A stretch of DNA of 64,000 nt, taken from assembly GCA_020725545.1 (NCBI GenBank), contig DYEV01000030.1:1-64000 (forward strand). The letters are read 5' to 3'. Each line of letters starts with the position of its first letter. The stretch's first letter is position 1. Positions 1 through 64,000 of the stretch are shown here, piece after piece. Both the position numbers and the translations under genes were made by a program. This DNA is from Desulfobacca sp. GTDB lineage: Bacteria > Desulfobacterota > Desulfobaccia > Desulfobaccales > Desulfobaccaceae. The notes beneath the pieces were generated by a model. That model did no database searches and was not told the origin of the DNA. It saw nothing but the letters and a program-made list of their open reading frames with translations.

Positions 1-137
1 ACTTACAACGGCAACTGGATTCCCCAACGCCACGGCTATAAAACCCCGGCCCAGGTACGGTAGGAAAAACTCCAGCCGCTCCCCCTGGCCGCCCGATTTA
101 ACCTTTAACTTTGTCCAATTAATTGTGGACCTTTACA
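1..137 (+). pseudogene. Transposase C-terminal tail and IS right end (partial)
   Basis: The first 63 bases read as a transposase tail ending in KTPAQVR and a stop, typical of DDE integrase-core transposases of the IS3/IS481 type. The following bases up to the TTTACA at 132-137 closely match 35489-35599, including the end of that copy's reading frame and the noncoding stretch with TTGTCCAATTAATTGTGG. The shared end is therefore probably the right end of one IS family. This copy has a stop where the other reads on, so the two have decayed independently. The left part lies outside the window. Bases 138-296 hold nothing I can identify. Confidence 0.6.
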
Positions 138-296
138 CCTCTGATTGCTCTCCACCTCGCCTCACAGCGACGCAGTTACCCCTGGTCACTGGGAGCGGGC
201 AGCTCCCCGGAGAGGACTTCCACCTCGCAGATGGCGCCTGCTTCCAGGCGCATTAGGCGCGGACCTGCGTGTCCGCCCTCCGCCGCCGTGGCCCCC

Positions 297-1298
297 TTAT
301 GGCACCGCCAACACCGCAGCGCCGTTAATCTTCCCGGTTTTGAGCAGTTGCAGGGCGGTATTGGCCTCCGCCAGGGGAAATTCCTGAATTTCGGTCTTGA
401 GAGGGATCTCCGCTGCCAAGGCCAATAACTCCTCCCCATCCTGGCGGGTGCTAGCCGTCACCGAGCGGACGGTTTTCTCGTAATACAGATGCTTGTCATA
501 ATCCAACGGCGGGATCTGGGACATGTGGATGCCGGCCAGAGCCAGGGTGCCGCCTTTATCCAGGACGCGCAGGGCTTCGGGCACCAGACCGCCGGCCGGG
601 GCAAAGATAATGGCGCTGTCCAGCGGCGCTGGTGGGGTCTCCTGGGCCTGGCCCACCCAGACGGCGCCCAACTGTCGGGCCAACTCCTGGTGGCCGGGAC
701 TGCGGGTAAAGACATACACTTCGCACTGCCAATGGCGGGCAATTTGGATGGCCAGATGGGCTGAGCCGCCGAAACCATACAGACCCAGCCGGCCGCCCGG
801 CTGAATGTCGCTGCGTTTCAAAGCCCGATAGCCAATAATGCCAGCGCATAACAGTGGGGCGGCCTCCCGGTCAGGAAAATTCTCCGGCAGACGATAGGCG
901 AAGGCCGCGGGCGCCACCGTCAATTGGGCATAGCCGCCGTCCCGGTGAAAACCGTTGAATTGCGCCGCCTCACAGAGGTTTTCCTGGTCCCGGCGGCAGA
1001 ACCGGCACTGGCCGCAGGCCCAGCGCAGCCAGGCCAACCCGACGCGGTCCCCCACCTGGAAACGGTCGGTGCGGGGGCCCACTTCCAATACCTGACCGAC
1101 AATCTGATGCCCCGGAATCAGCGGCAGCCGGGCCAGGGGCAATTCCCCCTCAACGATATGCAGATCAGTGTGACAGACGCCGCAATACCGGACTTTGACC
1201 ACCATCTCCCCCGGCCCCGGTAACGGCGGCGGCAATTCCTGCAAAAGGAGAGGGTTGCTGGCGATGGGACCGGGAAACTCCAAAACCATGGCTTGCAT
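297..1298 (-). CDS. Zinc-dependent alcohol dehydrogenase family protein
   Basis: 333-residue medium-chain dehydrogenase/reductase. The N-terminal GroES-like domain has the catalytic zinc site CGVCHTDLH and GHQIVGQV. A structural zinc lobe with four cysteines follows (CGQCRFCRRDQENLC). The nucleotide-binding domain has a modified glycine motif, LGLYGFGGSAH. Such enzymes interconvert alcohols and aldehydes with NAD(P)H in the cytoplasm; the substrate cannot be read from sequence. The start is supported by AAGGA a few bases upstream. It is monocistronic, with no functional link to its neighbours. Confidence 0.9.
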   Translation of the reverse strand: MQAMVLEFPGPIASNPLLLQELPPPLPGPGEMVVKVRYCGVCHTDLHIVEGELPLARLPLIPGHQIVGQVLEVGPRTDRFQVGDRVGLAWLRWACGQCRFCRRDQENLCEAAQFNGFHRDGGYAQLTVAPAAFAYRLPENFPDREAAPLLCAGIIGYRALKRSDIQPGGRLGLYGFGGSAHLAIQIARHWQCEVYVFTRSPGHQELARQLGAVWVGQAQETPPAPLDSAIIFAPAGGLVPEALRVLDKGGTLALAGIHMSQIPPLDYDKHLYYEKTVRSVTASTRQDGEELLALAAEIPLKTEIQEFPLAEANTALQLLKTGKINGAAVLAVP

Positions 1299-1471
1299 TG
1301 CTCTATCCTTGCCTGTAAGATGGAGATAAAGTGTTGCTCTATGCTCCTCCTCTTTGTATCACATCATGTTGCCAAGGTCACGTGAAAGCTCGGGCTGGCG
1401 GTGCGGCCGGAGAGATGCTCACAGGAAGTTGAGGTTCATGGGGAAAAAAGGGCGGGGGCGTTCCCAAGAGA

Positions 1472-1669
1472 TTAGTCGAGAACCTTAAACAGGATGACGA
1501 TGAAAGCGGCTTGGCCCAGAACCAGAGGGATGGTCCACTCCAACAGATCAAATTTGACCCGGTCGATCTTGGCTTCCAACTGTGATAGTTTAATCTCCAG
1601 GCGAACTTTCAGTTCCCGGAGATCGGCCTTGGTAGCGACTTCGGCCAGCCGTCCCTGACGGTCTGGCAT
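1472..1669 (-). CDS. Small coiled-coil membrane-anchored protein (DUF1640-like)
   Basis: 65-residue protein. It has an N-terminal ATKADLREL motif followed by a heptad-rich amphipathic helix (about residues 10-42) and a C-terminal hydrophobic segment (about 46-63). This matches the pattern of short DUF1640/CCDC90-type proteins, which are often scattered near mobile DNA or toxin-like loci. The function is unknown. The start is uncertain because no strong ribosome binding site is visible. Confidence 0.6.
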   Translation of the reverse strand: MPDRQGRLAEVATKADLRELKVRLEIKLSQLEAKIDRVKFDLLEWTIPLVLGQAAFIVILFKVLD

Positions 1670-1856
1670 CTCGGCTGCAGTGAGAGTTTCTTAAGCTTTG
1701 CGGGTATTCATCGTCGCCATAAAATCATAATATCCGTAAATACTTGTCAAATCAATTGCTTGCCATAGTTTTACGACCTAGCTTGAGCGATGCTTGCAAA
1801 AATCGCTTGGTAGCCGCAGGCCTGAGCCTGTGCTCAGAACTAACCTGGAGGTGGTC

Positions 1857-2765
1857 ATGCGTCTCGGCGTTTTTATCAGGGCAGCCAGACTGCCCTTTCT
1901 CACCGGGTCCCTGATGCCGGTGGCCCTGGCCGGAGCCCTGGCAGTCTACCAGGGAACTTGGGGAGGATTCTGGTATTTTTTCATGACGGTTCTGGGTGTC
2001 GCCGGTCTGCACACCGGCGGCAACCTCATCAACGATTACTACGATTCCTTCGGCAGCGACCCCCTCAACCAGTACGCCACGCCTTTCAGCGGCGGCAGCC
2101 GGGTCATCCAGAACGGCGACCTGAGCGCCGAGGCCGTGCGGAACCTGGCCTATATCTGCTGGGGCGTGGGCGTCCTCGCCGGCCTCATCCTCGTCTCTTC
2201 CGGCCGGCCGTGGGTGGCCCTCCTGGGTCTCTTCGGTCTGGCCGCAGCATATCTTTATTCCGCTGCGCCAGTGCAGCTGATGAGCAAAGGTCTGGGGGAG
2301 ATGACCATCTTCCTGGCCTTCGGGCCCATGCTGACCCTGGGGTCTTATTATGCCCTCACCGGCCAGATTAGCGCAGCCGGCTTCTATCTGGGCCTGCCTT
2401 TGGCCTTCCTGATTACCGCCATCCTCTGGATCAATGAATTCCCGGACTTGGAGGCGGACCGCGCTGCGGCGAAAGAACACTTGGTCGTTCGCCTGGGTCT
2501 GGACCGGGCCCGTCAGGTCTATGCCGGCCTGATGCTGGCGCCTTTTATCAGCCTGCCGTTCCTCATGGCCATTTTTCGCCTTCCCGGCCACCTCTTGGCA
2601 GGGTTGGTGGCCCTGCCTTTGGCTGTGAGCGCCAGCCGCCAGGTATGGCAGACGGATCCCACCGCGGAGGAGTTCGTTCCCATCCAGGCCCTGACCATCA
2701 AAACCCATTTTCTCCTCGGCTTGGCGCTGACCCTGGCCCTCCTCTACGCCGCCTGGCTGGGCTAA
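1857..2765 (+). CDS. menA: 1,4-dihydroxy-2-naphthoate polyprenyltransferase-like UbiA protein
   Basis: 302-residue integral membrane prenyltransferase of the UbiA superfamily. The first aspartate motif is NLINDYYDSFGSD (residues 56-68) and the second is NEFPDLEADR, as in MenA enzymes that attach a polyprenyl chain to dihydroxynaphthoate in menaquinone synthesis. About eight to nine hydrophobic segments are visible. I start at 1857 because GGAGGT sits just upstream; an in-frame ATG at 1794 would add 21 unlikely residues. No other menaquinone gene is nearby, so the exact aromatic substrate is inferred. Confidence 0.85.
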   Translation: MRLGVFIRAARLPFLTGSLMPVALAGALAVYQGTWGGFWYFFMTVLGVAGLHTGGNLINDYYDSFGSDPLNQYATPFSGGSRVIQNGDLSAEAVRNLAYICWGVGVLAGLILVSSGRPWVALLGLFGLAAAYLYSAAPVQLMSKGLGEMTIFLAFGPMLTLGSYYALTGQISAAGFYLGLPLAFLITAILWINEFPDLEADRAAAKEHLVVRLGLDRARQVYAGLMLAPFISLPFLMAIFRLPGHLLAGLVALPLAVSASRQVWQTDPTAEEFVPIQALTIKTHFLLGLALTLALLYAAWLG

Positions 2766-2947
2766 AAAAGGGAAGAGGAATGAGGGAATTTTGTCTACTT
2801 GCCCGCGGGCCTTTTTCCCTTGATTATTTCCTCCGCACGGTTTACTAATTCTTGGACATGGAGACATAATCAAATAAGGGCTGGGAAAGACTCGGGGAGA
2901 TTATGCTCCCCGGTGCCTCTTCCAGGCATTACGGTAAACACGATTAA

Positions 2948-3397
2948 ATGCGCGCTGTCATTCAACGGGTCAAAGAAGCTGCGGTCACGGTCAATGGCGA
3001 GGTTGTTGGGCAAATCGGCCGTGGTCTGCTGGTGCTGGCGGGAGTAGCCAAAGACGACGGCCCGGCCGACGTTGCCTATATTGCCAATAAAATAATTAAC
3101 TTACGCATTTTTCCTGAGGAAGATAGACTTTTACACCGAACCACCGCCGAAGTAGGCGGCGGCGTTCTGCTGGTGTCGCAGTTCACCATTCTGGGGGATT
3201 GCCGCAAAGGTCGGCGGCCGTCTTTTGATCAGGCCGCGCCACCGGAGCTGGCCGAGGAATTGTATGAGGCCCTGGTGGCTGCTCTGGCCCAGGCTGGGCT
3301 GCCCGTGGCCACCGGCCGTTTCCGGGCCATGATGGAAGTGAGTCTCATCAACGACGGTCCCGTTACCCTGCTGTTGGACTCAAAAAAATTGTTTTAA
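2948..3397 (+). CDS. dtd: D-aminoacyl-tRNA deacylase
   Basis: 149 residues, the usual length for DTD. It begins MRAVIQRV and carries both active-site signatures: SQFTI (canonical SQFTL) and the C-terminal NDGPVT carrying the Gly-Pro motif. The enzyme removes D-amino acids, and glycine mischarged on tRNA-Ala, from tRNA in the cytoplasm. It lies 182 bp after menA on the same strand. That gap holds a short GCCCGCGGGC-T5 palindrome (2801-2816) that could be a weak terminator. Confidence 0.95.
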
Positions 3398-3424
3398 GCG
3401 GACATCTTCGCTGGCGCCGGGGTT

Positions 3425-3721
3425 TTAGCCAGCCACACCGTCTCTTTCTCCCTCATACTGGTCGATGTATTCCTGGAAGAGCCGTTCTGGGTATTCGCTG
3501 ACCAACCTCACACTCAAGGCCTGATGCAGGGTTGCGGCTGCCTGGGGGTCGTTGGTCTGTTTTACCAGACAGGGATTGCTGAGCCGGAAACCCTGGGGCA
3601 GATAAAAAAAGTTGGCCCGGAATACTGCGGTCTCAAAGGTTCGGTCATCTTTTTTGATGGTGGAGATGAGAAACCGGCGTCCCGTCAATTTATTCCGTAC
3701 TTTATTGAATAATCCTGCCAT
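3425..3721 (-). CDS. Conserved hypothetical protein, 98 aa
   Basis: Small soluble, basic protein with no domain I recognise. It has an N-terminal basic stretch and a central beta-rich segment. Only 5 bp separate its start from the stop of the carboxypeptidase gene on the same strand, and GAGG precedes the ATG, so the two are probably cotranscribed. Its function is unknown. Confidence 0.6.
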   Translation of the reverse strand: MAGLFNKVRNKLTGRRFLISTIKKDDRTFETAVFRANFFYLPQGFRLSNPCLVKQTNDPQAAATLHQALSVRLVSEYPERLFQEYIDQYEGERDGVAG

Positions 3722-3726
3722 GACTC

Positions 3727-4800
3727 TCAGCCTCCGCCCCCAAGACGAACGCTGTTTTGGGCCTGCGGCTTATTTTTACTCACTTTCTTCTTTGAGGTGC
3801 GGGGGGCTTTGCCGCCGCCGGAGGCCATACTGGCCCGGATGATGTGGCGTGAGGATGATTCCTGGCGATAGGTCCGTTTGGGGCTGCGCCTTTTATTCCC
3901 CTTAACATTCCCCGCCAGGGATGCTCCCAAACTATCGGCCATGAGAGAGTAGCCGTGGCCGGTCTTGCGGACCCGTTCTTCCAGGGGCGGCAACGTGGCA
4001 ATGGGACAACCCATCTCTCCAAATCCCTTGGCAATGAGGAGACGCAGATCCGGCCATTTATTAGGGCTGCCCAACAGGGAGACGATGATGCGTCTGTCGC
4101 CGTTTTGAAACATGCCCACGTAGGTGTGCATGGAGGCCTTGGTAAATCCCGTCTTGCCGGCGACCGCATATTGGGTGGAATAGAGAAACTTGTTATGACT
4201 ATGCACTTCTTTGCCGTTTTCCATGATGTGAGATTTGGTGCCCATGATTTTAGCCAAGGTTGGATGTTGCATGGCTGAGCGAAAAATTAGGGCCAGATCC
4301 TGGGCCGTGCTGAATTGCCCCGGTGCCGGCAGCCCTGAAGCATTCATAAAATTCGTCCGATACGCCCCTATGGCCCGCAAGCGGGCCGTCATAAAAAGGG
4401 CGAATTGCTCTTCCGAGCCACTGACCCGTTCCGCCAGGGCCCGAGCCGCATCGTTGGCCGAGGCCAACAAGATTGCATACAACATATCCTGAACGCTATA
4501 GGTCTCTCCCGGCCTAATCCCGATCTTCGAGGGTTGCGCCGCCGCCGCATGGGCACTCACCGGCACCCGGTCCGTCAGACGTAAGATATTCACCGCCATC
4601 AGGGCCGTGGCCACCTTTAAGGTGCTGGCCGGCGGCAACATCATCTGGTGGTTGTAGGCTGACAGGATCTTACCGGTATCCGCATCCATAATACAGTAGG
4701 CCTTGGCCTTGATACCCTCTGCCGCTTCTTGCGCGGCCACCGGACCGGCTGCCAGCGTTGTCCAGCAGAGCAACCAGACGACCAGGATTCTGCTAGCCAT
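3727..4800 (-). CDS. D-alanyl-D-alanine carboxypeptidase, peptidase S11 family
   Basis: 357 residues from the chosen start. An N-terminal signal peptide (about residues 1-23, ending near AAQEA) exports the protein. The penicillin-binding active-site motifs are all present: SxxK at 59-62 (PASTLK), SAN at 114-116 and KTG at 216-218. These enzymes remove the terminal D-Ala from peptidoglycan stem peptides (DacA/DacF group). The C-terminus is a long basic tail rich in Lys, Arg and Ser in place of a clear membrane-anchoring amphipathic helix. The start at 4800 puts the signal peptide at the N-terminus; a longer frame to 4944 adds 48 unlikely residues. Confidence 0.88.
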   Translation of the reverse strand: MASRILVVWLLCWTTLAAGPVAAQEAAEGIKAKAYCIMDADTGKILSAYNHQMMLPPASTLKVATALMAVNILRLTDRVPVSAHAAAAQPSKIGIRPGETYSVQDMLYAILLASANDAARALAERVSGSEEQFALFMTARLRAIGAYRTNFMNASGLPAPGQFSTAQDLALIFRSAMQHPTLAKIMGTKSHIMENGKEVHSHNKFLYSTQYAVAGKTGFTKASMHTYVGMFQNGDRRIIVSLLGSPNKWPDLRLLIAKGFGEMGCPIATLPPLEERVRKTGHGYSLMADSLGASLAGNVKGNKRRSPKRTYRQESSSRHIIRASMASGGGKAPRTSKKKVSKNKPQAQNSVRLGGGG

Positions 4801-5083
4801 CCACACCCCCCTAAGTATCGCTTCGTTATTGGAGAAGATTGTTCCTGCCGACCTTTTCAAGCCAAGGCTTGCGGAGGGGCAAGAGGCGCGAATCAGTAAT
4901 AGCTGCCCAGTTGTGCCGGCAAGAGTGCTCGTGGCCAACGGCAACCATCTCCCTGATTAAGTCACCATTATAAATAACGAATGGCAGGACTGTAAAGCTA
5001 TGAATTCCAGATTGGGAAAAATTATACCATTATTGGGTTGGATTCCCCCGGCAGGAAGTTGCGGACTGACAAGAATGGCTCGT

Positions 5084-6520
5084 TCAACGATCATTTCTCG
5101 GGTGCGAAGACCTGACCAGTCGGCGGCGGGGCAGCAGATTCATGAGAACATTCAAGGCGGCCAAGAACGATGCTGCGAGAAAGGCCCGTTGGAAGCAGCT
5201 CCAAGTAAGACAGTGGCCGGTTCGCAGGGGTCCGGCCTCCTCGGCCCCCCAGGTGGCGACCGTCACCAAGCCGGCGATACCCAACAAGGCTCCGATATTT
5301 TTTAAGACGGCGTTGGTCCCCGCAGCCAGGCCCAAGACCTGGGGTTTGACCCCCCAGAGCATTTCATTCAGATTGGGGGCCTGAAAAAGGCCGAAGCCCA
5401 TGCCGGTGACCACAAAAATCAGCACGAGCTGGCCTCTGGTGGCCAGAGGCCCCCACCACCAGAGGGCGGCCAAGCCCCCGAGGATCAATAAGGCCCCCAG
5501 ACGCAGCACCCCCAGGTTGCTCCAGCGGTCGCCAAAGAAGCCCCCCAAGGGGGAAATGAGGGCATTGCTGCAACTCAAGACGGCCAACAACCATCCCACC
5601 GTCTGCGGTGGCAGGTGGTAGATCTCGTCTAAGTAAAAGGGGAGGAGGAAAAACGTCCCCATGACCGCGGCAAAGGTGAGAACCACGGTCACGGCCCCCA
5701 CATAGAACGCCCCACGGCGCCAGAGTTGCCCCGGCAGGAGAGGCCAGGGCTGGCGGCGCTCCACCCAGAGGAGCATTACAAAAGCCGCGGCCGCCCCCCC
5801 CAAGGCCCCCCAAATAGTCGGGTGCTGCCAGCCCTGGGTCCGCACCTGAGTCAAAGCCCAGATGAACAGGGCAATGCTCGCAGTGAAAAGAAGCCCACCG
5901 AGCCAATCAAATTGCCGTCTTGAGCCCCCGCTGGCGAGTTGCAGACGGTACAAATGTCGGCCACTCACCCCCAGGGCCAGGCCGGCGATGGGCAGGTTCA
6001 GAAAGAAAATCCAGGGCCACCCCCAGCTAGCGGCAATAAAACCGCCCAAGGGCGCCCCCACTGTCACGCCACTGGCAAAGGCCGTGGAAAAAAGGCCAAA
6101 GGGCAGACCTCGTTCACCCTCCTGAAAAGTCAGGGTGATGATTTTGGGGGCCGCAGCCAGCATCATTGACCCCCCCAGCCCCTGCACGGCCCGGGCCGTG
6201 ATTAATTGCCAAAGGTGCTGACTCAAGCCGCAGGCCGCCGAGGCCAAGCCGAAGATGAGCATTCCGGCCCCAAACAGCCAGCCGGGCGGCCAGAGATCGC
6301 CCATCTGACTGCTGCTGAGCAGGAGCGAGGCGTTGACCAGGAGATAAGCCAGCATGACCCAGGAAATGACGGGTAATGAAGCCTCCATATCCCGTGCCAT
6401 CTGGGGCAGCGTAATGCTGACGATGCTGGTGTCCAAAGTGGCCATGAAGGCCCCGCTACAGACCGCCAATAACGTCAGACCACGGTTTTGCGCCCGCGCC
6501 GGCGGCACCGCCGCAGCCAT
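5084..6520 (-). CDS. MFS transporter, DHA2 (EmrB/QacA-like) drug efflux family
   Basis: 478-residue polytopic membrane protein with roughly 14 hydrophobic segments. TM1 carries LDTSIVSITLPQMA, the motif typical of 14-TM proton antiporters. Other family marks are the ARAVQGLGGSMM segment and GGFIAASWGWPWIFFLN. It is predicted to export drugs or small organic compounds; the substrate is unknown. It starts 6 bp after the stop of the thioredoxin-like gene, so the two form a likely operon. Confidence 0.88.
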   Translation of the reverse strand: MAAAVPPARAQNRGLTLLAVCSGAFMATLDTSIVSITLPQMARDMEASLPVISWVMLAYLLVNASLLLSSSQMGDLWPPGWLFGAGMLIFGLASAACGLSQHLWQLITARAVQGLGGSMMLAAAPKIITLTFQEGERGLPFGLFSTAFASGVTVGAPLGGFIAASWGWPWIFFLNLPIAGLALGVSGRHLYRLQLASGGSRRQFDWLGGLLFTASIALFIWALTQVRTQGWQHPTIWGALGGAAAAFVMLLWVERRQPWPLLPGQLWRRGAFYVGAVTVVLTFAAVMGTFFLLPFYLDEIYHLPPQTVGWLLAVLSCSNALISPLGGFFGDRWSNLGVLRLGALLILGGLAALWWWGPLATRGQLVLIFVVTGMGFGLFQAPNLNEMLWGVKPQVLGLAAGTNAVLKNIGALLGIAGLVTVATWGAEEAGPLRTGHCLTWSCFQRAFLAASFLAALNVLMNLLPRRRLVRSSHPRNDR

Positions 6521-6526
6521 GAACCC

Positions 6527-6862
6527 CTAAATCTTCCCCAATTCCTGCAAGTACTCTGCCGGGCTTTGGAAACCCACGAAGCGATGCCGTTCCACCTCTT
6601 GCGGCGACAGGATCAGGGTGGTCGGCGCGCCCTTGACGTCGAATTTTTTCACCAGATCCATGCGGGAGCGGCCTTCCACCCGCACCGGCACGAAACGGCT
6701 GTTGACCGCGTCTATCACTTGGGCATCGGTCAGGGTTTCTTTGTGCAGCCGGGCACAGTGGCCGCAGGTATCCATATACAGTTCCAGCAGAATGGGTTTG
6801 TTGGCCGCTACCGCCGCCTGGACCGCAGCCTCATAATCCGGTTGCCAATCAATTGCGCTCAT
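6527..6862 (-). CDS. Thioredoxin-fold protein with CGHC active site
   Basis: 111-residue cytoplasmic thioredoxin-like protein. The redox motif is CGHC (DTCGHCARLHKET, near residue 33), more like protein disulfide isomerase or thioredoxin_7 proteins than classical CGPC thioredoxin. The cis-proline loop is GAPTTLIL. No signal peptide is visible. AAGGAG precedes the start. It is followed 6 bp later by the MFS exporter gene; a functional link is not evident. Confidence 0.85.
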   Translation of the reverse strand: MSAIDWQPDYEAAVQAAVAANKPILLELYMDTCGHCARLHKETLTDAQVIDAVNSRFVPVRVEGRSRMDLVKKFDVKGAPTTLILSPQEVERHRFVGFQSPAEYLQELGKI

Positions 6863-6973
6863 CTCAACTCCTTGATAAGAATATGTTAGGCAGGCAACCT
6901 GGCAGGCACCCGCCGTTGTTTTACACTAATGCCCATTCGGGGCAGCGTCAACCTTTTTTCGTGCGAGGCTGGT

Positions 6974-7852
6974 ATGGCGTATCCCCCCTGGCTGCAGGAA
7001 CAATTGGCCCAGGACGAGTCCCTGCGACGCAGTGCCGCGGCCCGCCGCCTAACCCGGCGGTTGGCCTCCCTGCACCTACAGACGGTCTGTCAGAGTTCCC
7101 GCTGCCCCAACCGGGGCCAGTGCTGGTCCCAAGGCACGGCCACTTTTCTGATCCTCGGCACTATTTGCACCCGGGGCTGTCGGTTCTGCAATCTCAGCCC
7201 CGGCCGGCCTGGCCCCGTGGACGAAGATGAACCCTGGCGGCTCCTGCAGGCCGTCCGGGAGTTGGGTCTGCGACACGTGGTCATTACCTCGGTGACCCGG
7301 GATGACCTGCCGGACCGCGGGGCTGCGGCTTTTGCCGCGGCCATCCAGGTCCTGCGGCGGGGGGCCAGCCCTTTGCTGATCGAAATCCTCACGCCGGATT
7401 TTCAGGGCCAGCGCTCTGCCCTGGAAACCGTCGCCGCGGCCCAACCCGATCTGTGGGGCCATAATCTGGAAACCGTCCCCCGCCTCTATCCTGGCATCCG
7501 ACCCGGGGCAGGTTACGAGCGTTCCCTCGACCTGCTGGCCGCCAGCAAAGACTTGGAGCCGACCATCGTTACCAAATCCGGCCTCATGTTGGGATTGGGA
7601 GAAACCCCGACCGAGGTTATGGCGGTCTTAGCTGATCTGCGCCAAGCAGGGGTGGACCACCTGACCTTGGGCCAGTATTTAGCTCCCTCCCGCCGGCACG
7701 TGCCGGTCAGCCGCTACCTTTCCCCCGCTGAGTTCGCAGCCTGGGGCCGCTACGCCCGTAAACTGGGCTTTGCCTCGGTCCACAGTGCTCCTTTGGTCAG
7801 GAGTTCGCTACCGCCCAGCCTCGAGAATACAGTTTCGGGTTTCGAGTTTTGA
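6974..7852 (+). CDS. lipA: Lipoyl synthase
   Basis: 292-residue radical SAM enzyme that inserts two sulfurs into octanoyl groups on lipoyl-carrier proteins. Both clusters are marked: the auxiliary cluster CxxxxCxxxxxC (C39, C44, C50) and the SAM cluster CTRGCRFC (C65, C69, C72). The C-terminal RSS motif that ligates the auxiliary cluster is present (VRSSL). I prefer the ATG at 6974, preceded by GAGG, over the one at 6929. The GcvH-like proteins at 18.5-20.1 kb are possible substrates. Confidence 0.93.
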   Translation: MAYPPWLQEQLAQDESLRRSAAARRLTRRLASLHLQTVCQSSRCPNRGQCWSQGTATFLILGTICTRGCRFCNLSPGRPGPVDEDEPWRLLQAVRELGLRHVVITSVTRDDLPDRGAAAFAAAIQVLRRGASPLLIEILTPDFQGQRSALETVAAAQPDLWGHNLETVPRLYPGIRPGAGYERSLDLLAASKDLEPTIVTKSGLMLGLGETPTEVMAVLADLRQAGVDHLTLGQYLAPSRRHVPVSRYLSPAEFAAWGRYARKLGFASVHSAPLVRSSLPPSLENTVSGFEF

Positions 7853-7993
7853 GGCAATGCCCAGAGGGTGAAGCGTTGTCAGTGGTTAGTTGTCAGTCAA
7901 GAAGCACATTCATTTTTTTTGACTCACGACTCACCCCAATTCACCAGCAAAAAATGAAAACCCTCGTTGCTCCTGAGAAATCAGGGAGATAGA

Positions 7994-8446
7994 ATGAGGC
8001 ATCAACAAACCATCTATCCTCAACGAGGTGAATCTATTCGGATACAAGATTGCTTCCTGACCAATATAGGGCGGAAAAAAATCAAGTGGGGTCGACGGCC
8101 TTGGCGGGGCTGCTCCTCTATCTGGACCTGGCGCAGGTGGCAGGGCTGGTGAGATGGGTAGAGGATTATGTGCATCTCCATCAGGGGGGCAGGGCTATAC
8201 GGCTAGCCAGATGATTACGGCGTTGGTGTTGCTGAACTTAGCTGGGGATGATTGTGTGGAGGACCTGTGGATTTTAGAGGGAGACGAGGTTTCTGCCAGG
8301 TCTGGTGCTGGGTAGAGCTGCACGGTACGCTGCGACGGCAGCGCCGGGCTCTGGGGAGACGGTGGCGGCGGGAGCGGCTCCGGACGGTGCCCTCACCTTC
8401 GGCCGTTTTCCCGTCTCTGTCAGGATTTCATGTGGAGCTACTGCCA
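7994..8446 (+). pseudogene. Broken IS1380-like transposase (N-terminal part)
   Basis: Three reading-frame segments line up into one transposase N-terminus: MRHQQTIYP onward, then STALAGLLLYLDLAQVAGL, then LVLLNLAGDDCVEDL and RRQRRALGRRWRRER with TVPSPSAVF. This order and wording match IS1380-family transposases. Frame changes are needed near 8094, 8190 and 8285, and the C-terminal two thirds are missing. The region 7853-7993 upstream contains only decayed GTCAGT-type repeats and an A/T run. The remnant ends about 30 bp before the aroF promoter. Confidence 0.75.
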
Positions 8447-8478
8447 GCCGGCTGTCCAGCTACGCACGCAAATATCCC

Positions 8479-8507
8479 TTGACAACGCCGCCGGGGGGTG
8501 GTACAAA
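8479..8507 (+). promoter_or_regulatory. Sigma-70-type promoter of the aroF-aroB operon
   Basis: A perfect TTGACA (8479-8484) is followed after exactly 17 bp by TACAAA (8502-8507). The start of transcription would fall near 8514, just at the leader peptide. It lies at the decayed end of the IS1380 remnant. Confidence 0.65.
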
Positions 8508-8513
8508 GATTTT

Positions 8514-8579
8514 ATGGTAAGAATTATGCAGATATCCTTTTGGGGCTGGTGGTTTCCTGGCGGAACCCCGGCGCCCTGA
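8514..8579 (+). CDS. Trp/Phe-rich leader peptide of aroF attenuator
   Basis: A 21-codon frame starts at ATG 8514 with a second in-frame ATG at 8526, from which it reads MQISFWGWWFPGGTPAP and then TGA. Three Trp and two Phe codons occur within six codons. It sits between the TTGACA promoter and a terminator, upstream of DAHP synthase, the first enzyme of aromatic amino acid synthesis. That is the arrangement of trpL/pheL-type attenuators. No strong ribosome binding site is visible; initiation at 8514 would be nearly leaderless. Confidence 0.65.
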   Translation: MVRIMQISFWGWWFPGGTPAP

Positions 8580-8644
8580 CATCATCTGAACAACCGCCGT
8601 GGGTTCCTGATGGGGGCCTGCGGCTTATTTTTCTGTATCACCCC

Positions 8645-8673
8645 GGCCGTGGGCTTGTCCCCACGGCCTTTTT
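8645..8673 (+). terminator. Attenuator terminator upstream of aroF
   Basis: Perfect 9-bp stem GGCCGTGGG (8645-8653) with CCCACGGCC (8660-8668), a 6-nt loop, followed directly by TTTTT. It lies between the leader peptide stop and the aroF start, so it would terminate before the structural genes. A second copy of GCCGTGGG at 8596-8603 could compete for the 3' arm. That second copy overlaps a GGAACCC/GGGTTCC hairpin (8562-8568 with 8601-8607) that begins inside the leader frame. Confidence 0.75.
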
Positions 8674-8695
8674 CGCGGCGGCAGGAGGGAAGGTC

Positions 8696-9706
8696 ATGCT
8701 CATTGTTATGGAGAAAGAGGCCAGCGACGAGGATATCCGCGGCGTGGTGGCCAAGATCGAGGCCCTGGGCTATGTGGCCCAACCCATCCCCGGCGGGGAG
8801 CGCACGGCCATCGGCATCCTGCGCAATCCCGGTCCGGTGGACCCGGCTCTGTTCGTGGACCTGCCGGGCGTACAGGAGGCCATCCCCGTCTCCCGGCCCT
8901 ATAAACTGGTAAGCCGGGAGATGAAGCGGGCTGATACCATCGTCGAGGTTACGGGCGGCGTCAAGATCGGCGGCGGCCATTTCGTCGTGATGGCTGGACC
9001 TTGCGCGGTGGAGAGCGAAGCTCAGGCCCTGACCATCGCCCAGGCGGTTAAAGCTGCGGGGGCCCAGATCTTCCGGGGCGGCGCCTTTAAGCCCCGCACT
9101 TCGCCGTACAGCTACCAAGGGCTGGAGGAAGAAGGGCTGAAAATATTGGCCCAAGTCCGGGCCGCCACGGGCCTCCCCGTCATCACGGAAGCCATTGACC
9201 ACCATTCCCTAGACCTGGTGGAGGAGTATGCCGACATTATCCAGATCGGCGCCCGCAACATGCAGAATTTTTCCCTGCTGCGCCGGGCCGGCCAGGCCCG
9301 CAAGCCGGTCCTGCTGAAGCGGGGGATGTCTGCCACCTTGGACGAATTCTTCATGGCCGCAGAATACATCCTTTCGGAGGGTAATACCCAAGTCATCCTC
9401 TGCGAGCGGGGGGTCCGGGGCATCGGCAGCCACGCCCGCAATACCCTGGACCTGGCCGCCATCCCTTTTGTGAAACGGGAGAGCCATCTGCCCATCATTG
9501 CTGATCCCAGCCACGCGGCCGGCCGGCGGCTGCTGGTGGCGCCGTTGGCCCGGGGGGCTGTGGCCGTGGGCGCCGACGGCCTCATGATTGAGGTGCACCA
9601 TGACCCGGCCCATGCCCTCTCGGATGGGCCCCAATCCCTCTATCCCGACCAGTTCGCCACCCTCATGCAGGATATCGCGGCGCTGCGGCCAGGGCAATGG
9701 TCATGA
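8696..9706 (+). CDS. aroF: 3-deoxy-7-phosphoheptulonate synthase (AroAI-beta type)
   Basis: 336 residues. The N-terminal ferredoxin-like regulatory domain (about residues 1-70, MLIVMEKEASDEDI) matches the domain in Thermotoga-type DAHP synthases that mediates aromatic feedback inhibition. The catalytic TIM barrel has VMAGPCAVES, FRGGAFKPRTSPYSYQG and PIIADPSHAAG. The enzyme condenses PEP with erythrose 4-phosphate, the first shikimate step. I start at 8696, preceded by AGGAGGG; the frame is open back to 8498, but that stretch is the attenuator. It overlaps aroB by 4 bp (ATGA), implying translational coupling. Confidence 0.95.
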   Translation: MLIVMEKEASDEDIRGVVAKIEALGYVAQPIPGGERTAIGILRNPGPVDPALFVDLPGVQEAIPVSRPYKLVSREMKRADTIVEVTGGVKIGGGHFVVMAGPCAVESEAQALTIAQAVKAAGAQIFRGGAFKPRTSPYSYQGLEEEGLKILAQVRAATGLPVITEAIDHHSLDLVEEYADIIQIGARNMQNFSLLRRAGQARKPVLLKRGMSATLDEFFMAAEYILSEGNTQVILCERGVRGIGSHARNTLDLAAIPFVKRESHLPIIADPSHAAGRRLLVAPLARGAVAVGADGLMIEVHHDPAHALSDGPQSLYPDQFATLMQDIAALRPGQWS

Positions 9707-10806
9707 AGGTGATACCCGTTAACCTGCCTGGCCAGGACCATTCCTATGAGATCGTCTTGGACCCCGGCGGCCGGCAACGCCTGGGAGAGTACCTTTCTGA
9801 GGTCCTGCCCGGCCGCCGGCTGTGGCTGGTGACCGATACCCTGGTGGCCCGGCTCTATGGCCATGATATCGTCACGCGGCTTCAGGAACAAGGTCTCGAG
9901 GTCAGCCTTTTGACCGTGGCCCGGGGGGAGAGGAGCAAATCCTGGCCGGTGGCGGCCCGCCTCATTCAGCAGCTTCTTACCCAAGGCGCCGACCGGGGCA
10001 GCGCCTTGGTGGCCATGGGGGGCGGAGTGGTGGGCGACCTCACTGGTTTCGTGGCCGCCCTGTTCATGCGGGGTATTCCGGTAGTCCAGGTGCCCACCAC
10101 CTTGCTGGCCATGGTTGATGCCAGCATCGGGGGCAAAACGGCCATCAACATCCCGGCAGGCAAGAACCTGGTGGGCGCTTTTCATCAGCCCAGTCTAGTT
10201 CTTATTGATCCGCAGGTGCTGCTGACCCTGGCCCACCGGGAGCGGCTGAATGGCTTGGCCGAGGTGGTGAAGATGGGGTTTATTCTGGATGCCGAACTCC
10301 TGGCTTTCCTGTCCGGGCCAGCCCGACGACTCTGGGCTGATCGTAACCTTGAACCTGGCGAGCTGCTAACCGAGATTATTGCTCGGGCCGCAGCTGGCAA
10401 GGCCGGGGTCGTAGCCGCGGATGAGCGCGAAGGGGACCGACGCCGCCTCCTGAATTTCGGCCACACCCTGGGCCATGCCCTGGAAAAGGCCTCCCATTTT
10501 CGGCTCAAACATGGCGAAGCCGTGGCCATCGGCATGGCTGCCGCTTTGGACCTGTCGGTGGCCCGCACCGGCCTACCCGCTGCCGCGGCCCAGGAAGGCA
10601 AAGCACTTTTGACCGGCTTAGGCTTGCCCGTCCAGGCGCCCCCCCTCCCTCCGGCCGAAGTTCTGCAAGCCCTCATGGTGGATAAAAAGAAACAGGGCCA
10701 GCGCATGGTTTTTGTCCTCCTACGCCGCTTGGGGGAGGCCGTCGTGCATCCGGAGGTACCCCTGGATATGGTGGCGGCGTGGCTGGAGAAAAACCGGGGG
10801 ACATAA
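9703..10806 (+). CDS. aroB: 3-dehydroquinate synthase
   Basis: About 367 residues. It has the NAD-binding glycine segment GGGVVGDLTGFVAA, the PTTLLAMVDASIGGKT signature and the metal-binding residues in NGLAEVVK, NFGHTLGHALE and KHGEAVAIGM. The enzyme converts DAHP to 3-dehydroquinate, the second shikimate step, directly after AroF. The start at 9703 overlaps the aroF stop (ATGA); the ATG at 9697 is an alternative in the same frame. Confidence 0.95.
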   Translation: MKVIPVNLPGQDHSYEIVLDPGGRQRLGEYLSEVLPGRRLWLVTDTLVARLYGHDIVTRLQEQGLEVSLLTVARGERSKSWPVAARLIQQLLTQGADRGSALVAMGGGVVGDLTGFVAALFMRGIPVVQVPTTLLAMVDASIGGKTAINIPAGKNLVGAFHQPSLVLIDPQVLLTLAHRERLNGLAEVVKMGFILDAELLAFLSGPARRLWADRNLEPGELLTEIIARAAAGKAGVVAADEREGDRRRLLNFGHTLGHALEKASHFRLKHGEAVAIGMAAALDLSVARTGLPAAAAQEGKALLTGLGLPVQAPPLPPAEVLQALMVDKKKQGQRMVFVLLRRLGEAVVHPEVPLDMVAAWLEKNRGT

Positions 10807-10849
10807 AAAAGTGATAGAACAACGGCGATCGGCCTATCTTTTTGGTAGA

Positions 10850-10903
10850 GAACCTTGAAAGAGTAGGGAACCTTGAAAGAGTGGGGAAGCTTGAAAGAGT
10901 GGG
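10850..10903 (+). repeat. Three tandem 18-bp repeats
   Basis: Three consecutive 18-bp units of the form GAACCTTGAAAGAGTGGG (10850-10867, 10868-10885, 10886-10903). Unit 1 differs at one base (AGG ending) and unit 3 has AAGCTT in place of AACCTT. They lie just after aroB with no open frame supporting them. Confidence 0.85.
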
Positions 10904-10924
10904 GCGGGCCCGGCGGCCCGCCCC
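10901..10924. repeat. GC-rich inverted repeat after aroB
   Basis: Perfect 9-bp arms GGGGCGGGC / GCCCGCCCC around a 6-nt loop. It could form a strong hairpin at the end of the aroF-aroB transcript, but no T run follows, so it is not a classical terminator. A related CCCGGCGGCCCGCC string recurs near 11064-11079. Confidence 0.65.
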
Positions 10925-11030
10925 ACTGGAAAATTGCACTTCCACTGGAAAATTGCACCCCCAGTGGAATTTTGCATTCCTACTGGGGAAGATTGCCGCC
11001 CCACTGGAGATGAATACTCCAGCGGAAAGG
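10923..11030. repeat. Degenerate ~19-bp tandem repeats between aroB and rimO
   Basis: Two nearly identical units of CCACTGGAAAATTGCAC (10923-10939 and 10942-10958) are followed by progressively diverged versions (CCAGTGGAATTTTGCA, TACTGGGGAAGATTGC, CCACTGGAGATGAATAC). The CCACTGG and CCAGTGG parts are mutually complementary, so neighbouring units can also pair. Together with the 18-bp units these repeats fill most of the roughly 310-bp gap 10807-11116, which holds no gene. Confidence 0.7.
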
Positions 11031-11116
11031 CCCGCCCCCCTGGGATGAGAACCCTGGGCAGGCGCCCGGCGGCCCGCCCTGAATAGAAAGCGCCAGGAAT
11101 GGTGGCAGAGGATACC

Positions 11117-12499
11117 ATGAGCAGCATCTTGGCCGGACCCGGCTCTGTGTACCCCGTCTCTCTGGGCTGTGCCAAGAATCGGGTGGATACGGAGATTATG
11201 TTGGCCCAGCTTGAAGAGTCAGGGTGGCAGATTACCTCGGACCCGGCAGCTGCCGATCTCCTGCTGGTCAATACCTGTGGCTTTATTGCCGCGGCCAGCC
11301 AGGAGGCCATAGATACCATTCTGGAGTTGGCGGTCCAAAAGCAGGCCCGCCCCGGCGTCCGGCTGGTGGTGGCCGGCTGCCTGGTGCAGCGCTATCAACA
11401 GGATCTGCCAGAGCTGCTGCCCGAAGTAGACCTGTTTGTGGGCGTCAATGATTTCCCGGACCTGGCGGCCCTGCTGGCGGCCGGGCCCGTGGCTGGCAGA
11501 GGCCGGCTGGCCTGCCGGCGCCCTTGGCTGGATTATGGTCAGGTCTGGCCCCGGCGTCTGACCACGCCGTTTTACAGCGCCTATCTGAAGATCGCCGAAG
11601 GCTGCAGCCACCGTTGTACCTTTTGTACGATCCCCGGCATCCGGGGGCCGTATCGCAGCCGGCCCCTGGCCACGTTATTAGCCGAAGCGCGGGAGTTGGC
11701 GTCTCAGGGGGTGATTGAACTCAACCTGGTGGCCCAGGACACCACGGCTTATGGTAAGGACCTGGTGGGCCGCGCCCTGCTGCCGGATCTGTTGGCGGAG
11801 TTGGCGGCCATCAAGGGATTGCGGTGGCTTCGGGTGCTCTACGGCCATCCCACCGGTGTAACGCCCGAGCTGCTGCGGGTCATGGCGGCGGTGCCAAAGA
11901 TCTGCCCTTATTTTGACCTGCCTCTGCAGCATGTCAACGACCGGCTGCTGCGCCGCATGGGGCGAAACTACAATCAGGCTCAGATCCGGGAATTAGTGGC
12001 GCAAATCCGCCAGGCCTTGCCCGACGCCACGGTGCGGACGTCGCTCATTGTCGGCTTTCCCGGAGAAACTCCGGAGGATCTATCTGAATTAGGCCAGGTC
12101 TTAACTGACCTGGCTCTGGATCATGTGGGCGTCTTTGCCTTTCAGCCGGAGGAAGGCACGCCGGCGGCCCGTTTCCGGGAGCAGGTGCCAGCCGTCGAGG
12201 CCAACCGGCGGGCCCGGCAGGTGCGGACCCTGCAGGCCCGGATTGCCCGGCAGAAGTTGCGACAGCTCAAGGGCAAGGTTGTGGACGTGCTGGTGGAGGG
12301 GTATTGCGACGAAACCGACCTACTGCTGCAAGGCCGGCTGGCCGGCCAGGCCCCGGAAGTGGACGGCCGGGTCCTGATCACGGCCGGACGCGGTGATGTC
12401 GGTACCATCCGGCGGGTAAAAATTACGAAAACCCACACCTACGATCTGGTGGGGGAACTTGTCGAGCCAAAAAAGCCGCGGCCACAAGAGGCCGGGTAA
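11117..12499 (+). CDS. rimO: Ribosomal protein S12 methylthiotransferase
   Basis: 460-residue radical SAM methylthiotransferase that modifies Asp88 of ribosomal protein S12. The UPF0004 domain has SLGCAKNRVDTE, the RimO signature, plus NTCGF and AGC cysteines for the auxiliary cluster. The radical SAM motif is CSHRCTFC, followed by IRGPYRSR. A C-terminal TRAM domain covers about the last 65 residues. The start at 11117 follows GCAGAGGA; an in-frame ATG at 11099 is less likely. A weak hairpin with seven Ts (12532-12552) follows the gene. Confidence 0.95.
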   Translation: MSSILAGPGSVYPVSLGCAKNRVDTEIMLAQLEESGWQITSDPAAADLLLVNTCGFIAAASQEAIDTILELAVQKQARPGVRLVVAGCLVQRYQQDLPELLPEVDLFVGVNDFPDLAALLAAGPVAGRGRLACRRPWLDYGQVWPRRLTTPFYSAYLKIAEGCSHRCTFCTIPGIRGPYRSRPLATLLAEARELASQGVIELNLVAQDTTAYGKDLVGRALLPDLLAELAAIKGLRWLRVLYGHPTGVTPELLRVMAAVPKICPYFDLPLQHVNDRLLRRMGRNYNQAQIRELVAQIRQALPDATVRTSLIVGFPGETPEDLSELGQVLTDLALDHVGVFAFQPEEGTPAARFREQVPAVEANRRARQVRTLQARIARQKLRQLKGKVVDVLVEGYCDETDLLLQGRLAGQAPEVDGRVLITAGRGDVGTIRRVKITKTHTYDLVGELVEPKKPRPQEAG

Positions 12500-12674
12500 T
12501 TCCGGTATTTCCTGCTGCCGACCAGAAAAATGCCTCATCAAGGCCTTTTTTTCTGAACTACTTGCAAAGACCCTGTAAATTATTATATTTTTAACAATTG
12601 GGGGAAAGGCTTCCCACCTGGCAGGCGGGAAGCGTCCGAATCTTCAGGTTCAAGCCGAGCATACCGAGAACATC

Positions 12675-15053
12675 ATGCCAATCTCGAAAAAATCTGCGAC
12701 GCCCCGGAGCACCCGGGTGCCGACACCGCGGCGACCGGCGTCTCGCCCCTCCTGGCTCCGGTGGCTGGGCCGTATCTTTCTCCTCCTGATGGTGGTGGGT
12801 CTGCTCGCCACAGCCGGGTTTGGGTATTTTTTATACTACTCCTATACCCGGGACCTGCCAGACTACACCATGCTCAAGGATTTCCGGCCGCCGCTGATTA
12901 CGCGCATCTATGCCCGGGATGGACAGCTCATCGGTGAGTTTTTTACGGAACGGCGGATCGTCGTCCCGTACAGCCGTCTGCCCCAGCACCTCATTCTGGC
13001 CTTCCTGGCAGCGGAAGATGCCCGGTTTTTTGAGCATCCGGGCGTGGACTTAATGGGTATTGCCCGGGCCTTCATCGAAAATCTAAAGGCCGGGGAGATC
13101 GTCCAGGGCGGCAGCACCATCACCCAGCAGGTGGTGAAAAGCGTTCTGTTGACCTCGGAGAAGAGTTTCAGCCGCAAGGTCCGGGAAGCCATCCTGGCCT
13201 ACCGCATAGATAATTTCCTCGCCAAAGAAGAGGTCCTGCTCCTCTATCTGAACCATATCTATTTGGGCAACGGCGCCTATGGGGTGGAAGCTGCGGCCCT
13301 GGAATATTTCGGCAAACACGTGGAGGACCTGAACCTGGCCGAAGCAGCCATGTTGGCCGGTCTGCCCAAGGCCCCCAGCCGCTACGCGCCCACCAGCAAC
13401 CCCATGCGGGCTAAAGAGCGTCAGGCATATGTCCTGAATCGCATGGTGGAGGCGGGTTTTATCAGTGCGGCGCAGGCCCAGGCAGCCCTGAATCAGCCCC
13501 TTACCTTCAAACCGGCCCGTCCGGAAAGGTTTGATGATGTGGGGTATTATGTGGATTATGTCAAACAGATCCTAGAGGATCGGTTCGGCCGTGATCCCCT
13601 CTACAACGACGGCTTTCGGGTGTATACGGCGGCGGATGTGGAGCTCCACCGGGTGGCCAAACAGGCCATCCACTACGGCCTGCGGGAACTCTATAGCCGC
13701 CACGGTTTCCGGGGGCCGTTGAAACAGCTCAAGGCCAAAGATATTGAACCCTTCTGCCGCCAGCAGCTGGCTTACCTGCAGAAACATCCACCCCAGAAAG
13801 GCCATTTACAGACCGCAGTGGTGGTGCAGGCCGAAAAAGAGAAGACTCCCCTTATTGTAAGATTTGCTAATGATTATGGCATTTTGACCAAACCTGGCGA
13901 CAAAGATGCCGCCGCCGCCATGAAGCCCATCATTTCCCGGTTGCGGTTGGGGGATGTCGTCCAGGTACGGCTGCTGGACCGGATCAGCGGCCGTTACCAG
14001 TGGCAGGTGAGCATCGAGCCCGATCCCATGGCCCAGGCCGCCTTGGTGCTTCTGGAGAATCGCACCGGCAAGGTGCGGGTTCTCATGGGCGGCAAGAACT
14101 ATCGAGACAGCGTTTTCAACCGGGCGGTGCAGGCCAAACGGCAGCCCGGCTCGGCCTTTAAGCCCATTATTTATGCCGCGGCCGTGGAAAAAGGTTATGG
14201 GCCCCAATCCACGGTCTATGATGAGCCCATCTCCCTGCCCGGAGGGCGGGCCGGTGAGCCCTGGACCCCAAAGAATTACGATAATTCCTATTATGGCCCC
14301 ATGAATGTGGCCACTGCCCTGGCCATGTCTCGGAATCTGCCGGCCGTGCGCCTCTTAATCAGCATCGGGCTGCCGCCGGTCATCCAGATGGCCAAGGCCA
14401 TGGGGCTGACCACGCCCATTTATCCTAACTATTCCTCGGCTCTCGGGTCTTCCGAGGTTACCCTCCTGGAACTCACCCGGGCCTATTCCACCTTCCCCAA
14501 CAGCGGGCAGTTGGCCGAGACCATTGTCATTGAGCGGTTGGAGGATCGAGACGGCCGGATTTTGGAGGAGGTACAGCCCAGTTTACGACAGGTCATGAGT
14601 CCCCGCACCGGCAAGATCATGACTCAATTGCTCATCGGCGTAGTCCAGCGAGGCACCGCCACCCGGGTGCAGGTCCTGAAGCGGCCCATGGGCGGTAAGA
14701 CGGGCACCACCAACAACCACCGGGATGCCTGGTTCATTGGCTTTACCCCATCGGTGACCGCCGGCGTCTGGATCGGCATGGATGATGAACGCAGCTTGGG
14801 GAGCAAGGAGACCGGCGGCCAGGCCGCGGCGCCCATCTTCATCAAGTTTATGCAAGAAGCCCTGAAGAACCAACCGGTGGAGGAATTCCCCGACCTGCCG
14901 GGGACAGTCTTTGCCTCCTCCGGTAAACGTCAGGTGGATTATGAAGCCTCGGATCAGGGAGAAGAGGAATACGAGGAAGTGGAAGAGGAGGTGCCGGCCC
15001 GGCCAGCCCGGCCGACGCGGCAACCCTTTTATCAACGGGATGTGGGGGAATAG
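12675..15053 (+). CDS. Penicillin-binding protein 1A (bifunctional class A PBP)
   Basis: 792 residues. A basic cytoplasmic N-terminus leads to one transmembrane helix (about 32-56). The GT51 transglycosylase domain has EDARFFEHPGVD (114 on) and QGGSTITQQ (144-152). The transpeptidase domain has the SxxK motif in GSAFK (near 492), SRN (near 551) and KTGTT (near 674). An OB-like insert lies between them (about 300-460). The C-terminus is acidic, with Glu-rich runs. It polymerises and crosslinks peptidoglycan in the periplasm. No strong ribosome binding site precedes the ATG. Confidence 0.93.
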   Translation: MPISKKSATPRSTRVPTPRRPASRPSWLRWLGRIFLLLMVVGLLATAGFGYFLYYSYTRDLPDYTMLKDFRPPLITRIYARDGQLIGEFFTERRIVVPYSRLPQHLILAFLAAEDARFFEHPGVDLMGIARAFIENLKAGEIVQGGSTITQQVVKSVLLTSEKSFSRKVREAILAYRIDNFLAKEEVLLLYLNHIYLGNGAYGVEAAALEYFGKHVEDLNLAEAAMLAGLPKAPSRYAPTSNPMRAKERQAYVLNRMVEAGFISAAQAQAALNQPLTFKPARPERFDDVGYYVDYVKQILEDRFGRDPLYNDGFRVYTAADVELHRVAKQAIHYGLRELYSRHGFRGPLKQLKAKDIEPFCRQQLAYLQKHPPQKGHLQTAVVVQAEKEKTPLIVRFANDYGILTKPGDKDAAAAMKPIISRLRLGDVVQVRLLDRISGRYQWQVSIEPDPMAQAALVLLENRTGKVRVLMGGKNYRDSVFNRAVQAKRQPGSAFKPIIYAAAVEKGYGPQSTVYDEPISLPGGRAGEPWTPKNYDNSYYGPMNVATALAMSRNLPAVRLLISIGLPPVIQMAKAMGLTTPIYPNYSSALGSSEVTLLELTRAYSTFPNSGQLAETIVIERLEDRDGRILEEVQPSLRQVMSPRTGKIMTQLLIGVVQRGTATRVQVLKRPMGGKTGTTNNHRDAWFIGFTPSVTAGVWIGMDDERSLGSKETGGQAAAPIFIKFMQEALKNQPVEEFPDLPGTVFASSGKRQVDYEASDQGEEEYEEVEEEVPARPARPTRQPFYQRDVGE

Positions 15054-15120
15054 TTCCAGGCAAGCTCCTGACGACGCCACATGTCCCGGCAGAAACCGGT
15101 CACCTGCACGGAGCTCGGCT

Positions 15121-15142
15121 CTTTCCTGGGCGGCCAGGAAAG
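15121..15142. repeat. Inverted repeat between PBP1A and fumarase genes
   Basis: Perfect 9-bp arms CTTTCCTGG / CCAGGAAAG around 4 nt. A five-T run follows only 10 bp later after a GC stretch, so termination is uncertain. It could end the PBP1A transcript. Confidence 0.45.
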
Positions 15143-15179
15143 TCGCCGGGGTTTTTGAATACGGAAACGGAAGAATGAC

Positions 15180-16019
15180 ATGAGAGAGATCGACGTCAAA
15201 GACATCACTGCGGCCGTCAAAGAGGCGGCCATCGCCGCCAATCACGAATTGGGTGAAGACCTGCTCCACGCCCTGGCCCACGGCCAGGCCACGGAAGAAT
15301 CCCCCACCGGTCGAGAGGTTTTTCGCCTGCTGTTGGAAAACGCCCGCATCGCCCGGGAGAATCGTATCCCCATCTGCCAGGACTGCGGGCTGGCGGTGGT
15401 CTTCGTGGACCTGGGCCAAGACGTGCATCTGGTGGGCGGCCATCTGAACGACGCCATCCAGGCGGGGGTGCGCCAGGGCTATGAGGAAGGGTATCTGCGC
15501 AAGTCCTTGTGCCATCCTTTGACCAGAAAAAATACCGGCGACAACACCCCGGCGGTGATCTACACCACCATTGTACCCGGCGACAGAGTCAAACTCACGG
15601 TAGTTCCCAAGGGTGGCGGCAGCGAAAATATGAGCCGGGTTCATATGTTGCGGCCGGCCGCGGGTTTGGCCGGCATCAAAGCAAAGGTGGTGGAAACGGT
15701 CCGAGAGGCCGGGGCCAACCCTTGTCCCCCTATTATTGTCGGCGTGGGGATCGGTGGCACCTTTGAGCAGGCCGCCCTCTTGGCCAAAAAAGCCCTACTC
15801 CGGGAAGTGGGCAGCAAGAACCCGGACCCAGAATTGGCAGCCCTGGAAGAAGAATTTCTGACCCTGGTCAACAAGACAGGCATCGGTCCGGCGGGTCTGG
15901 GCGGGCGGCTAACCGCCCTGGCCGTGCATATCAACATGATGCCCTGCCACATCGCCAGCCTGCCGGTGGCCGTGAACATCCAGTGCCATGCCAGCCGTCA
16001 TAAAGAAGTGATTCTCTAG
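15180..16019 (+). CDS. Class I fumarate hydratase, alpha subunit
   Basis: 279 residues, matching the N-terminal (TtdA/FumA alpha) half of the oxygen-sensitive 4Fe-4S fumarases. Candidate cluster cysteines lie in ICQDCGL, NPCPP and IQCHASRHK. A GGGSENMSR segment is the family active-site loop. With the beta subunit 12 bp downstream it interconverts fumarate and malate. The family also includes tartrate dehydratase, but the neighbours favour fumarase. GGAAG precedes the start. Confidence 0.9.
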   Translation: MREIDVKDITAAVKEAAIAANHELGEDLLHALAHGQATEESPTGREVFRLLLENARIARENRIPICQDCGLAVVFVDLGQDVHLVGGHLNDAIQAGVRQGYEEGYLRKSLCHPLTRKNTGDNTPAVIYTTIVPGDRVKLTVVPKGGGSENMSRVHMLRPAAGLAGIKAKVVETVREAGANPCPPIIVGVGIGGTFEQAALLAKKALLREVGSKNPDPELAALEEEFLTLVNKTGIGPAGLGGRLTALAVHINMMPCHIASLPVAVNIQCHASRHKEVIL

Positions 16020-16031
16020 GAGCTGATAGCT

Positions 16032-16589
16032 ATGCCGCGCACCATCACCTTAGTTACGCCCCTCACCGATCAGGATGTGGAGGCGTTGGAAATCGGCGAC
16101 ACCGTTCTGGTCAACGGTGTCATTTATACTGCCCGGGATGCCGCCCATAAACGGCTCGTTGATCTCTTGGCCGCCGGCCAACCCTTGCCCGTGGATCTGC
16201 GGGGGCAAATCATGTTTTATGTAGGGCCCAGTCCGGCCCGGCCCGGCCGGGTCATCGGCGCGGCCGGCCCCACCACCAGCTATCGCATGGACCCCTATGC
16301 CCCCCAACTCCTGGCCTTGGGGTTGAAGGCCATGATCGGCAAAGGCAAACGCGCCCCCGAAGTCATCGCTGCCATGCAAACTTATAAAGCCGTCTATTTG
16401 GGGGCCATCGGCGGCGCCGGGGCCCTTATCTCTCAGGCCATTCAAGAGGCCGAGATCGTGGCCTACGAGGATCTGGGGCCGGAGGCCATCCGTCGGCTGG
16501 TGGTGGAGAACCTGCCCACCATCGTCATCAACGACTGTCGGGGCAACGATCTCTATGAGCTGGGCATGCAGCAATACGCTCAAGACTAG
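16032..16589 (+). CDS. Class I fumarate hydratase, beta subunit
   Basis: 185 residues, the C-terminal half of two-subunit class I fumarases. It has the glycine-rich segments YVGPSPARPG and GPTTSYRMDPYAP that form the swivelling domain, and a YLGAIGGAGAL motif. It lies 12 bp after the alpha subunit and works as its obligate partner. The 206 bp that follow hold no recognisable terminator. Confidence 0.9.
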   Translation: MPRTITLVTPLTDQDVEALEIGDTVLVNGVIYTARDAAHKRLVDLLAAGQPLPVDLRGQIMFYVGPSPARPGRVIGAAGPTTSYRMDPYAPQLLALGLKAMIGKGKRAPEVIAAMQTYKAVYLGAIGGAGALISQAIQEAEIVAYEDLGPEAIRRLVVENLPTIVINDCRGNDLYELGMQQYAQD

Positions 16590-16795
16590 CCGGCTGCCAT
16601 CAAGGTGTTTTTCGGGGAGGGCAGGGGGGACAACCCCCTGACCCAAGCCCGGACCCCGTTGCCCTCGGGCTCGCTTCTAACAAAAACCTCATCAAGCCTG
16701 CCATATTTTCAGTCGATTTTTTTCTTTCTATCGAGTATAGTTTAAAATTAACTGCGGCTTGCCGTGCGACACGACTCTTACCCCATAGGAATCCG

Positions 16796-18169
16796 ATGAA
16801 TTCTATCCCTGACTTGGAAGTTGTCCGCAAACGGGTCCTGGAAAAGAAAAACAATTACCAGGAATATAATTTCGGGCCCATTAAAGACGACGCCATCAAA
16901 ACCTTTTTTGATCTGGCTCAGGAATACGAGACCCTGGAGAACCTTTTCCGGGTTTGCGTGTCGGTGATTAAAGAATTCTTCGGTTTGGAGAGCCGTCTCT
17001 TTCTCACCTGCACCGGCTTGGGGTGTTTGGAATATGTCTGCAGTAGCCTGGAGGGGGTGCAGGCCGAGAAAACCCCGGCGCCCGAAAACATTGTCCTGTC
17101 CAATACTGCTTATGGCAGCAACGACTCCTGGATCATTCCGGTGCGGGGCAACCGGCTGCTGGTGGACCGCCTGCCCTTCTTTACCAAAGAGCAGGTGATC
17201 GGTATGCTGGAGATCTTTCCCGCCGATCATCTGACGGAAAATGATAAGTTTTTCTTTGAAAAATACGCCAATCGGTTGGGTTATGCCCTGCATAACAAGA
17301 TCATTACCCTGCAGAATATCCAGCACATCCGCTTCATTAACAGCTTGGTGGGGGATATTGAACATAATGTCATCATTCCCAACATCTCTTTGAGCCTTTA
17401 TCTGCGCCATGTGAAGAAAAAGGTGGAAGCCCTGCGCGACCTGGTAGACCACCCCCCCGAGGCAGTGCAACACTGTCAGGAATTCGCCAACGCGGTCCGG
17501 GATCTCACTTTGGGCATCGAGACGGACTGCCAGAATTTTGAGAAGCAATATCGCGGGGTCAGCCTTTTTCTGGAATCTTTGTTCCGCCCCAGCCATTTCC
17601 AGAAAGGCCACCTGGTCTTGCGCAAACGCCGCTGCAACGTCCGCAGCGAGATTATTCAACCACAACTGGAGCTCTATCTTCCCAAATTGCAAGAGCGGCA
17701 GATCGAGATCGATGAAAGCCTGGGCGGCGTGCCGGCCGAAGATTTTACCCTGATGGTTGACAAGGGCCTCATTTCCCAGGTGTATGCTAACCTCTTCTCC
17801 AATGCCGTCAAGTATACCCGACCTTCGCCCCAGGGCCGGAAATACATTTCCTACGGCCGGCGCCTGATCCCCCATTTCTTTGGCCCGGGCAAAGACGGCG
17901 TCCGCTTCAACGTCTTCTCCTCGGGTCCTCCCATTCCACCCGAGGATCGAGCTTTGATCTTTGAAGAGGGGTATCGCGGCCACAACACGGAGAGCGAAGT
18001 GGGCACAGGCCGCGGACTCTTCTTCATCCGCAACGTCGTTGAGACCCATGGCGGCCAGGTGGGGGTAGACATCACCCCGGATGGCAATGATTTCTATTTC
18101 GTCCTGCCGGTCTTTGCCGATCAAGAGACGACGGCCACGGAACTGCATCCGGAGGGGACACCTCACTAA
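16796..18169 (+). CDS. Orphan sensor histidine kinase-like protein
   Basis: 457 residues, soluble with no transmembrane segment. A GAF-like region spans about residues 35-170. A putative phospho-acceptor is His190 in GDIEHNVIIPN. The ATPase domain has the N box NLFSNAVKYT and a G box GTGRGLFFIRNVVETHGG. No receiver domain or response regulator gene is adjacent. It lies upstream of the sigma-54-driven GcvH-like genes, which hints at a regulatory link but does not show one. Confidence 0.8.
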   Translation: MNSIPDLEVVRKRVLEKKNNYQEYNFGPIKDDAIKTFFDLAQEYETLENLFRVCVSVIKEFFGLESRLFLTCTGLGCLEYVCSSLEGVQAEKTPAPENIVLSNTAYGSNDSWIIPVRGNRLLVDRLPFFTKEQVIGMLEIFPADHLTENDKFFFEKYANRLGYALHNKIITLQNIQHIRFINSLVGDIEHNVIIPNISLSLYLRHVKKKVEALRDLVDHPPEAVQHCQEFANAVRDLTLGIETDCQNFEKQYRGVSLFLESLFRPSHFQKGHLVLRKRRCNVRSEIIQPQLELYLPKLQERQIEIDESLGGVPAEDFTLMVDKGLISQVYANLFSNAVKYTRPSPQGRKYISYGRRLIPHFFGPGKDGVRFNVFSSGPPIPPEDRALIFEEGYRGHNTESEVGTGRGLFFIRNVVETHGGQVGVDITPDGNDFYFVLPVFADQETTATELHPEGTPH

Positions 18170-18397
18170 AAGATCCCCCCACCCCCCTGTCTATTTTTTT
18201 AACAGATGCCGCCTTGCCCCTGTATGATTTTGCTGCACAAAAAGAATCAATAATAGCAAGTAGATATAGTCGATGCCTGTCCGGCTGTTGATATTTTCAA
18301 CAAGAGTTGCCCGCTCGCTGCGGCCAGCCTGCCGTCGGCCCAGTCCTGCCCCGGTCTATTCCAAGCATTTCCCAAGAAAGTGACGCTGTTTCATCTT

Positions 18398-18414
18398 TTG
18401 GCATCCACCTTGCA
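18398..18414 (+). promoter_or_regulatory. Sigma-54 promoter for the GcvH-like genes
   Basis: TTGGCATCCACCTTGCA matches the -24/-12 consensus: GG at 18400-18401 and GC at 18412-18413 with exactly 10 bp between. Transcription would start near 18425, about 57 bp ahead of the GcvH-like ATG. The rest of the 312-bp gap 18170-18481 shows no gene. An enhancer-binding activator must exist elsewhere. Confidence 0.7.
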
Positions 18415-18481
18415 TTAAGATAAGGCAAAAGTGTTATTGGAGATCACATCCAACGGAATCAGCCTAAAGGAGGTTGTCATC

Positions 18482-19123
18482 ATGAATTCGGCCATCACTC
18501 AAAAAGATCGCGCTGCTCAGATGCCGAATGCGGCCGCAGCGGTGAAGATGGTGGAAGTTTTCGGCTTTAAAGTCCCCACTTCCACGTATTATGTGCATCG
18601 GGGCCATGCCTGGGCGGTGCTGGAAGAGACCGGTCAGGTGCGGGTTGGCATGGACGATTTTTCCCAGAAGATTTTGGGGCCGGCCGAGGCCATCGAGTTT
18701 CCGGTGGTCGGTCGGGAATACTATCAGGATCACGTCTGTCTGGCCCTGATCCGCCAGGGTCATAAGGCCAAGGTTTTGGCGCCGGTGGACGGCATTGTCC
18801 AGGAGATCAATGCCAGGGTACAGGAGCAACCCACCTTGGTGCATGATGATCCTTATGGCGAAGGCTGGCTTTTCCGGCTTAAACCCACCAACCTGAGCCG
18901 GAATCTGGACTCCTTGTATAGCGGTGAAATCGTGGCCAATTGGATCGATCAGGAATCCCATCGGCTTCTGGGGCTCATGGAGTCGACGGTGGGGGTGACG
19001 CTGCCCAGTGGCGGGAGCATCGTGGACGATGTCTATGGTCATTTCCCTGACTTGGGCTGGCGGCGGTTGGTGCAGGAATTTTTCCTCCGGGATCTGACCA
19101 AGACCTGGAAAAAAAGGAGCTGA
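18482..19123 (+). CDS. GcvH-like lipoyl-carrier domain protein
   Basis: 213 residues; the ATG at 18482 follows AAAGGAGG, a strong ribosome binding site. A GcvH-like biotinyl/lipoyl fold spans about residues 34-140, with GHAWAVLEETGQVRVGMDDF. The expected lipoyl-lysine position is Lys95 in RQGHKAKVLAPVDG, though the flanks differ from the canonical ESVKA of glycine cleavage H proteins. A further 70 C-terminal residues (DDVYGHFPDLGW) are shared with the next gene. No glycine cleavage genes (gcvT, gcvP) are near, so a role in glycine cleavage is doubtful. Confidence 0.8.
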   Translation: MNSAITQKDRAAQMPNAAAAVKMVEVFGFKVPTSTYYVHRGHAWAVLEETGQVRVGMDDFSQKILGPAEAIEFPVVGREYYQDHVCLALIRQGHKAKVLAPVDGIVQEINARVQEQPTLVHDDPYGEGWLFRLKPTNLSRNLDSLYSGEIVANWIDQESHRLLGLMESTVGVTLPSGGSIVDDVYGHFPDLGWRRLVQEFFLRDLTKTWKKRS

Positions 19124-19140
19124 GGCCATGGCGCTGTGGT

Positions 19141-19182
19141 CAGGCGGCAGGCATGGACATGGGGTGCCAAGCCTGCCGCCTG
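19141..19182. repeat. 12-bp inverted repeat between the two GcvH-like genes
   Basis: Perfect arms CAGGCGGCAGGC (19141-19152) and GCCTGCCGCCTG (19171-19182) around 18 nt. It sits in the 107-bp spacer between the paralogues. It could moderate read-through or mRNA stability. Confidence 0.6.
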
Positions 19183-19230
19183 CAACCTGCCGATCCTCGG
19201 ACCCTTGGCGTTGTCTGGGAAGGATGAATC

Positions 19231-20139
19231 ATGAAACCTCAAGAACAGAAAAAATATTGCGTCTGGATGGAGGCCGGGGTCATCGACTATAAGGTCTGTG
19301 ACCATAACTATGACTGCACCACCTGCACGTTCGACCGCTCCATGAAACAGACGGCGGCCGCCAATCTGGCCCTGATGCGGGCCGGGCAAACACCGCGGGG
19401 GAAAAAGGGGAAGATCATCCCCTGGCAGGAGAAAATGCGGCAACGGGCCGGGTTGCAGCAGCAGTGCCGTCACATGTTGACCCATCGGGTGCCGGCCTAT
19501 TTTTGTGGCAATAACTATGATTGTCGTCGCTGCCCCTTTGACCAGATGCTGGAAGACCAGTGGCAGCTTTTTGCTCCACCGGTCCGACCGCATCTCCAAG
19601 AGGTATTCGGCATCCCGGTGCCCACCAGTTCCTACCTCCACCAGGGGCATGCCTGGGCTGCGGTGGAGGACGGTGGTCGGGTCCGCGTAGGGTTGGATGC
19701 CTTTGTCCAAAAAGTCTTTGGACCGGCTGAGGAGCTGCGATTGCCGCGGGTCGGGGAGGTCTTGAGCCAAAACCGCGTCGGCTTGGATCTGGCCCGCCAG
19801 GGGCACAAGGCGCCGGTGCTGGCGCCGGTGGATGGCATCGTGGAAGCGGTCAATCCCGAGGTGCGCCGACATCCCCAGGTGGTCCATGATTATCCTTATC
19901 AAGAAGGCTGGCTGGTGGTGGTGAGCCCTACCCGCCTTAAACCGAATTTGGAAACCCTGCTCTATGGAGAGAAGAATCTTGCCTGGATACATCATGAAAC
20001 CCATAGGCTTTTGGGCCTGCTCCCCGCCAGCGCCGGGCTTACCCTTCCCGACGGCGGCGCTCTGGTGGACGATGTCTATGGCCATTTCCCCGACCTGGGT
20101 TGGGATCTGCTGGTCCAAGAATTTCTGCGGAGCCACTAA
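19231..20139 (+). CDS. GcvH-like protein with two N-terminal four-cysteine modules
   Basis: 302 residues. The N-terminal part carries two copies of a C-x12-C-x5-C-x2-C module: C10, C23, C29, C32 and C79, C92, C98, C101. Both contain NYDC and C-x-FD. Each could bind a metal ion or Fe-S cluster. The C-terminal part (from about residue 120) is a GcvH-like carrier paralogous to the preceding gene, with the candidate lipoyl lysine Lys193 in RQGHKAPVLAPVDG and the same DDVYGHFPDLGW tail. GGAAGGA precedes the start. It is probably transcribed from the sigma-54 promoter upstream. Function unknown. Confidence 0.8.
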   Translation: MKPQEQKKYCVWMEAGVIDYKVCDHNYDCTTCTFDRSMKQTAAANLALMRAGQTPRGKKGKIIPWQEKMRQRAGLQQQCRHMLTHRVPAYFCGNNYDCRRCPFDQMLEDQWQLFAPPVRPHLQEVFGIPVPTSSYLHQGHAWAAVEDGGRVRVGLDAFVQKVFGPAEELRLPRVGEVLSQNRVGLDLARQGHKAPVLAPVDGIVEAVNPEVRRHPQVVHDYPYQEGWLVVVSPTRLKPNLETLLYGEKNLAWIHHETHRLLGLLPASAGLTLPDGGALVDDVYGHFPDLGWDLLVQEFLRSH

Positions 20140-20177
20140 ATACGCCATCCCACCTAGGGCAAATCTGCTACCCCCAA

Positions 20178-20214
20178 GAAAGACACGGCGCTGCGGCCCG
20201 TGTCTTTCGCTTTT
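20178..20214 (+). terminator. Rho-independent terminator after the GcvH-like genes
   Basis: Perfect 11-bp stem GAAAGACACGG / CCGTGTCTTTC with a 9-nt loop, followed by GCTTTT. It lies 39 bp after the second GcvH-like stop codon. It closes the two-gene operon. Confidence 0.85.
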
Positions 20215-20371
20215 GGAGGAAAGAGCAAAGGGAACAGGCCAGACCTGAAAAATTCCAGGTTTGTCGGTCAGCTTAAAGGAGGGAGTAGGAGCCGAGCTTC
20301 CCTGTAATGTTAAGTTATCCTCATATCATTATAAATAACCCGCAAAACGAAAAAAGTGAGTGTTGCCTCCC

Positions 20372-20419
20372 AAATCCACCGCCTTCTTCAGAGCAGGATC
20401 GCCAGAAGGCGGTGGATTT
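20372..20419. repeat. 16-bp perfect inverted repeat in a gene-free stretch
   Basis: AAATCCACCGCCTTCT (20372-20387) and AGAAGGCGGTGGATTT (20404-20419) pair perfectly around 16 nt. No T run follows. The gap 20140-20788 has no convincing gene; a 93-codon frame at 20484-20765 lacks a ribosome binding site and any recognisable feature. Confidence 0.7.
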
Positions 20420-20435
20420 AGGAACATCCAGCATC

Positions 20436-20468
20436 TTGACAATCCCCCGTGTGCCTGATAAATATAAG
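20436..20468 (+). promoter_or_regulatory. Possible promoter upstream of tRNA-Lys
   Basis: TTGACA (20436-20441) is followed after 17 bp by TAAATA, with TATAAG at 20463-20468 as an alternative but badly spaced -10. It could drive the tRNA 320 bp downstream or an unannotated small RNA. Weak evidence. Confidence 0.35.
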
Positions 20469-20788
20469 GTCCATTAGAGGAACTTGCAGATAAACTCTCT
20501 TTTGGTCATTTTGAGGGAAGAGGCGGATTATTACTTTAGCTCCCATCTGAAAAGCCTGTTATTCCTTCTCCAGGATAGCAGCGAGAGGGTTAGGACGAGG
20601 TGTAGGCAAGCAGCTGCTTTAACCGACTACATGGAAGCAGGGCTGAAATTCTTTACATGCTTGCGCAGCGCCCCCACCAAATCTCAGGATAAAGACTTAC
20701 TCATGAAAACCATAAAAATCCTCCCGAAGCTTAGAATGACAAGGAAAAGAAACCAAGTTTTGTAAAAACTTCAGTAAGAGGAAACCTT

Positions 20789-20864
20789 GGGCCGTTAGCT
20801 CAATTGGTAGAGCAACTGACTCTTAATCAGTAGGTTCGGGGTTCGATCCCCTGACGGCCCACCA
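20789..20864 (+). tRNA. tRNA-Lys (anticodon CUU)
   Basis: A complete cloverleaf can be folded: acceptor GGGCCGT with ACGGCCC, D arm AGCTC...GAGC, anticodon stem CTGAC with anticodon CTT, and TCGGGGTTCGATCCCCTGA as the T arm. The 3' CCA is encoded. It marks the left edge of the accessory island; tRNA genes are common integration sites, but no duplicated tRNA end was found by eye. Confidence 0.96.
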
Positions 20865-20878
20865 AGAAAATCAATAAG

Positions 20879-20905
20879 ATAGCCTCTCAATCGGGAGGCT
20901 ATTTT
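20879..20905 (+). terminator. Terminator after tRNA-Lys
   Basis: ATAGCCTC (20879-20886) pairs with GAGGCTAT (20895-20902) around 8 nt, followed by TTT. It lies 14 bp after the tRNA CCA end. Confidence 0.7.
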
Positions 20906-21054
20906 AGTCTGGGGTAGCAAAATTCCTTCAGCCTACAGAAATTAAGCTTCCTCTTTTGCTATGCTGAAAGTTCGTGAACTTTAACGACCTTGGCCTGGAA
21001 AACTCGTTTTTTCCTCGACGCCTTACCCACTATCTTTCGCCTGCTCTTATGAAA

Positions 21055-21120
21055 GAAAACCCGAAGATTGGGACTCCTACCACCGGTATCAATATTTCGG
21101 GCACGGAAATTTTTTAATTT
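21055..21120. repeat. Direct repeat, copy A
   Basis: About 66 bp that match 22502-22565 with few differences. Shared landmarks are GAAAACCCG, GGGACTCCT, TATCAATAT, TCGGG and AATTTTTTAATTT. It lies just beyond the stop codon of the nuclease-like gene, so copies A and B bracket that gene. Confidence 0.8.
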
Positions 21121-21138
21121 TTTGATCGAGATTGCAAC

Positions 21139-22281
21139 TTAATGAACTGCAGAAGACTTAATCTCCTGAATGACCCATTCGAAGGTATCAAGAAACTTTT
21201 TTAAGGCCATTTCATCTTTTAGTGCTGCTAAGGGAAGGCTGGGACGCCGTTCAATGCCATCGGGAGGCAAAGAAATGTTCGGAACCTCGTTCAGCCGTTG
21301 CAGTAATTCAACCCGCTTGACCTCATTATCAAATGGTGGCCTTTTTTTCAGCTCTTTGAATTGGACCTCGATAGTTCCGTAGGTCCATGCGGAAATGAGC
21401 AAAAATGTTTCGCTTTGAAAGTCAAGCATCGGGAAAAAGGAACCATATATTTTCCCTTGCCCCCACCAAATGCGCAGTCCTTTTGCCTGAGCCCAGGCCA
21501 AAATCTGGCGAGCCGTATTTACTTCAACATCTCCTCGCCTCGATTGTAAATCCTGAAGAAATGAGGGTTCATCCCACTGCTTACCCACACGGCTGCCGCC
21601 GGATTTCTTCTCACGCACTGCAACGGTTTGACCGATTATTTTGGGAACCATAGTCTTGAATCCCTGCCCCATGAATTGCTTTATTTCCAAGGCTAAAACC
21701 TCAGCAGGGTCCATTTGGGCGTTGAGAAATTCCACTATCCGCTGAAGTTCGGAAGGTATCTTATCAGCCACAAAAACCAGGCGGATTCTTCCGGCTTGCA
21801 GGTTGGTTTTTACCTGCTGCCAAAATTCCTGGGGATCGGCTTCTGGTTCAAGGAAATCCATGACGACCTGCTCCGGCTCTAATCCCTGAGACTGGCATGT
21901 TGCCTCAAACTGGGCAATAATCCTCTCAACCGGCCAATAAGCCACAGCATTAGCAGCATAATCCAGCATCTGGCCGACAACTTCCCTTCTGATGCGGGTG
22001 TCAGTGCTGCGCTTAACTTCTACCAGGGTAGGGATCGCATCCTGGTCAAGAAACAGATGATCAACGGCCCAACGTCCGGCTCCATTCTCTTCTGATGGCA
22101 ACGAGGCTTCCCGAGAGATTAACAGCCACCGGCGTGGGGCATCACTATTTATCTGGTTCCCGGCCAGCAAATTGGGATACTGGGCCAGTAAGGTTTGCAG
22201 TAAAGCTTCTGAATCATATGCCTGCTCGTTCAATTCCATGAGCTTACCGTCGTCTTGAATCAGGAAAATTGCTCCGCTCAT
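21139..22281 (-). CDS. PD-(D/E)XK nuclease-like protein (NucS/DUF91-like)
   Basis: 380 residues, no signal or membrane segment. The N-terminal half has a restriction-endonuclease-fold pattern: an aspartate in AVDHLFLDQ followed by VEVKRSTD (the ExK pair), then RREVVGQMLDYAANA. This resembles NucS/RecB-type nucleases. The C-terminal half is not recognised. It is transcribed divergently from the helicase-SNF2-methylase operon and bracketed by 65-bp direct repeats. A defence role is inferred from context; it could be an effector or a separate cassette. Confidence 0.7.
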   Translation of the reverse strand: MSGAIFLIQDDGKLMELNEQAYDSEALLQTLLAQYPNLLAGNQINSDAPRRWLLISREASLPSEENGAGRWAVDHLFLDQDAIPTLVEVKRSTDTRIRREVVGQMLDYAANAVAYWPVERIIAQFEATCQSQGLEPEQVVMDFLEPEADPQEFWQQVKTNLQAGRIRLVFVADKIPSELQRIVEFLNAQMDPAEVLALEIKQFMGQGFKTMVPKIIGQTVAVREKKSGGSRVGKQWDEPSFLQDLQSRRGDVEVNTARQILAWAQAKGLRIWWGQGKIYGSFFPMLDFQSETFLLISAWTYGTIEVQFKELKKRPPFDNEVKRVELLQRLNEVPNISLPPDGIERRPSLPLAALKDEMALKKFLDTFEWVIQEIKSSAVH

Positions 22282-22501
22282 ATTGTCCCCATAACGTCAT
22301 AATTCCTTATACCGTTGCCTCAGCAATAACCCATTGAAATTATTATTTAAGCAAAATCCTCTTCCCAAGGGCATGATAACACAGATTAAGTTAAAAAGTA
22401 ATTTTAATCATAATGTTAGTGAAGGACCTGTTTACCCGCTGCAGGGAGTAAGAGAACCCCGACCCTCATCTGTTCCCTACCGTGGCTGTATGGCAGCAAA
22501 G

Positions 22502-22565
22502 GAAAACCCGGAGACCGGGACTCCTGTCCCCCCTATCAATATATCGGGTTTGTAATTTTTTAATT
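22502..22565. repeat. Direct repeat, copy B
   Basis: Second copy of the 65-bp repeat at 21055-21120, same orientation. It lies in the 446-bp divergent gap 22282-22727 between the nuclease-like gene and the helicase gene, which is otherwise AT-rich with no gene. No third copy was seen to the right of the methylase gene. Confidence 0.8.
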
Positions 22566-22727
22566 TACGGTTTAATGCAGTCGATAAGCCTAAAAAGACA
22601 TTCCTGTAGAACAACTCCGCCCTGCCCTAAGATCATTGACAGAAACCGAACTATTGTGGCATTGTTATCTCGGGTATCTGTAAACTTAATTTCCATGAGC
22701 TTGACTTAACCTATTTGCGGATGGCTT

Positions 22728-25700
22728 ATGAATATCTTCAGATTTCGTGACAGCCTGATTAACGACTATGCCTCGTATGTGCGGAGTTTTATCCACATTC
22801 AAGATGAACGCATACGCCAGCATGTTGGGGATAACCTTGAAAAAGGCTTGCTTTGGCCTGACCCCTTTATTCAGCTGAATCCTGCCTTTGAGCCGGGTGA
22901 ATGGATCGATGAGCTGGTTGAGAAAGGCCTTTTACATAATGAGTGTCGACAGATTTTCCGCATTAAACCGGACCCGGCAGGAGAAGGCAAGCCCCTGCGG
23001 CTGCACAAACATCAAGCCGACGCCCTCAGAGCCGCCAAGACGGGGAAAAATTACGTCCTAACCACCGGCACCGGTTCGGGGAAAAGTCTGGCCTACATTG
23101 TTCCCATTGTGGATCATGTTTTGCGGCGAGGTTCTCAAAAGGGCATCCAGGCTATCATCATTTATCCCATGAATGCCCTGTGCAACAGTCAATATGACGA
23201 GCTGGTGAAATTTCTTTGCCATGGCTACCCCCCAGATTGTGCTCCGGTGCGCTTTGCCAAATATACCGGTCAGGAGAGCGATGAAGTAAGACAGGGGATA
23301 CTCACCAACCCGCCGGATATTATTCTCACCAACTATATGATGTTGGAATTGATTCTCACCCGGCCCTATGACAAAGAGCTGGTAAAAGCCTCCCAGGGTT
23401 TACAATTCTTAGTCCTGGATGAGCTGCATACCTATCGAGGGCGACAGGGGGCGGATGTGGCCCTCCTGGTGCGGCGCTTAAGAAATGCCTGCAATGCTGA
23501 TAACCTGCAATGTATTGGCACTTCGGCCACGTTAGCAGGACCTGGAACGTATGAGGAACAGCAGCAGGAAATTGCTGCCGTGGCAGGTAAGCTATTCGGA
23601 ACGGAAGTCCGGCCCGACTTGGTCATCGGAGAGTCTTTGCGGAAGGTGACACCGGATATAGACCTCTCGACCCCTGACTTTTTAATCAGTCTTCAAGAAC
23701 GGGTCATGGACCCTGATGTTACCCCACCATGGGAATATGAAGAATTTGTTAAAGATCCCTTGTCGATCTGGATCGAAAACACCTTCGGGGTAACGACCGA
23801 AAAGCAATCAGGACGGCTCATTAGAACTAAACCCCGGAGTCTTACCGGTGAAGAAGGCGCTGCCCAGGAACTGAGTTCTTTGATCGGGGTTCCGGTGTCA
23901 CGCTGCATCGAGGCGATTCAGGAGGGTTTACTGGCCGGTTACCGCTGTTTGGACCCTGCCACCGGATTTCCCGTTTTTGCTTTTCGACTACATCAATTTA
24001 TCAGTCGGGGTGATTACGTCTATGGTTCCCCTGAGCCGGAAGAAAAACGCTACATGACTGTTTACGGACAACAGTTTGTTCCCGGTAATCGTTCTCGGGT
24101 TTTGCTCCCCCTGGTCTTTTGCCGGGAGTGTGGACAGGAATATTATTGTGTCCGAAAAGCCCAGGACAAAGAATCAGATAAAATACGCTTTCTACCTCGG
24201 GAATTGGCGGATCGTTTTAGCGACGAGGAGGGAGAGGCTGGTTTTTTATTCAGAAATTCCCATAAGCCCTGGCCCGAAGATGAAAATGAAGTAGTAGAGC
24301 GTTTACCCGAAGACTGGCTGATAGAAGAATCGGGCAACATACGTCTCCGGGATAACCGGAGATTATTGCTGCCAGAATTGGTCCGACTGGCGCCCGATGG
24401 CCAGCAAACCGCAGACGGCGCCGCATTTCATTACTTCAAGGCCCCCTTCCGGTTTTGCTTAAATTGTGGGGTTTCCTATGGTATGAGGCAAGCTTCAGAT
24501 ATTGGCAAGCTGTCCTCTTTAGGAACTGAAGGCCGCAGCACCGCTACGACGATTCTGAGTCTGGCGGCCATCCGCCGCTTACGGCAGGAAGATTCGATTC
24601 CGGAAACCTCCCGAAAGCTTCTCAGTTTTACTGACAACCGTCAGGATGCCTCTCTCCAGGCCGGACATTTGAACGACTTCATTGAAATAGGCTTACTGAG
24701 GTCGGCGCTCTATAAAGCTGCCAGTAAGGCCGGGGCAGAAGGAATAGGGCATGATGTATTAACTCAAAAGGTGTTTACGGCCCTGGACCTCCCTTTGCAT
24801 CACTTTGCGAAAGACCCGGAGGTTAAATTCGCCGCTCTGAAAAATACCGAAAAGGCCTTAATGAACGTCATCGGCTATCGTCTCTACCATGATCTGCGCC
24901 GGGGCTGGCGGGTTACTTCCCCGAATTTGGAACAGTGTGGTTTATTGGAAATAGCCTATAATTCCCTGACAGAGCTCTGCGAAGCCTCGGAAGAATGGCA
25001 AAATATCCATGAAGCATTATTAACTGCCACTCCTGACACCAAAGCAAAAGTGTGCCGGGTGCTGTTAGATCACATGAGGCGGGAATTGGCCATCAGGGTG
25101 AACTATCTTGACGCCACATTCCAGGAAAGTATCCGGCATCAGAGTGATCAGCATCTCATAGCTCCCTGGGCCATTGATGAAAATGAACGGCTCATGGAAG
25201 CCACGGTTATCTTCCCTCGGTCTCGTCGGCCCCAGGATTATGGGGGACACCTTTTTATTTCTCCCCGGGGTGGCTTCGGGCAATTTCTCCGGCGCGCCTC
25301 GACCTTTCCTGATTACCCAAAGAAAATCAGCGGGGCTGAGGTAGGTGAGATTATTCTCCAGCTGCTGAAAATGTTGCGGATTGCCGGGTTGGTGGAAGCA
25401 GTGGTGCCGACCAAAGACGATAATGACGTGCCAGGCTATCAAATACCAGCCGCCGCCATCATTTGGCGGGCTGGTCCTGGAACGCAGCCGTTCCATGATA
25501 TCATCAGGGTGCCCCGCGCCCCGGAGACGGGTGGACGGACAAACCCCTTTTTCAAGGATTTTTATCAACACATCGCCGCCGAGAGCAAGGGTTTGGAAGC
25601 ACATGAACATACTGCCCAAGTCGACTATGAGAAGAGGATGGAGCGGGAAAAGGCCTTTCGGGCTGGCAAACTGCCGATTCTCTATTGCTCTCCTACCATG

Positions 25701-27935
25701 GAATTGGGCATAGACATCGCCACCCTCAATGTCGTCAATATGCGGAATGTTCCCCCGACCCCGGCCAACTATGCCCAAAGAAGCGGCCGGGCCGGGAGGA
25801 GCGGGCAGCCAGCTCTGGTGTATTCCTATTGCACCACCGGCAGCCCGCATGACCAGTATTTTTTTAAACGCCCGGAGCAGATGGTGTCCGGCTCAGTGAC
25901 CCCGCCGAGATTGGAACTGGCGAATGAGGACCTCATTAAATCTCATATTCAGGCAGTGTGGCTGGCGGCCACCGGCCTCTCCTTGGGTAGTTCTTTGCGG
26001 GATATTCTGGACGTGAGCGGCGATAGTCCCACCTTGGAGCTTCAACAACAAATCAAGGATGCCATCAATGATGCCAAGGCGAAGCAGAAAACTCTCCAAC
26101 AGAGCAAGGCTATCTTATCGACCCTGGTCGAGGAGTTGCAGGCAGCGGATTGGTATAGCGAAGGATGGCTGGATGAAACTTTAAACCAGGTGGGGCTGGC
26201 CTTTGATCAGGCCTGCGAACGCTGGCGGTCTCTCTATCGGGCCGCCGCCAGGCAGCGGGAGATGCAAAATAAAATCATCGGTGATGCTTCGGCAAGCGCC
26301 GAGAATAAAAAACAGGCCAAGCGGTTGCGCATGGAAGCCGAGGCCCAAATGGACCTTTTGCTGGAAACCAAAAACATTATGCAGTCTGACTTTTACAGCT
26401 ACCGCTATTTTGCCAGTGAAGGTTTCTTGCCGGGCTATAACTTCCCCCGCCTGCCATTATCAGCCTATATCCCAGGTCAACGCCACCACAAGGATGAATT
26501 TCTTTCCAGACCCCGTTTTCTGGCTATCTCCGAGTTCGGCCCCCGAGGCATCATTTATCACGAGGGTTCCCGCTTTCTCATCAACAAGGTTATTTTGCCG
26601 GTGGGCGAAGACGAGTTTCTCACTGCCGCTGCCAAACTCTGCCCGAACTGCGGCTACTTGCACCCGCTAGCCTTTGGTGGCCAAGGGGTGGATAACTGTG
26701 AGCAATGCCAGCAATTCCTTGAGCGTCCCATATGCCAGCTTTTCCGGCTGCAAAATGTGGCCACCAGGCGGAAGGATCGGATTAATTGCGACGAAGAGGA
26801 ACGCCTCCGTCTGGGATATGAGATAAAAACCGGCATCCGTTTCGCTTTGCATAAGGGAAACCTCTCCCTTCAAACGGCCACAGTGAATCATCCTGACCTG
26901 GGAACTCTGGCGACCTTGACTTACGGCCACGGTGCCACCCTGTGGCGCATCAATCTGGGTTGGAGCCGCAGGCAGAACAAAAATCAACTCGGCTTCGTGT
27001 TGGACACTGGAAGGGGCTATTGGGCCAAAAACGATCTACTTACGGCGGAGGAAGATGACTCTGACCCCATGAGTGCCAAGACTGTCAGAGTGGTCCCATA
27101 TGTGGAAGACCATCGCAACTGTCTTTTACTCACACCCGCCCAGGTCCTGGATAAGAATCAGATGGCTTCCCTGCAAGCGGTGGTAAAACGGGCCATTCAG
27201 GCCTACTTTCAATTGGAGGACAATGAATTGGCCGCCGAACCTCTCCCGAACCAGGACGAACGCCGGATGATCCTCTTTTATGAGGCTGCCGAGGGCGGGG
27301 CGGGCGTTTTGCGGCAACTGATCGCCACTCCCGATGCAGTTGCGGAAGTTGCCAAGGCGGCCCTGGACATCTGCCACTTTGATCCCCAAAACGGGGAAGA
27401 TAAACGTCGTGGCCCCCGTGCCCGAGAAGACTGTGAAGCCGCCTGTTATGATTGTTTATTAAACTACGGCAATCAGCGGGACCACCAGCTTTTAGACCGA
27501 CAGACCATTAAAGATTTTTTGTATCAACTCAGCCAAGCACGCACCTCTGTGTCCCCGGTGGGGATACCCAGGTCGGAGCATCTCAAGAAGCTTATGACCC
27601 TGGCCGGTTCTGATCTGGAACGAAGCTGGCTCGGTTTTCTGGAGGACCGGCGGCTGCACCTGCCTTCCCGAGCCCAATACTTTATGGACAAGTGCAAGAC
27701 CCGGCCGGATTTTATCTATGATGAGCATTTAGCGGTTATTTACGTGGACGGCCCGCCGCATGATTATCCCGAGCGGCAGAAAAGAGATGCAGAACTGACC
27801 ACCTGTTTGGAAGATTTGGGATATACCGTAATCCGCTTCCGCCATCAGGATGACTGGGAAAGCATCATTGCGAAATTCCCCCACATCTTCGGGGTAGTTA
27901 AAAAAATCAAGGGGTTTGAAAGTTGGAAACGGTGA
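22728..27935 (+). CDS. Helicase-DUF1998-nuclease fusion protein, DISARM/Druantia-like
   Basis: 1735 residues. An SF2 helicase core has Walker A TGTGSGKS (113-120), a DELH box (231-234, not DEAH) and SAT (266-268). Motif VI lies in [12 protein letters not shown]. Several zinc-finger-like CxxC pairs follow (FCREC, FCLNC, CPNC, CEQC). A DUF1998/MZB region includes [15 protein letters not shown]. The last 110 residues look like a Vsr/DUF559-type endonuclease fold: [17 protein letters not shown], then [14 protein letters not shown] splits the helicase (drmA) and DUF1998 (drmB); here they are one chain with an added nuclease. It overlaps the SNF2 gene start. Confidence 0.85.
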
Positions 27936-30754
27936 AAAGTTTTGCCGTCGGCTCCCTGGTGAAGGCCAGAGGCCGGGAATGGGTGGTTCTGCCCGAGTCC
28001 CAGACAGATATGCTCATACTCCGCCCTTTGGGAGGGACCGAAGATGAGGTAACCGGCATTTATCTTCCCTTGGAGCCGGTAACGCCGGCAGCCTTTGCGC
28101 TTCCCGATCCCAGTGAAATCGGCGATTTTCGTTCCTGCCGCCTGCTCCGGGACGCCGTCCGTCTGGGCTTCCGCTCCAGTGCCGGTCCTTTCCGGTCCTT
28201 TGCCAAGATCGCCGTGGAACCTCGGCCTTACCAATTGGTGCCGCTGCTCATGGCCCTGAAACTTGACCCGGTCCGGCTGCTGATCGCCGATGATGTGGGC
28301 ATCGGCAAGACCATTGAAGCCGGGCTGGTCGTCCGGGAACTCCTTGATCGTGGCGAAATCACCCGCCTCACCGTTCTCTGCCCACCGCACCTGGCCGAGC
28401 AATGGCAGGCTGAACTGGCGGAAAAATTTCATCTTGCCGCCGAACTGGTCTTGCCCAGCACTGTTACCCGACTGGAGCGGGTCTGTGCCGTCGGTCAATC
28501 CCTGTTTGAGGTCTATCCTTATACCATTGTTTCTCTGGATTACATCAAGTCTGATCGCCGCCGGGATGAGTTTTTGCGGACCTGCCCGGAACTGGTAGTG
28601 GTAGACGAGGCCCATACCTGCGCCCAGGCTGATGCCCAAAGCCGCAGCCGGCAACAGCGGCATCACTTGCTCCAGGGGTTGGCGAAAAATCCTGACCGCC
28701 ACCTAATTCTGGTTACGGCTACTCCTCATAGCGGCAAAGAAGAAGCCTTTCGCTCTCTCCTGGCCTTACTTGACCCTGCCTTCGCTAATCTCCCGGCAGA
28801 ATTGGGCGGTCCACAGAACGAACCCCACCGCCGACGCCTAGCCGCCCATCTGGTCCAACGCCGTCGGGGTGATATTCGCCACTATCTGCAGGCGGAAACC
28901 CCCTTCCCACTCCGGGAGGAAGCCGAAGAAACCTATGTGCTGGGGGAAGGCTCAGACTATAAAAAGCTCTTTGACCGGGTGCTGAAATATGCCCGTCAGA
29001 CCGTCGCTATCAAGGAAGGCGGCGAGCATCGGCAGCGGGTGCGCTGGTGGTCCATGCTGGCCCTGTTGCGCTCCCTGGCCAGCAGCCCGGCAGCAGCGGC
29101 GGCGACGTTGCGGAACCGCTCCAATGTCGCCGACACCGACTCAGTTGACGCCGCTGACGAGATCGGCCAACGCACTATTCTTGATCTGGACCTGGATGAG
29201 GTCGGCGACCGCGTCGACATCATTCCCGGCTCTGATTATGAGAGCAGCCAGTTTCAGGAGGACCGCCAGCGGCGTTATCTGCTGCAACTGGCCCGAGAAG
29301 CCGAAGCCTTGCAAGGGGCTAAGGATAGTAAACTGGAAAAAGCATTGCTTCTGATTAAGGGTTTTCTCAAAGACGGTTTTCACCCCATAATCTTCTGCCG
29401 CTTCATTCCCACCGCCGAGTATGTCGGTCAGGCTTTGCGGCAAGCCTTGCCGGGGGACGTGGAAGTGGGAGTAGTCACCGGCAATCTGCCCCCCGCTGAG
29501 CGGGAGGAGCGAGTGCTCAGATTAGGGGAGAGCCCCAAGCGGGTCCTGGTTTGCACTGATTGCCTGAGCGAAGGGATCAACCTCCAGGATCATTTTGATG
29601 CCGTCATGCACTATGACCTGAGCTGGAATCCTACCCGCCATGAACAACGGGAGGGGCGGGTGGACCGTTTCGGGCAGCCCCGGGATAAGGTCAGGGTCCT
29701 GACTTATTACGGCCTGGATAATCAAATCGACGGCATTGTTCTGGATGTGCTGCTGCGCAAGCATAAGAAAATCCGCAGTTCCCTGGGCATCTCCGTGCCG
29801 GTGCCGGTGGCCGCCCACCAGGTGGTGGAGGCTATTTTTGAGGGGCTGCTCTTGAGAGAACAATCCGGCCACACCCAGCTCTCCTTTGATTTTTTGGACG
29901 CGGTAAAAAAAGACGAACTTCACGCCCAATGGGATCAGGCCAGCGAACGGGAAAAACGTTCCAAAACCATGTTTGCCCAGGAAACCATTAAAGTGGCCGA
30001 AGTGGCCCAGGAAATGGAAGCGGCTCGGGCTGCCGTGGGCTCCGGCGTGGACGTGGCAAATTTTTTTCAGGAAGCGCTGCAAACCTTTGGGGCCACTGTC
30101 ACGGCGCCTAAGAGGGGCTATCATTTTGATCTGCGGGAGACGCCCCGGGCGCTTCGGGAAGCCTTGGGGCAGGGCGATGCTTTTGAGGCCCGTTTCGAGC
30201 TCCCGGTGGGCGACAAGATCATTTACCTGCATCGCACCCATCCCCTGGTGGAGACCCTGGCCGGTTATGTCATGAACACGGCCCTGGACCCGCTCACACC
30301 AGGCATCGCCCGCCGCTGCGGGGTAATTCGCACCCGCCAGGTGGAAAAGCGCACCACCCTGCTCCTGATGCGGTACCGGTATCACCTCATTACCACCAAG
30401 GCCGGGGTAGAGAAACAACTGCTGGCGGAAGATTGTCAGCTCCTGGGCTTTGCCGGAGCCCCGGAAAAGGCTCAGTGGCTGCCGGCAGAAGCCCTGACGC
30501 CGCTGCTGGCCTGTCAGCCCGATGCCAATATCAACCCTGACCAGGCTTCCCAGTTTGTGGCCAAAGTCATTGCCGGTATGCCCGCTTTACAGCCTCACCT
30601 GGAAGGCGCGGCGGTCAGGCGGGGTGAAGCTCTCTTGGAGGCCCACCGCCGGGTGCGCACCGCCGCCCGGCTGAAGGAGGTGCACCATCGGGTGGAGCCG
30701 CACCTGCCGCCGGATGTTTTGGGGATATACGTTTATTTGCCTGTCGTTGATTGA
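27923..30754 (+). CDS. SNF2-family helicase, DrmD-like
   Basis: 943 residues. N-terminal SNF2 motor: Walker A region DDVGIGKTIEAG (near 122), CPPHLAEQW, and VVDEAH (near 226). The C-terminal helicase domain has FCRFIPTAEYVG and motif VI QREGRVDRFGQ. The C-terminal 350 residues are not recognised. This matches DrmD of class 1 DISARM. The start is uncertain: TTG at 27923 overlaps the helicase gene by 13 bp, and GTG at 27932 gives a 4-bp GTGA overlap. Either implies translational coupling. Confidence 0.85.
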   Translation: METVKSFAVGSLVKARGREWVVLPESQTDMLILRPLGGTEDEVTGIYLPLEPVTPAAFALPDPSEIGDFRSCRLLRDAVRLGFRSSAGPFRSFAKIAVEPRPYQLVPLLMALKLDPVRLLIADDVGIGKTIEAGLVVRELLDRGEITRLTVLCPPHLAEQWQAELAEKFHLAAELVLPSTVTRLERVCAVGQSLFEVYPYTIVSLDYIKSDRRRDEFLRTCPELVVVDEAHTCAQADAQSRSRQQRHHLLQGLAKNPDRHLILVTATPHSGKEEAFRSLLALLDPAFANLPAELGGPQNEPHRRRLAAHLVQRRRGDIRHYLQAETPFPLREEAEETYVLGEGSDYKKLFDRVLKYARQTVAIKEGGEHRQRVRWWSMLALLRSLASSPAAAAATLRNRSNVADTDSVDAADEIGQRTILDLDLDEVGDRVDIIPGSDYESSQFQEDRQRRYLLQLAREAEALQGAKDSKLEKALLLIKGFLKDGFHPIIFCRFIPTAEYVGQALRQALPGDVEVGVVTGNLPPAEREERVLRLGESPKRVLVCTDCLSEGINLQDHFDAVMHYDLSWNPTRHEQREGRVDRFGQPRDKVRVLTYYGLDNQIDGIVLDVLLRKHKKIRSSLGISVPVPVAAHQVVEAIFEGLLLREQSGHTQLSFDFLDAVKKDELHAQWDQASEREKRSKTMFAQETIKVAEVAQEMEAARAAVGSGVDVANFFQEALQTFGATVTAPKRGYHFDLRETPRALREALGQGDAFEARFELPVGDKIIYLHRTHPLVETLAGYVMNTALDPLTPGIARRCGVIRTRQVEKRTTLLLMRYRYHLITTKAGVEKQLLAEDCQLLGFAGAPEKAQWLPAEALTPLLACQPDANINPDQASQFVAKVIAGMPALQPHLEGAAVRRGEALLEAHRRVRTAARLKEVHHRVEPHLPPDVLGIYVYLPVVD

Positions 30755-30785
30755 TTTGTCTCTGGCTTTGGAGATGTGATCCACA

Positions 30786-33700
30786 ATGCGCCACTCCCAT
30801 CGCGACCTTTTTATCACCGTCAAGACCGAAGGCGGCCTGCTGCCAGTGGACCTGCTGCAGCGTCTGGCCGAGGGCGACAAGGAACTGGACGGCCTCTCCC
30901 CGGAGTCCTATCATCTGGCCCCCCATGAAAAGTTGGGGGAAGTCATCAACCGGGCCTGGAATCGCCTGGTGGGGGCCTGGGCCTCCTTTCAAACCGCCGC
31001 GGCAGCCCTGCCCGAGTCCGACACCGGCACCACCCTCACCCGGGAGCGCTGGCTCCTCATCCTGTTTCAGGAATTGGGTTACGGCCGCCTCCTCCCCAGC
31101 AAGGCTCAGGAAATCGACGGCAAGGCCTACGCCATCAGCCACGCCTGGCAGCATACCCCCATCCACCTGGTCAGTTTTCGCCACGGCCTCGACAGCCGGG
31201 CGCCGGGCGTGGCCGGGGCCGCCCGCCTCAGTCCCCACAGCCTGGTGCAGGAATTCCTCAACCGCTCCGACCACCACCTCTGGGGCATGGTCAGCAATGG
31301 TTTGAAGCTGCGCCTGCTGCGGGATAATGCCAGTCTTACCCGCCAGGCCTTTGTGGAGTTCGATCTGGAAGCCATGTTCAATGGTGAGGTCTTTCCGGAT
31401 TTCGTTCTCCTCTTTCTGATCCTGCACCAATCCCGCCTGGAAGCCGAATCACCAGAGCACTGCTGGCTGGAAAAGTGGAGCCAGGAAGCCCAGCGCCGGG
31501 GCACCCGGGCCTTGGACCAACTCCGGCAGGGGGTCGAAGCGGCCTTGAAAACCCTGGGGCAGGGGTTCCTGGAACATCCGGCCAATACTGATCTGAGGAA
31601 CCGCCTGCAAGCCGGCCATCTCACCCCGGCTGTGCTCTACCAGGAGCTCTTACGCCTCATCTACCGCCTCATCTTTCTCCTGGTGGCCGAAGACCGGGAC
31701 CTGCTCCTGCCACCCGAGGCCGATGCCACCGCCCGGCGGCGCTATTATGAGTTTTACTCTCTCTCCCGGCTGCGCCGCCTGGCCCGGAGCCACCGGGGCA
31801 CCCGGCACGCCGACCTCTGGCAGGCCTTCGGCGTCACCTGCCGCTGTCTGGCACAGGGGGAACCGGCCCTGGGGCTGGCCCCCCTGGGCGGCTTCCTCTT
31901 TGCCCCCGAATCCCTGGCCAACCTCACTCATTGTGAGCTGAGCAATAAAGCCTTCCTGAGTGCCCTACGGTCCTTGTCATTTGTCGAAGCGCGGCGGCTG
32001 CTGCGTCCCATCGACTACCGCAATCTGGGCACCGAAGAACTGGGGAGCGTCTACGAGAGTCTGCTGGAATTGCATCCCCGGGTCAATGTCAGCGCCCGCA
32101 CCTTCGAGCTGGGCAGCGCCTCCGGCTCCGAGCGCAAGACCACCGGCTCGTATTACACACCCACTTCTCTCATAAACTGCCTCCTGGATTCGGCTTTGGA
32201 ACCGGTCCTGGCCTCGGCCCTGCAGCAGCCCGACCCGGAAAAGGCCCTGCTCAGTCTCAAAATCGTGGACCCGGCCTGCGGCTCCGGCCACTTTCTCATT
32301 GCCGCCGCCCACCGCCTGGGGAAACGCCTGGCTATGGTGCGCACCGGCGACATGGAGCCCGCTCCCGCCGAACGCCGCCGGGCCTTGCGGCAGGTGGTGA
32401 GCCATTGTATTTACGGGGTGGATGTCAATCCCCTGGCCGTGGAGCTGTGCAAGGTAGCCCTGTGGCTGGAGACCCTGGACCCCGGCCGCCCCCTGGGTTT
32501 CCTGGACCACCGGATCAAATGCGGCAACAGCTTGCTGGGGGCGACGCCCGCCCTGCTGAGCCAGGGGATTCCTGACGACGCCTTTAAACCAATCGAAGGT
32601 GATGACAAAGACTATTGCAGCAAGGCCAAAAAACGTAATAAAGCGGAGCGGCAGGCCCGCCAGCAGCAGAAACTGGATTTTCCCGCCGAGCCCTGGGAGC
32701 GCTTGGGGGACCTGGCCGCCGCCCTGATGCACGTGGAAGCCGTGGGTGAAGACACCATTGAGCAGGTGCAAGCCAAACAAGCCCGCTATGCCCAAGTGAT
32801 CAAGTCCAGCGGCTATCTCTTTAATCATCTCCGGGCCGACGCCTGGTGCGCCGCCTTTGTCTGGAAAAAGACGGAGGCCTTTCCTTACCCCATGACCCAA
32901 GGCATGTTGCGCCGCCTGGAAAAGAACCCCCATGATCTGCCCCCCTGGATGCGGGAGGAAATTCAGCGCCTGGCCACCGGATACCGCTTCTTCCACTGGC
33001 ACCTGGAATTCCCGGATGTCTTTCAGCCCAAGCCGGGGGCTGACCTATCAGACGATGAGGTGACTGGCTGGAGCGGCGGCTTTGACGTGGTGCTGGGTAA
33101 TCCGCCTTGGGAGCAAATGGAATTAGCGGAAAAAGAGTTCTTTGCCCCCCGTGATCCTGAAATTGCCCAGGCCCCCAACGCCGCCGCCCGGAAAAAACGC
33201 ATCGCCGCCCTGCCGGAGAGCAACCCCAGGTTGTGGGCCGATTTTCAGGCCGCCAAACGGGCCGCGGCGGGCGGCAGCCACTTTATCCGGCACTCGGGGC
33301 GCTATCCTTTAAGTGCCTATGGGCGAATAAATACTTATCAGATCTTTGCCGGGCTGGCCCGGCAGCTCGTTTCGTCCCGGGGCCGGGCCGGGATCATCGT
33401 CCCCTCGGGCATTGCCACCGATGACAGCAACAAGCACTTCTTCGCCCACCTGACCGACAAGCAGTCCCTGGTGAGCCTGTATGACTTGGAGAACCGGGAG
33501 GCCATCTTCCCTGGCGTGCATCGCTCCTATAAGTTCTGCCTCCTCACCCTGGGCGGGGCCGGGGCCGCCCCGGCGGGGGCCGATTTCGCCTTTTTCCTCA
33601 CCAATACCGAACAGCTGCGGGACGAGGAGCGCCATTTCATCCTATCTCCGGCTGACATCGCCCTCCTCAACCCCAACACCCGCACCTGCCCCATCTTTCG

Positions 33701-34838
33701 GAGCAAACGGGATGCCGAGATCACCAAGGCCATTTACCGCCGGGTGCCGGTCCTCATCGATGAGAGCCAGGGGGAGGCGGGAAATCCCTGGGGGATTTCT
33801 TTCAAACAAGGCCTTTTTAACATGTCCAGCGACTCCCGCCTCTTCCGCACCCGGGAGCAACTGGAGGGGGCAGGGTGGGAACTGCGGGGCAATGTCTTCC
33901 ACCGGGGCGAGGAGACCTGTCTGCCCCTGTATGAAGCCAAGCTCATCCACCACTATGACCACCGCTGGGCCACGTATGACAACGGGGAGACCCGGGCTTT
34001 AACTGCAGCCGAGAAGGCTGACCCCGACAGAGTCATCCTGCCCCGCTACTGGGTGCCGCAACCGGAAGTGCAGGCCCGCCTCCAGGGAAAGTGGGACCGC
34101 GCCTGGCTCCTGGGCTGGCGGGATATCGCCCGCTCCACCGACGAACGAACGGTCATCGCCGGGGTGGTGCCAAGGGTGGGGGTGGGTCATAAACTTCCTT
34201 TAATGTTCCCTGGTAACCTGAGGAAAGTAGATTCAACCGGTCTGTTGGCCAACCTCTCAGCTTTGGCTCTTGACTACATTGCCAGACAAAAAGTGGGAGG
34301 AACAAACTTAACCTTTTTTATTGTCAAACAAATTCCCCTGTTGCCACCCGAGACTTATTACAAATCTCTCCCCTGGCTCCCCACCGCTTCGCTCCAGGAC
34401 TTCCTCCTCCCCCGGGTCCTGGAGCTGACCTACACGGCCCAGAACCTGGCGGGCTGGGCCCGGGACCTGGGCTATACCGGCCCCCCCTGCCGCTGGGACG
34501 AAGAGCGCCGCTTCCTCATCCGCTGCGAACTGGACGCCCTCTATTTCCACCTCTACGGCCTTAACCGGGAGGACGCCGATTATATCCTGGAGACCTTCCC
34601 CATTGTCAAGCGCAAGGACGAGGAGCGCTACGGTGACTACCGCACCAAGCGGGTCATCCTGGAAATCTACGACGCCCTGGCAGAAGCTATCGACACCGGC
34701 CAGCCCTATCAGACCCGCCTGGACCCGCCGCCCGGCCCCCCGGCAAAGCCGCTCCCCGAATGGCAGCCCGGTCAGCCCCAACCACCGGATTGGCCAGCCC
34801 ATATCCATCCCCCGCAAGGGAGTCAAGATACCTCTTGA
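30786..34838 (+). CDS. Large adenine-specific DNA methyltransferase, DrmMI/Eco57I-like
   Basis: 1350 residues. [12 protein letters not shown] segment (near 455) precedes motif [17 protein letters not shown] (near 494). Motif IV is NPPW (near 771), marking an N6-adenine or N4-cytosine methylase; NPPW with this layout is typical of Eco57I/BREX/DISARM MTases. The long N-terminal region (about 450 residues) and C-terminal part probably recognise DNA. It lies 31 bp after the SNF2 gene, with GGAGATG before the ATG. It likely marks host DNA so the partner helicases spare it. Confidence 0.88.
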
Positions 34839-35260
34839 GAGCATGGGGCGAGGCCAGTTAAATGGCGAGAAGCATTTGCCGGTAGCGACGTCGCCTGCGC
34901 CAAGGGGAAACGCCTCCCCGTGTGCGTCTGCTGCCGGAGCGATGGCCGGTTTGTTCCTCTGCCGCTCCGAGAAGCCAAAGCCACCCCGCGGCGCGGCCAG
35001 GGCAATGCCGCCACCCTGATTGATGAGCAAGTTTTGTCCTTTGCCGAGGCTATGGCCGCTTACCTCCGCGCTGTCGAGAGAGAGTTTCACGTCAAGATTT
35101 GCCGCATCGCCCTCGATGCTCCCAGTGATCCCAAAAAACCAGGTCTATCTCGCCGCCGCTGCGAACCAGCCTTGGATGCCCGCCGCCGCCGCTGCCCTGG
35201 TTTGGTCTCCAATTCTTTTGGACACCGCTTCGGGCAAAATAGCATAGTCCAGGAGGTGTC
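34839..35260 (+). pseudogene. Decayed gene remnant, possibly RNase H-like (DUF429-type)
   Basis: Directly after the methylase stop and in the same frame, about 100 codons read as a plausible protein: GSDVACAKGKRLPV, FVPLPLREAKATPRRGQG, then FAEAMAAYLRAVEREF and IALDAPSDPKK. The layout recalls predicted RNase H-like nucleases (DUF429), but I hold this loosely. No start codon fits the N-terminus, and downstream of ALDA the sense is lost and frames change. It is probably the truncated end of an accessory gene. Confidence 0.45.
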
Positions 35261-35348
35261 TCAAGGGATCAGCGTGGTTGGCCAATGGTCGCGCACTTTT
35301 CGGCCCGGCGCCAGCCTGGAATTCCTGCCCCAATAATGAGGGGGCGCC

Positions 35349-35599
35349 GCCGCCCAGTTGGCAAACTGGCGGGAGCAATTTCTCCTATCCGGGGAGGCGG
35401 CCTTGAAAAAACATCCCCAGGATGGGCGTGATCTGGAAATCGCCAGGCTCCTTTTTCAACGACTTTATAATGAGCAGGGAATCATGCAACGCCGCGGCTG
35501 GAAAACTCCGGCCCAGGGGCGCCGGGAACAACTCCAGGTGCTGCCCCTGGCCGCCTGATTTAACCCTTAACTTTGTCCAATTAATTGTGGACTTTTACA
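35349..35599 (+). pseudogene. Internally deleted transposase remnant with IS right end
   Basis: A 66-codon frame (35358-35558) joins a helix-turn-helix OrfA-like piece (NWREQFLLSGEAALKK) to a transposase tail (RGWKTPAQGRR) with everything between missing. This suggests an internal deletion of an IS3-type element. From about 35489 to the TTTACA ending at 35599 it matches the element end at 1-137. The remnant closes the accessory island on the right. Confidence 0.65.
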
Positions 35600-35642
35600 C
35601 GGTCGAGCCCTGCAGGCCTGCCAAGCAGAAGTCTCACCCAGT

Positions 35643-35677
35643 AAAAAGAAAGGGTTCAGGTCTGATTACCTGAACCC
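35643..35677 (-). terminator. Terminator of tRNA-Leu
   Basis: On the minus strand GGGTTCAGGT pairs perfectly with ACCTGAACCC around 6 nt and is followed by TTTCTTTTT. It lies about 20 bp after the tRNA-Leu 3' end. Confidence 0.85.
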
Positions 35678-35698
35678 CATCCAACTATCTGATTTTAT

Positions 35699-35786
35699 TG
35701 GTGCCGGAGGCGAGACTCGAACTCGCACAGGCGCAAGGCCCGGGGGATTTTGAGTCCCCTGCGTCTACCAATTCCACCACTCCGGC
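35699..35786 (-). tRNA. tRNA-Leu (anticodon CAA)
   Basis: Reading the minus strand: acceptor GCCGGAG with CTCCGGC, D arm typical of class II (GGTGGAATTGGTAGACGC), anticodon stem GGGGA / TCCCC with loop CTCAAAA giving CAA, a long variable arm and T arm GAGTTCGAGTCTC. The CCA is encoded. With tRNA-Lys at 20.8 kb it brackets the defence island. Confidence 0.95.
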
Positions 35787-36131
35787 ACGCCTTAAATTCT
35801 AATTCTAATCAATTTTTTCCCTGAGGCAAAGAAAAATCTCTCCCGTCTTTAATTTTACACCGTCTCTAAACGATTTGGCATCGGTCAGACGGGCGTTGGG
35901 GGTGGGGGGAGGGTGGTTAGGGGCAATGTTGTTGAATTAAGCAGGGCGTTCATTGGCGGGCTTTTTGAGAGAAGCGAAGAATCAAAAGGATTATTATAGG
36001 TTATATGCTTGGCCGCCGGCGGCAGCTCAGGATGCCAAAGGGGTGGAACGTCTTATTTCAAAGGCATTGGGTGTTAGGGGGGCAGAGGACTCACACCCTG
36101 GCTGCCTCCCTCAGAGGACTTTTGCAACAGC
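35787..36131. other. Intergenic stretch without recognised gene
   Basis: 345 bp between tRNA-Leu and the cysteine synthase fusion gene. It contains the likely tRNA promoter region and a degenerate AGAAGCGAAGAATC string, a fragment resembling the dispersed repeat near 42.2 kb. I see no supported coding frame. Confidence 0.5.
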
Positions 36132-38441
36132 CTATGAACGGCGCCGCCAGATGGGGCCGCGGGGAGTATCCCAGACTTCAATGCCTTGGCTGGCCAGTTC
36201 CTGGCGGAGTTGATCGGCCCGGGCCCAATCTTTCTGCTGGCGGGCCGCCTCGCGCTCGGCCAGCAGGGCGGCAATGGCCTCGTCGGCGGCCTCATGGGGG
36301 AAGTTCATGACCCCCAGCACCTGGTCCAACTCTTGGAAGGTCTGGAGGATGGCCTGAGCCCCGGCCTGGTCCAGTTGGCGTTGATCCAAACGGCTGTTGA
36401 CCTGACGGATAAAGTTAAAAATCGCCGCCAGGGCGCCGGCGATATTGAGGTCATCGTCCAGGGCTGCCACGACGTCGCCCACGAGGGTAGTCAGGTGCTC
36501 TGTCAGGTCTTCCCAGGGCTGTCCTGCCTCCACATGGCTGAGCCGTTGTAGGCAGACATCCAGACGGTTGCGGGAACGGCGGGCGCTCTCCAGGGCTTCC
36601 TTGGAGATATGCAGGGTCTTGCGATAGTGGGTGGCCAGCAGGAGGTAGCGCAGGTCTTCCCCAGCCACCCCGGCGTCCAAAAGGGCGCGCACGGTCAGTT
36701 GGTCATCGTTTTCGGCAGGACTTTCTTTGGCAGCCAGCACCGGCTCAGCATGCAGCCAGTAGCGGGCCAGGGGTTTGCCGGTGGCCGCCTCGCAGATGGC
36801 CATGACGTTTTCGTGGTGGGGAAAGACGAGATTAGCCCCGCCGGTGACGATGTCAAAGGAGTCGCCCAGATGGCGCAGGGCCATGGCGGCACACTCCAGA
36901 TGCCAGCTGGGCCGGACATTGCCCCACTCGGTGGTGTAATACAGGCCCCGCTTCAATTCCGCCAGCTTGGCTCGTTTCAAGAGAGTAAAATCACAGGGAT
37001 TGTCCTTCTCATAATCATCCAGATCCACGGTCTTGCCCACCCGGATCTTGGCAAAATCCACCTGGGAGAGTTTGCCATACCCTTTAACGCGGGAGATGTC
37101 GAAGTAGACCGAGCGGTGTTTCTCATAGGCATAGCCTTTTTCCAGCAGCCGTTTGGTGAGAGCCAGCATATCCTCCACGTACTCGGTGACCTTGGGATAG
37201 ACCTGAGCCCGCTGCAGGCGCAAGGCATCGATATCCTTGAAGAACTCGTCAATGTACTGTTGGGTAAAAGCCCCCAGGGGCAGCCCGGCGGCCTCGGCGC
37301 CCTGGATGGTGCGGTCGTCCAGATCGGTGAGGTTGACCACCTGTTTGACGTGAAAACCCCGATATGTCAAGTAGCGCCGCAGGAGATCGGCAAACATGAG
37401 GCGGCGGGCGTCGGTCAGGGTCAGATAACCGTCCATGGTGGGGCCGTCGGTATACATGGCCGCCTGGCCCAGATGCTGAGGCACAAAGGCCTGTTTGCTC
37501 CGCCCCAGGGTATTAAAGAAACATAAGGAAGGCTTTTCTTTCTCCACGAACAAGGTCGTGGACAGATAGCGTTCGCCGCTGTCCGGCGTGATGGCCACAA
37601 TAAACCCCTCGGTCAACGGCTGGGCCAGCTCCAGGGCGATGGCCACTGCGGCGCCGGAGCTCATCCCCAACAAGAGGCCCTCTTCCCGGGCCAAGCGGCG
37701 GGCCGTTTCAAAGGCCGCTTCATCATCAACGTTCACAATCCGATCTGCCTTGTTTTTATCGAATATCCCTGGCCGGTAGGACTCCTTCATATTTTTCAGC
37801 CCCTGGATTTTGTGTTTCATGTGGGGCTCCACTGCGACGATCTGGATGGCCGGATTCAACTCTTTCAGGCGCTGGTAGAGGCCCATGCAGGTGCCGCTGG
37901 TCCCCAGGGTGACCACCACATGGGTAACCCGGCCCTCGGTCTGCTCCCAGATCTCCTGGGCCGTGCCGTGATAGTGGGCCGCGGGGTTGCTGGGGTTGTT
38001 GAATTGGTCGGGGAGATAATACTTATCGGGGAACTCCCGGGCTAGACGGTAGACCTCTTCGATGGCGCCGTCAGTGCCGAGGTGGGCTGGGGTCAGAAGC
38101 AGCTGGGCCCCCAAGGCCTTGAGGATTTTTTTGCGCTCTTCGCTGGCCGCCTCGGACATGGCTAAAATACAAGGGTAGCCTTTGACGGCGCAGACCATGG
38201 CCAAGCCGATGCCCGTATTGCCGCTGGTGGCCTCGATCACCGTCTTGCCCGGCCGCAGTTCGCCCCGGGCTTCGGCATCCCGCAGCATGGCCCAGGCCAC
38301 CCGGTCTTTGATGGAGCCGCCGGGATTGAAATACTCCAGTTTAACGTAGACCTCAACCCTGGGGTTGGGATTCAGGCGATTCAACCTCACCAGGGGGGTG
38401 TTGCCGATGAGTTCCAGGATGTTCTGATAGCAGCCTTTCAC
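36132..38441 (-). CDS. Cysteine synthase fused to a degenerate cysteinyl-tRNA synthetase
   Basis: 769 residues. Residues 1-305 are an O-acetylserine sulfhydrylase-type domain with PLP lysine K45 in GGSIKDR and TSGNTG (72-77), expected to be active. Residues 306-769 follow CysRS throughout (FFNTLGRSKQAFVP, WHLECAAM, FPHHEN) but the catalytic signatures are changed. The zinc cysteine of YVCGPT is Asp332, HIGN is TLTD (341-344), and the KMSKS loop reads AKESP near 571-575. Aminoacylation is therefore unlikely; a sensing or carrier role is inference. A separate functional CysRS should exist elsewhere in the genome. The 52 bp to the next minus-strand gene are empty. Confidence 0.85.
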   Translation of the reverse strand: MKGCYQNILELIGNTPLVRLNRLNPNPRVEVYVKLEYFNPGGSIKDRVAWAMLRDAEARGELRPGKTVIEATSGNTGIGLAMVCAVKGYPCILAMSEAASEERKKILKALGAQLLLTPAHLGTDGAIEEVYRLAREFPDKYYLPDQFNNPSNPAAHYHGTAQEIWEQTEGRVTHVVVTLGTSGTCMGLYQRLKELNPAIQIVAVEPHMKHKIQGLKNMKESYRPGIFDKNKADRIVNVDDEAAFETARRLAREEGLLLGMSSGAAVAIALELAQPLTEGFIVAITPDSGERYLSTTLFVEKEKPSLCFFNTLGRSKQAFVPQHLGQAAMYTDGPTMDGYLTLTDARRLMFADLLRRYLTYRGFHVKQVVNLTDLDDRTIQGAEAAGLPLGAFTQQYIDEFFKDIDALRLQRAQVYPKVTEYVEDMLALTKRLLEKGYAYEKHRSVYFDISRVKGYGKLSQVDFAKIRVGKTVDLDDYEKDNPCDFTLLKRAKLAELKRGLYYTTEWGNVRPSWHLECAAMALRHLGDSFDIVTGGANLVFPHHENVMAICEAATGKPLARYWLHAEPVLAAKESPAENDDQLTVRALLDAGVAGEDLRYLLLATHYRKTLHISKEALESARRSRNRLDVCLQRLSHVEAGQPWEDLTEHLTTLVGDVVAALDDDLNIAGALAAIFNFIRQVNSRLDQRQLDQAGAQAILQTFQELDQVLGVMNFPHEAADEAIAALLAEREAARQQKDWARADQLRQELASQGIEVWDTPRGPIWRRRS

Positions 38442-38493
38442 GCGTTACTCCTGCCTGTCGGATTTGTTGGCCAAAAATGAAGCTGAGACCGGG

Positions 38494-38763
38494 TTAGAGG
38501 CGACAGGGGGGAGAATCACTTTCTTCGAGCACCTGCAGCAGGTGTTGATTGACGACGTCGATGATGGAGGCTACAAAGGCCCGTTGCATTTCCCGATTTT
38601 CCTGCAAGACCCCCATGAGGCGGTGAATCAGGGCCAGGATCACGGTGCCGGCCTCCTGGGGGGTGACGTTCTGTTCGTTGAACATTGCCAGGATGTCGTT
38701 CGCAATCTGACGCAAACGCTCGGTCATTTCCGTGGTGGCCGTCTGTCCCTGGTCCTGGGTCAT
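38494..38763 (-). CDS. Conserved hypothetical protein, 89 aa
   Basis: Small acidic, largely alpha-helical protein without cysteine clusters or membrane segments. AGGAGGAATG-type ribosome binding sequence precedes the ATG, supporting that it is real. It lies upstream of, and on the same strand as, the cysteine synthase fusion. I do not recognise the family. Confidence 0.6.
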   Translation of the reverse strand: MTQDQGQTATTEMTERLRQIANDILAMFNEQNVTPQEAGTVILALIHRLMGVLQENREMQRAFVASIIDVVNQHLLQVLEESDSPPCRL

Positions 38764-39722
38764 GACTCATTCCTCCTGAGAGATGTTGGGGGCGACGAGA
38801 GGAGCAGCCGAAAGCCTGAGCCATTCCGGTCGCCACGTAAAAAAAGTCTTAAATGGCAAGAAGTTATCTTCTGCATATTCATACCATATCCACCGGCGCT
38901 TTGCAATGTCCGGTCCGCTGGGCCCGCGCCTCGGCACACTGAACAATATCCTGAACCTGCACGACGACGTCCAGCGCCCGTCCCTGTTTCAAAAACTGAA
39001 CTGCCCGGATGGCTGACCGCCGACTTAATCTATAAAATATTAAATAATAATAGTTAGTTATGAAACGATGGCCGGACTGCCAGAGAATTAGTATAAAATT
39101 TTGAACTAAATGTGCGGAATATGAAACATTATGCATCCTCGCAGTTGGGGGCTCTTTACTTAATCAATTAATATCATTGTATAATTCGAATTATCAGATA
39201 TTGGCATGGTTACTGCTATATAATAAAGTACAAAAAGAAGGCATGGCAAATACGGCAAGCCTTGTGTGGATTCTTTGATAGCGACAGAAAACCGAGGGGC
39301 ACTCTTTAGCCTCGGACTAAGACAAAAAAAATTTTTCTCATCAATCAACCCTTTTCCCATCCACCTTTATTGAGTGGAAGTCATAACCTCCATATCATCC
39401 CACGAAAAGGGGCCAGGCAACTGGCCCCCCCTCCTTTTTGGGGCCTGTTTTTAAAGAATAAGCTTGGTATTGAGGTGCCTTGGCCAGACCAGCTGATGGC
39501 TGAGATCAGGCCTGGGAAGTCTCGCCATAACCTCAGAGGGGGACTGGGGTTCTTTCATTACTTGCTTTTTCTCTATTTTTACGGTTATATGGAAGCAACC
39601 GGGCGTGGGGGGAGGAGTAATTGCCCCCTCAGATATCCAGAGGTTTGCCCATCTGGCTCAGGTTGGCTCGGCCGCGGTGGCTTGCCGGCGCCATCCGCAT
39701 ACTTTTGCGAGGTTTTCAGGTC
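38764..39722. other. Long intergenic region upstream of rnr
   Basis: About 960 bp without a supported gene; short frames on both strands lack ribosome binding sites. The middle part (39040-39240) is AT-rich with TATAAT-like boxes (for example 39178-39183). A sequence near 39201-39217 has the GG-N10-GC spacing of a sigma-54 promoter but a poor -12 element. A strong hairpin is listed separately. An unannotated RNA could lie here. Confidence 0.5.
39409..39439 (+). terminator. Strong hairpin with T run in the rnr leader region
   Basis: GGGGCCAG (39409-39416) pairs perfectly with CTGGCCCC (39421-39428) around a GCAA tetraloop, followed by CCCTCC and TTTTT. It is 280 bp ahead of rnr. It may end a small RNA or an attenuated leader transcript. 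Confidence 0.6.
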
Positions 39723-41909
39723 ATGAAAAAGACCCGTCAGCGCCAACGTCGTGCCCTGGATAAGATTCTCCAAGTTTTCCGGAAAGCCCAGCATCCTCTC
39801 CTGCCGGAGGAGGTCTCGACCCTGCTGGGGCGGCGCCGCTCCCAAATAGCCGATCTCGAGGGCCAATTGCAGGAGTTAATCCGGGCCGGCGAAGTGGTGG
39901 CTTTAGAAGGTGGCCGCTATGGCCTGACTGCGGCCATGAACCTGGTGGTCGGTCGGATCTCGGTTCATCCCGACGGCTTCGCCTTTGTGACGCCTGAAGA
40001 CGAACCGGACAGCAGCGATATCTTCATCAATCCGGGCAATCTCAAAGAAGCCTGGCATGGCGATAAGGTGGTGGTCCGGCTGGAACCCAAGGGCCGGCGG
40101 GGCAAAAAAGAGGGCCGCGTCATCCGGGTGGTGGAGCGGCGCCGCAAACACCTGGTGGGTCTGCTGCAGGAGACTGGCGGCCGCTACTTTGTCACTCCCG
40201 AAGATGAACATCTCCTCTTTGACCTGGTGATTCCAGCCGAGCGGTCTCTGGCCGAGGCCGTGGGCCTCATGGTGGTGGCCGAAATCACCGAATACCCCGC
40301 GGCCCGCCTCAATCCGGTGGGACGGGTGCTGGAAATTTTAGGCCCGCCCGATGACCCGGCGGTCCAGGTCAAGGTGGTCATGCTGAAATACGAGCTGCCC
40401 CATGAGTTCCCCGCCGCGGTCCTGGAGGAGGCCCGCCAACTCCCCCAGGAGGTCACCGAGCCGGTCCGGCAGGGACGTCTGGACCTTACCCATATTCCCT
40501 TCATCACCATCGACCCCCTGAAGGCCCGGGATTTTGACGACGGCGTCGCCCTTGTGAAGAAGCCCGGCGGCGGTTGCGTGCTGCACGTGGCCATCGCCGA
40601 TGTGGCCTTTGCCGTGCCCCCCGGCTCGGCCCTGGACCGGGAGGCGGAAAAACGAGGGACCAGCGTCTATTTTCCCCAAACCGTGGTGCCCATGCTGCCC
40701 GGGGAGCTCTCCACCGGCTTCTGCAGCCTCAATCCCGGCGTGGATCGCCTGGCCATGGTGGTCAGCCTCGAATATAACCGCTACGGCCACCGTACCGGCA
40801 TGGAGTTTGCCCGGGCTGTCATCCATAGTCGGGCCCGACTGACCTATGACGAGGTGGAGCAGATCCTGCAGGGTGATCGCCGGGCCCGGCGAGGCCGGCG
40901 GGAGCTGGTGCAGATGCTTACCCACATGGCCGATCTCTGCCAAAAATTGCGCGCCCAACGCCGCCAACGGGGCAGCCTGCTCCTTAGTATTCCTGAAGCC
41001 GAAGTCCTCCTCAATGAGCAGGGCATTCCTTACCACGTCCGGCGTTTGGACCACCTTCTTTCCCATCAGCTCATCGAAGAGTTCATGATCGCGGCCAACG
41101 AAGCCGTGGCTGAATTTCTCGGGGACCCGTGCCTCTACCGGGTGCATGACGTCCCCGATGTGGAGAAACTGACGGCATTTCGGCAATTTTTGGCTAAATT
41201 GGGGCTCATCCTCCCCAAGGAAGTGGATCGGGACCCCAAAGCCCTGGTTAATTTCCTGGACAGCATTCGAGACCTTCCCATGGCCTTCATGATCCAAGTC
41301 ATGCTCCTGCGCTCCTTGAAGCAAGCCCGCTACTCCGGCCAGAATGTCGGCCACTACGGTTTGGCCTCGGAATGCTATACTCACTTTACCTCGCCCATCA
41401 GGCGCTATCCTGACCTCCTCGTCCATCGTCTCCTGATCAACCGCCTCCAGGGCAAAGGGGTGTCTGACCAAGAGGTCCTGCGGTTAGACGAGCAGGCCCG
41501 GGAACTTACCGCCCGGGAGCGGGTGGCCGTGGAGGCGGAGCGGGAAATGCTGGCCCGCATGCAGGCCCGCTGTCTGGCGGAACACCTGGGCGAAATCTTC
41601 CATGGCGTCATCGTCGGGGTCACGCCCTTTGGCTTCTTTGTCTCTTTGGAGGAGATTTTTGCCGAAGGCCTGGTGCGCCTGGTAGACCTGCCCAACGACT
41701 ACTACCAGTTCCAGGAATCCCATCTCCGCCTCAAAGGCCGACGCACCGGCAAAACCTTCCAGATCGGTGATCGGCTCACCGTCCGGGTGGCCCGGGTCGA
41801 CCTGCGCCGCCGACATATTAACCTGGAGTTGGTGGAGGCAGACAAAGATGAAGGAGCAGGGAAGGGGGATGGAAAAAAAACCGTGAGCAGTGGGCCGAAC
41901 TCAGCCTAA
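39723..41909 (+). CDS. rnr: Ribonuclease R family 3'-5' exoribonuclease
   Basis: 728 residues from the ATG at 39723; the open frame runs back to 39621 without a better start. Order of domains: N-terminal winged helix (1-75), two cold-shock domains (about 80-230), the RNB catalytic domain with DPLKARDFDDGVAL and its metal-binding aspartates, the ARYSGQNVGHYGLAS segment, and a C-terminal S1 domain (about 630-705) with GVTPFGFFVSL. It degrades structured RNA in the cytoplasm. Confidence 0.93.
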   Translation: MKKTRQRQRRALDKILQVFRKAQHPLLPEEVSTLLGRRRSQIADLEGQLQELIRAGEVVALEGGRYGLTAAMNLVVGRISVHPDGFAFVTPEDEPDSSDIFINPGNLKEAWHGDKVVVRLEPKGRRGKKEGRVIRVVERRRKHLVGLLQETGGRYFVTPEDEHLLFDLVIPAERSLAEAVGLMVVAEITEYPAARLNPVGRVLEILGPPDDPAVQVKVVMLKYELPHEFPAAVLEEARQLPQEVTEPVRQGRLDLTHIPFITIDPLKARDFDDGVALVKKPGGGCVLHVAIADVAFAVPPGSALDREAEKRGTSVYFPQTVVPMLPGELSTGFCSLNPGVDRLAMVVSLEYNRYGHRTGMEFARAVIHSRARLTYDEVEQILQGDRRARRGRRELVQMLTHMADLCQKLRAQRRQRGSLLLSIPEAEVLLNEQGIPYHVRRLDHLLSHQLIEEFMIAANEAVAEFLGDPCLYRVHDVPDVEKLTAFRQFLAKLGLILPKEVDRDPKALVNFLDSIRDLPMAFMIQVMLLRSLKQARYSGQNVGHYGLASECYTHFTSPIRRYPDLLVHRLLINRLQGKGVSDQEVLRLDEQARELTARERVAVEAEREMLARMQARCLAEHLGEIFHGVIVGVTPFGFFVSLEEIFAEGLVRLVDLPNDYYQFQESHLRLKGRRTGKTFQIGDRLTVRVARVDLRRRHINLELVEADKDEGAGKGDGKKTVSSGPNSA

Positions 41910-42287
41910 CAAATAATGGGTGCGCAGGCTTCCCCCCGGCGTTCTGCTGAGCAGGCTGAAAGCCTGTTCCACCGATCTTCAGTCAACAGCATTGAGAGGT
42001 AGGGTGGGGAGTTAATCAATCGGTTCTTTCTCTCCCGAAGGCTTTTCCCGCCTCTGCCCGACCATTGTGTGGGTAATGCGAAACCCCTTTGGGGAGGATT
42101 AGGGCGAGGAGGAGCCTCGGTATTTTCCTGCGGCGCCGCTGACCGCAGGTCGAAAACCTTATAGGCAGTTGCAAAACCCCCGTGCTTGTCATCCGGGACG
42201 AAGTGAAGGCTCTCTATCTAGAAAAACAAGATTCTTCGCTGCGCTCAGAAAGACATGGAATTGGTTTTCAAGGATTTGCAACAGCTT
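41910..42287. other. Intergenic region with hairpin and dispersed repeat
   Basis: 378 bp between the convergent rnr and pyrF genes. A hairpin GAGCAGGC/GCCTGTTC (41949-41969) follows rnr without a T run. A dispersed palindromic repeat lies at 42187-42255. TTTGCAACAGC near 42276 also occurs at 36119. No gene is seen. Confidence 0.5.
42187..42255. repeat. Degenerate intergenic palindromic repeat (TGTCATTCCGAGC...-type)
   Basis: The ends TGTCATCCGGGACGAAGTGA and TTCTTCGCTGCGCTCAGAAA are partly inverted copies of each other. They resemble the widespread bacterial intergenic repeat that begins TGTCATTCCGAGCGAAG and ends CTTCGCTCAGAATGACA. This copy has several mismatches. Confidence 0.5.
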
Positions 42288-43043
42288 CTAGTCAGCGGCT
42301 TCCTCTTTTTCCTGCCGGTCGACGGCTGCGGTGATTTCGGCCACGATCCGCCTGGCTGCAGCCACCGGCTCGGCCGCCTGGCGGATGGGCCGGCCCACCA
42401 CTATGTAATCCGCCCCGGCCTGGATGGCCTGCTGCGGCGTCAGGAGGCGTTTTTGGTCATCTCCCGGCACCGCCGCCCACGCCGGCCGGATGCCCGGGCA
42501 GACCACGAGGAAATCCGGGCCGAATTGCGTTTTCACGGCCCGGGCCTCGGTGGGCGCGCAGACCACGCCGGCGCAGCCGGCAGCTTTGGCCAGCCCTGCC
42601 CGCAGCAACACTAATCTGACCGGCGGCTCAGCATACTGCGGGTCTATGCCGGCCGCCAAAAGGTCGGCGGTCCCCAGGCTGGTCAACACCGTCACCCCCA
42701 GCACCCCTATTCCCCGGGCCCGCGCTGCAGCCGTGGCATCTTGCAGCCCGGCCCCCTGTTCACAATGGATGGTGGTGAATTGCACGCCCGGGGGGAGGTT
42801 GTTCAGGGCGGCCCGCATTGTCGCCGGGATGTCATGGAATTTCAGGTCCAGGAAAAAGCCGACGCCGGTCGCCGTCGTCAGGCTTTGGAACATCTGGGGA
42901 CCGGCCGCCACAAAGAGCTCCAGCCCCACCTTGAACATTCCCACTTCATCCTGCAACAGCTCGATATACCGCCGGGCCTGATTGATGTCGGCTACATCCA
43001 AGGGAAAAATCAACCGGTCCTTGGGTTTCAGAGGTATGGACAT
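42288..43043 (-). CDS. pyrF: Orotidine 5'-phosphate decarboxylase
   Basis: 251 residues. The catalytic Asp-Lys-x-x-Asp motif is in DLKFHDIPATMRAAL, with FPLDVADINQA at the N-terminus and VVGRPIRQA at the phosphate-binding C-terminus. It makes UMP, the last step of pyrimidine synthesis. I start at 43043 (MSIPLKPK) because GGGGA precedes it. The aldo/keto reductase gene ends 33 bp upstream on the same strand. Confidence 0.93.
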   Translation of the reverse strand: MSIPLKPKDRLIFPLDVADINQARRYIELLQDEVGMFKVGLELFVAAGPQMFQSLTTATGVGFFLDLKFHDIPATMRAALNNLPPGVQFTTIHCEQGAGLQDATAAARARGIGVLGVTVLTSLGTADLLAAGIDPQYAEPPVRLVLLRAGLAKAAGCAGVVCAPTEARAVKTQFGPDFLVVCPGIRPAWAAVPGDDQKRLLTPQQAIQAGADYIVVGRPIRQAAEPVAAARRIVAEITAAVDRQEKEEAAD

Positions 43044-43076
43044 ACCGTCCCCGCAAAACACTTCTGCAGCAGTCTG

Positions 43077-44309
43077 CTAGGCCAGGAGCGACGCGGCCTC
43101 TTGCACGAGCCGGCCGATGGCCAACCCCTGGGGGCAGGCCCGTTCGGCCTGACTATAATCCACCACGGTCATTTGCTGCCGCACCTGCTTTGGCAGGTCG
43201 GCAAAGGTTTCCCGGGCCAGTTCCGGTTCGCCGTAGTCCCGATAATACATCAGGCAGCGCATGATTTCCGGCACCGGCACCGCTCCGGCCACCGCCGCCT
43301 GACAGATATGGCCGCAGCCGGCGCAATAGCCGCTCTTCGTCGCTTGGGCATACTGCTGCATGATGGTAAAGTCTTCCCTGGCCAATTTCGTCTTATTCAG
43401 AGCCGCAGCGACATTGGCCGACAAGATGGTCAGGTTGGGCATCTGGGAACAGATAGTGGCAATCTGCGGGTTCTCCCAGACAACCCTGAGTCTGGCCTGC
43501 TTATCGGTGAAGCCTTTCTGGAGAAAGCGCTCGGCAAACTCCATCTCCGCCGGCATTTCGGACTTTGGCATGCCCGGCCCGCCGCCCATGGTTTTCATGG
43601 CCACCAAGCCGATGCCAGCCTTGGCGCAGGCGTTCACCGCCTCCACCATCTTGGGATCAGCCATAACCCGGAAATTATAGGTGAACATGATGGCGTCGAT
43701 CCAGTCCCAGCGGGCCGCCCCGGCCAGACATTCAGCCATGTTGGTGTGTGTACTGAAGCCGAAGTATTTAATTTTCCCTCTCTTTTTCATTTCGGCGCCC
43801 CAGTCCCGGAAGGCCGGGGTCATGTCGCTGCTGCCGGTAATGCTGTGAATATAAAAGAGGTCCACATAATCGGTCTGGAGGCGGGCCAGGCATTTCTCCA
43901 GGCGTTCGGTCAGGTTGGGCCCCCGGGAGGGTACCAGTTTCGTCACGATAAAGACATTCGGTCGGGTGCCGGGGTTGCGGGCCAAAAATTTGCCGAAGCC
44001 TTCTTCACTCAGGCCATTGCCATAGGCTTCGGCGGTGTCCCAGTAGTTGATCCCCCATTTCAGGGCTTGCTTGATGATGATCTGATTGTTGATGGTATCA
44101 AACATGCCCCCCAGGTTTAAGATGGGGACGCTGACGCCGGTTTTGCCCAGAATCCGTCGGGGTACGACCGCGCCGGTGGCTTCGCCCGTCGCTGCCGGGG
44201 CTGCGAAAACCTCGCTTACTTGAGCGCTGGCGGCGGCCAAACCTGCCAACCCCACTGCCTTGACAAATTCCCGACGGTTCCAGCCGGTTTTTTTCTCTTG
44301 AATACTCAT
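43077..44309 (-). CDS. Tat-exported aldo/keto reductase with C-terminal Fe-S motif
   Basis: 410 residues. A twin-arginine signal (NRREFVKAVGLAGLAAA) at the N-terminus predicts export folded. The aldo/keto reductase barrel has the catalytic Asp/Tyr in WDTAEAYGNG and the lysine in FIVTKLV. The C-terminal extension CAGCGHIC with a later CPQG is a 4Fe-4S-type motif found in a subgroup of these proteins. A reductase with NADPH outside the cytoplasm would be odd, so electrons may come from the polyferredoxin next door. GGAGGTGGTG precedes the ATG at 44309. Confidence 0.85.
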   Translation of the reverse strand: MSIQEKKTGWNRREFVKAVGLAGLAAASAQVSEVFAAPAATGEATGAVVPRRILGKTGVSVPILNLGGMFDTINNQIIIKQALKWGINYWDTAEAYGNGLSEEGFGKFLARNPGTRPNVFIVTKLVPSRGPNLTERLEKCLARLQTDYVDLFYIHSITGSSDMTPAFRDWGAEMKKRGKIKYFGFSTHTNMAECLAGAARWDWIDAIMFTYNFRVMADPKMVEAVNACAKAGIGLVAMKTMGGGPGMPKSEMPAEMEFAERFLQKGFTDKQARLRVVWENPQIATICSQMPNLTILSANVAAALNKTKLAREDFTIMQQYAQATKSGYCAGCGHICQAAVAGAVPVPEIMRCLMYYRDYGEPELARETFADLPKQVRQQMTVVDYSQAERACPQGLAIGRLVQEAASLLA

Positions 44310-44495
44310 CTGCACCACCTCCAGTGGTCTGCGGGACCTCCAATAGTCCCGATCCAGGCGTTTGCCTGTGGTAATCGGCCATGCCTCTTGCTGGCTGGTT
44401 ACTTATCTCAGCCCGTTTTGCCGTTGCTTGGCTAATATTCTCACTCGAGGTCTAGGCCTTCCCGCTTTTGCTCTTCACGCCCTCTTACCTTCTCC

Positions 44496-46220
44496 CTATA
44501 AAAGCAGGCGGCCGGCCTGAGCTCGGGATTCGTTTTCGTTAAAAACCCGGATGGCTCGCTGGCCGGCCACCGGACATTCCCGTTCGCACATACCGCAGCC
44601 GATACAGCGGGTTGGGTCTACGTGGGGTCGGTCCAGTTTGACGACGATATCCAGGGTCACCCGTTCGGCGGGCATGCCAGAGGGGGCCGGCGGGCCTTCC
44701 ACCACCAGGCGGTCGTCGTGGTGGCGCAGGATCCGTCGCAGACCCAACTCCGGCTGGGCCATGATGCCCACGAAATAATCGCCGCTGGCCAGATTGACCC
44801 TGGTGGGCAAGGGTGCTTCCATCTCGATCTCCCGGCCGAACATCCAGGCTTCCAGATCCCCGCCGTCTCGGATAACTTCAAAGGCCAGCCTTGGGAAGAT
44901 GGCCTTGGGACTGACCGGGCAGACCTCCTGGCAGACCAGACAGGGTCGCTCCATGGCCCAGGGCAGACAGCGGCCCCGGTCGATAAAGGCGGTGCCGATG
45001 CGCACCGGACCCTGATCGGCAAAGTCGGCCACGCCCAGTTTTTCCGGTACGCTTAACGGGCGAATGGCCGCCGTAGGGCAGACCTGACCGCAGGCAATGC
45101 AGGTAGGCTGACAGCCGCTGCGACCCAACCGGTAGTTGATGACGGGACTCCAAAGCCCCTGGATACCCGCCTCCAAGAGGGCTGGCTGGATGATGTTGGC
45201 CGGACAGACGCGCATGCACTGGCCGCAGCGGATACAGCGGGCCAGGAAGCGGTCTTCCTCCAGAGCCCCCGGAGGCCTGAGAAGCAAGGGATCCCGGTTG
45301 TCGCCGGACAAGCCGCCCCGCTGCCAGAGGGGTGCCATCAAGAGCCCGGTGCCTGCCAGAATCAGACCCCGGCGGGAGAGATCCGGCAGCCCTTGTTCGC
45401 CCGCGGCCGAGGGCCGGTTGGCAAAGGTAATGCGCCCGGCGGGGCAACGGTCCAGGCAATTGAGGCAGAGAACGCATTCTCCAGTGATGATTGCAGCCGA
45501 TGGCCGGCAGGCCCCTTCACAAAATTCTTCACACAACCGGCAGTCGCCGCATTTGCCAGCCTCCTGTTTGCCGAGGCGCCAGGGGCTGAGCGATGCCAGC
45601 AGGCCGAAGAACGCTCCCAGAGGACAGAGATAACGGCAAAAAAAGCGGGGGCGGAGGAGATTCAGGGCCGCCACCGTCAAGAAGATCAGCCCCAGGAGCC
45701 ACACCGACACATAAAAACGCGGGCCGTTCAGTCTGGCGTCCACCAGGGGCAATATGGCCAGATTGATGCTGCGATAGATCAGCGGCAGGGGGTCAATGAG
45801 GCCGGTCTGCACCGTGCCCATAAAGGCCAGGAGCAGCAAAAAGAACAAAAAGTAGTATTTTAAAGCCTGGGCCCCCGCGAAGCGGTTGGCCGCCACCCGT
45901 TCCAGGGGGTCATGCCCCCGCCGGGACAGCCAACCCAGGCATTGATTCATGGCCCCCACCGGACAGACAAAGCCACAGAAAAATCGGCCCAAAAAAGCCG
46001 TGAGGATGATGGCGACCAGAGCCCAGAGCAGGCTGCCGTAGAGCGTGCCGGTGGCCAACAACGTGGCCACGGCCGTCAATGGGGCCAATTCCAGGAGCCA
46101 ATTGATGGGCCAACCCCGCAGTTGCCACCAGGAGGTTCCCACCGTTGCCACGACTGCAAGCCACAGCAGCAGAAGGAAGAAAAAGCCCTGGCTGATTCGC
46201 CGCACCGTCACAATACGCAT
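44496..46220 (-). CDS. NapH-NapG-like membrane polyferredoxin fusion
   Basis: 574 residues. The N-terminal half is NapH-like: about five hydrophobic segments, two CxxxCP motifs (CGFVCP, residue 82 on, and CRYLCP, 195 on), then clusters CGDCRLCEEFC and CVLCLNCLDRCP. A twin-arginine-like stretch LSRRGLILAGTGLL (282-295) lies in the middle. The C-terminal half resembles NapG with further CxxCxxCxxxCP sites (CIRCGQCMRVCP, CIACGQVCP, CIGCGMCERECP). It probably moves quinol electrons across the membrane to periplasmic partners. I start at 46220 (MRIVTVRR) after GGAAG. The Cys-rich frame is continuous. Confidence 0.85.
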   Translation of the reverse strand: MRIVTVRRISQGFFFLLLLWLAVVATVGTSWWQLRGWPINWLLELAPLTAVATLLATGTLYGSLLWALVAIILTAFLGRFFCGFVCPVGAMNQCLGWLSRRGHDPLERVAANRFAGAQALKYYFLFFLLLLAFMGTVQTGLIDPLPLIYRSINLAILPLVDARLNGPRFYVSVWLLGLIFLTVAALNLLRPRFFCRYLCPLGAFFGLLASLSPWRLGKQEAGKCGDCRLCEEFCEGACRPSAAIITGECVLCLNCLDRCPAGRITFANRPSAAGEQGLPDLSRRGLILAGTGLLMAPLWQRGGLSGDNRDPLLLRPPGALEEDRFLARCIRCGQCMRVCPANIIQPALLEAGIQGLWSPVINYRLGRSGCQPTCIACGQVCPTAAIRPLSVPEKLGVADFADQGPVRIGTAFIDRGRCLPWAMERPCLVCQEVCPVSPKAIFPRLAFEVIRDGGDLEAWMFGREIEMEAPLPTRVNLASGDYFVGIMAQPELGLRRILRHHDDRLVVEGPPAPSGMPAERVTLDIVVKLDRPHVDPTRCIGCGMCERECPVAGQRAIRVFNENESRAQAGRLLL

Positions 46221-46325
46221 ACAATGGCTTCCGGTTTCAGGTTCATGTGGCGCTGACTTCCAGCCTGGCCAGCACACGGCAATGGCTTACCGGCGGTGAC
46301 AGCCGCAACAAAACAAAGCGGTCGG

Positions 46326-47342
46326 TTACTTGGCCGGAATGACCACGGGTTTGAGTCGTTCGTAGTCCGCCAAGCCGGCACCGGCCGCGGCAGCCATGCG
46401 GATATAGGGGATATCGTCCAGCCGCCGCCCCAAGATTTCCACGCCCACGGCATCTGCGGCCACCGGATCGGTGGCTATCACCATGGCGCCCGTCTCCTTC
46501 AGGTCTGACAGCGAGCCGCCGGTGGGGCCGTTGGTTACCATGGCCACGGTGCCATCCAGGATACAAAGAGTGGGTTTTAGGAGCAGGGCCAGCTCAGTGA
46601 TAATACCATTGATATCTTGATGGAAAATATTGCGCCGGCCGCCCAGGAAACCGTAGATATTTTTTAAGGTCATGGAGGCCCCGGCCCGCTGGTGGTCTTT
46701 CACCGGACTGAGCAGAATGACTTTGCTGACCCCGGTGAAGACGCCGGCCAGGGTGGGCCATTGCTGCAAAAGACGTCCGGTGGGCAGACTGACAGGTTGA
46801 AACAGGGCAGGGCGGGGCAGGATGAGCTGGGCGCCGACCTGTTTGGCCGCAGCTTCCAGGCCGCTGATCCGGAAGCAGGTCAGTGGGTCATTAATGGGGT
46901 TGTCGGTGACCAAGACTTGGGAGGCCCCAGCCTGGAAACAGAGCTTGGCCACCGCAGCCAGGAGCTCCGGATGGGTGGTGGCGCCGAGGGCCGGAGGAGT
47001 GGCAAAGGCGGCGTTAACCTTGATAAGGACGCTATCCCCGGCCTGGATAAACGCCCCCATGCCGCCCAGGGCCTCCAGACCGCGGCCCACGGTCTGCGCC
47101 CGATCCAGTCCCTCGGCGATGGCCATCTTGCCGGCCTCACCCCTGAAATTGGGCAGGGAGAAATCCCCCAAACCGGACAAGACCTTTTTCGGGCTCTGAA
47201 CAACCGGACCCTGAGCGTCGTGGCGCCACAGCCCCAGGCCGCCGGCCGCCACCGTCACTGCCGCGGCATAGCCCAAGCGCCGCAAGAAATCCCGCCGGGT
47301 GAACCCGCCTTCTTGACTCGGTGGCGCGGCTGTGGTTGACAT
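46326..47342 (-). CDS. DUF362 domain protein with twin-arginine signal
   Basis: 338 residues. The N-terminal TRRDFLRRLGYAAAVTVAAGG is a Tat signal with a hydrophobic core. The rest matches DUF362 (for example INAAFATPPALGATTHPE-like strand order, and LLSPVKDHQRAGASMTLKN). It sits directly before the polyferredoxin gene. DUF362 proteins recur beside polyferredoxins in anaerobes; the role is unknown. Confidence 0.8.
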   Translation of the reverse strand: MSTTAAPPSQEGGFTRRDFLRRLGYAAAVTVAAGGLGLWRHDAQGPVVQSPKKVLSGLGDFSLPNFRGEAGKMAIAEGLDRAQTVGRGLEALGGMGAFIQAGDSVLIKVNAAFATPPALGATTHPELLAAVAKLCFQAGASQVLVTDNPINDPLTCFRISGLEAAAKQVGAQLILPRPALFQPVSLPTGRLLQQWPTLAGVFTGVSKVILLSPVKDHQRAGASMTLKNIYGFLGGRRNIFHQDINGIITELALLLKPTLCILDGTVAMVTNGPTGGSLSDLKETGAMVIATDPVAADAVGVEILGRRLDDIPYIRMAAAAGAGLADYERLKPVVIPAK

Positions 47343-47423
47343 AGTGATGTCACCTGTTGGCGGTAGGGCAAGTCGGTAACATAAATCGGCTCACTGCGGT
47401 AACGTCGCCGCCGTGCTCCGGCC

Positions 47424-48434
47424 TCAGCGCTTTCTTGTCAAGGCCTCCTGAATTGTCTTGGCTAAGTCGAGGGCCGCAGCCAGGGAAGGGGCCTCATGCA
47501 CCCCGGCCAGGGTCTGCTCGACCACTACAATGGCCTCATAAAAATCTTCCAGGGTTAGGATCGTGATGTTTTCTGGGATTGTCGGGTTCTGGACCGCGCG
47601 GTAACCGTTGGCCTGGAGAAACTCCTGATAGCGCCGGGCTTCGGCGGCAGCCTGGGCCGCATCCGGCCGTTGGGCCAGAAAGGCCGTGGCCTGAGCGCCG
47701 GCGACGCTATACTCGGCCGTATAGACGTTGTTGAACCCTGCCAACCCAAAAGCATCGGCGGCTTGCAGACGGACACTGTCTGCCACCAGCCCTCTCTGTG
47801 GAAACAATGCCGCCGGATTGCCGCCTTCTGCTGCTGCTGGCAGGTTGGCCACAAGAGCAGTAGTGAACGGTTCCAAAACCGCGGCCACATCAGGCACGGC
47901 CCGGTCCAGGATCATTTCCACATAAAAATTCCCGGCCGTGAAAAAGAGGGCATTGGTGGTGGCATAGGCGTTGGGCCGGAAACTCAGGCCGGTAGACCCC
48001 GGCCGCCGTTGCGAACTGAAGACCGCGTAGGCATTCTGGGGCTCGCCCATGTCATACAAGAACACTTCCAGATAGGCCCCGGCCGGTTGGGTCAGGGTAA
48101 AGCTCTGCACGGCCAGGGTTCGAAAACCGGCTGACAGGTAGAGCTCGGCCTTGCCGTCAATTTTGTCCGAGAGGTTCTCCGGACCAAAATTCTGAACCGG
48201 CCCCAAGGGGGTAAACCCAGCAACCTGGGGGACCAGGGCAGTGGCCTGAGGCGAAGCCGCCGGGCCTGCCTTGGCCACCGCCGTCGACCGCGGGGTCTGC
48301 AGGGCCGTCACCGCCGGGTTGAAGCGGGACTGCTGCACCAGGAGCCAGACGAGGATCAGACCGAGTGTGGCCAAGATAATCAAGCCCGTCAGTTGCTGGG
48401 CGGTGCTTACAGGTCTGGTGCGCTTGGCAGGCAT
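47424..48434 (-). CDS. DUF6599-like membrane-anchored protein
   Basis: 336 residues. One N-terminal transmembrane segment (about 14-32) leaves the rest outside. The body contains KIDGKAELYLSAGF, EVFLYDMGEPQNAYAVFSSQR and NFYVEMI, matching the DUF6599 pattern. It is probably cotranscribed with the DUF362 and polyferredoxin genes that follow it. Function unknown. Confidence 0.75.
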   Translation of the reverse strand: MPAKRTRPVSTAQQLTGLIILATLGLILVWLLVQQSRFNPAVTALQTPRSTAVAKAGPAASPQATALVPQVAGFTPLGPVQNFGPENLSDKIDGKAELYLSAGFRTLAVQSFTLTQPAGAYLEVFLYDMGEPQNAYAVFSSQRRPGSTGLSFRPNAYATTNALFFTAGNFYVEMILDRAVPDVAAVLEPFTTALVANLPAAAEGGNPAALFPQRGLVADSVRLQAADAFGLAGFNNVYTAEYSVAGAQATAFLAQRPDAAQAAAEARRYQEFLQANGYRAVQNPTIPENITILTLEDFYEAIVVVEQTLAGVHEAPSLAAALDLAKTIQEALTRKR

Positions 48435-48543
48435 GCTCTGTGTCCAGCGGGCCCAAAGGCGCCGCGCTCAGGGAGGTCATGAACCTTCGGCATACTCAGT
48501 TTCAAAATCTAGCCATTGGCTATTATCTGAAAACCGTTATTAT

Positions 48544-48572
48544 ATTATATCACAGCGACTGGCCGCTGTCCC
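48544..48572 (-). promoter_or_regulatory. Possible sigma-70 promoter for the DUF6599/DUF362/polyferredoxin genes
   Basis: On the minus strand GGGACA (-35, four of six) is followed after 17 bp by a perfect TATAAT (48549-48544). It lies 110 bp upstream of the DUF6599-like start. It also overlaps an inverted repeat CCCGCCTT/AAGGCGGG downstream of icd. Confidence 0.45.
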
Positions 48573-48654
48573 GCCTTTTTCACAGGGCACGGAGGAAGGC
48601 GGGAAAGAGATGAAAGGACGTTGTCTGCCTGCCCTGTTCCCTCCTGTGCGCCAT

Positions 48655-49893
48655 CTAGGCCAGATTGTCAATGAGGGCTGACGCAAAGCCCGAACAGGAC
48701 AATTCTGTGGCTCCCGGCAGGAGTCGGGCCAGGTCATAGGTGACGGTTTTGGCCTGGATGGTGCGGGCCAGACCCCGGTGGATCAGATCGGCGGCCTCTT
48801 GCCAACCCAGGTACTCCAGCATCATAGCGCCGGAAAGGATGAGGGAGCTGGGGTTGATCTTATCCAGATTGGCGTATTTCGGGGCGCTGCCGTGGGTAGC
48901 CTCAAAGACCGCATAGGGGTCGCCGATGTTGGCGCCAGGAGCCATGCCCAGACCGCCCACCTGGGCCGCCAGGGCGTCGGAAAGATAGTCGCCGTTCAGG
49001 TTGGGGGTGGCGATAACGCTGTATTCCTCGGGCCGCAGGAGCACCTGCTGGAACATGGAATCGGCGATCCGATCTTTGATGATAACCTTCCCAGCCGGCG
49101 CCCGGCCATCGTATTCCTGCCAGAGTTGCTCTTCAGTAATGACCCGATCGGCGAATTCCGCCTGAGCCAGCTCATACCCCCAGGTCTTAAAGGCGCCCTC
49201 GGTGAATTTCATGATATTGCCCTTATGCATCAGGGTGACGCTGGGGGCGCCTTTGGCCAGGGCATACTGGATGGCTTTGCGGATCAGTCGTTGGGAACCG
49301 GCGGCGCTCATGGTTTTGATGCCGATGCCGGCGTCAGGGGAGAGGCGGCAGCCCATCTGAGCATTGAGGAATTCCACCACTCTCCGGGCCTCCGGGCTTT
49401 TGGCCGGCCATTCGATGCCGGCGTAGACGTCTTCGGTGTTCTCCCGGAAGACCACCATATTGGTCTTTTCCGGTTCTCTCAGGGGGCTGGGGGTCCCGGC
49501 GTAGTAGCGCACCGGCCGGATGCAGGCATAAAGGTCCAGGACCTGACGCAGGGTGACGTTGATGGACCGGAAGCCGCCCCCCACCGGCGTGGTCAAGGGG
49601 CCTTTTAGGGCCACCAGGTATTCTTGAATGGCGTCCAAAGTCTCTTGTGGCAAATGGCTGCCCGTGGCGGCATAAGCCTTTTCGCCAGCCAGGATTTCCT
49701 GCCAGAAAATTCGCCGGTTGCCCCCATAAGCCTTGGCCACCGCTGCGTCCAGCACCCGCACGGTGGCCCGCCAGATATCCGGACCGGTGCCGTCCCCTTC
49801 AATAAAGAGGATGATGGGGTTGTCGGGCACAAGAAGCTTACCAGAAGGGTCAAGGGTAATTTTGCTGCCGGTGTCAAAAACATTCGTCGTCAT
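48655..49893 (-). CDS. icd: Isocitrate dehydrogenase (NADP-dependent type)
   Basis: 412 residues, close to E. coli Icd. Signatures include [29 protein letters not shown] and [13 protein letters not shown]. The coenzyme loop [12 protein letters not shown] has the Lys-Tyr pair typical of NADP enzymes, and VTYDLAR keeps the following Tyr and Arg. It converts isocitrate to 2-oxoglutarate and CO2. AAGGA precedes the start; GTG at 49899 is an alternative start. Confidence 0.93.
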
Positions 49894-50022
49894 AAGCACA
49901 GATTCCTTCGTTTCGTAATAGTCTTGCCCTTATTACTTACCACAGGGCAAAGAGCAGGTAAAGGCCAGGAGATTGCCGACAGGGGACGCTCAAACTCTTG
50001 CCTGGAAGGGGTCCCCGGTCAG

Positions 50023-51486
50023 TTAGTCCCCGTTTTGACAGATCTGTCGGATCAGGCCGGTGATGGAGACGGGATCGGTGATGGGAATGATGACCACCTG
50101 GCCGCCATAGCTTGCCACCACGTCCCGACCTTTGACATCCGCAGCGGGATAGTTGCTGCCCTTGGTGAGGATATCGGGTTGCAGGGTCTGCAGGAGGTCA
50201 GCAAGCTGTTCCGAAGCAAAGACGGTGACGTAATCCACCGCCTCCAGGGCAGCCAACATGGCGGCGCGCTGATGTGCGCTAATAACTGGCCGGCAGGGAC
50301 CTTTTACCCGCCGGACGGAGTCATCGGAATCCAGGGCCACGATCAGGACATCCCCCAACCGTTTCGACTCCTCCAGAAATTTGATATGTCCCCAATGCAA
50401 CAGATCAAAGCAGCCGTTGGTAAAGACCAGGCGTTTGCCTTGGGCCCGCAGCCGCGGGACCAACAGGAGCAATTCGGGCAGGGTGATGGTTTTCACCGGC
50501 CGGGCGGCGGTCTCAGTCTCGAGGGCTGCGGCCAATTCTCCCCGGAGGATGGGGGCCGTGCCCACTTTGCCGACCACGATGCCGGCGGCCAGGTTGGCCA
50601 AGCGGGCGGCGCGGTGCACGTCATGCCAGCGGGCCAGTCCCAATGCCAGAACTGCCACCACGGTATCCCCGGCCCCGGAGACGTCAAAAACTTCCCGGGC
50701 CTGGGCAGGGATCGCCTCGGGTGGACCATGGCGGGGGATCAGGGCCATGCCTTCTGCCCCCAACGTGATCAGGATGGCTTCGGTCTCACAGGCAGCACAA
50801 AGATCCCGGCCGGCCTTGATGACCTCCTCCCGGCTGGCCAAGGGATAACCCACCGCCTCGGACGCCTCTTTGCGGTTGGGCGTGATGATGGTGGCCCGCC
50901 GATAGCGGGTAAAATCCCGGCCTTTGGGGTCCACCACCACAGGCAGGCCCCGGTCCCGGGCCGCGTTGATCAGGGCCGCCAGCACGGTATCGGTCAGCAC
51001 ACCTTTACCGTAGTCCGACAGGATGACGCCGTCTAGGTCTGGCAACAATTCAGCCAACCGCTGTTGGGCTGTCTGCTGGAAATCCACCGGCGCCGGCTGC
51101 CGGTTCTCCCGGTCGATGCGTACTATCTGCTGATTGCCGCCGATCACCCGGGTTTTGCGGGTGGTTTGGCGCCGGGCATCCACCACTAACCCTGTGGCTT
51201 CGATACCCAGGCGCTGCAGTTCGTCCCTTAAAATGGCGCCGGCGTTGTCTTGCCCCACCAGACCCAGGACCGTGACCTGGGCGCCCAATCCCACCAGATT
51301 ATTGACCACATTGCCAGCGCCCCCCAAAACCCGGGTCTCTCGTTGGACATTGACCACCAACACCGGCGCCTCCGGCGAGATCCGCTCCACCTGCCCCCAG
51401 ATGTACTCATCCAACATGAAATCGCCGGCCACCAGAATCCGTTGGCCCGCCAGGTCGTTTAAATCAATAGGGGAAGAATCGATCAT
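50023..51486 (-). CDS. hldE: Bifunctional heptose kinase/adenylyltransferase HldE
   Basis: 487 residues. The N-terminal PfkB-type kinase domain (about 1-320) has RVLGGAGNVVNNL and DVSGAGDTVVA. The C-terminal nucleotidyltransferase (about 340-487) has FTNGCFDLLHWGHI (HxGH as HWGH) and the TKGSNY segment. It makes ADP-heptose precursors for the LPS core, so the cell has a Gram-negative envelope. It is transcribed away from lptD on the same strand, 107 bp apart. Confidence 0.93.
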   Translation of the reverse strand: MIDSSPIDLNDLAGQRILVAGDFMLDEYIWGQVERISPEAPVLVVNVQRETRVLGGAGNVVNNLVGLGAQVTVLGLVGQDNAGAILRDELQRLGIEATGLVVDARRQTTRKTRVIGGNQQIVRIDRENRQPAPVDFQQTAQQRLAELLPDLDGVILSDYGKGVLTDTVLAALINAARDRGLPVVVDPKGRDFTRYRRATIITPNRKEASEAVGYPLASREEVIKAGRDLCAACETEAILITLGAEGMALIPRHGPPEAIPAQAREVFDVSGAGDTVVAVLALGLARWHDVHRAARLANLAAGIVVGKVGTAPILRGELAAALETETAARPVKTITLPELLLLVPRLRAQGKRLVFTNGCFDLLHWGHIKFLEESKRLGDVLIVALDSDDSVRRVKGPCRPVISAHQRAAMLAALEAVDYVTVFASEQLADLLQTLQPDILTKGSNYPAADVKGRDVVASYGGQVVIIPITDPVSITGLIRQICQNGD

Positions 51487-51593
51487 CTTAAAATAACATC
51501 CCGCCAGGCGGGGTTAAGATTGACGGCCGAACTTGCGGCGTTTTTCTTGGCAGGACCCTGCCATCCGCTTCTCTCAACCCTTTTCCCCCATCC

Positions 51594-53819
51594 CTAATAC
51601 AGTGCCGGTTCCTGGGCATGGGGGGCCTGCTGTTTCTCTATGATGCCGGGGATCAGCAGAGAGACGCTGACGTAGCGGTCGCTGACCCGATCGCCCACCG
51701 TCAGGGCCAGCCCCCAGCACTGGCGTGTGAAAATCAGGCGATACTTATTTTCCAGACGTTTGCCCCGCAGGAAGGTGTGCTGATTATTAATGCCGACCTT
51801 GACGGAGCGAAACACATCCACAAAGAGTTCGGAATTGATCTGATTGGCATAATTTTTAAAGTAAATATAATCTACATTGAAAAAATTCCGGCTGCTCGTG
51901 TCCCGGACCAGCAGACGCAGGTCAATGCGACTAAAGCCTTCATTGTAGGGGGAGACGGCGCCATTGAGGCCCAGACCGAGATTCTCCATCGGATACCCTA
52001 GGGTTTCCACAAAGATATCGGAAAACCGTTTATGGGGTTGCGGGAAGGTATCCAGGCCATAACTGGAGGAATTGAAAAAAATGCTCTGGGTAATGCGGCT
52101 CCAGAAAACCTCGCCGATGTTGGGGAGGCCATTGGGGTTGATGGTGCGCCGTAGAAAGTGGTTGGTAAGGCTGTAGGTGGCGGCATTCACTCCACCGATG
52201 GGTTCCATGCCGTCGAATATGGGGTAATTCTTGGTGACGGAAGTCTGCCAGCCATAGTCAAAGGGGTCAAATTTGGGGATGCGCTGCACGTTGAAATTGC
52301 CGATGTTCACATACGTGACCCTCGGTATAAAGATATGCCGGACAAAATTCCTGGAGTCGGCCGTCCGCCCCCAATCCCGGTAGAGTGAGCTGCTGACACT
52401 GGCCCGGGTCTGATAGAGCGAACGGCCTTCATAAGTATTGAGATCCGCGTCGTAGCTGGTTCGCTGGACCCGATAGCCAGTGCCCCGCCAGCCGCCTTCG
52501 GCGTTGAGGTCCAGGGAATTGAACAGGCGGGTCGTCAATGCCAACCTCGGCTGAAAATCCAACCGTTGCCCAGTGATGCCGGTGTTTTGATAATAATTCG
52601 TGTAGGTGCTGTTCATGATAAGATGGAGGGGGAGGGCTGTCCCCAGGGGCAACAACAGGGTCATGGCCTGGATTGAGGGGAGCTTATTCCGGGTTCGGGG
52701 TACGAGCGGCGACAAGGGACGATAATAATTTCCCAGAAGATTAACGCTCCCCTGGGAAAACGGCCGCTGCAGGATCAGGCCGGATACCCGGGTGTCCACT
52801 TCGAACTGCTCCAGGTTGCGGCCATAGTCGTCCCCCAGAAAACGGCTGAGCCGATCCAGTCCCTGGTAGCCGAAATTAAAATCATAAAGATATTGATTAT
52901 CGCTGGGGATGTCCAGGACGCCGCGGGCTTGCCAAGCCGCCGGCAGGTTTTGATTCAGCATGAACACCCCCCAATAGCGGCGGGGCGTGGGCGCCGAATC
53001 CTTATGGTCTGAGATGTAGGAAAACCGCCCGGTGCCGCCCGATTCCTTATCCCAGGCGTAGCGGTATTCCACCCCTTGTAGGTAGCCGCGGTGCTGCGCC
53101 ACCATCTGGTAAAAAGTGGCATCCATGTGGTTGTTGATGGCCCAATAAAAGGGCAGCTCCACGACGGTGCCGGCCTGCTGGTGCTGGCTGTAAAGAGGCA
53201 TCAGCAAACCCGTCTGCCGGCTGGTCTTAACCGGCAGCACGGCAGCCGGCAGATGGGCCACTGGCAGCCCTTGCAGCCGCAGGGTAGCGCCCTTGCCCAC
53301 GGCATAGCCATCAACCTTGACAGACAACTCCCGGCAATAAAAACTCCACGCCGGCACATCCGCGTCACAGGTTGTCACCACACTTTTTTCCGCCACAAAA
53401 GTATCTTCGCCGGTCTTGCGGATGAGGGCGCTGTCAATGCGGAAATGATTGCGTCTCATGAAGATCCGGGCTTCGGCCAACTCGCCGCAACGGGTGACCA
53501 GATTGAACTGGCCGTATTCACCGGTGAGGATGTCATCCCCTAGAACCATCACCACCTTGCCCCGCATTTCGGCAATCTTCGTGGGGACATGCACTTTGAC
53601 GTAGTCAGCGGTCAGCCGCCGTTCTTCTTGGCGGAGTTCCACCCGACCGGTGGCTTCATAGGTCTGCTCATTGGTGTGATAGACGACGGTATCGGCCTTG
53701 AGAATCCACGGTCCTCCTTCCAAGGCCTCGGCTTTCAAGAGATGGACCTCGACAGCAAGGGTCGGCCAGACCAGTAGGCCACAGAGCATGACGCTGGCAA
53801 GGACAAATCGTATGATCAC
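51594..53819 (-). CDS. lptD: LPS-assembly protein LptD
   Basis: 741 residues from the chosen GTG at 53819. A signal peptide (about residues 1-22) is followed by an LptA/OstA-type N-domain (about 30-180; YEATGRVELRQEERRLTADYVKV) and a long beta-barrel C-terminal region ending in aromatic-rich strands. Two or more cysteines are present (CGELAEA, TTCDADV, FYCREL). It inserts LPS into the outer membrane. AGGATCCGCCT precedes the GTG; a longer frame to 53945 is less likely. It shares the strand with hldE. Confidence 0.9.
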   Translation of the reverse strand: MIIRFVLASVMLCGLLVWPTLAVEVHLLKAEALEGGPWILKADTVVYHTNEQTYEATGRVELRQEERRLTADYVKVHVPTKIAEMRGKVVMVLGDDILTGEYGQFNLVTRCGELAEARIFMRRNHFRIDSALIRKTGEDTFVAEKSVVTTCDADVPAWSFYCRELSVKVDGYAVGKGATLRLQGLPVAHLPAAVLPVKTSRQTGLLMPLYSQHQQAGTVVELPFYWAINNHMDATFYQMVAQHRGYLQGVEYRYAWDKESGGTGRFSYISDHKDSAPTPRRYWGVFMLNQNLPAAWQARGVLDIPSDNQYLYDFNFGYQGLDRLSRFLGDDYGRNLEQFEVDTRVSGLILQRPFSQGSVNLLGNYYRPLSPLVPRTRNKLPSIQAMTLLLPLGTALPLHLIMNSTYTNYYQNTGITGQRLDFQPRLALTTRLFNSLDLNAEGGWRGTGYRVQRTSYDADLNTYEGRSLYQTRASVSSSLYRDWGRTADSRNFVRHIFIPRVTYVNIGNFNVQRIPKFDPFDYGWQTSVTKNYPIFDGMEPIGGVNAATYSLTNHFLRRTINPNGLPNIGEVFWSRITQSIFFNSSSYGLDTFPQPHKRFSDIFVETLGYPMENLGLGLNGAVSPYNEGFSRIDLRLLVRDTSSRNFFNVDYIYFKNYANQINSELFVDVFRSVKVGINNQHTFLRGKRLENKYRLIFTRQCWGLALTVGDRVSDRYVSVSLLIPGIIEKQQAPHAQEPALY

Positions 53820-53953
53820 AGGCGGATCCTGGTAGCACTGCAATGGTAGACTCGCAGCCGCACACGACGGCAAAGCTCCTAAGCAGGGAATACTACCACA
53901 AAAGAAGGAAAAGGGAAAACGGAAAAGGGCAGGGAAAAGCAGCAAAGAGATCA

Positions 53954-53981
53954 GGGGGGCGGAACCGGCAATCCGCCCCCC
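53954..53981. repeat. Perfect 10-bp inverted repeat between the phosphatase gene and lptD
   Basis: GGGGGGCGGA pairs with TCCGCCCCCC around 8 nt. There is no T run, so it would be a weak or factor-dependent terminator for the phosphatase gene. Confidence 0.5.
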
Positions 53982-54051
53982 CGAATTTCCCGGTATTGCC
54001 GGAAAACTACCTCAAGGCGGGGGAGTCTCGCCTTTGGCGTGCCGCCCCTGT

Positions 54052-54687
54052 CTAAAAGTCCACGTAGGCGCCCCGGGCCAGACCCCGCAAGTGACCGGTG
54101 TCGTTGATGGCCATGATCTGCCAGGTGGTGCCGGTCCACTGGAAGCGATTGATGGCAGTGGTATCCTGACCGATGCGCCAAAAATGGGAATCGTCTAAGC
54201 CGATGAAGGCGGCGATGAGCACTTTATTGACTGCCCGGTGCGCCGACAGGAGAACCGTCTCTCCGGGATGCCGGGTGACCACCTCAATAACCGCAGACAA
54301 GGCCCGGCCCCGCAGCTCCGCCAGGGTCTCGCCGCCCGGAAAGCGCACCAGATGGGGCGCGGTTTCCCATTGCCGATAGAGGTCGGCGTATTTCACCTTG
54401 ACTTCGGTGAGGGGTAGGCCCTCCCAATCCCCATAGCACAGATCGCTGAGACCGGGAAGGTCTTTGACCTCCAGGCCGTGATGTTGGACGATGGCCTGGG
54501 CCGTCTCCCGGGAACGGGAGAGGGGCGACGTGTAGGCCGCCTGGATAGTCTCACCTTGCAGCCACTCCCCGGCCAAGCGGGCCTCTTCCCGTCCCTGGTC
54601 GTTCAAGGGGATGTCTTTTGACCCACGAAAGATTTTGTCTTTATTCCACGGTGTCTGGCCATGGCGCACTAAAATGATCTGAGTCAT
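54052..54687 (-). CDS. Histidine phosphatase family protein
   Basis: 211 residues. The catalytic RHG is in ILVRHGQTPWN, with the second arginine and histidine in SPLSRSRETAQ and LLSAHRAVNK. It resembles phosphoglycerate-mutase-type or alpha-ribazole phosphatases; the substrate is not clear. I start at 54687, after GAGAGGACG. Confidence 0.85.
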   Translation of the reverse strand: MTQIILVRHGQTPWNKDKIFRGSKDIPLNDQGREEARLAGEWLQGETIQAAYTSPLSRSRETAQAIVQHHGLEVKDLPGLSDLCYGDWEGLPLTEVKVKYADLYRQWETAPHLVRFPGGETLAELRGRALSAVIEVVTRHPGETVLLSAHRAVNKVLIAAFIGLDDSHFWRIGQDTTAINRFQWTGTTWQIMAINDTGHLRGLARGAYVDF

Positions 54688-54742
54688 GGTTGCGTCCTCT
54701 CGTCTGCCGGTTGCGGTTGCCTCCCCATAGGCTTCTGCCTCC

Positions 54743-54771
54743 ATCATAGCGCCGTCGCTCGCCTTTGACAA
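54743..54771 (-). promoter_or_regulatory. Sigma-70 promoter of the histidine phosphatase gene
   Basis: On the minus strand TTGTCA (54771-54766) and TATGAT (54748-54743) are separated by exactly 17 bp. Transcription would start about 50 bp ahead of the ATG at 54687. Both boxes are one base from consensus. Confidence 0.65.
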
Positions 54772-54983
54772 GTTTACAGTTAGTTAAAAATACGGTTTGC
54801 TGGTGGGAGGGGCTTAGACTCTTTCCGGCGGCCCTGAACACAACCACTAAATTGACCGCTAGAGAATAATTGCCGTTACCAGAATTAGACAAAGGCGAGA
54901 CGCCTATCAAGGGAACTAAAGAGCAAAGCCGCAATGGTGGCGGGTGGTTTGGCCTTCTCCCCAAGATAAAAAAACTTTCTCAG

Positions 54984-55023
54984 AAAAAAACCCGCCAGAT
55001 TCCTTTCTCCGGCGGGCTTTTTT
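54984..55023 (-). terminator. Terminator of the glutamate synthase operon (bidirectional shape)
   Basis: CCCGCC / GGCGGG arms around a 14-nt loop, with A and T runs on both sides (AAAAAAA before, CTTTTTT after). It sits just past the stop of the operon's last gene. The remaining gap 54772-54983 holds no gene. Confidence 0.8.
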
Positions 55024-55052
55024 CAAGGTCCTGCAGGTCACTCTGTGGAAGG

Positions 55053-57686
55053 CTATTCCCAGGCGTCCTCAATCTTGCTGAGTATGGCCAGCTTCACCGG
55101 CTGGATTTTGCGGTAGACTTCCTCCGGGGACCGGAGGTGGCCGTCCACGGAGAGGAGATCCCGGTCGATGGCAATGCCGAAAAGCCGCTCATTCTCTTGC
55201 AGATACGGCTTTATGAGCTGCCAATCGGCGTCGGTAAAGGGCACCAGTTCGCCGCCGTTGAGCTGTTCCGGGACGACCATGCTGTAGGGGTCCCGGATGT
55301 AGACGGCACCGCCGGAGGCCAGGGAGAAGAGGTTGGAGCCGGGGTAGGGCGTGGCTTGCCGGCGCAGACGGCCCCGTTCGTCGTACTCCAGGCCGTTGAC
55401 AATGACAAAGCCGCCGTCTTTGAAGACGTCCCCGGCCATGAAGGACTCGGCCAGAAAATCCAGGGCCGTGCCGTTGATCACCACCCGGGGACGGCCCACG
55501 GCATTGATCAGGGGCCGGCCGGCGGCATTCCCCAGGACGTAGACCTCGCCGCCTTTGGCGCCATACATAAAAGTCTGGCCCACGTCGCCGTATACCACCA
55601 GTTTGCCCCGTTTCATGATCTGGCCCAATTGATCCTGGGCATTGCCATGCACGTAAATCTCCATGCCGTCGATGCCTGAAGCCAGGTAGTCGCCGGAGCT
55701 GCCGTAGACATCGATACGGACGCCGTCCGTACCCAGACCGAAGCCGCAGCCGGTGAAGCGCTGGCCCCGGTAGCCGTAGACCAAGAAGCGTTTCCAGCCC
55801 AGGTGATAAGCCTGGACTTGATAGCGGGCGTCGCAGTCGTCGCCCTCAGGGGGGAAGTCGGCGGCGTCCAGCACCAGAACGGCGTCAGCCTGGGGCGGGC
55901 CGGTCAGCCGGTCCCGGCTCTGCCAATCCAGGTGGCGGTAGCGGCTGGGATGTTCTTCCCCCACCGTGGGCGTGGCCCGGAAGATCGTCGTGAGGGCATC
56001 CATGGTGAGGCGGATAATATTGCTGCGTTTTTTGTCGCCGGGGTCAAACCGCCGGTCGTTGACCAGGGTCAGGCCATTGATAATGGCGGCCTTCAACTGA
56101 TCGTTCTCCTGGGCCAGACGGGTGAGGACCTGCAGGCGCTCCAGGTAGTTGGCATAATACCATTTGGGCAGCCGTTGGCTCAAAAAGGTGTAGAGGCTGC
56201 GGCCGGTGTCATCGGCCAGCAGGCTCCGCAGTTCGGCGGTGAGTTCCTCGTCCCGCTCCGGCAGGAGTTCGGGCACTTCGCCGCTCCAGGCCTTTTGGTG
56301 CCAGGGGAGGGTCTTGGGCACCCCGAATTTATCATAGCAATGTAAAACGTGGCGGCCGTTGTGTGGCTCCAGGGAAAAGATATAGGCGCCACCGTCCGTA
56401 TGGCTGCCGCCCCGGGCGTTCCAGTAGACATCGGCCACGGGGCAGATGCGGGGATCTTCCTGGGCCAGACTGCTCAAGGTGGCGTCGATAGCCTGTTTTT
56501 CGGAACAGAGCAGGCCGATCTGCACCTCGCCTTCCTGCAGGGCAAAAACCTGGGGCCGGAGCATGGAAGTATCGGTGATGCCGATCAATTCGTAGCGCCG
56601 CTTTTCCGGATCGTTCCGGGCGATAATAAAGAACCAGGGGCCGTCCGGCGAGCCGTGAATATGGGTGGTTTGAATCCACCGATAAATATTCCGACGTTTG
56701 GCCGGCAGCAGATCGAAATCCCGCTCCGTCGTGGGGGCCAGGGCTTCAATAACATACTCCAGGGGATAGCCATAGATGCGGTGCAGGAGGTCGAACATCA
56801 GCACGGCCACTTCCGTATCCGTCAGGAAGAGGGGATAGGTCTGGCGCTGACTCAGATACTCGCTCACCGAATGGTAATTGGCAAAGTCGCCGTTGTGTAC
56901 TAGCGCCATATTTAAGGCTGCGAAGGGATGGGCGCCGCCGGGGTGCCAGACCCGGCCCCGGGTGGGGTAGCGCTGGTGGGCGATCCAGATATGGGCCTTG
57001 AAATCCAGGAGATTATAATAAAGGGCCGCCTCCTCGGCATAGCCGACGATCTTCAGGATCATGATGTTGCGGCCCTGGGAGAGGACAAAGGCCTTTTTTT
57101 CCCCCAACGAGGCGTAATAGGTCTGATTCAGTTTATAACAATTCTGTGAGATAAATTCGTCTTCCACCCGCCGCCAAGCAAGGCCGTGCAGCTGATGGCG
57201 CTGGATAAAATGCTGCAAGACCTCGGTCTTGACCCGGACGAAATAGCGCCAGACCTCCGGCGGTTCCACCGTCAGGCCGGGGAGATCCCGCCAGTCGGCC
57301 ATGGCCGGCACCCGGCCGCTGGCATCCACCCGGAAAAACGGTTTGATGAACTTTTCTTCCACATCCGGCCTGACTCCCGGATCCAAGAAGGCAATCTGCA
57401 GGAGATAGTCATCCTCCAGGATTTCCCGGCTGACCCCCAAACTAGCGGGATCTAAACCGACCGCGGCAATGCCGCCGCCTTTGCCGTTGCCCCGATTGTG
57501 CATCTGGACGGAGGGTTGAAAGATGTGACGGCCAGAGACCGGGACATTGGCGGCAAAGCCGGTGACGCCACAACCACCTTCGGCCTCGGGTTCGATGCAT
57601 TGGCCTGGATGAAACGTCGGCCGCAGGTCCCGGCGGCTGGCCAGGAGTTTTTCGGTGTGTTCGTAGACAAAAGGATTAACTTTCAT
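55053..57686 (-). CDS. Glutamate synthase: class II amidotransferase + GXGXG domain
   Basis: 877 residues. The N-terminal Ntn-type amidotransferase begins after an internal cysteine in GGCGVTGFAANV (residue 39 onward; self-cleavage before Cys is possible). YPTRGRVWHPGGAHPFAALNMALVHNGDF carries the glutamine-binding and NGD residues in two stretches. The C-terminal 240 residues are the GXGXG beta-helix (GCGFGLGTDGVRIDV, GSSGDYLASGIDG). The FMN domain is on the next gene, as in archaeal-type split GltB. It supplies ammonia from glutamine. It shares a 4-bp ATGA overlap with the next gene. Confidence 0.9.
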   Translation of the reverse strand: MKVNPFVYEHTEKLLASRRDLRPTFHPGQCIEPEAEGGCGVTGFAANVPVSGRHIFQPSVQMHNRGNGKGGGIAAVGLDPASLGVSREILEDDYLLQIAFLDPGVRPDVEEKFIKPFFRVDASGRVPAMADWRDLPGLTVEPPEVWRYFVRVKTEVLQHFIQRHQLHGLAWRRVEDEFISQNCYKLNQTYYASLGEKKAFVLSQGRNIMILKIVGYAEEAALYYNLLDFKAHIWIAHQRYPTRGRVWHPGGAHPFAALNMALVHNGDFANYHSVSEYLSQRQTYPLFLTDTEVAVLMFDLLHRIYGYPLEYVIEALAPTTERDFDLLPAKRRNIYRWIQTTHIHGSPDGPWFFIIARNDPEKRRYELIGITDTSMLRPQVFALQEGEVQIGLLCSEKQAIDATLSSLAQEDPRICPVADVYWNARGGSHTDGGAYIFSLEPHNGRHVLHCYDKFGVPKTLPWHQKAWSGEVPELLPERDEELTAELRSLLADDTGRSLYTFLSQRLPKWYYANYLERLQVLTRLAQENDQLKAAIINGLTLVNDRRFDPGDKKRSNIIRLTMDALTTIFRATPTVGEEHPSRYRHLDWQSRDRLTGPPQADAVLVLDAADFPPEGDDCDARYQVQAYHLGWKRFLVYGYRGQRFTGCGFGLGTDGVRIDVYGSSGDYLASGIDGMEIYVHGNAQDQLGQIMKRGKLVVYGDVGQTFMYGAKGGEVYVLGNAAGRPLINAVGRPRVVINGTALDFLAESFMAGDVFKDGGFVIVNGLEYDERGRLRRQATPYPGSNLFSLASGGAVYIRDPYSMVVPEQLNGGELVPFTDADWQLIKPYLQENERLFGIAIDRDLLSVDGHLRSPEEVYRKIQPVKLAILSKIEDAWE

Positions 57687-59251
57687 TGCTGCCCTTTTAA
57701 CGTGGCGCCCCGGCGCAGGTCATCCTCCACCGGGCGGTCATAATAATCCAGGTGTACCAACAGATCAGTGCGGCCAACCAATTCTCTAATGCTCTTCAGT
57801 CCTAAGCGCCGCAAAATTTCCTTTAATTGCCAGACCCAAGCATAGTACATGTTGCTGATGCGGTTGAAACCCCATTCCACCTGCATGAGCTGGGTCATCT
57901 CCGGGTCGGTAGTAGCAATGCCCCGGGGGCAGCCCCGGCCCGATTCGCAGTTGTAGCAGCGGGTGCATTCCAAGGCCACCATTTCGGCGGTACCGATGAC
58001 CACGCCGTCCGCCCCCAGGGCAATGGCCTTGGCCACATCAAAGGCCGTCCGAATGCCGCCGGAGGCGATGAGGGTGACGCGATCCCGGATACCTTCCTGG
58101 CGCAGGAACTGGTGCACTTTGGGGATGGCATACTCGATGGGCATGGCGATATTCTTTTTGGCAATATCCGGCGCCGCGCCGGTGCCGCCGTAGCTGCCGT
58201 CCAGATGGATAATATGGGCGCCGGCGTCGTAGCTGCCCACCGCCACCATGTCCACATCGGTGGGCGTGGAGACCTTGACGGAGACCAGACAACGGGGATT
58301 GACCTCTTTGATCCAATCTACGTGTTTTTTGTGGTCCTCCACCGAATAAACACTGTGGAACGGGAAGGGCGAGAAGAGGGCGCTGCCGGCCACTGCCTCC
58401 CGCATGCGGGCCACGGCTGGCGTCACCTTGTCGCCTAAAAGGTGGCCGCCCAATCCTGGTTTGGCCCCCTGGGCATACTTAAACTCTACCACCCGCACTC
58501 GTTGAATGGTGTCCTCCCGTACCCCGAAAAGGCCGGTGGCCACCTGGGTGATGATATGATCATCATAGGGCATGAGGGCTTCGGGATAACCGCCCTCGCC
58601 GGTGCAGGTCAGGGTGTGCCATTTCACCGCAGCCTGGGTGCGGGCCAACATGGTGTGCAGACTGATGGAACCGAAAGACATGCCGCCGCCGTACCAAGGC
58701 ACCGCCAACTTCACTTGGGGCCGGCCGTCGGCCCGGCGATTCAGGACCAGATCCAGGGAGATCTCATCGTGGCTGAGTTTGGAATCTTTGAACTCCCGCG
58801 GAAAGATAAAGCGCATCTGATCGAACCCGCCACCCGAATCGCCGATGCGGTATTCAAGATCGGTATAGGGCAGGGTGCCGAATTCGGCCATCCACCAGGT
58901 GCTTAATAAAAGATCGGCGGTCCAGCGTTTGTCGCCGAAAGATCTGTAGTTGGGGTTCTGCACCAGCCGCAGGGCATTTTCCGGACACTGGTCAATGCAA
59001 TAGAACGATTCCTGCTGGCATTTAAAACCCAGACAGCGATAGCTCAACGGGCGGCGGAGAATGTTCTGTCCACCCCAGCTGTGCACCTCGTAGGGGCAAA
59101 CTTCCACACAACGCCCGCACTTGGTGCATTTCTTTTCATTGCGAATGACCCGATACTTGCTCAGCGGGTTTTTGAAGCGGCAGCCGGTGGTCTCCGGGCC
59201 GATGGCGACGGGCCCCTCATCGGTATAGATTTTTTCTGCTAACAGTGACAT
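57683..59251 (-). CDS. Glutamate synthase FMN domain with N-terminal ferredoxin
   Basis: 522 residues. An N-terminal 4Fe-4S region (CTKCGRCVEVCP, then CQQESFYCIDQCP) precedes the FMN/2-oxoglutarate barrel (PWYGGGMSFGSIS, KPGLGGHLLG, SVKVSTPTDVDMVAVGSYDAGAH in parts, and SGGIRTAFDVAKAIALGADGVVIGT). The cluster loop CTRCYNCESGRGCP follows. It reduces 2-oxoglutarate plus ammonia to glutamate. There is no NAD(P)H domain; ferredoxin is the likely donor. Confidence 0.9.
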   Translation of the reverse strand: MSLLAEKIYTDEGPVAIGPETTGCRFKNPLSKYRVIRNEKKCTKCGRCVEVCPYEVHSWGGQNILRRPLSYRCLGFKCQQESFYCIDQCPENALRLVQNPNYRSFGDKRWTADLLLSTWWMAEFGTLPYTDLEYRIGDSGGGFDQMRFIFPREFKDSKLSHDEISLDLVLNRRADGRPQVKLAVPWYGGGMSFGSISLHTMLARTQAAVKWHTLTCTGEGGYPEALMPYDDHIITQVATGLFGVREDTIQRVRVVEFKYAQGAKPGLGGHLLGDKVTPAVARMREAVAGSALFSPFPFHSVYSVEDHKKHVDWIKEVNPRCLVSVKVSTPTDVDMVAVGSYDAGAHIIHLDGSYGGTGAAPDIAKKNIAMPIEYAIPKVHQFLRQEGIRDRVTLIASGGIRTAFDVAKAIALGADGVVIGTAEMVALECTRCYNCESGRGCPRGIATTDPEMTQLMQVEWGFNRISNMYYAWVWQLKEILRRLGLKSIRELVGRTDLLVHLDYYDRPVEDDLRRGATLKGQQ

Positions 59252-59349
59252 GCGTTCCTGACTTCCTAAGCAAGATATTGAGGTTCAAGTTATTCCTAGC
59301 CAGTGGAAAAGAAACGGGGATGAGTGGGGAAACCTTTGGCTTCGACCCC

Positions 59350-60768
59350 CTAATTCGGATCCCGCTCCAGGGTTTCCGACCCCGGCGGGGCCTTGAACAG
59401 GGGCGCAAAGATTTCCCGTTCCAGATCCTCAGCGAACATGGCCCGGCCCACTTCACCGCGCAGACGCCGGACCTCCCGCAGGCCCATGGCCCCCAGGACC
59501 TCCAGCAGCTGGTTATTCCAGGCCCCCATCAGGTTGACCAGGCGTTGGCTGCCCCGGCGTTCGTGTATACCACCCAGATCCACCGGGCAGTCATCTCCCT
59601 CCTGGCAATGGGAGCAGAGGCGGCATTCCAAGGCCAGAAGGATGGGCAGGTCCACGGCCACACAATCCACCCCGCAAAGGATGGCTTTGGCCACATGCTC
59701 GGCCATGGCGATGCCGCCGCTGGCCACCAAAGTTACGGCATCCCGCAAGACGGCCTTGACCAAGCGCAGATGGACCTCCCGAATGAGGTCTTTCAAATGC
59801 TTGTCTCGGGCCTCGGCAAACCCTTGGGCATGATTATCCGCTTTGAGATGGAGGATTTCCGCCCCCGCCCCGGCCAAAGCCTCGCAGCGTTCAGTCGCCT
59901 GACCCGTGGCCGGGAGCGCGATGCTCACCAATAGGTTGGGCCAACGCCCCTTTAATCTATCGATGTCGGCAGTGATATTGGCATGATCCCACAGTTCAAT
60001 GATTCGCACTGAGCCGAGCACGGGATCGTCTAGATTCAGGGAGCCGGGCGAGTATTGCGGCATCAGATGCTGGGCCAGGGGGAGCAGGGCGCTGGTCAAC
60101 CCTTCCCGGGGGATAATGGCAAAGGTCTCCAGGATCTGGGCGGCTTGGGCCATGATCAGCCGAACCTTACTCTTATTGACGCCGATATCCGGTTCGGTCA
60201 GGAGCACCGGCAAGGGGATCTCCACCAGGGGGAAGACCGGCATAGTCAGCTCCCCGGCGGCATTAAAGGCCAAGAAAAGGGGCTTGCGGCCCAGGTCCAC
60301 GGTGGTGCTGATATACTCCCGGCCGTGGATGCCATCCCGGGTGGGCCGAACGATCTCCGACATGTCGGTCCAGATGGAGTCGAACCCCGGACCCTTGAAG
60401 GGTCCGCCGTAGCCGGCCCCGGACACCGGGATGCGGCCGGTTTCCGCCTGATACCAGGTCGTCGTGATGATCTCTTTGGTCCAATAGGAGTCGCCCAACA
60501 GGTTGTATTCCGGGTTCATGGCCTTCGTGATCAGCTCCCGGGGACAGCCCTGCACACAGCGGAAACAGTTTTTACAGAGGCTGTCGATGGTATCCGTCAG
60601 GCTGCGGTCATCAAAGGTCCGGTTACGGAAAGCCTCATAGGGGCAGGTCTCTTTCACGCAGCGGGTGCAGCGCAGGCAGCCTTCGCCCCAATCCAGCACG
60701 GTGCCCTTGCCCACCGCTTTAAACCGGGGCGGCACCTGGCGGACCGGGATATGATATTTTTTGGGCAT
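59350..60768 (-). CDS. Second FMN/ferredoxin glutamate-synthase-like protein
   Basis: 472 residues, a paralogue of the adjacent gene. N-terminal clusters CLRCTRCVKETCP and CKNCFRCVQGCP are followed by an FMN-type barrel (VTLVASGGIAMAEHVAKAILCGVDCVAVD) and a cysteine loop CRLCSHCQEGDDCP. It lacks parts of the substrate loop seen in its neighbour, so it may transfer electrons rather than make glutamate. 98 bp separate it from the next gene, without a terminator. Confidence 0.85.
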   Translation of the reverse strand: MPKKYHIPVRQVPPRFKAVGKGTVLDWGEGCLRCTRCVKETCPYEAFRNRTFDDRSLTDTIDSLCKNCFRCVQGCPRELITKAMNPEYNLLGDSYWTKEIITTTWYQAETGRIPVSGAGYGGPFKGPGFDSIWTDMSEIVRPTRDGIHGREYISTTVDLGRKPLFLAFNAAGELTMPVFPLVEIPLPVLLTEPDIGVNKSKVRLIMAQAAQILETFAIIPREGLTSALLPLAQHLMPQYSPGSLNLDDPVLGSVRIIELWDHANITADIDRLKGRWPNLLVSIALPATGQATERCEALAGAGAEILHLKADNHAQGFAEARDKHLKDLIREVHLRLVKAVLRDAVTLVASGGIAMAEHVAKAILCGVDCVAVDLPILLALECRLCSHCQEGDDCPVDLGGIHERRGSQRLVNLMGAWNNQLLEVLGAMGLREVRRLRGEVGRAMFAEDLEREIFAPLFKAPPGSETLERDPN

Positions 60769-60780
60769 GGCGAGCTTCTC

Positions 60781-61467
60781 CTACAACCGTTGATCCGGCC
60801 GCACCACCCGCCGGGGGCCCCCGGCGCCGGCCTTGGACCAATCCATGCTGGGCTTGACGGTATAAAGGCGCTCCAATTCCCCCAGGCTCTGCAGCCGGTT
60901 GCAGATCTGCTCCCAGGCGCAGGGCACCGGCGGGTCATAAGCATGGGCCATATTGATTTCACACAGGCCGTTGCTGGCGCCGCCACAGGGCCCGTTCAGC
61001 AGCCGTTTGGCACAGCGGGAGATGGGACAGATGCCGCCGGTATAACCCAACTGGCAATCGCCGCAGCCCCGGCAGTTCTCCAGCCAGACGCCCCGCTCGG
61101 CGGTCTCCCCCAAAAACATGGTGTTCAGAGCCGGGAAGACCGGGATCTTCTCCAACCTGGCCGCCAAGGCCTGGACTCCGGCGCCGCAGGCCAAGGACAG
61201 GACCGCGTCAACATCCTGGGCGGCAGCCACCACGTCCACCAGAAATTCCTGGATACATTGGCGATCGACGCTGGTTTCCTTGAGCTCTGCTTCCCGGCCG
61301 GCCATCTGGAAGGCCAATTGCAAGGCGGCGGCCAGCTCCGCCGTCTCCCGCCGGCCGCCGCAGGCACTCTCGGCCACACAGGTATCACACCCGGCTAACA
61401 GGATCTTTTTGTAGCCGGTCAACATCTCTTGTAGTTCTTGTAAAGACTTGCGCTGTCCAACAATCAT
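60781..61467 (-). CDS. MetV-like (methylene-THF reductase C-terminal-type) Fe-S/zinc protein
   Basis: 228 residues. Cysteine motifs CDTCVAESACGG near the N-terminus, CRGCGDCQLGYTGGICP and CAKRLLNGPCGGASNGLCE match MetV, the partner of MetF in acetogens and sulfate reducers. No metF gene is in the window. AAAGGAG precedes the ATG. It lies 12 bp from the next gene and 10 bp from the previous one, so it is in the same operon. Confidence 0.85.
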   Translation of the reverse strand: MIVGQRKSLQELQEMLTGYKKILLAGCDTCVAESACGGRRETAELAAALQLAFQMAGREAELKETSVDRQCIQEFLVDVVAAAQDVDAVLSLACGAGVQALAARLEKIPVFPALNTMFLGETAERGVWLENCRGCGDCQLGYTGGICPISRCAKRLLNGPCGGASNGLCEINMAHAYDPPVPCAWEQICNRLQSLGELERLYTVKPSMDWSKAGAGGPRRVVRPDQRL

Positions 61468-61477
61468 ATCTGCTCCT

Positions 61478-61894
61478 TTAAGCCGCCGGCCGGGGACGGG
61501 CCGGATTGGGGGGAAGGTCCTTGCGTCGCTGCTGGATCTCCGCCGCCACGGCGGCTAATCCCTCAGGATTGCCGGCTGCCACCCGGGAAAAGCCCAGGCG
61601 CGCCGTTTCCAGCCCCAATTCCGCGAGATAACTCTGGGCATGGGCCACCCGGAATCCCATGCGGGTGCTGCCTTCCGCTAATTGGCAATATTGTTCGGGA
61701 CAGCCCACCACCCAGACCAGATCAGCGCCTTTGGCCAGAATGCGCAGCAGGTGAAAGGCCTCCACTTTGCTGCTGCAGGGCTCCTGGATGATATGGCCGC
61801 TCAGGCCGACCTCCTGCAAGGCCTGGCGCAAGGCTGACGGCTGCGGTACTGCCTGTGTGCAGGCCAGCACCACCACCTCCGGTTTCGGCTTCAT
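61478..61894 (-). CDS. MvhD-like hydrogenase iron-sulfur subunit
   Basis: 138 residues. The MvhD/FlpD-type pattern has cysteines in VVLACTQAV, EPCSSKVEAF and GCPEQYCQLAEGS, four in total. MvhD normally has a CxxC at the first site; here a single cysteine remains. It probably transfers electrons through a 2Fe-2S centre, in association with the MetV-like protein. I start at ATG 61894, preceded by GGGGTAGGA; a TTG at 61909 is part of that site. Confidence 0.78.
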   Translation of the reverse strand: MKPKPEVVVLACTQAVPQPSALRQALQEVGLSGHIIQEPCSSKVEAFHLLRILAKGADLVWVVGCPEQYCQLAEGSTRMGFRVAHAQSYLAELGLETARLGFSRVAAGNPEGLAAVAAEIQQRRKDLPPNPARPRPAA

Positions 61895-61980
61895 TCCTAC
61901 CCCTTTCAAAAATTATCGTAATTGCAAATTGTAACATGTTTTGAGAGTTTGGGAATATTTATTATTTATTTTGTTTTGAC

Positions 61981-62010
61981 AAAAAGAGGGGTAGAAAAAT
62001 CCCACCCCTC
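61981..62010 (-). terminator. Terminator of glnA
   Basis: On the minus strand GAGGGGT pairs with ACCCCTC around 11 nt, followed by TTTTT. It falls 40 bp after the glnA stop, separating it from the glutamate synthase operon. The AT-rich stretch 61915-61980 beyond it probably holds that operon's promoter. Confidence 0.85.
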
Positions 62011-62049
62011 CGTTAGGCAGTTCCCTAACTGCTGCAATAACGCCTTGCA

Positions 62050-63378
62050 CTAGAGAATAGGCAGATACCGTTCAATCTCGTAGTCGCTGACGTGCATGCG
62101 GTAGCGATCCCATTCGATCTTTTTGTTATCCAGGAATTTGGTGAAGATGTGTTCACCCAACGCGTCACGCACGAGTTCGCTCTTTTCCACCTCTTCGATG
62201 GCTTCGTACAAGCTGCCGGGCAAGGACTTGATGCCGAGCTGCTCCCGTTCGGCGGCTGACATATGGTAGATGTCCACTTCCACCGGTTCAGGCATGGGAT
62301 ATTTATTTTCAATCCCCTTGAGGCCGGCGGCCAACATCACGGCGAAGGCCAGATAGGGGTTGCAGGCCGGATCGGGGGCCCGATACTCGATGCGGGTGGC
62401 CGCTTCTTTGCCAGGCTTATACATGGGCACCCGCACCAGGGCGGAGCGGTTGCGCCGAGCCCAGGCGATATAGACCGGAGCTTCGTAGCCGGGCACCAGC
62501 CGTTTGTAGGAATTCACCCACTGGTTACAGATGCCGGTGATCTCCCGGGCATGGGTCAGGATGCCGGCGATATATGACTTGGCCACGTCGGATAAATGAT
62601 ACTGGTCTTTGGGATCATAAAAGGCATTTTTGCCGCCCTGGAAGAGGGACTGGTGGGTATGCATACCGCTGCCGTTGATACCAAAGATGGGCTTGGGCAT
62701 AAAGGTGGCATAGACGCCGTGCTGCCGGGCGATTTCTTTCACGGCCAGCCGATAGGTCATGGTCTTGTCGGCCATCTTCAGACCTTCATCATAGCGGAGA
62801 TCGATCTCGTGCTGCGAGTCGGCCACCTCGTGATGGGAGTATTCCACCCGGATGCCCATTTTTTCCAGAGCGAAGATAGTCTCCCGGCGCAGGTCGTTGC
62901 CCCGGTCCAAAGGCGTGGTGTCAAAGTAACCGCCCCGATCCAGGATTTCCGTGCTTTCGTTGTCGACGAAATAAAAATATTCCAATTCCGGACCGGTGTA
63001 ATAGGTGTAGCCTTTCTCCGCGGCTTTGGCCAGCATCCGCTTCAACACATAGCGGGGGTCGCCGGGATAGGGGGAGCCATCCGGCAGCAGGATGTCACAG
63101 AACATCCGGGCCACCGGCTGGTCATCGGGGCGCCACGGCAGGATCTGAAAGGTGGTGGGATCGGGTTTGGCGATCATATCGCTCTCTTCAATGCGGGAAA
63201 ACCCCTCGATGGAGGAGCCGTCGAACCCCATCCCTTCGGTCATGGCTTCTTCCAATTCTGAGGGCCGGATGGAAAAACTCTTTAACACCCCCAGGATATC
63301 GGTGAACCAGATCTGAATAAAACTGATCTGCCGATCCTTCACAGCCTGAAAGACATCTTCTACGGTCTGACAATTCAT
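62050..63378 (-). CDS. glnA: Glutamine synthetase type I (GSI-alpha-like)
   Basis: 442 residues. Signatures are FTDILGVLKSF, GFDGSSIEGF, the ATP-site GSGMHTHQSL and YRAPDPACNPYLAFA. Length and the lack of the about 25-residue insertion match the GSI-alpha group (Bacillus/archaeal type). A Tyr occupies the adenylylation-site position (DIYHM), but that alone does not show modification. It makes glutamine from glutamate, ATP and ammonia, supplying the GltB amidotransferase. GAGGTAAT precedes the start. Confidence 0.95.
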   Translation of the reverse strand: MNCQTVEDVFQAVKDRQISFIQIWFTDILGVLKSFSIRPSELEEAMTEGMGFDGSSIEGFSRIEESDMIAKPDPTTFQILPWRPDDQPVARMFCDILLPDGSPYPGDPRYVLKRMLAKAAEKGYTYYTGPELEYFYFVDNESTEILDRGGYFDTTPLDRGNDLRRETIFALEKMGIRVEYSHHEVADSQHEIDLRYDEGLKMADKTMTYRLAVKEIARQHGVYATFMPKPIFGINGSGMHTHQSLFQGGKNAFYDPKDQYHLSDVAKSYIAGILTHAREITGICNQWVNSYKRLVPGYEAPVYIAWARRNRSALVRVPMYKPGKEAATRIEYRAPDPACNPYLAFAVMLAAGLKGIENKYPMPEPVEVDIYHMSAAEREQLGIKSLPGSLYEAIEEVEKSELVRDALGEHIFTKFLDNKKIEWDRYRMHVSDYEIERYLPIL

Positions 63379-63435
63379 ACGCTATTACCTCGCTGGTTAA
63401 AATTAAGATTCGAGCTCTCTATCGAAAATAATCAT

Positions 63436-63453
63436 TAGCAAACCCTATGCCAA
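63436..63453 (-). promoter_or_regulatory. Sigma-54 promoter of glnA
   Basis: On the minus strand TTGGCATAGGGTTTGCTA has -24 GG (63451-63450) and -12 GC (63439-63438) with exactly 10 bp between. Transcription would start near 63426, about 48 bp before the ATG. It fits nitrogen control by an NtrC-type activator. Confidence 0.75.
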
Positions 63454-63463
63454 TCAGATATTC

Positions 63464-63481
63464 ACTAATGATTTCATTAGT
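63464..63481. promoter_or_regulatory. Palindromic operator candidate upstream of glnA
   Basis: ACTAATGA-TT-TCATTAGT is a perfect 8-bp palindrome with a 2-nt centre, 11 bp upstream of the sigma-54 promoter. It lies closer to the promoter than typical NtrC sites and does not match the NtrC consensus. The binding protein is unknown. Confidence 0.5.
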
Positions 63482-63560
63482 TATCATTAATATGGGAAAC
63501 AAGCAAGCAACAATATTGTTAGGGAATTATCCTTTGATTACTTTTTTGTGCTCGAGGCTA

Positions 63561-63965
63561 TTATGTGGGTATGCCGTCATTAATGAAGCGCCGTTTTTTC
63601 CGCTCATCAATATCGCCGGGATACATCACGGCCTCGTGTCCCCGCTCCCGGGTGCGGATGCGGATGGCCTCTTCCACAGCATAGACAAAGATCAGGCCAT
63701 CCCCGGCTTCCCCGGTATAAGCCGCGTCCAGGATCGTTTGGATGGTCTCCTCCAGATTAGCTTCGGAGAGGATGATATTCACCTGGATCTTGGTAAGCAT
63801 ATCCACCTGATAGGTGCCGGAACGGCCGGACAGGCGGATCCCGCCCTGCCGCCCATGCCCGCGGATTTCAAAGATATTCAGGCCGACGATGCCGATGGCT
63901 TCCAGGGCCGACTTGACATCATTGACTTTATCTTCCCGAATAATGGCCTCAATTTTTTTCAGCAT
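63561..63965 (-). CDS. glnB: Nitrogen regulatory protein PII
   Basis: 134 residues. Typical start MLKKIEAIIREDK, T-loop GRQGGIRLSGRSGTYQVD with Tyr52 at the uridylylation position (equivalent to Tyr51), B-loop TGEAGDGLIFV and the C-loop arginines RTRERG. The usual second loop Tyr46 is Gly here. A 20-residue basic/acidic tail (ERKKRRF) extends past the normal PII end. It senses ATP/2-oxoglutarate and would control glnA; 182 bp separate them. Confidence 0.93.
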   Translation of the reverse strand: MLKKIEAIIREDKVNDVKSALEAIGIVGLNIFEIRGHGRQGGIRLSGRSGTYQVDMLTKIQVNIILSEANLEETIQTILDAAYTGEAGDGLIFVYAVEEAIRIRTRERGHEAVMYPGDIDERKKRRFINDGIPT

Positions 63966-64000
63966 TTCACACTGCCCTTTAAGAGTAAGCCCGTTCGCCG

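Follow-up and report, generated by a model that had tools for sequence, protein, structure and literature searches.

The window analyzed here, a 64,000-nucleotide stretch of Desulfobacca sp. DNA (contig DYEV01000030.1, assembly GCA_020725545.1), carries in succession a histidine-kinase-like gene, a gene for a protein that resembles the glycine cleavage H protein (the sister protein), and a gene for a second H-like protein in which the H-like domain is preceded by two four-cysteine modules (the cysteine-module gene; Table 1).

Table 1. Positions in the window of the cysteine-module gene, its parts and relevant genes upstream.
Feature	Position	Strand	Remarks
Lipoyl synthase gene LipA	6929-7852	+	TIGR00510, 321.5 bits (cut-off 310.25); about 11 kb upstream of the cysteine-module gene
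Histidine-kinase-like gene	16796-18169	+	HATPase_c; upstream of the gene pair; distinct from the kinase of the set on contig C16
Sister H-like protein, lacking cysteine modules	18431-19123	+	PF01597, 76.3 bits; in-frame ATG near 18482
Cysteine-module gene, 302 aa	19231-20139	+	Two four-cysteine modules, H-protein-like domain, C-terminal helical extension
Module 1, C10-x12-C23-x5-C29-x2-C32-x-FD	19258-19335	+	Residues 10-35; conserved cysteines
Module 2, C79-x12-C92-x5-C98-x2-C101-x-FD	19465-19542	+	Residues 79-104; homologous to module 1
Predicted H-protein-fold domain (GCV_H)	19594-20004	+	Residues 122-258; PF01597, 57 bits (cut-off 22.2); fold match to 1htp
Hairpin that bears the lipoyl Lys in true H-proteins	19786-19824	+	Residues 186-198; no conserved Lys across the family
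C-terminal extension past the GCV_H match	20005-20136	+	Residues 259-302; invariant GG, D and W

The duplicated four-cysteine module

The two modules (CVWMEAGVIDYKVCDHNYDCTTCTFD, starting at residue 10, and CRHMLTHRVPAYFCGNNYDCRRCPFD, starting at residue 79) contain all eight cysteines of the protein. Their identical C-x12-C-x5-C-x2-C spacing, each with NYDC and C-x-FD, had been described in the original prediction and is confirmed in the ORF translation, as is their absence from the sister protein. Chance is ruled out as the origin of the motif: of 200,000 residue shuffles, four produced a single motif and none produced two, and a scan of the 194 stop-to-stop segments of at least 100 aa in the window returned these two matches only. 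Compared by hhalign, one module aligns with the other at a probability of 98 (E 2.5e-13); they are therefore homologous and represent a domain duplication. A module-1 HMM detects module-2 sequences at about 1e-12. Searches of the modules against Pfam, NCBIfam, PHROGs and the PDB returned no entry above cut-off, the zinc-finger family zf-CHY (PF05495) scoring 13.2 bits with the whole protein, below its cut-off of 31.3. Two NCBIfam families, GDCCVxC (best E 0.0019, 5 of 17 members) and FeFe hydrogenase (E 0.0084, 2 of 17 members), were too weak to be accepted as homologues of the module.

The first 110 residues, used as query against 59 related genomes, found a match in 22, and an alignment of 16 chosen relatives shows no variation at C10, C23, C29, C32, W12 and M13. 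A contig scan with the pattern C-I/V-W-M-x-A-G yielded 304 relatives, which were narrowed down to the best 80 loci, all labelled as Deltaproteobacteria, Desulfobacterota or subgroups thereof, or as uncultured bacteria; 79 of these 80 loci supplied 104 proteins in which one or more strict modules occur, referred to below as the relatives. Because at least one strict module was required, module 1 was selected for and module 2 was not; the module-1 cysteines, W12 and M13 thus occur in 104/104 of a set chosen on motif, while the four cysteine columns of module 2 are occupied in 101, 94, 101 and 101 of the 104. The refutation named by the original prediction, that the cysteines would not be conserved among homologues, did not materialize: they are conserved across Desulfobacterota, and 86 of the relatives have two strict modules with the exact spacing. 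The remaining 18, inspected by eye, comprise eight with x13 in place of x12 but all four cysteines kept, seven with a shortened module 2, and three that lack it. These reductions and losses, together with the missing first cysteine of module 2 in a paralogue encoded on contig C16 of the same genome, indicate that two centres are not essential. Four invariant cysteines, a CxxC that opens a helix, an apparently cytoplasmic location and anaerobic hosts point to a metal centre more than to disulfides, and we infer that each module binds one such centre.

The H-protein fold and the lipoyl-lysine position

AlphaFold prediction from the single sequence was of no use (pLDDT 32.7), but a model built from 75 sequences reached a mean pLDDT of 90.5 and a pTM of 0.65. 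A fold search with the H domain of this model matched 1htp (Z 19.2, 131 aligned residues, rmsd 1.4), so that an H-protein fold of the presumed carrier domain is confidently predicted. The lipoyl-lysine column, set by a mafft alignment with fragments of 1onl and 2ka7, holds Gly in the window protein and Lys in 4 of the 104 relatives; Lys is found one and two residues away in 22/104 and 15/104, respectively. The exact column is uncertain because HMMER alignments of the sister protein disagree, placing the lipoyl Lys of 1onl opposite His and that of 2ka7 opposite Gly; a conserved Lys is nevertheless absent from every candidate column of the hairpin, and 32/104 relatives, as well as the C16 paralogue, have no hairpin Lys at all.

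The original prediction had called the protein a lipoyl carrier and had suggested that two metal or Fe-S centres could lie next to a swinging lipoyl arm. Its structural half holds up, in that conserved four-cysteine modules do lie beside a predicted H fold and two putative metal or Fe-S centres are plausible; its lipoyl half does not. The lysine counts rule out a genuine lipoyl carrier for the family, and they make a swinging arm very unlikely together with the lack of any match to glycine decarboxylase GcvP (PF02347) in the genome itself (G000, 99.96% complete), in a search that found this enzyme in 10 of 14 named genomes as a control. K193 of the window protein lies two residues from the canonical position and may accept a lipoyl group, yet this cannot be the function of the family. 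That an arm works beside the metal centres is accordingly highly improbable, even with the predicted fold, the position of K193, the LipA gene in the window and LplA/LipB-family genes elsewhere in the genome counted in its favor, and it is further disfavored by comparison with LbpA of the Hdr-like sulfur-oxidation pathway, of which all 95 members keep the Lys and most have two conserved cysteines (PMC6067878).

LbpA resembles the present family as an H-like protein outside the glycine cleavage system, and HdrA-like genes occur in some neighborhoods here; the cysteine-module family differs in lacking the Lys and in having eight cysteines in an N-terminal domain. Likewise, GcvH (PF01597, TIGR00527) shares the predicted fold and the above-cut-off PF01597 match, but the window protein has no conserved lipoyl Lys, bears N-terminal modules and a C-terminal extension, comes from a genome lacking a GcvP match, and scores 51.7 bits with the TIGR00527 equivalog (cut-off 115.85). 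The NCBIfam family GcvH_rel_desulf (NF045810), GcvH-related and by its name pointing to sulfate reducers, matches at 18.2 bits against a cut-off of 150. For each of these three families, then, the window protein misses a defining feature.

Six matches to GCV_H (PF01597) exceed the cut-off in this genome, yet it has no GcvP match; an annotation as "glycine cleavage H protein" in sulfate reducers therefore need not imply glycine cleavage or lipoylation. In the protein with the highest GCV_H score of this genome (L033 on contig C20, 119 bits), the lipoyl Lys is likewise missing (DAQSGRRELLAPLSG); an IorA-like gene is found nearby.

Gene neighborhoods and fusions of the module

A second copy of the sister and cysteine-module pair, on contig C16 of the same genome, belongs to a fuller gene set with a PAS/HisKA/HATPase kinase that includes a GFO_IDH_MocA Rossmann domain, a sigma-54 response regulator, and an archaemetzincin (PF07998; M54) gene convergent with the cysteine-module gene. 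The window pair stands behind another kinase and has this kinase-like neighbor only; ORF inspection from about 10 kb upstream to a few kb downstream revealed neither an archaemetzincin nor a sigma-54 regulator, and the window copy is an orphan paralogue.

The C16 arrangement recurs, by inspection, in a relative assembled as a single contig (3,282,536 bases). Neighbor clustering in the best 80 of 304 loci, many of them cut by contig ends, placed a kinase/regulator in 62/80, an archaemetzincin in 51/80 and an HdrA-like gene in 29/80; a search by simple motifs detected all three of kinase, regulator and protease in 32 of the 80, and Pfam confirmed the gene set on three example sets. All 52 archaemetzincins of the cluster keep HExxHx5HC...CxM...CxxC, and 51 of them lie at most 5,035 bases from a cysteine-module gene (33 on the opposite strand, 18 on the same strand). 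Across 394 genomes, modules were found in 85, M54 in 146 and both in 75 (Fisher 1.4e-28, phylogeny ignored); among the matches listed, the two lie within 10 kb of each other in 48 of 63 assessable genomes and are not adjacent in 15. Of the two, adjacency is the stronger evidence. This sensor-regulator-protease set beside a cysteine-module gene appears to be undescribed so far; the open-access literature searched gave no description of the combination of module, H fold and gene set, an absence that is no proof of novelty.

The kinases of the set often start with an NAD-type Rossmann domain (for example L127:4450-6792, GFO_IDH_MocA at 1.8e-9), and a loose NAD-type Rossmann motif occurs in 19 of 78 kinase-like proteins; NAD(H) sensing by these kinases is possible.

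The module is also found in other architectures. Tandem modules are fused to a receiver domain in L166 and occur without an H domain in L161, where they adjoin NuoE/NuoF-like genes (NuoE identified by eye). An additional module pair lies upstream in the same chain, before the H-like domain, in L158 and L160 (ORFs of 443 and 493 aa). In L159, L161 and L164 (L164, like the module positions in all these architectures, by eye), a NuoG-like Fer2/Fer4 region is joined to one module and an H-like domain; two of these fusions (L159:2768-4144 and L161:4758-6086) lie beside NuoF- and POR/IOR-like genes, that of L159 adjoining NuoF-like and POR/TPP genes. The cysteine-module gene of L170 shares a strand run, apparently an operon, with genes for membrane-anchored H-like, NrfD-like and TAT/4Fe-4S proteins (by eye). 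By the fusions and neighborhoods of L158-L161, L164, L166 and L170, the module is a mobile, apparently cytoplasmic domain that accompanies signalling and electron-transfer parts.

Such contexts would also suit an electron-transfer subunit, one that passes electrons through its Fe-S modules inside an HdrA-, NuoEFG- or IOR-type complex while the two-component neighbors merely regulate the genes. The NuoG-like fusions, which hold 2Fe-2S, 4Fe-4S, one cysteine module and an H-like domain in a single chain, speak for this, as do the HdrA-like genes counted above and the H-like domain in which an HdrA/MvhD-like protein from this genome ends. The window protein differs from NuoG/HydA-type subunits, to whose N-terminal Fe-S region some relatives are fused, in having no Fer2/Fer4 domain. 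Against an electron-transfer subunit, the commonest neighbors are kinase/regulator and archaemetzincin rather than Hdr/Nuo, and one fusion joins the modules to a receiver domain, which leaves a purely electron-relaying role quite unlikely. The HdrA/MvhD-like iron-sulfur protein in question (L037 on contig C25) is a 977-aa open frame, and its C-terminal H-like domain was recognized by eye and by a GCV_H match.

A candidate adaptor in a proposed redox-signalling set

The reading we favor, at a probability of about 40%, makes the protein an H-fold adaptor that bears two metal centres, is not lipoylated and belongs to a redox-signalling set of Desulfobacterota; signalling, docking and protease action are read from gene context. 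The set, uncharacterized as yet, would consist of a PAS histidine kinase, a sigma-54 response regulator, an archaemetzincin and the H-like cysteine-module protein. Without its Lys, the H fold makes most sense as a docking surface, by which the H-like domain would bind HdrA-, NuoEFG- or IOR-like complexes of low-potential electron transfer and present no lipoyl arm. The two-component system would read out the state of the centres, and the archaemetzincin would trim or remove the adaptor. Given that kinase, sigma-54 regulator and protease are its commonest neighbors, the protein is most economically explained as a redox-responsive adaptor.

The identity of the metal bears on this role. The NuoG-type fusions tilt the balance towards an Fe-S cluster, which is a little likelier than Zn as the occupant of each module; Zn is a close rival. 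Were the modules structural Zn sites, the protein could be a scaffold that joins the sister protein, the kinase or the protease and has no redox role. Zn would suit four-cysteine sites placed ahead of a helix in the model, the signature of the archaemetzincin partner marks it as a Zn enzyme, and loss of module 2 is tolerated in some relatives; the association with Fe-S and flavin electron-transfer subunits, through fusions as well as gene context, and the lack of any curated zinc-finger family above cut-off, weigh on the other side and render a Zn scaffold somewhat doubtful.

A bolder version of the redox-responsive adaptor, rather unlikely in its entirety, would make the set a new redox-signalling system of anaerobic bacteria in which an H-fold adaptor that has exchanged lipoate for two Fe-S modules works together with a PAS histidine kinase (in part carrying an NAD-type Rossmann domain), a sigma-54 regulator and an archaemetzincin; the adaptor would report the state of electron-bifurcating Hdr/Nuo/IOR complexes, and the protease would clear it upon cluster loss.

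The family joins an H-protein fold with an unconserved cofactor site to an unnamed, duplicated four-cysteine domain that is seen again on receiver and NuoG-like proteins. Its conserved neighborhood gives bacterial archaemetzincins a testable context and, if the redox-signalling set is real, a candidate substrate.

Elsewhere in the window, three very long ORFs (1735, 943 and 1350 aa; 22728-34838, + strand) follow a tRNA-Lys gene; the first encodes, by eye, a DEAD-type helicase, and the three are possibly a defence island.

Follow-up and report, generated by a model that had tools for sequence, protein, structure and literature searches.

When ammonia is scarce, it is assimilated mainly through the glutamine synthetase-glutamate synthase (GS-GOGAT) pathway, and in strict anaerobes the source of the electrons used by GOGAT is usually assumed. 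We analyzed a 64,000-nucleotide stretch of DNA (the window) from the genome (2.94 Mb in 38 contigs) of a Desulfobacca-like sulfate reducer that carries an operon with parts of several described systems. It shares with the NADPH-dependent GltBD (Azospirillum, E. coli) the glutaminase, FMN/2-oxoglutarate and GXGXG domains, and in that enzyme Fe-S clusters feed the FMN (PMC8097209). Unlike GltBD, the operon has no GltD, its catalytic half is made up of two proteins, there are additional proteins (a GltB paralogue, pGltB, and FlpD/MetV), and GltB2 carries four cysteines where GltBD has the three-cysteine [3Fe-4S] motif. The ferredoxin-dependent GOGAT (Synechocystis, 1ofd) also lacks GltD, but it is a single large ferredoxin-binding chain without pGltB, FlpD or MetV. 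The HdrABC-MvhD-MetVF complexes have MvhD, MetV, MetF and Hdr subunits in common with the fullest relatives of the locus (PMC9430772), although they include no glutamate synthase and their MvhD is canonical, and the window operon itself has neither MetF nor HdrABC genes. The F420-linked clusters of ANME archaea (FrhB10, FGltS) likewise combine glutamate synthase subunits with an alternative electron-input protein (PMC9012536), in their case an FrhB-type F420 protein instead of FlpD, MetV and pGltB. HdrL of Desulfobacterium autotrophicum, an Hdr/glutamate synthase fusion followed by MvhD, joins both sequence types (PMC2702500), but it is an Hdr protein encoded beside dsr or formate dehydrogenase genes and not within a glutaminase-containing GOGAT operon. 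No earlier description of the operon was found in open-licence PMC papers, and one may exist elsewhere.

Operon layout and catalytic subunits

On the minus strand, the genes follow each other in the order amtB-PII-glnA and then mvhD-like-metV-pGltB-gltB2-GXG, with amtB just outside the window (found at L200:1980-3248). The features inside the window are as follows.

55053-57686, minus strand: GXG, class II glutaminase (GATase) plus GXGXG domain, 877 aa (Pfam GATase_6 and GXGXG)
57683-59251, minus strand: GltB2, FMN/2-oxoglutarate catalytic subunit with an N-terminal 2x[4Fe-4S] ferredoxin domain, 522 aa (Pfam Glu_synthase, 313.6 bits, above the cut-off, and Fer4)
59350-60768, minus strand: pGltB, degenerate GltB paralogue, 472 aa (weaker Pfam Glu_synthase match and Fer4; alignments; model with an FMN-barrel fold)
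60781-61467, minus strand: MetV-like Fe-S protein, 228 aa (Pfam DUF5981, 110 bits)
61478-61894, minus strand: MvhD-like (FlpD) protein, GOGAT subtype, 138 aa from the ATG at 61894 (FlpD, 69 bits)
61985-62011, minus strand: terminator-like hairpin, 12 pairs followed by a T run, between glnA and the mvhD-like gene (consensus match only)
62050-63378, minus strand: glnA, glutamine synthetase type I (NCBIfam TIGR00653, 551 bits, above the cut-off)
63561-63965, minus strand: PII nitrogen regulator (Pfam P-II)

The first five genes had already been proposed, at these coordinates and on this strand, by a sequence-only reading of the window, and Pfam backed all their families. They are closely packed (10 bp between mvhD and metV, 12 bp between metV and pGltB, 98 bp between pGltB and gltB2, and a 4-bp overlap of gltB2 and GXG), and the mvhD-like gene could alternatively start at a TTG at 61909. 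The PII-glnA and amtB neighbors provide a setting that fits a role of the operon in nitrogen assimilation. The hairpin scan as a whole gave no more sites than shuffled sequence, so what supports the one after glnA is its stem of 12 pairs together with its position. Sigma-54 sites were not more numerous than expected by chance, and no known RNA families were found in the 54 to 64 kb region of the window. Among the relatives, a gene for a sigma-54 NifA/NtrC-like regulator was found near glnA in 14 clustered loci (e.g., L062:1645-3189) and is a candidate regulator of the block. Elsewhere in the window (22728-34838, plus strand), three large adjacent ORFs, coding for a helicase-like protein, a DrmD-like SNF2 helicase (332 bits, below the cut-off) and a 1350-aa protein with no NCBIfam match, are possibly an anti-phage defence island.

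As judged from their sequences, GXG and GltB2 retain the catalytic motifs and would make up the split catalytic half of a glutamate synthase. Cys39 of GXG is found in 89 of 89 relatives and N265, G266 and D267 in 87 of 87; Arg65 and the His-Asn-Gly-Asp motif at 264-267 are also invariant among the relatives. GltB2 could be aligned with solved glutamate synthases across the FMN/2-oxoglutarate motifs GAKPG and GGTGA, and it is the sole strong Glu_synthase match in the genome, the three others (pGltB among them) being weak. Since a protein of the glutamate dehydrogenase family is encoded as well, glutamate may have sources other than GOGAT. In sister Desulfobaccales, glnA has as a neighbor the gene of another FMN glutamate-synthase-like protein of ~540 aa (L107:94-1716, and similarly in L059, L060, L062, L102, L104 and L105), which is possibly also present in the genome studied here (C21:17917-18282, a weak Glu_synthase match of similar length).

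The claim that a GltD-type NAD(P)H subunit is missing held for the five-gene operon and could be extended to the genome. Only one standalone GltD-like ORF was found, and it adjoins an NfnA/PyrK-type ORF (an NfnAB-like pair), which led us to reject it as a GltD hidden elsewhere. The other GltD matches fall within large ORFs, one of which was shown to be an HdrA fusion. The genome appears to have no dedicated GltD.

The pGltB paralogue and the FlpD-type protein

Two FMN/ferredoxin glutamate-synthase-type proteins had been proposed, and this proved right for GltB2 but not for pGltB (59350-60768). In a joint alignment of 46 pGltB and 46 GltB2 sequences, pGltB keeps 38 of the positions invariant in GltB2 and loses 126. 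All twelve cluster cysteines (eight N-terminal and four C-terminal) and a GG motif are among the positions kept. The losses include the GGTGAAP loop and, in 46 of 46 sequences, a gap of ~45 residues that covers the segment GAKPG...SPFPFHSVYS. The absence of this active-site segment disposes of the idea of two functional FMN glutamate synthases in tandem, and pGltB is probably an electron-transfer subunit. A Foldseek search with the pGltB model (of moderate quality, mean pLDDT 75.8) returned FMN barrels, the closest glutamate synthase fold in the PDB being the ferredoxin-dependent GOGAT of Synechocystis (1ofd; TMq 0.43). The most conserved stretch of pGltB, residues 115 to 151 (WTDMSEIVRPTRDGIHGREY), has no counterpart in GltB2. 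It is nearly invariant, yet a model of the protein by itself gives it low confidence (pLDDT about 36), for which reason we read it as a probable subunit interface.

The protein read as MvhD-like belongs to the FlpD family but lacks hallmarks of a canonical MvhD: it has one cysteine at the CxxC site and is devoid of the ADLAG of the canonical YxAADLAG region. Across 104 MvhD sequences of GOGAT loci, C40, C65 and C70 are universal and C12 is present in 102, and the second cysteine of the canonical CxxC was found in 8 of the 104. By these sequence features the protein is a distinct FlpD subtype, and they weaken its candidacy as an ordinary Hdr adaptor. A simple motif test flagged ADLAG in four of the GOGAT-locus MvhDs (L066, L094, L102 and L143). 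Those of L066 and L094 are canonical MvhDs adjoining HdrA, so that the canonical type and the GOGAT subtype can share one locus; the other two flags we judge to be chance matches. Since the subtype lacks the canonical features and a separate canonical MvhD can accompany HdrA, FlpD may not dock directly on HdrA. The genome of the window also has canonical MvhD genes (C6:8600-8968, C25:180679-181047 and C29:210372-210740), all three with an in-frame TGA at a Cys position that probably codes for selenocysteine.

Five loci without MvhD (L077, L084, L092, L093 and L095) have, directly upstream of pGltB (16 to 52 bp away, or overlapping it), a gene for a GlcD-type FAD protein with an Fe-S region, the family being confirmed for L084. 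They form one clade in the pGltB tree, which makes the swap a single event. The C-terminal cysteine motif of pGltB has been lost in four of the five, and this suggests that the C-terminal cluster faces MvhD, with two exceptions: L093 keeps the motif without MvhD, and L091 has lost the cluster although MvhD is present. In the search of the GlcD-type genomes for the GOGAT-subtype MvhD, canonical MvhDs reached 132 bits in the controls, equal to some true ones.

Distribution and neighborhood of MetV, MetF and Hdr genes

At least 558 stretches in GTDB species genomes encode a pGltB relative, and 77 of the 297 genomes of the phylum searched have a strong match. The closest named relative among the matches listed is an uncultured Desulfobacca MAG (pGltB 91% identical). 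By their record titles, the matches include Desulfobacterota, Chloroflexi, Nitrospira, Omnitrophota, Poribacteria and Latescibacterota, but with many MAGs among the records misbinning is possible. A genome of the same genus (G003, one contig) has the order GlnA-MvhD-MetV-pGltB-GltB2-GXG (L058), and the cultured type strain Desulfobacca acetoxidans ASRB2 seems to have this operon as well.

Gene calls in the loci relied on our own profiles and stop-to-stop reading frames, and the trees are single-gene and partly quick. The commonest order in 114 non-redundant loci is MvhD-MetV-MetF-pGltB-GltB2-GXG. Upstream of pGltB, 46 loci have MvhD-MetV-MetF (plus 3 with a second MvhD), 22 MvhD alone, 8 MvhD-MetV, 3 MvhD-MetF and 9 none of these genes, the remainder being cut by contig ends or incomplete. 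In L062 and L110, MvhD and MetV are both absent beside pGltB. MvhD, alone or with MetV and/or MetF, is thus directly upstream of pGltB in most of the loci, and in several of them pGltB and GltB2 are fused. The recurrence of the same gene order across the phylum and beyond rules out a chance grouping and bears out the expected co-occurrence; in most of the 114 loci metV and mvhD are joined to gltB and not scattered away from it. MvhD and MetV had been paired as the electron-input set, and here it is MvhD that is nearly constant, while metF and metV are dispensable and many clusters keep MvhD alone.

In the relatives, inspection of the sequence between metV and pGltB revealed metF, which Pfam confirmed. 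Its presence changes nine times on the pGltB tree (quick method). All the MvhD-MetV loci belong to one clade that includes the lineage of the window, and some members have lost metV too; the neighboring branches have MetF, so the lineage of the window has likely lost metF. The GOGAT-operon MetF of one relative (G149, 99% complete) is the only MetF found in that genome and for this reason probably works as the methylene-THF reductase (MTHFR) of the cell. The GOGAT-linked MetVs, that of the window included, retain the cluster cysteines, and in the MetV tree the window protein falls among them, apart from the three other MetVs of its genome. They are strongly clustered, yet not in one clade. The one-clade topology expected if MetVF had entered GOGAT operons only once was disfavored (AU p 0.004 with a quick tree, and 0.031 with a careful one from which long rows and L115/L116 were left out), and with some long branches the evidence against a single recruitment is moderate.

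Direct adjacency of hdrA, hdrB or hdrC to the cluster, either upstream or downstream, was found in 11 loci (L066, L068, L078, L083, L090, L094, L097, L122, L124, L135 and L151) that are spread over several parts of the pGltB tree. Matches to Hdr family models, with scores under the strict equivalog cut-offs, confirmed representatives; L083 and L090 were recognized with phmmer alone. Less than one immediate hdr neighbor would be expected by chance, an estimate with an assumed number of hdr clusters per genome. The Hdr label changes nine times on the tree, with loci cut by contig ends scored as lacking Hdr. In the clade of L068, L097, L124 and L135, the hdr genes are downstream of the cluster; in these loci, a gene for a class I glutamine amidotransferase also separates the amtB-PII(-glnA) block from the MvhD gene. 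The HdrA of L094 holds a GltD-type NAD(P)H domain, of the same kind as that of Moorella HdrA, and in Sporomusa pulldowns HdrA interacts with both MvhD and MetV, and MetF with MvhD and HdrA (PMC9430772). The window genome has two large ORFs (~1,550 aa) near MvhD-MetV-MetF sets, one of them a confirmed HdrA with a GltD domain, and both could act in trans.

Overall, the sequence-only interpretation stands in part. Its Hdr/one-carbon link came out stronger than proposed, with metF between metV and pGltB in most relatives and hdr genes next to the cluster in the 11 loci. Nothing specific to hydrogen was found for the suggested link to hydrogen metabolism, the MvhD-like protein turned out to be of a distinct subtype, and the second FMN enzyme had to be dropped.

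Possible electron routes

The reading that we favor, and to which we give about an even chance, is a GOGAT without GltD that would receive its electrons by way of FlpD and pGltB from carriers of the Hdr/MetV type, possibly with electron bifurcation. It would serve ammonia assimilation, with a catalytic half split into the glutaminase-GXGXG subunit and GltB2, which would hold the FMN site. The NADPH-oxidizing GltD half would be replaced by an Fe-S input unit consisting of pGltB and the special FlpD/MvhD subunit, to which MetV would be an addition in the lineage of the window. Electrons would pass from an Hdr/MetV-type soluble electron-transfer system, through MetV where present, to FlpD, the pGltB clusters, the GltB2 clusters, FMN and finally 2-iminoglutarate. 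The assembly of the proteins into a single complex, the sequence of carriers and the supply by Hdr are what we infer from genes and sequences, and the absence of hdr genes from the window operon counts against feeding by Hdr. More doubtful is the bifurcation itself, in which HdrA would split electrons from NADH (or another donor) between ferredoxin and, via FlpD/pGltB, glutamate synthesis. As plausibility checks with assumed textbook potentials, a reaction driven by NADH, ferredoxin or methyl-THF would be favorable, and NADH bifurcation about balanced at physiological values.

It is also conceivable, if rather unlikely, that the enzyme is a ferredoxin-dependent GOGAT, with reduced ferredoxin docking on the Fer4 domains of pGltB/GltB2 and MvhD/MetV as accessories. 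Such a GOGAT is already known (PMC8097209), ferredoxin could dock directly on the N-terminal 2x[4Fe-4S] domains present in both GltB2 and pGltB, and MvhD and MetV are missing from the loci L062 and L110; the constant MvhD upstream of pGltB and the recurrent metF and hdr adjacency would, however, be left unexplained. We regard as improbable that MetVF and GOGAT are separate acceptors of one source (Hdr), co-transcribed because growth needs both and exchanging no electrons. The probable MTHFR role of the G149 operon MetF speaks for it, as does the second MvhD of some loci (L075, L078 and L094), one beside MetV and the other beside pGltB, but the lineage of the window retains MetV without an operon MetF. 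The gene order MvhD-MetV-MetF-pGltB could even indicate that methyl-THF is the donor, oxidized by MetF with MetV-MvhD-pGltB as the relay to glutamate synthesis, for which the assumed textbook potentials give about -27 kJ/mol. This seems very improbable to us, as operon metF is absent from the lineage of the window and from the MvhD-only loci, and D110, the MetF position that matches a catalytic Asp, is not among the 95%-conserved positions.

The apparent presence of the operon in a cultured type strain makes direct testing possible. If the GltD-less GOGAT fed through FlpD and pGltB is real, nitrogen assimilation would be connected to one-carbon energy metabolism by a widespread GOGAT with Fe-S input and a genetic tie to methylene-THF reductase and Hdr, and this would account for genomes that seemingly have no GltD. 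The recurrence of the arrangement in hundreds of anaerobes suggests that ammonia assimilation may be powered in a way not recognized before. In flavin-based electron bifurcation, GOGAT could also serve as a new acceptor of high potential and, were the bifurcating version true, its exergonic step would help make reduced ferredoxin.
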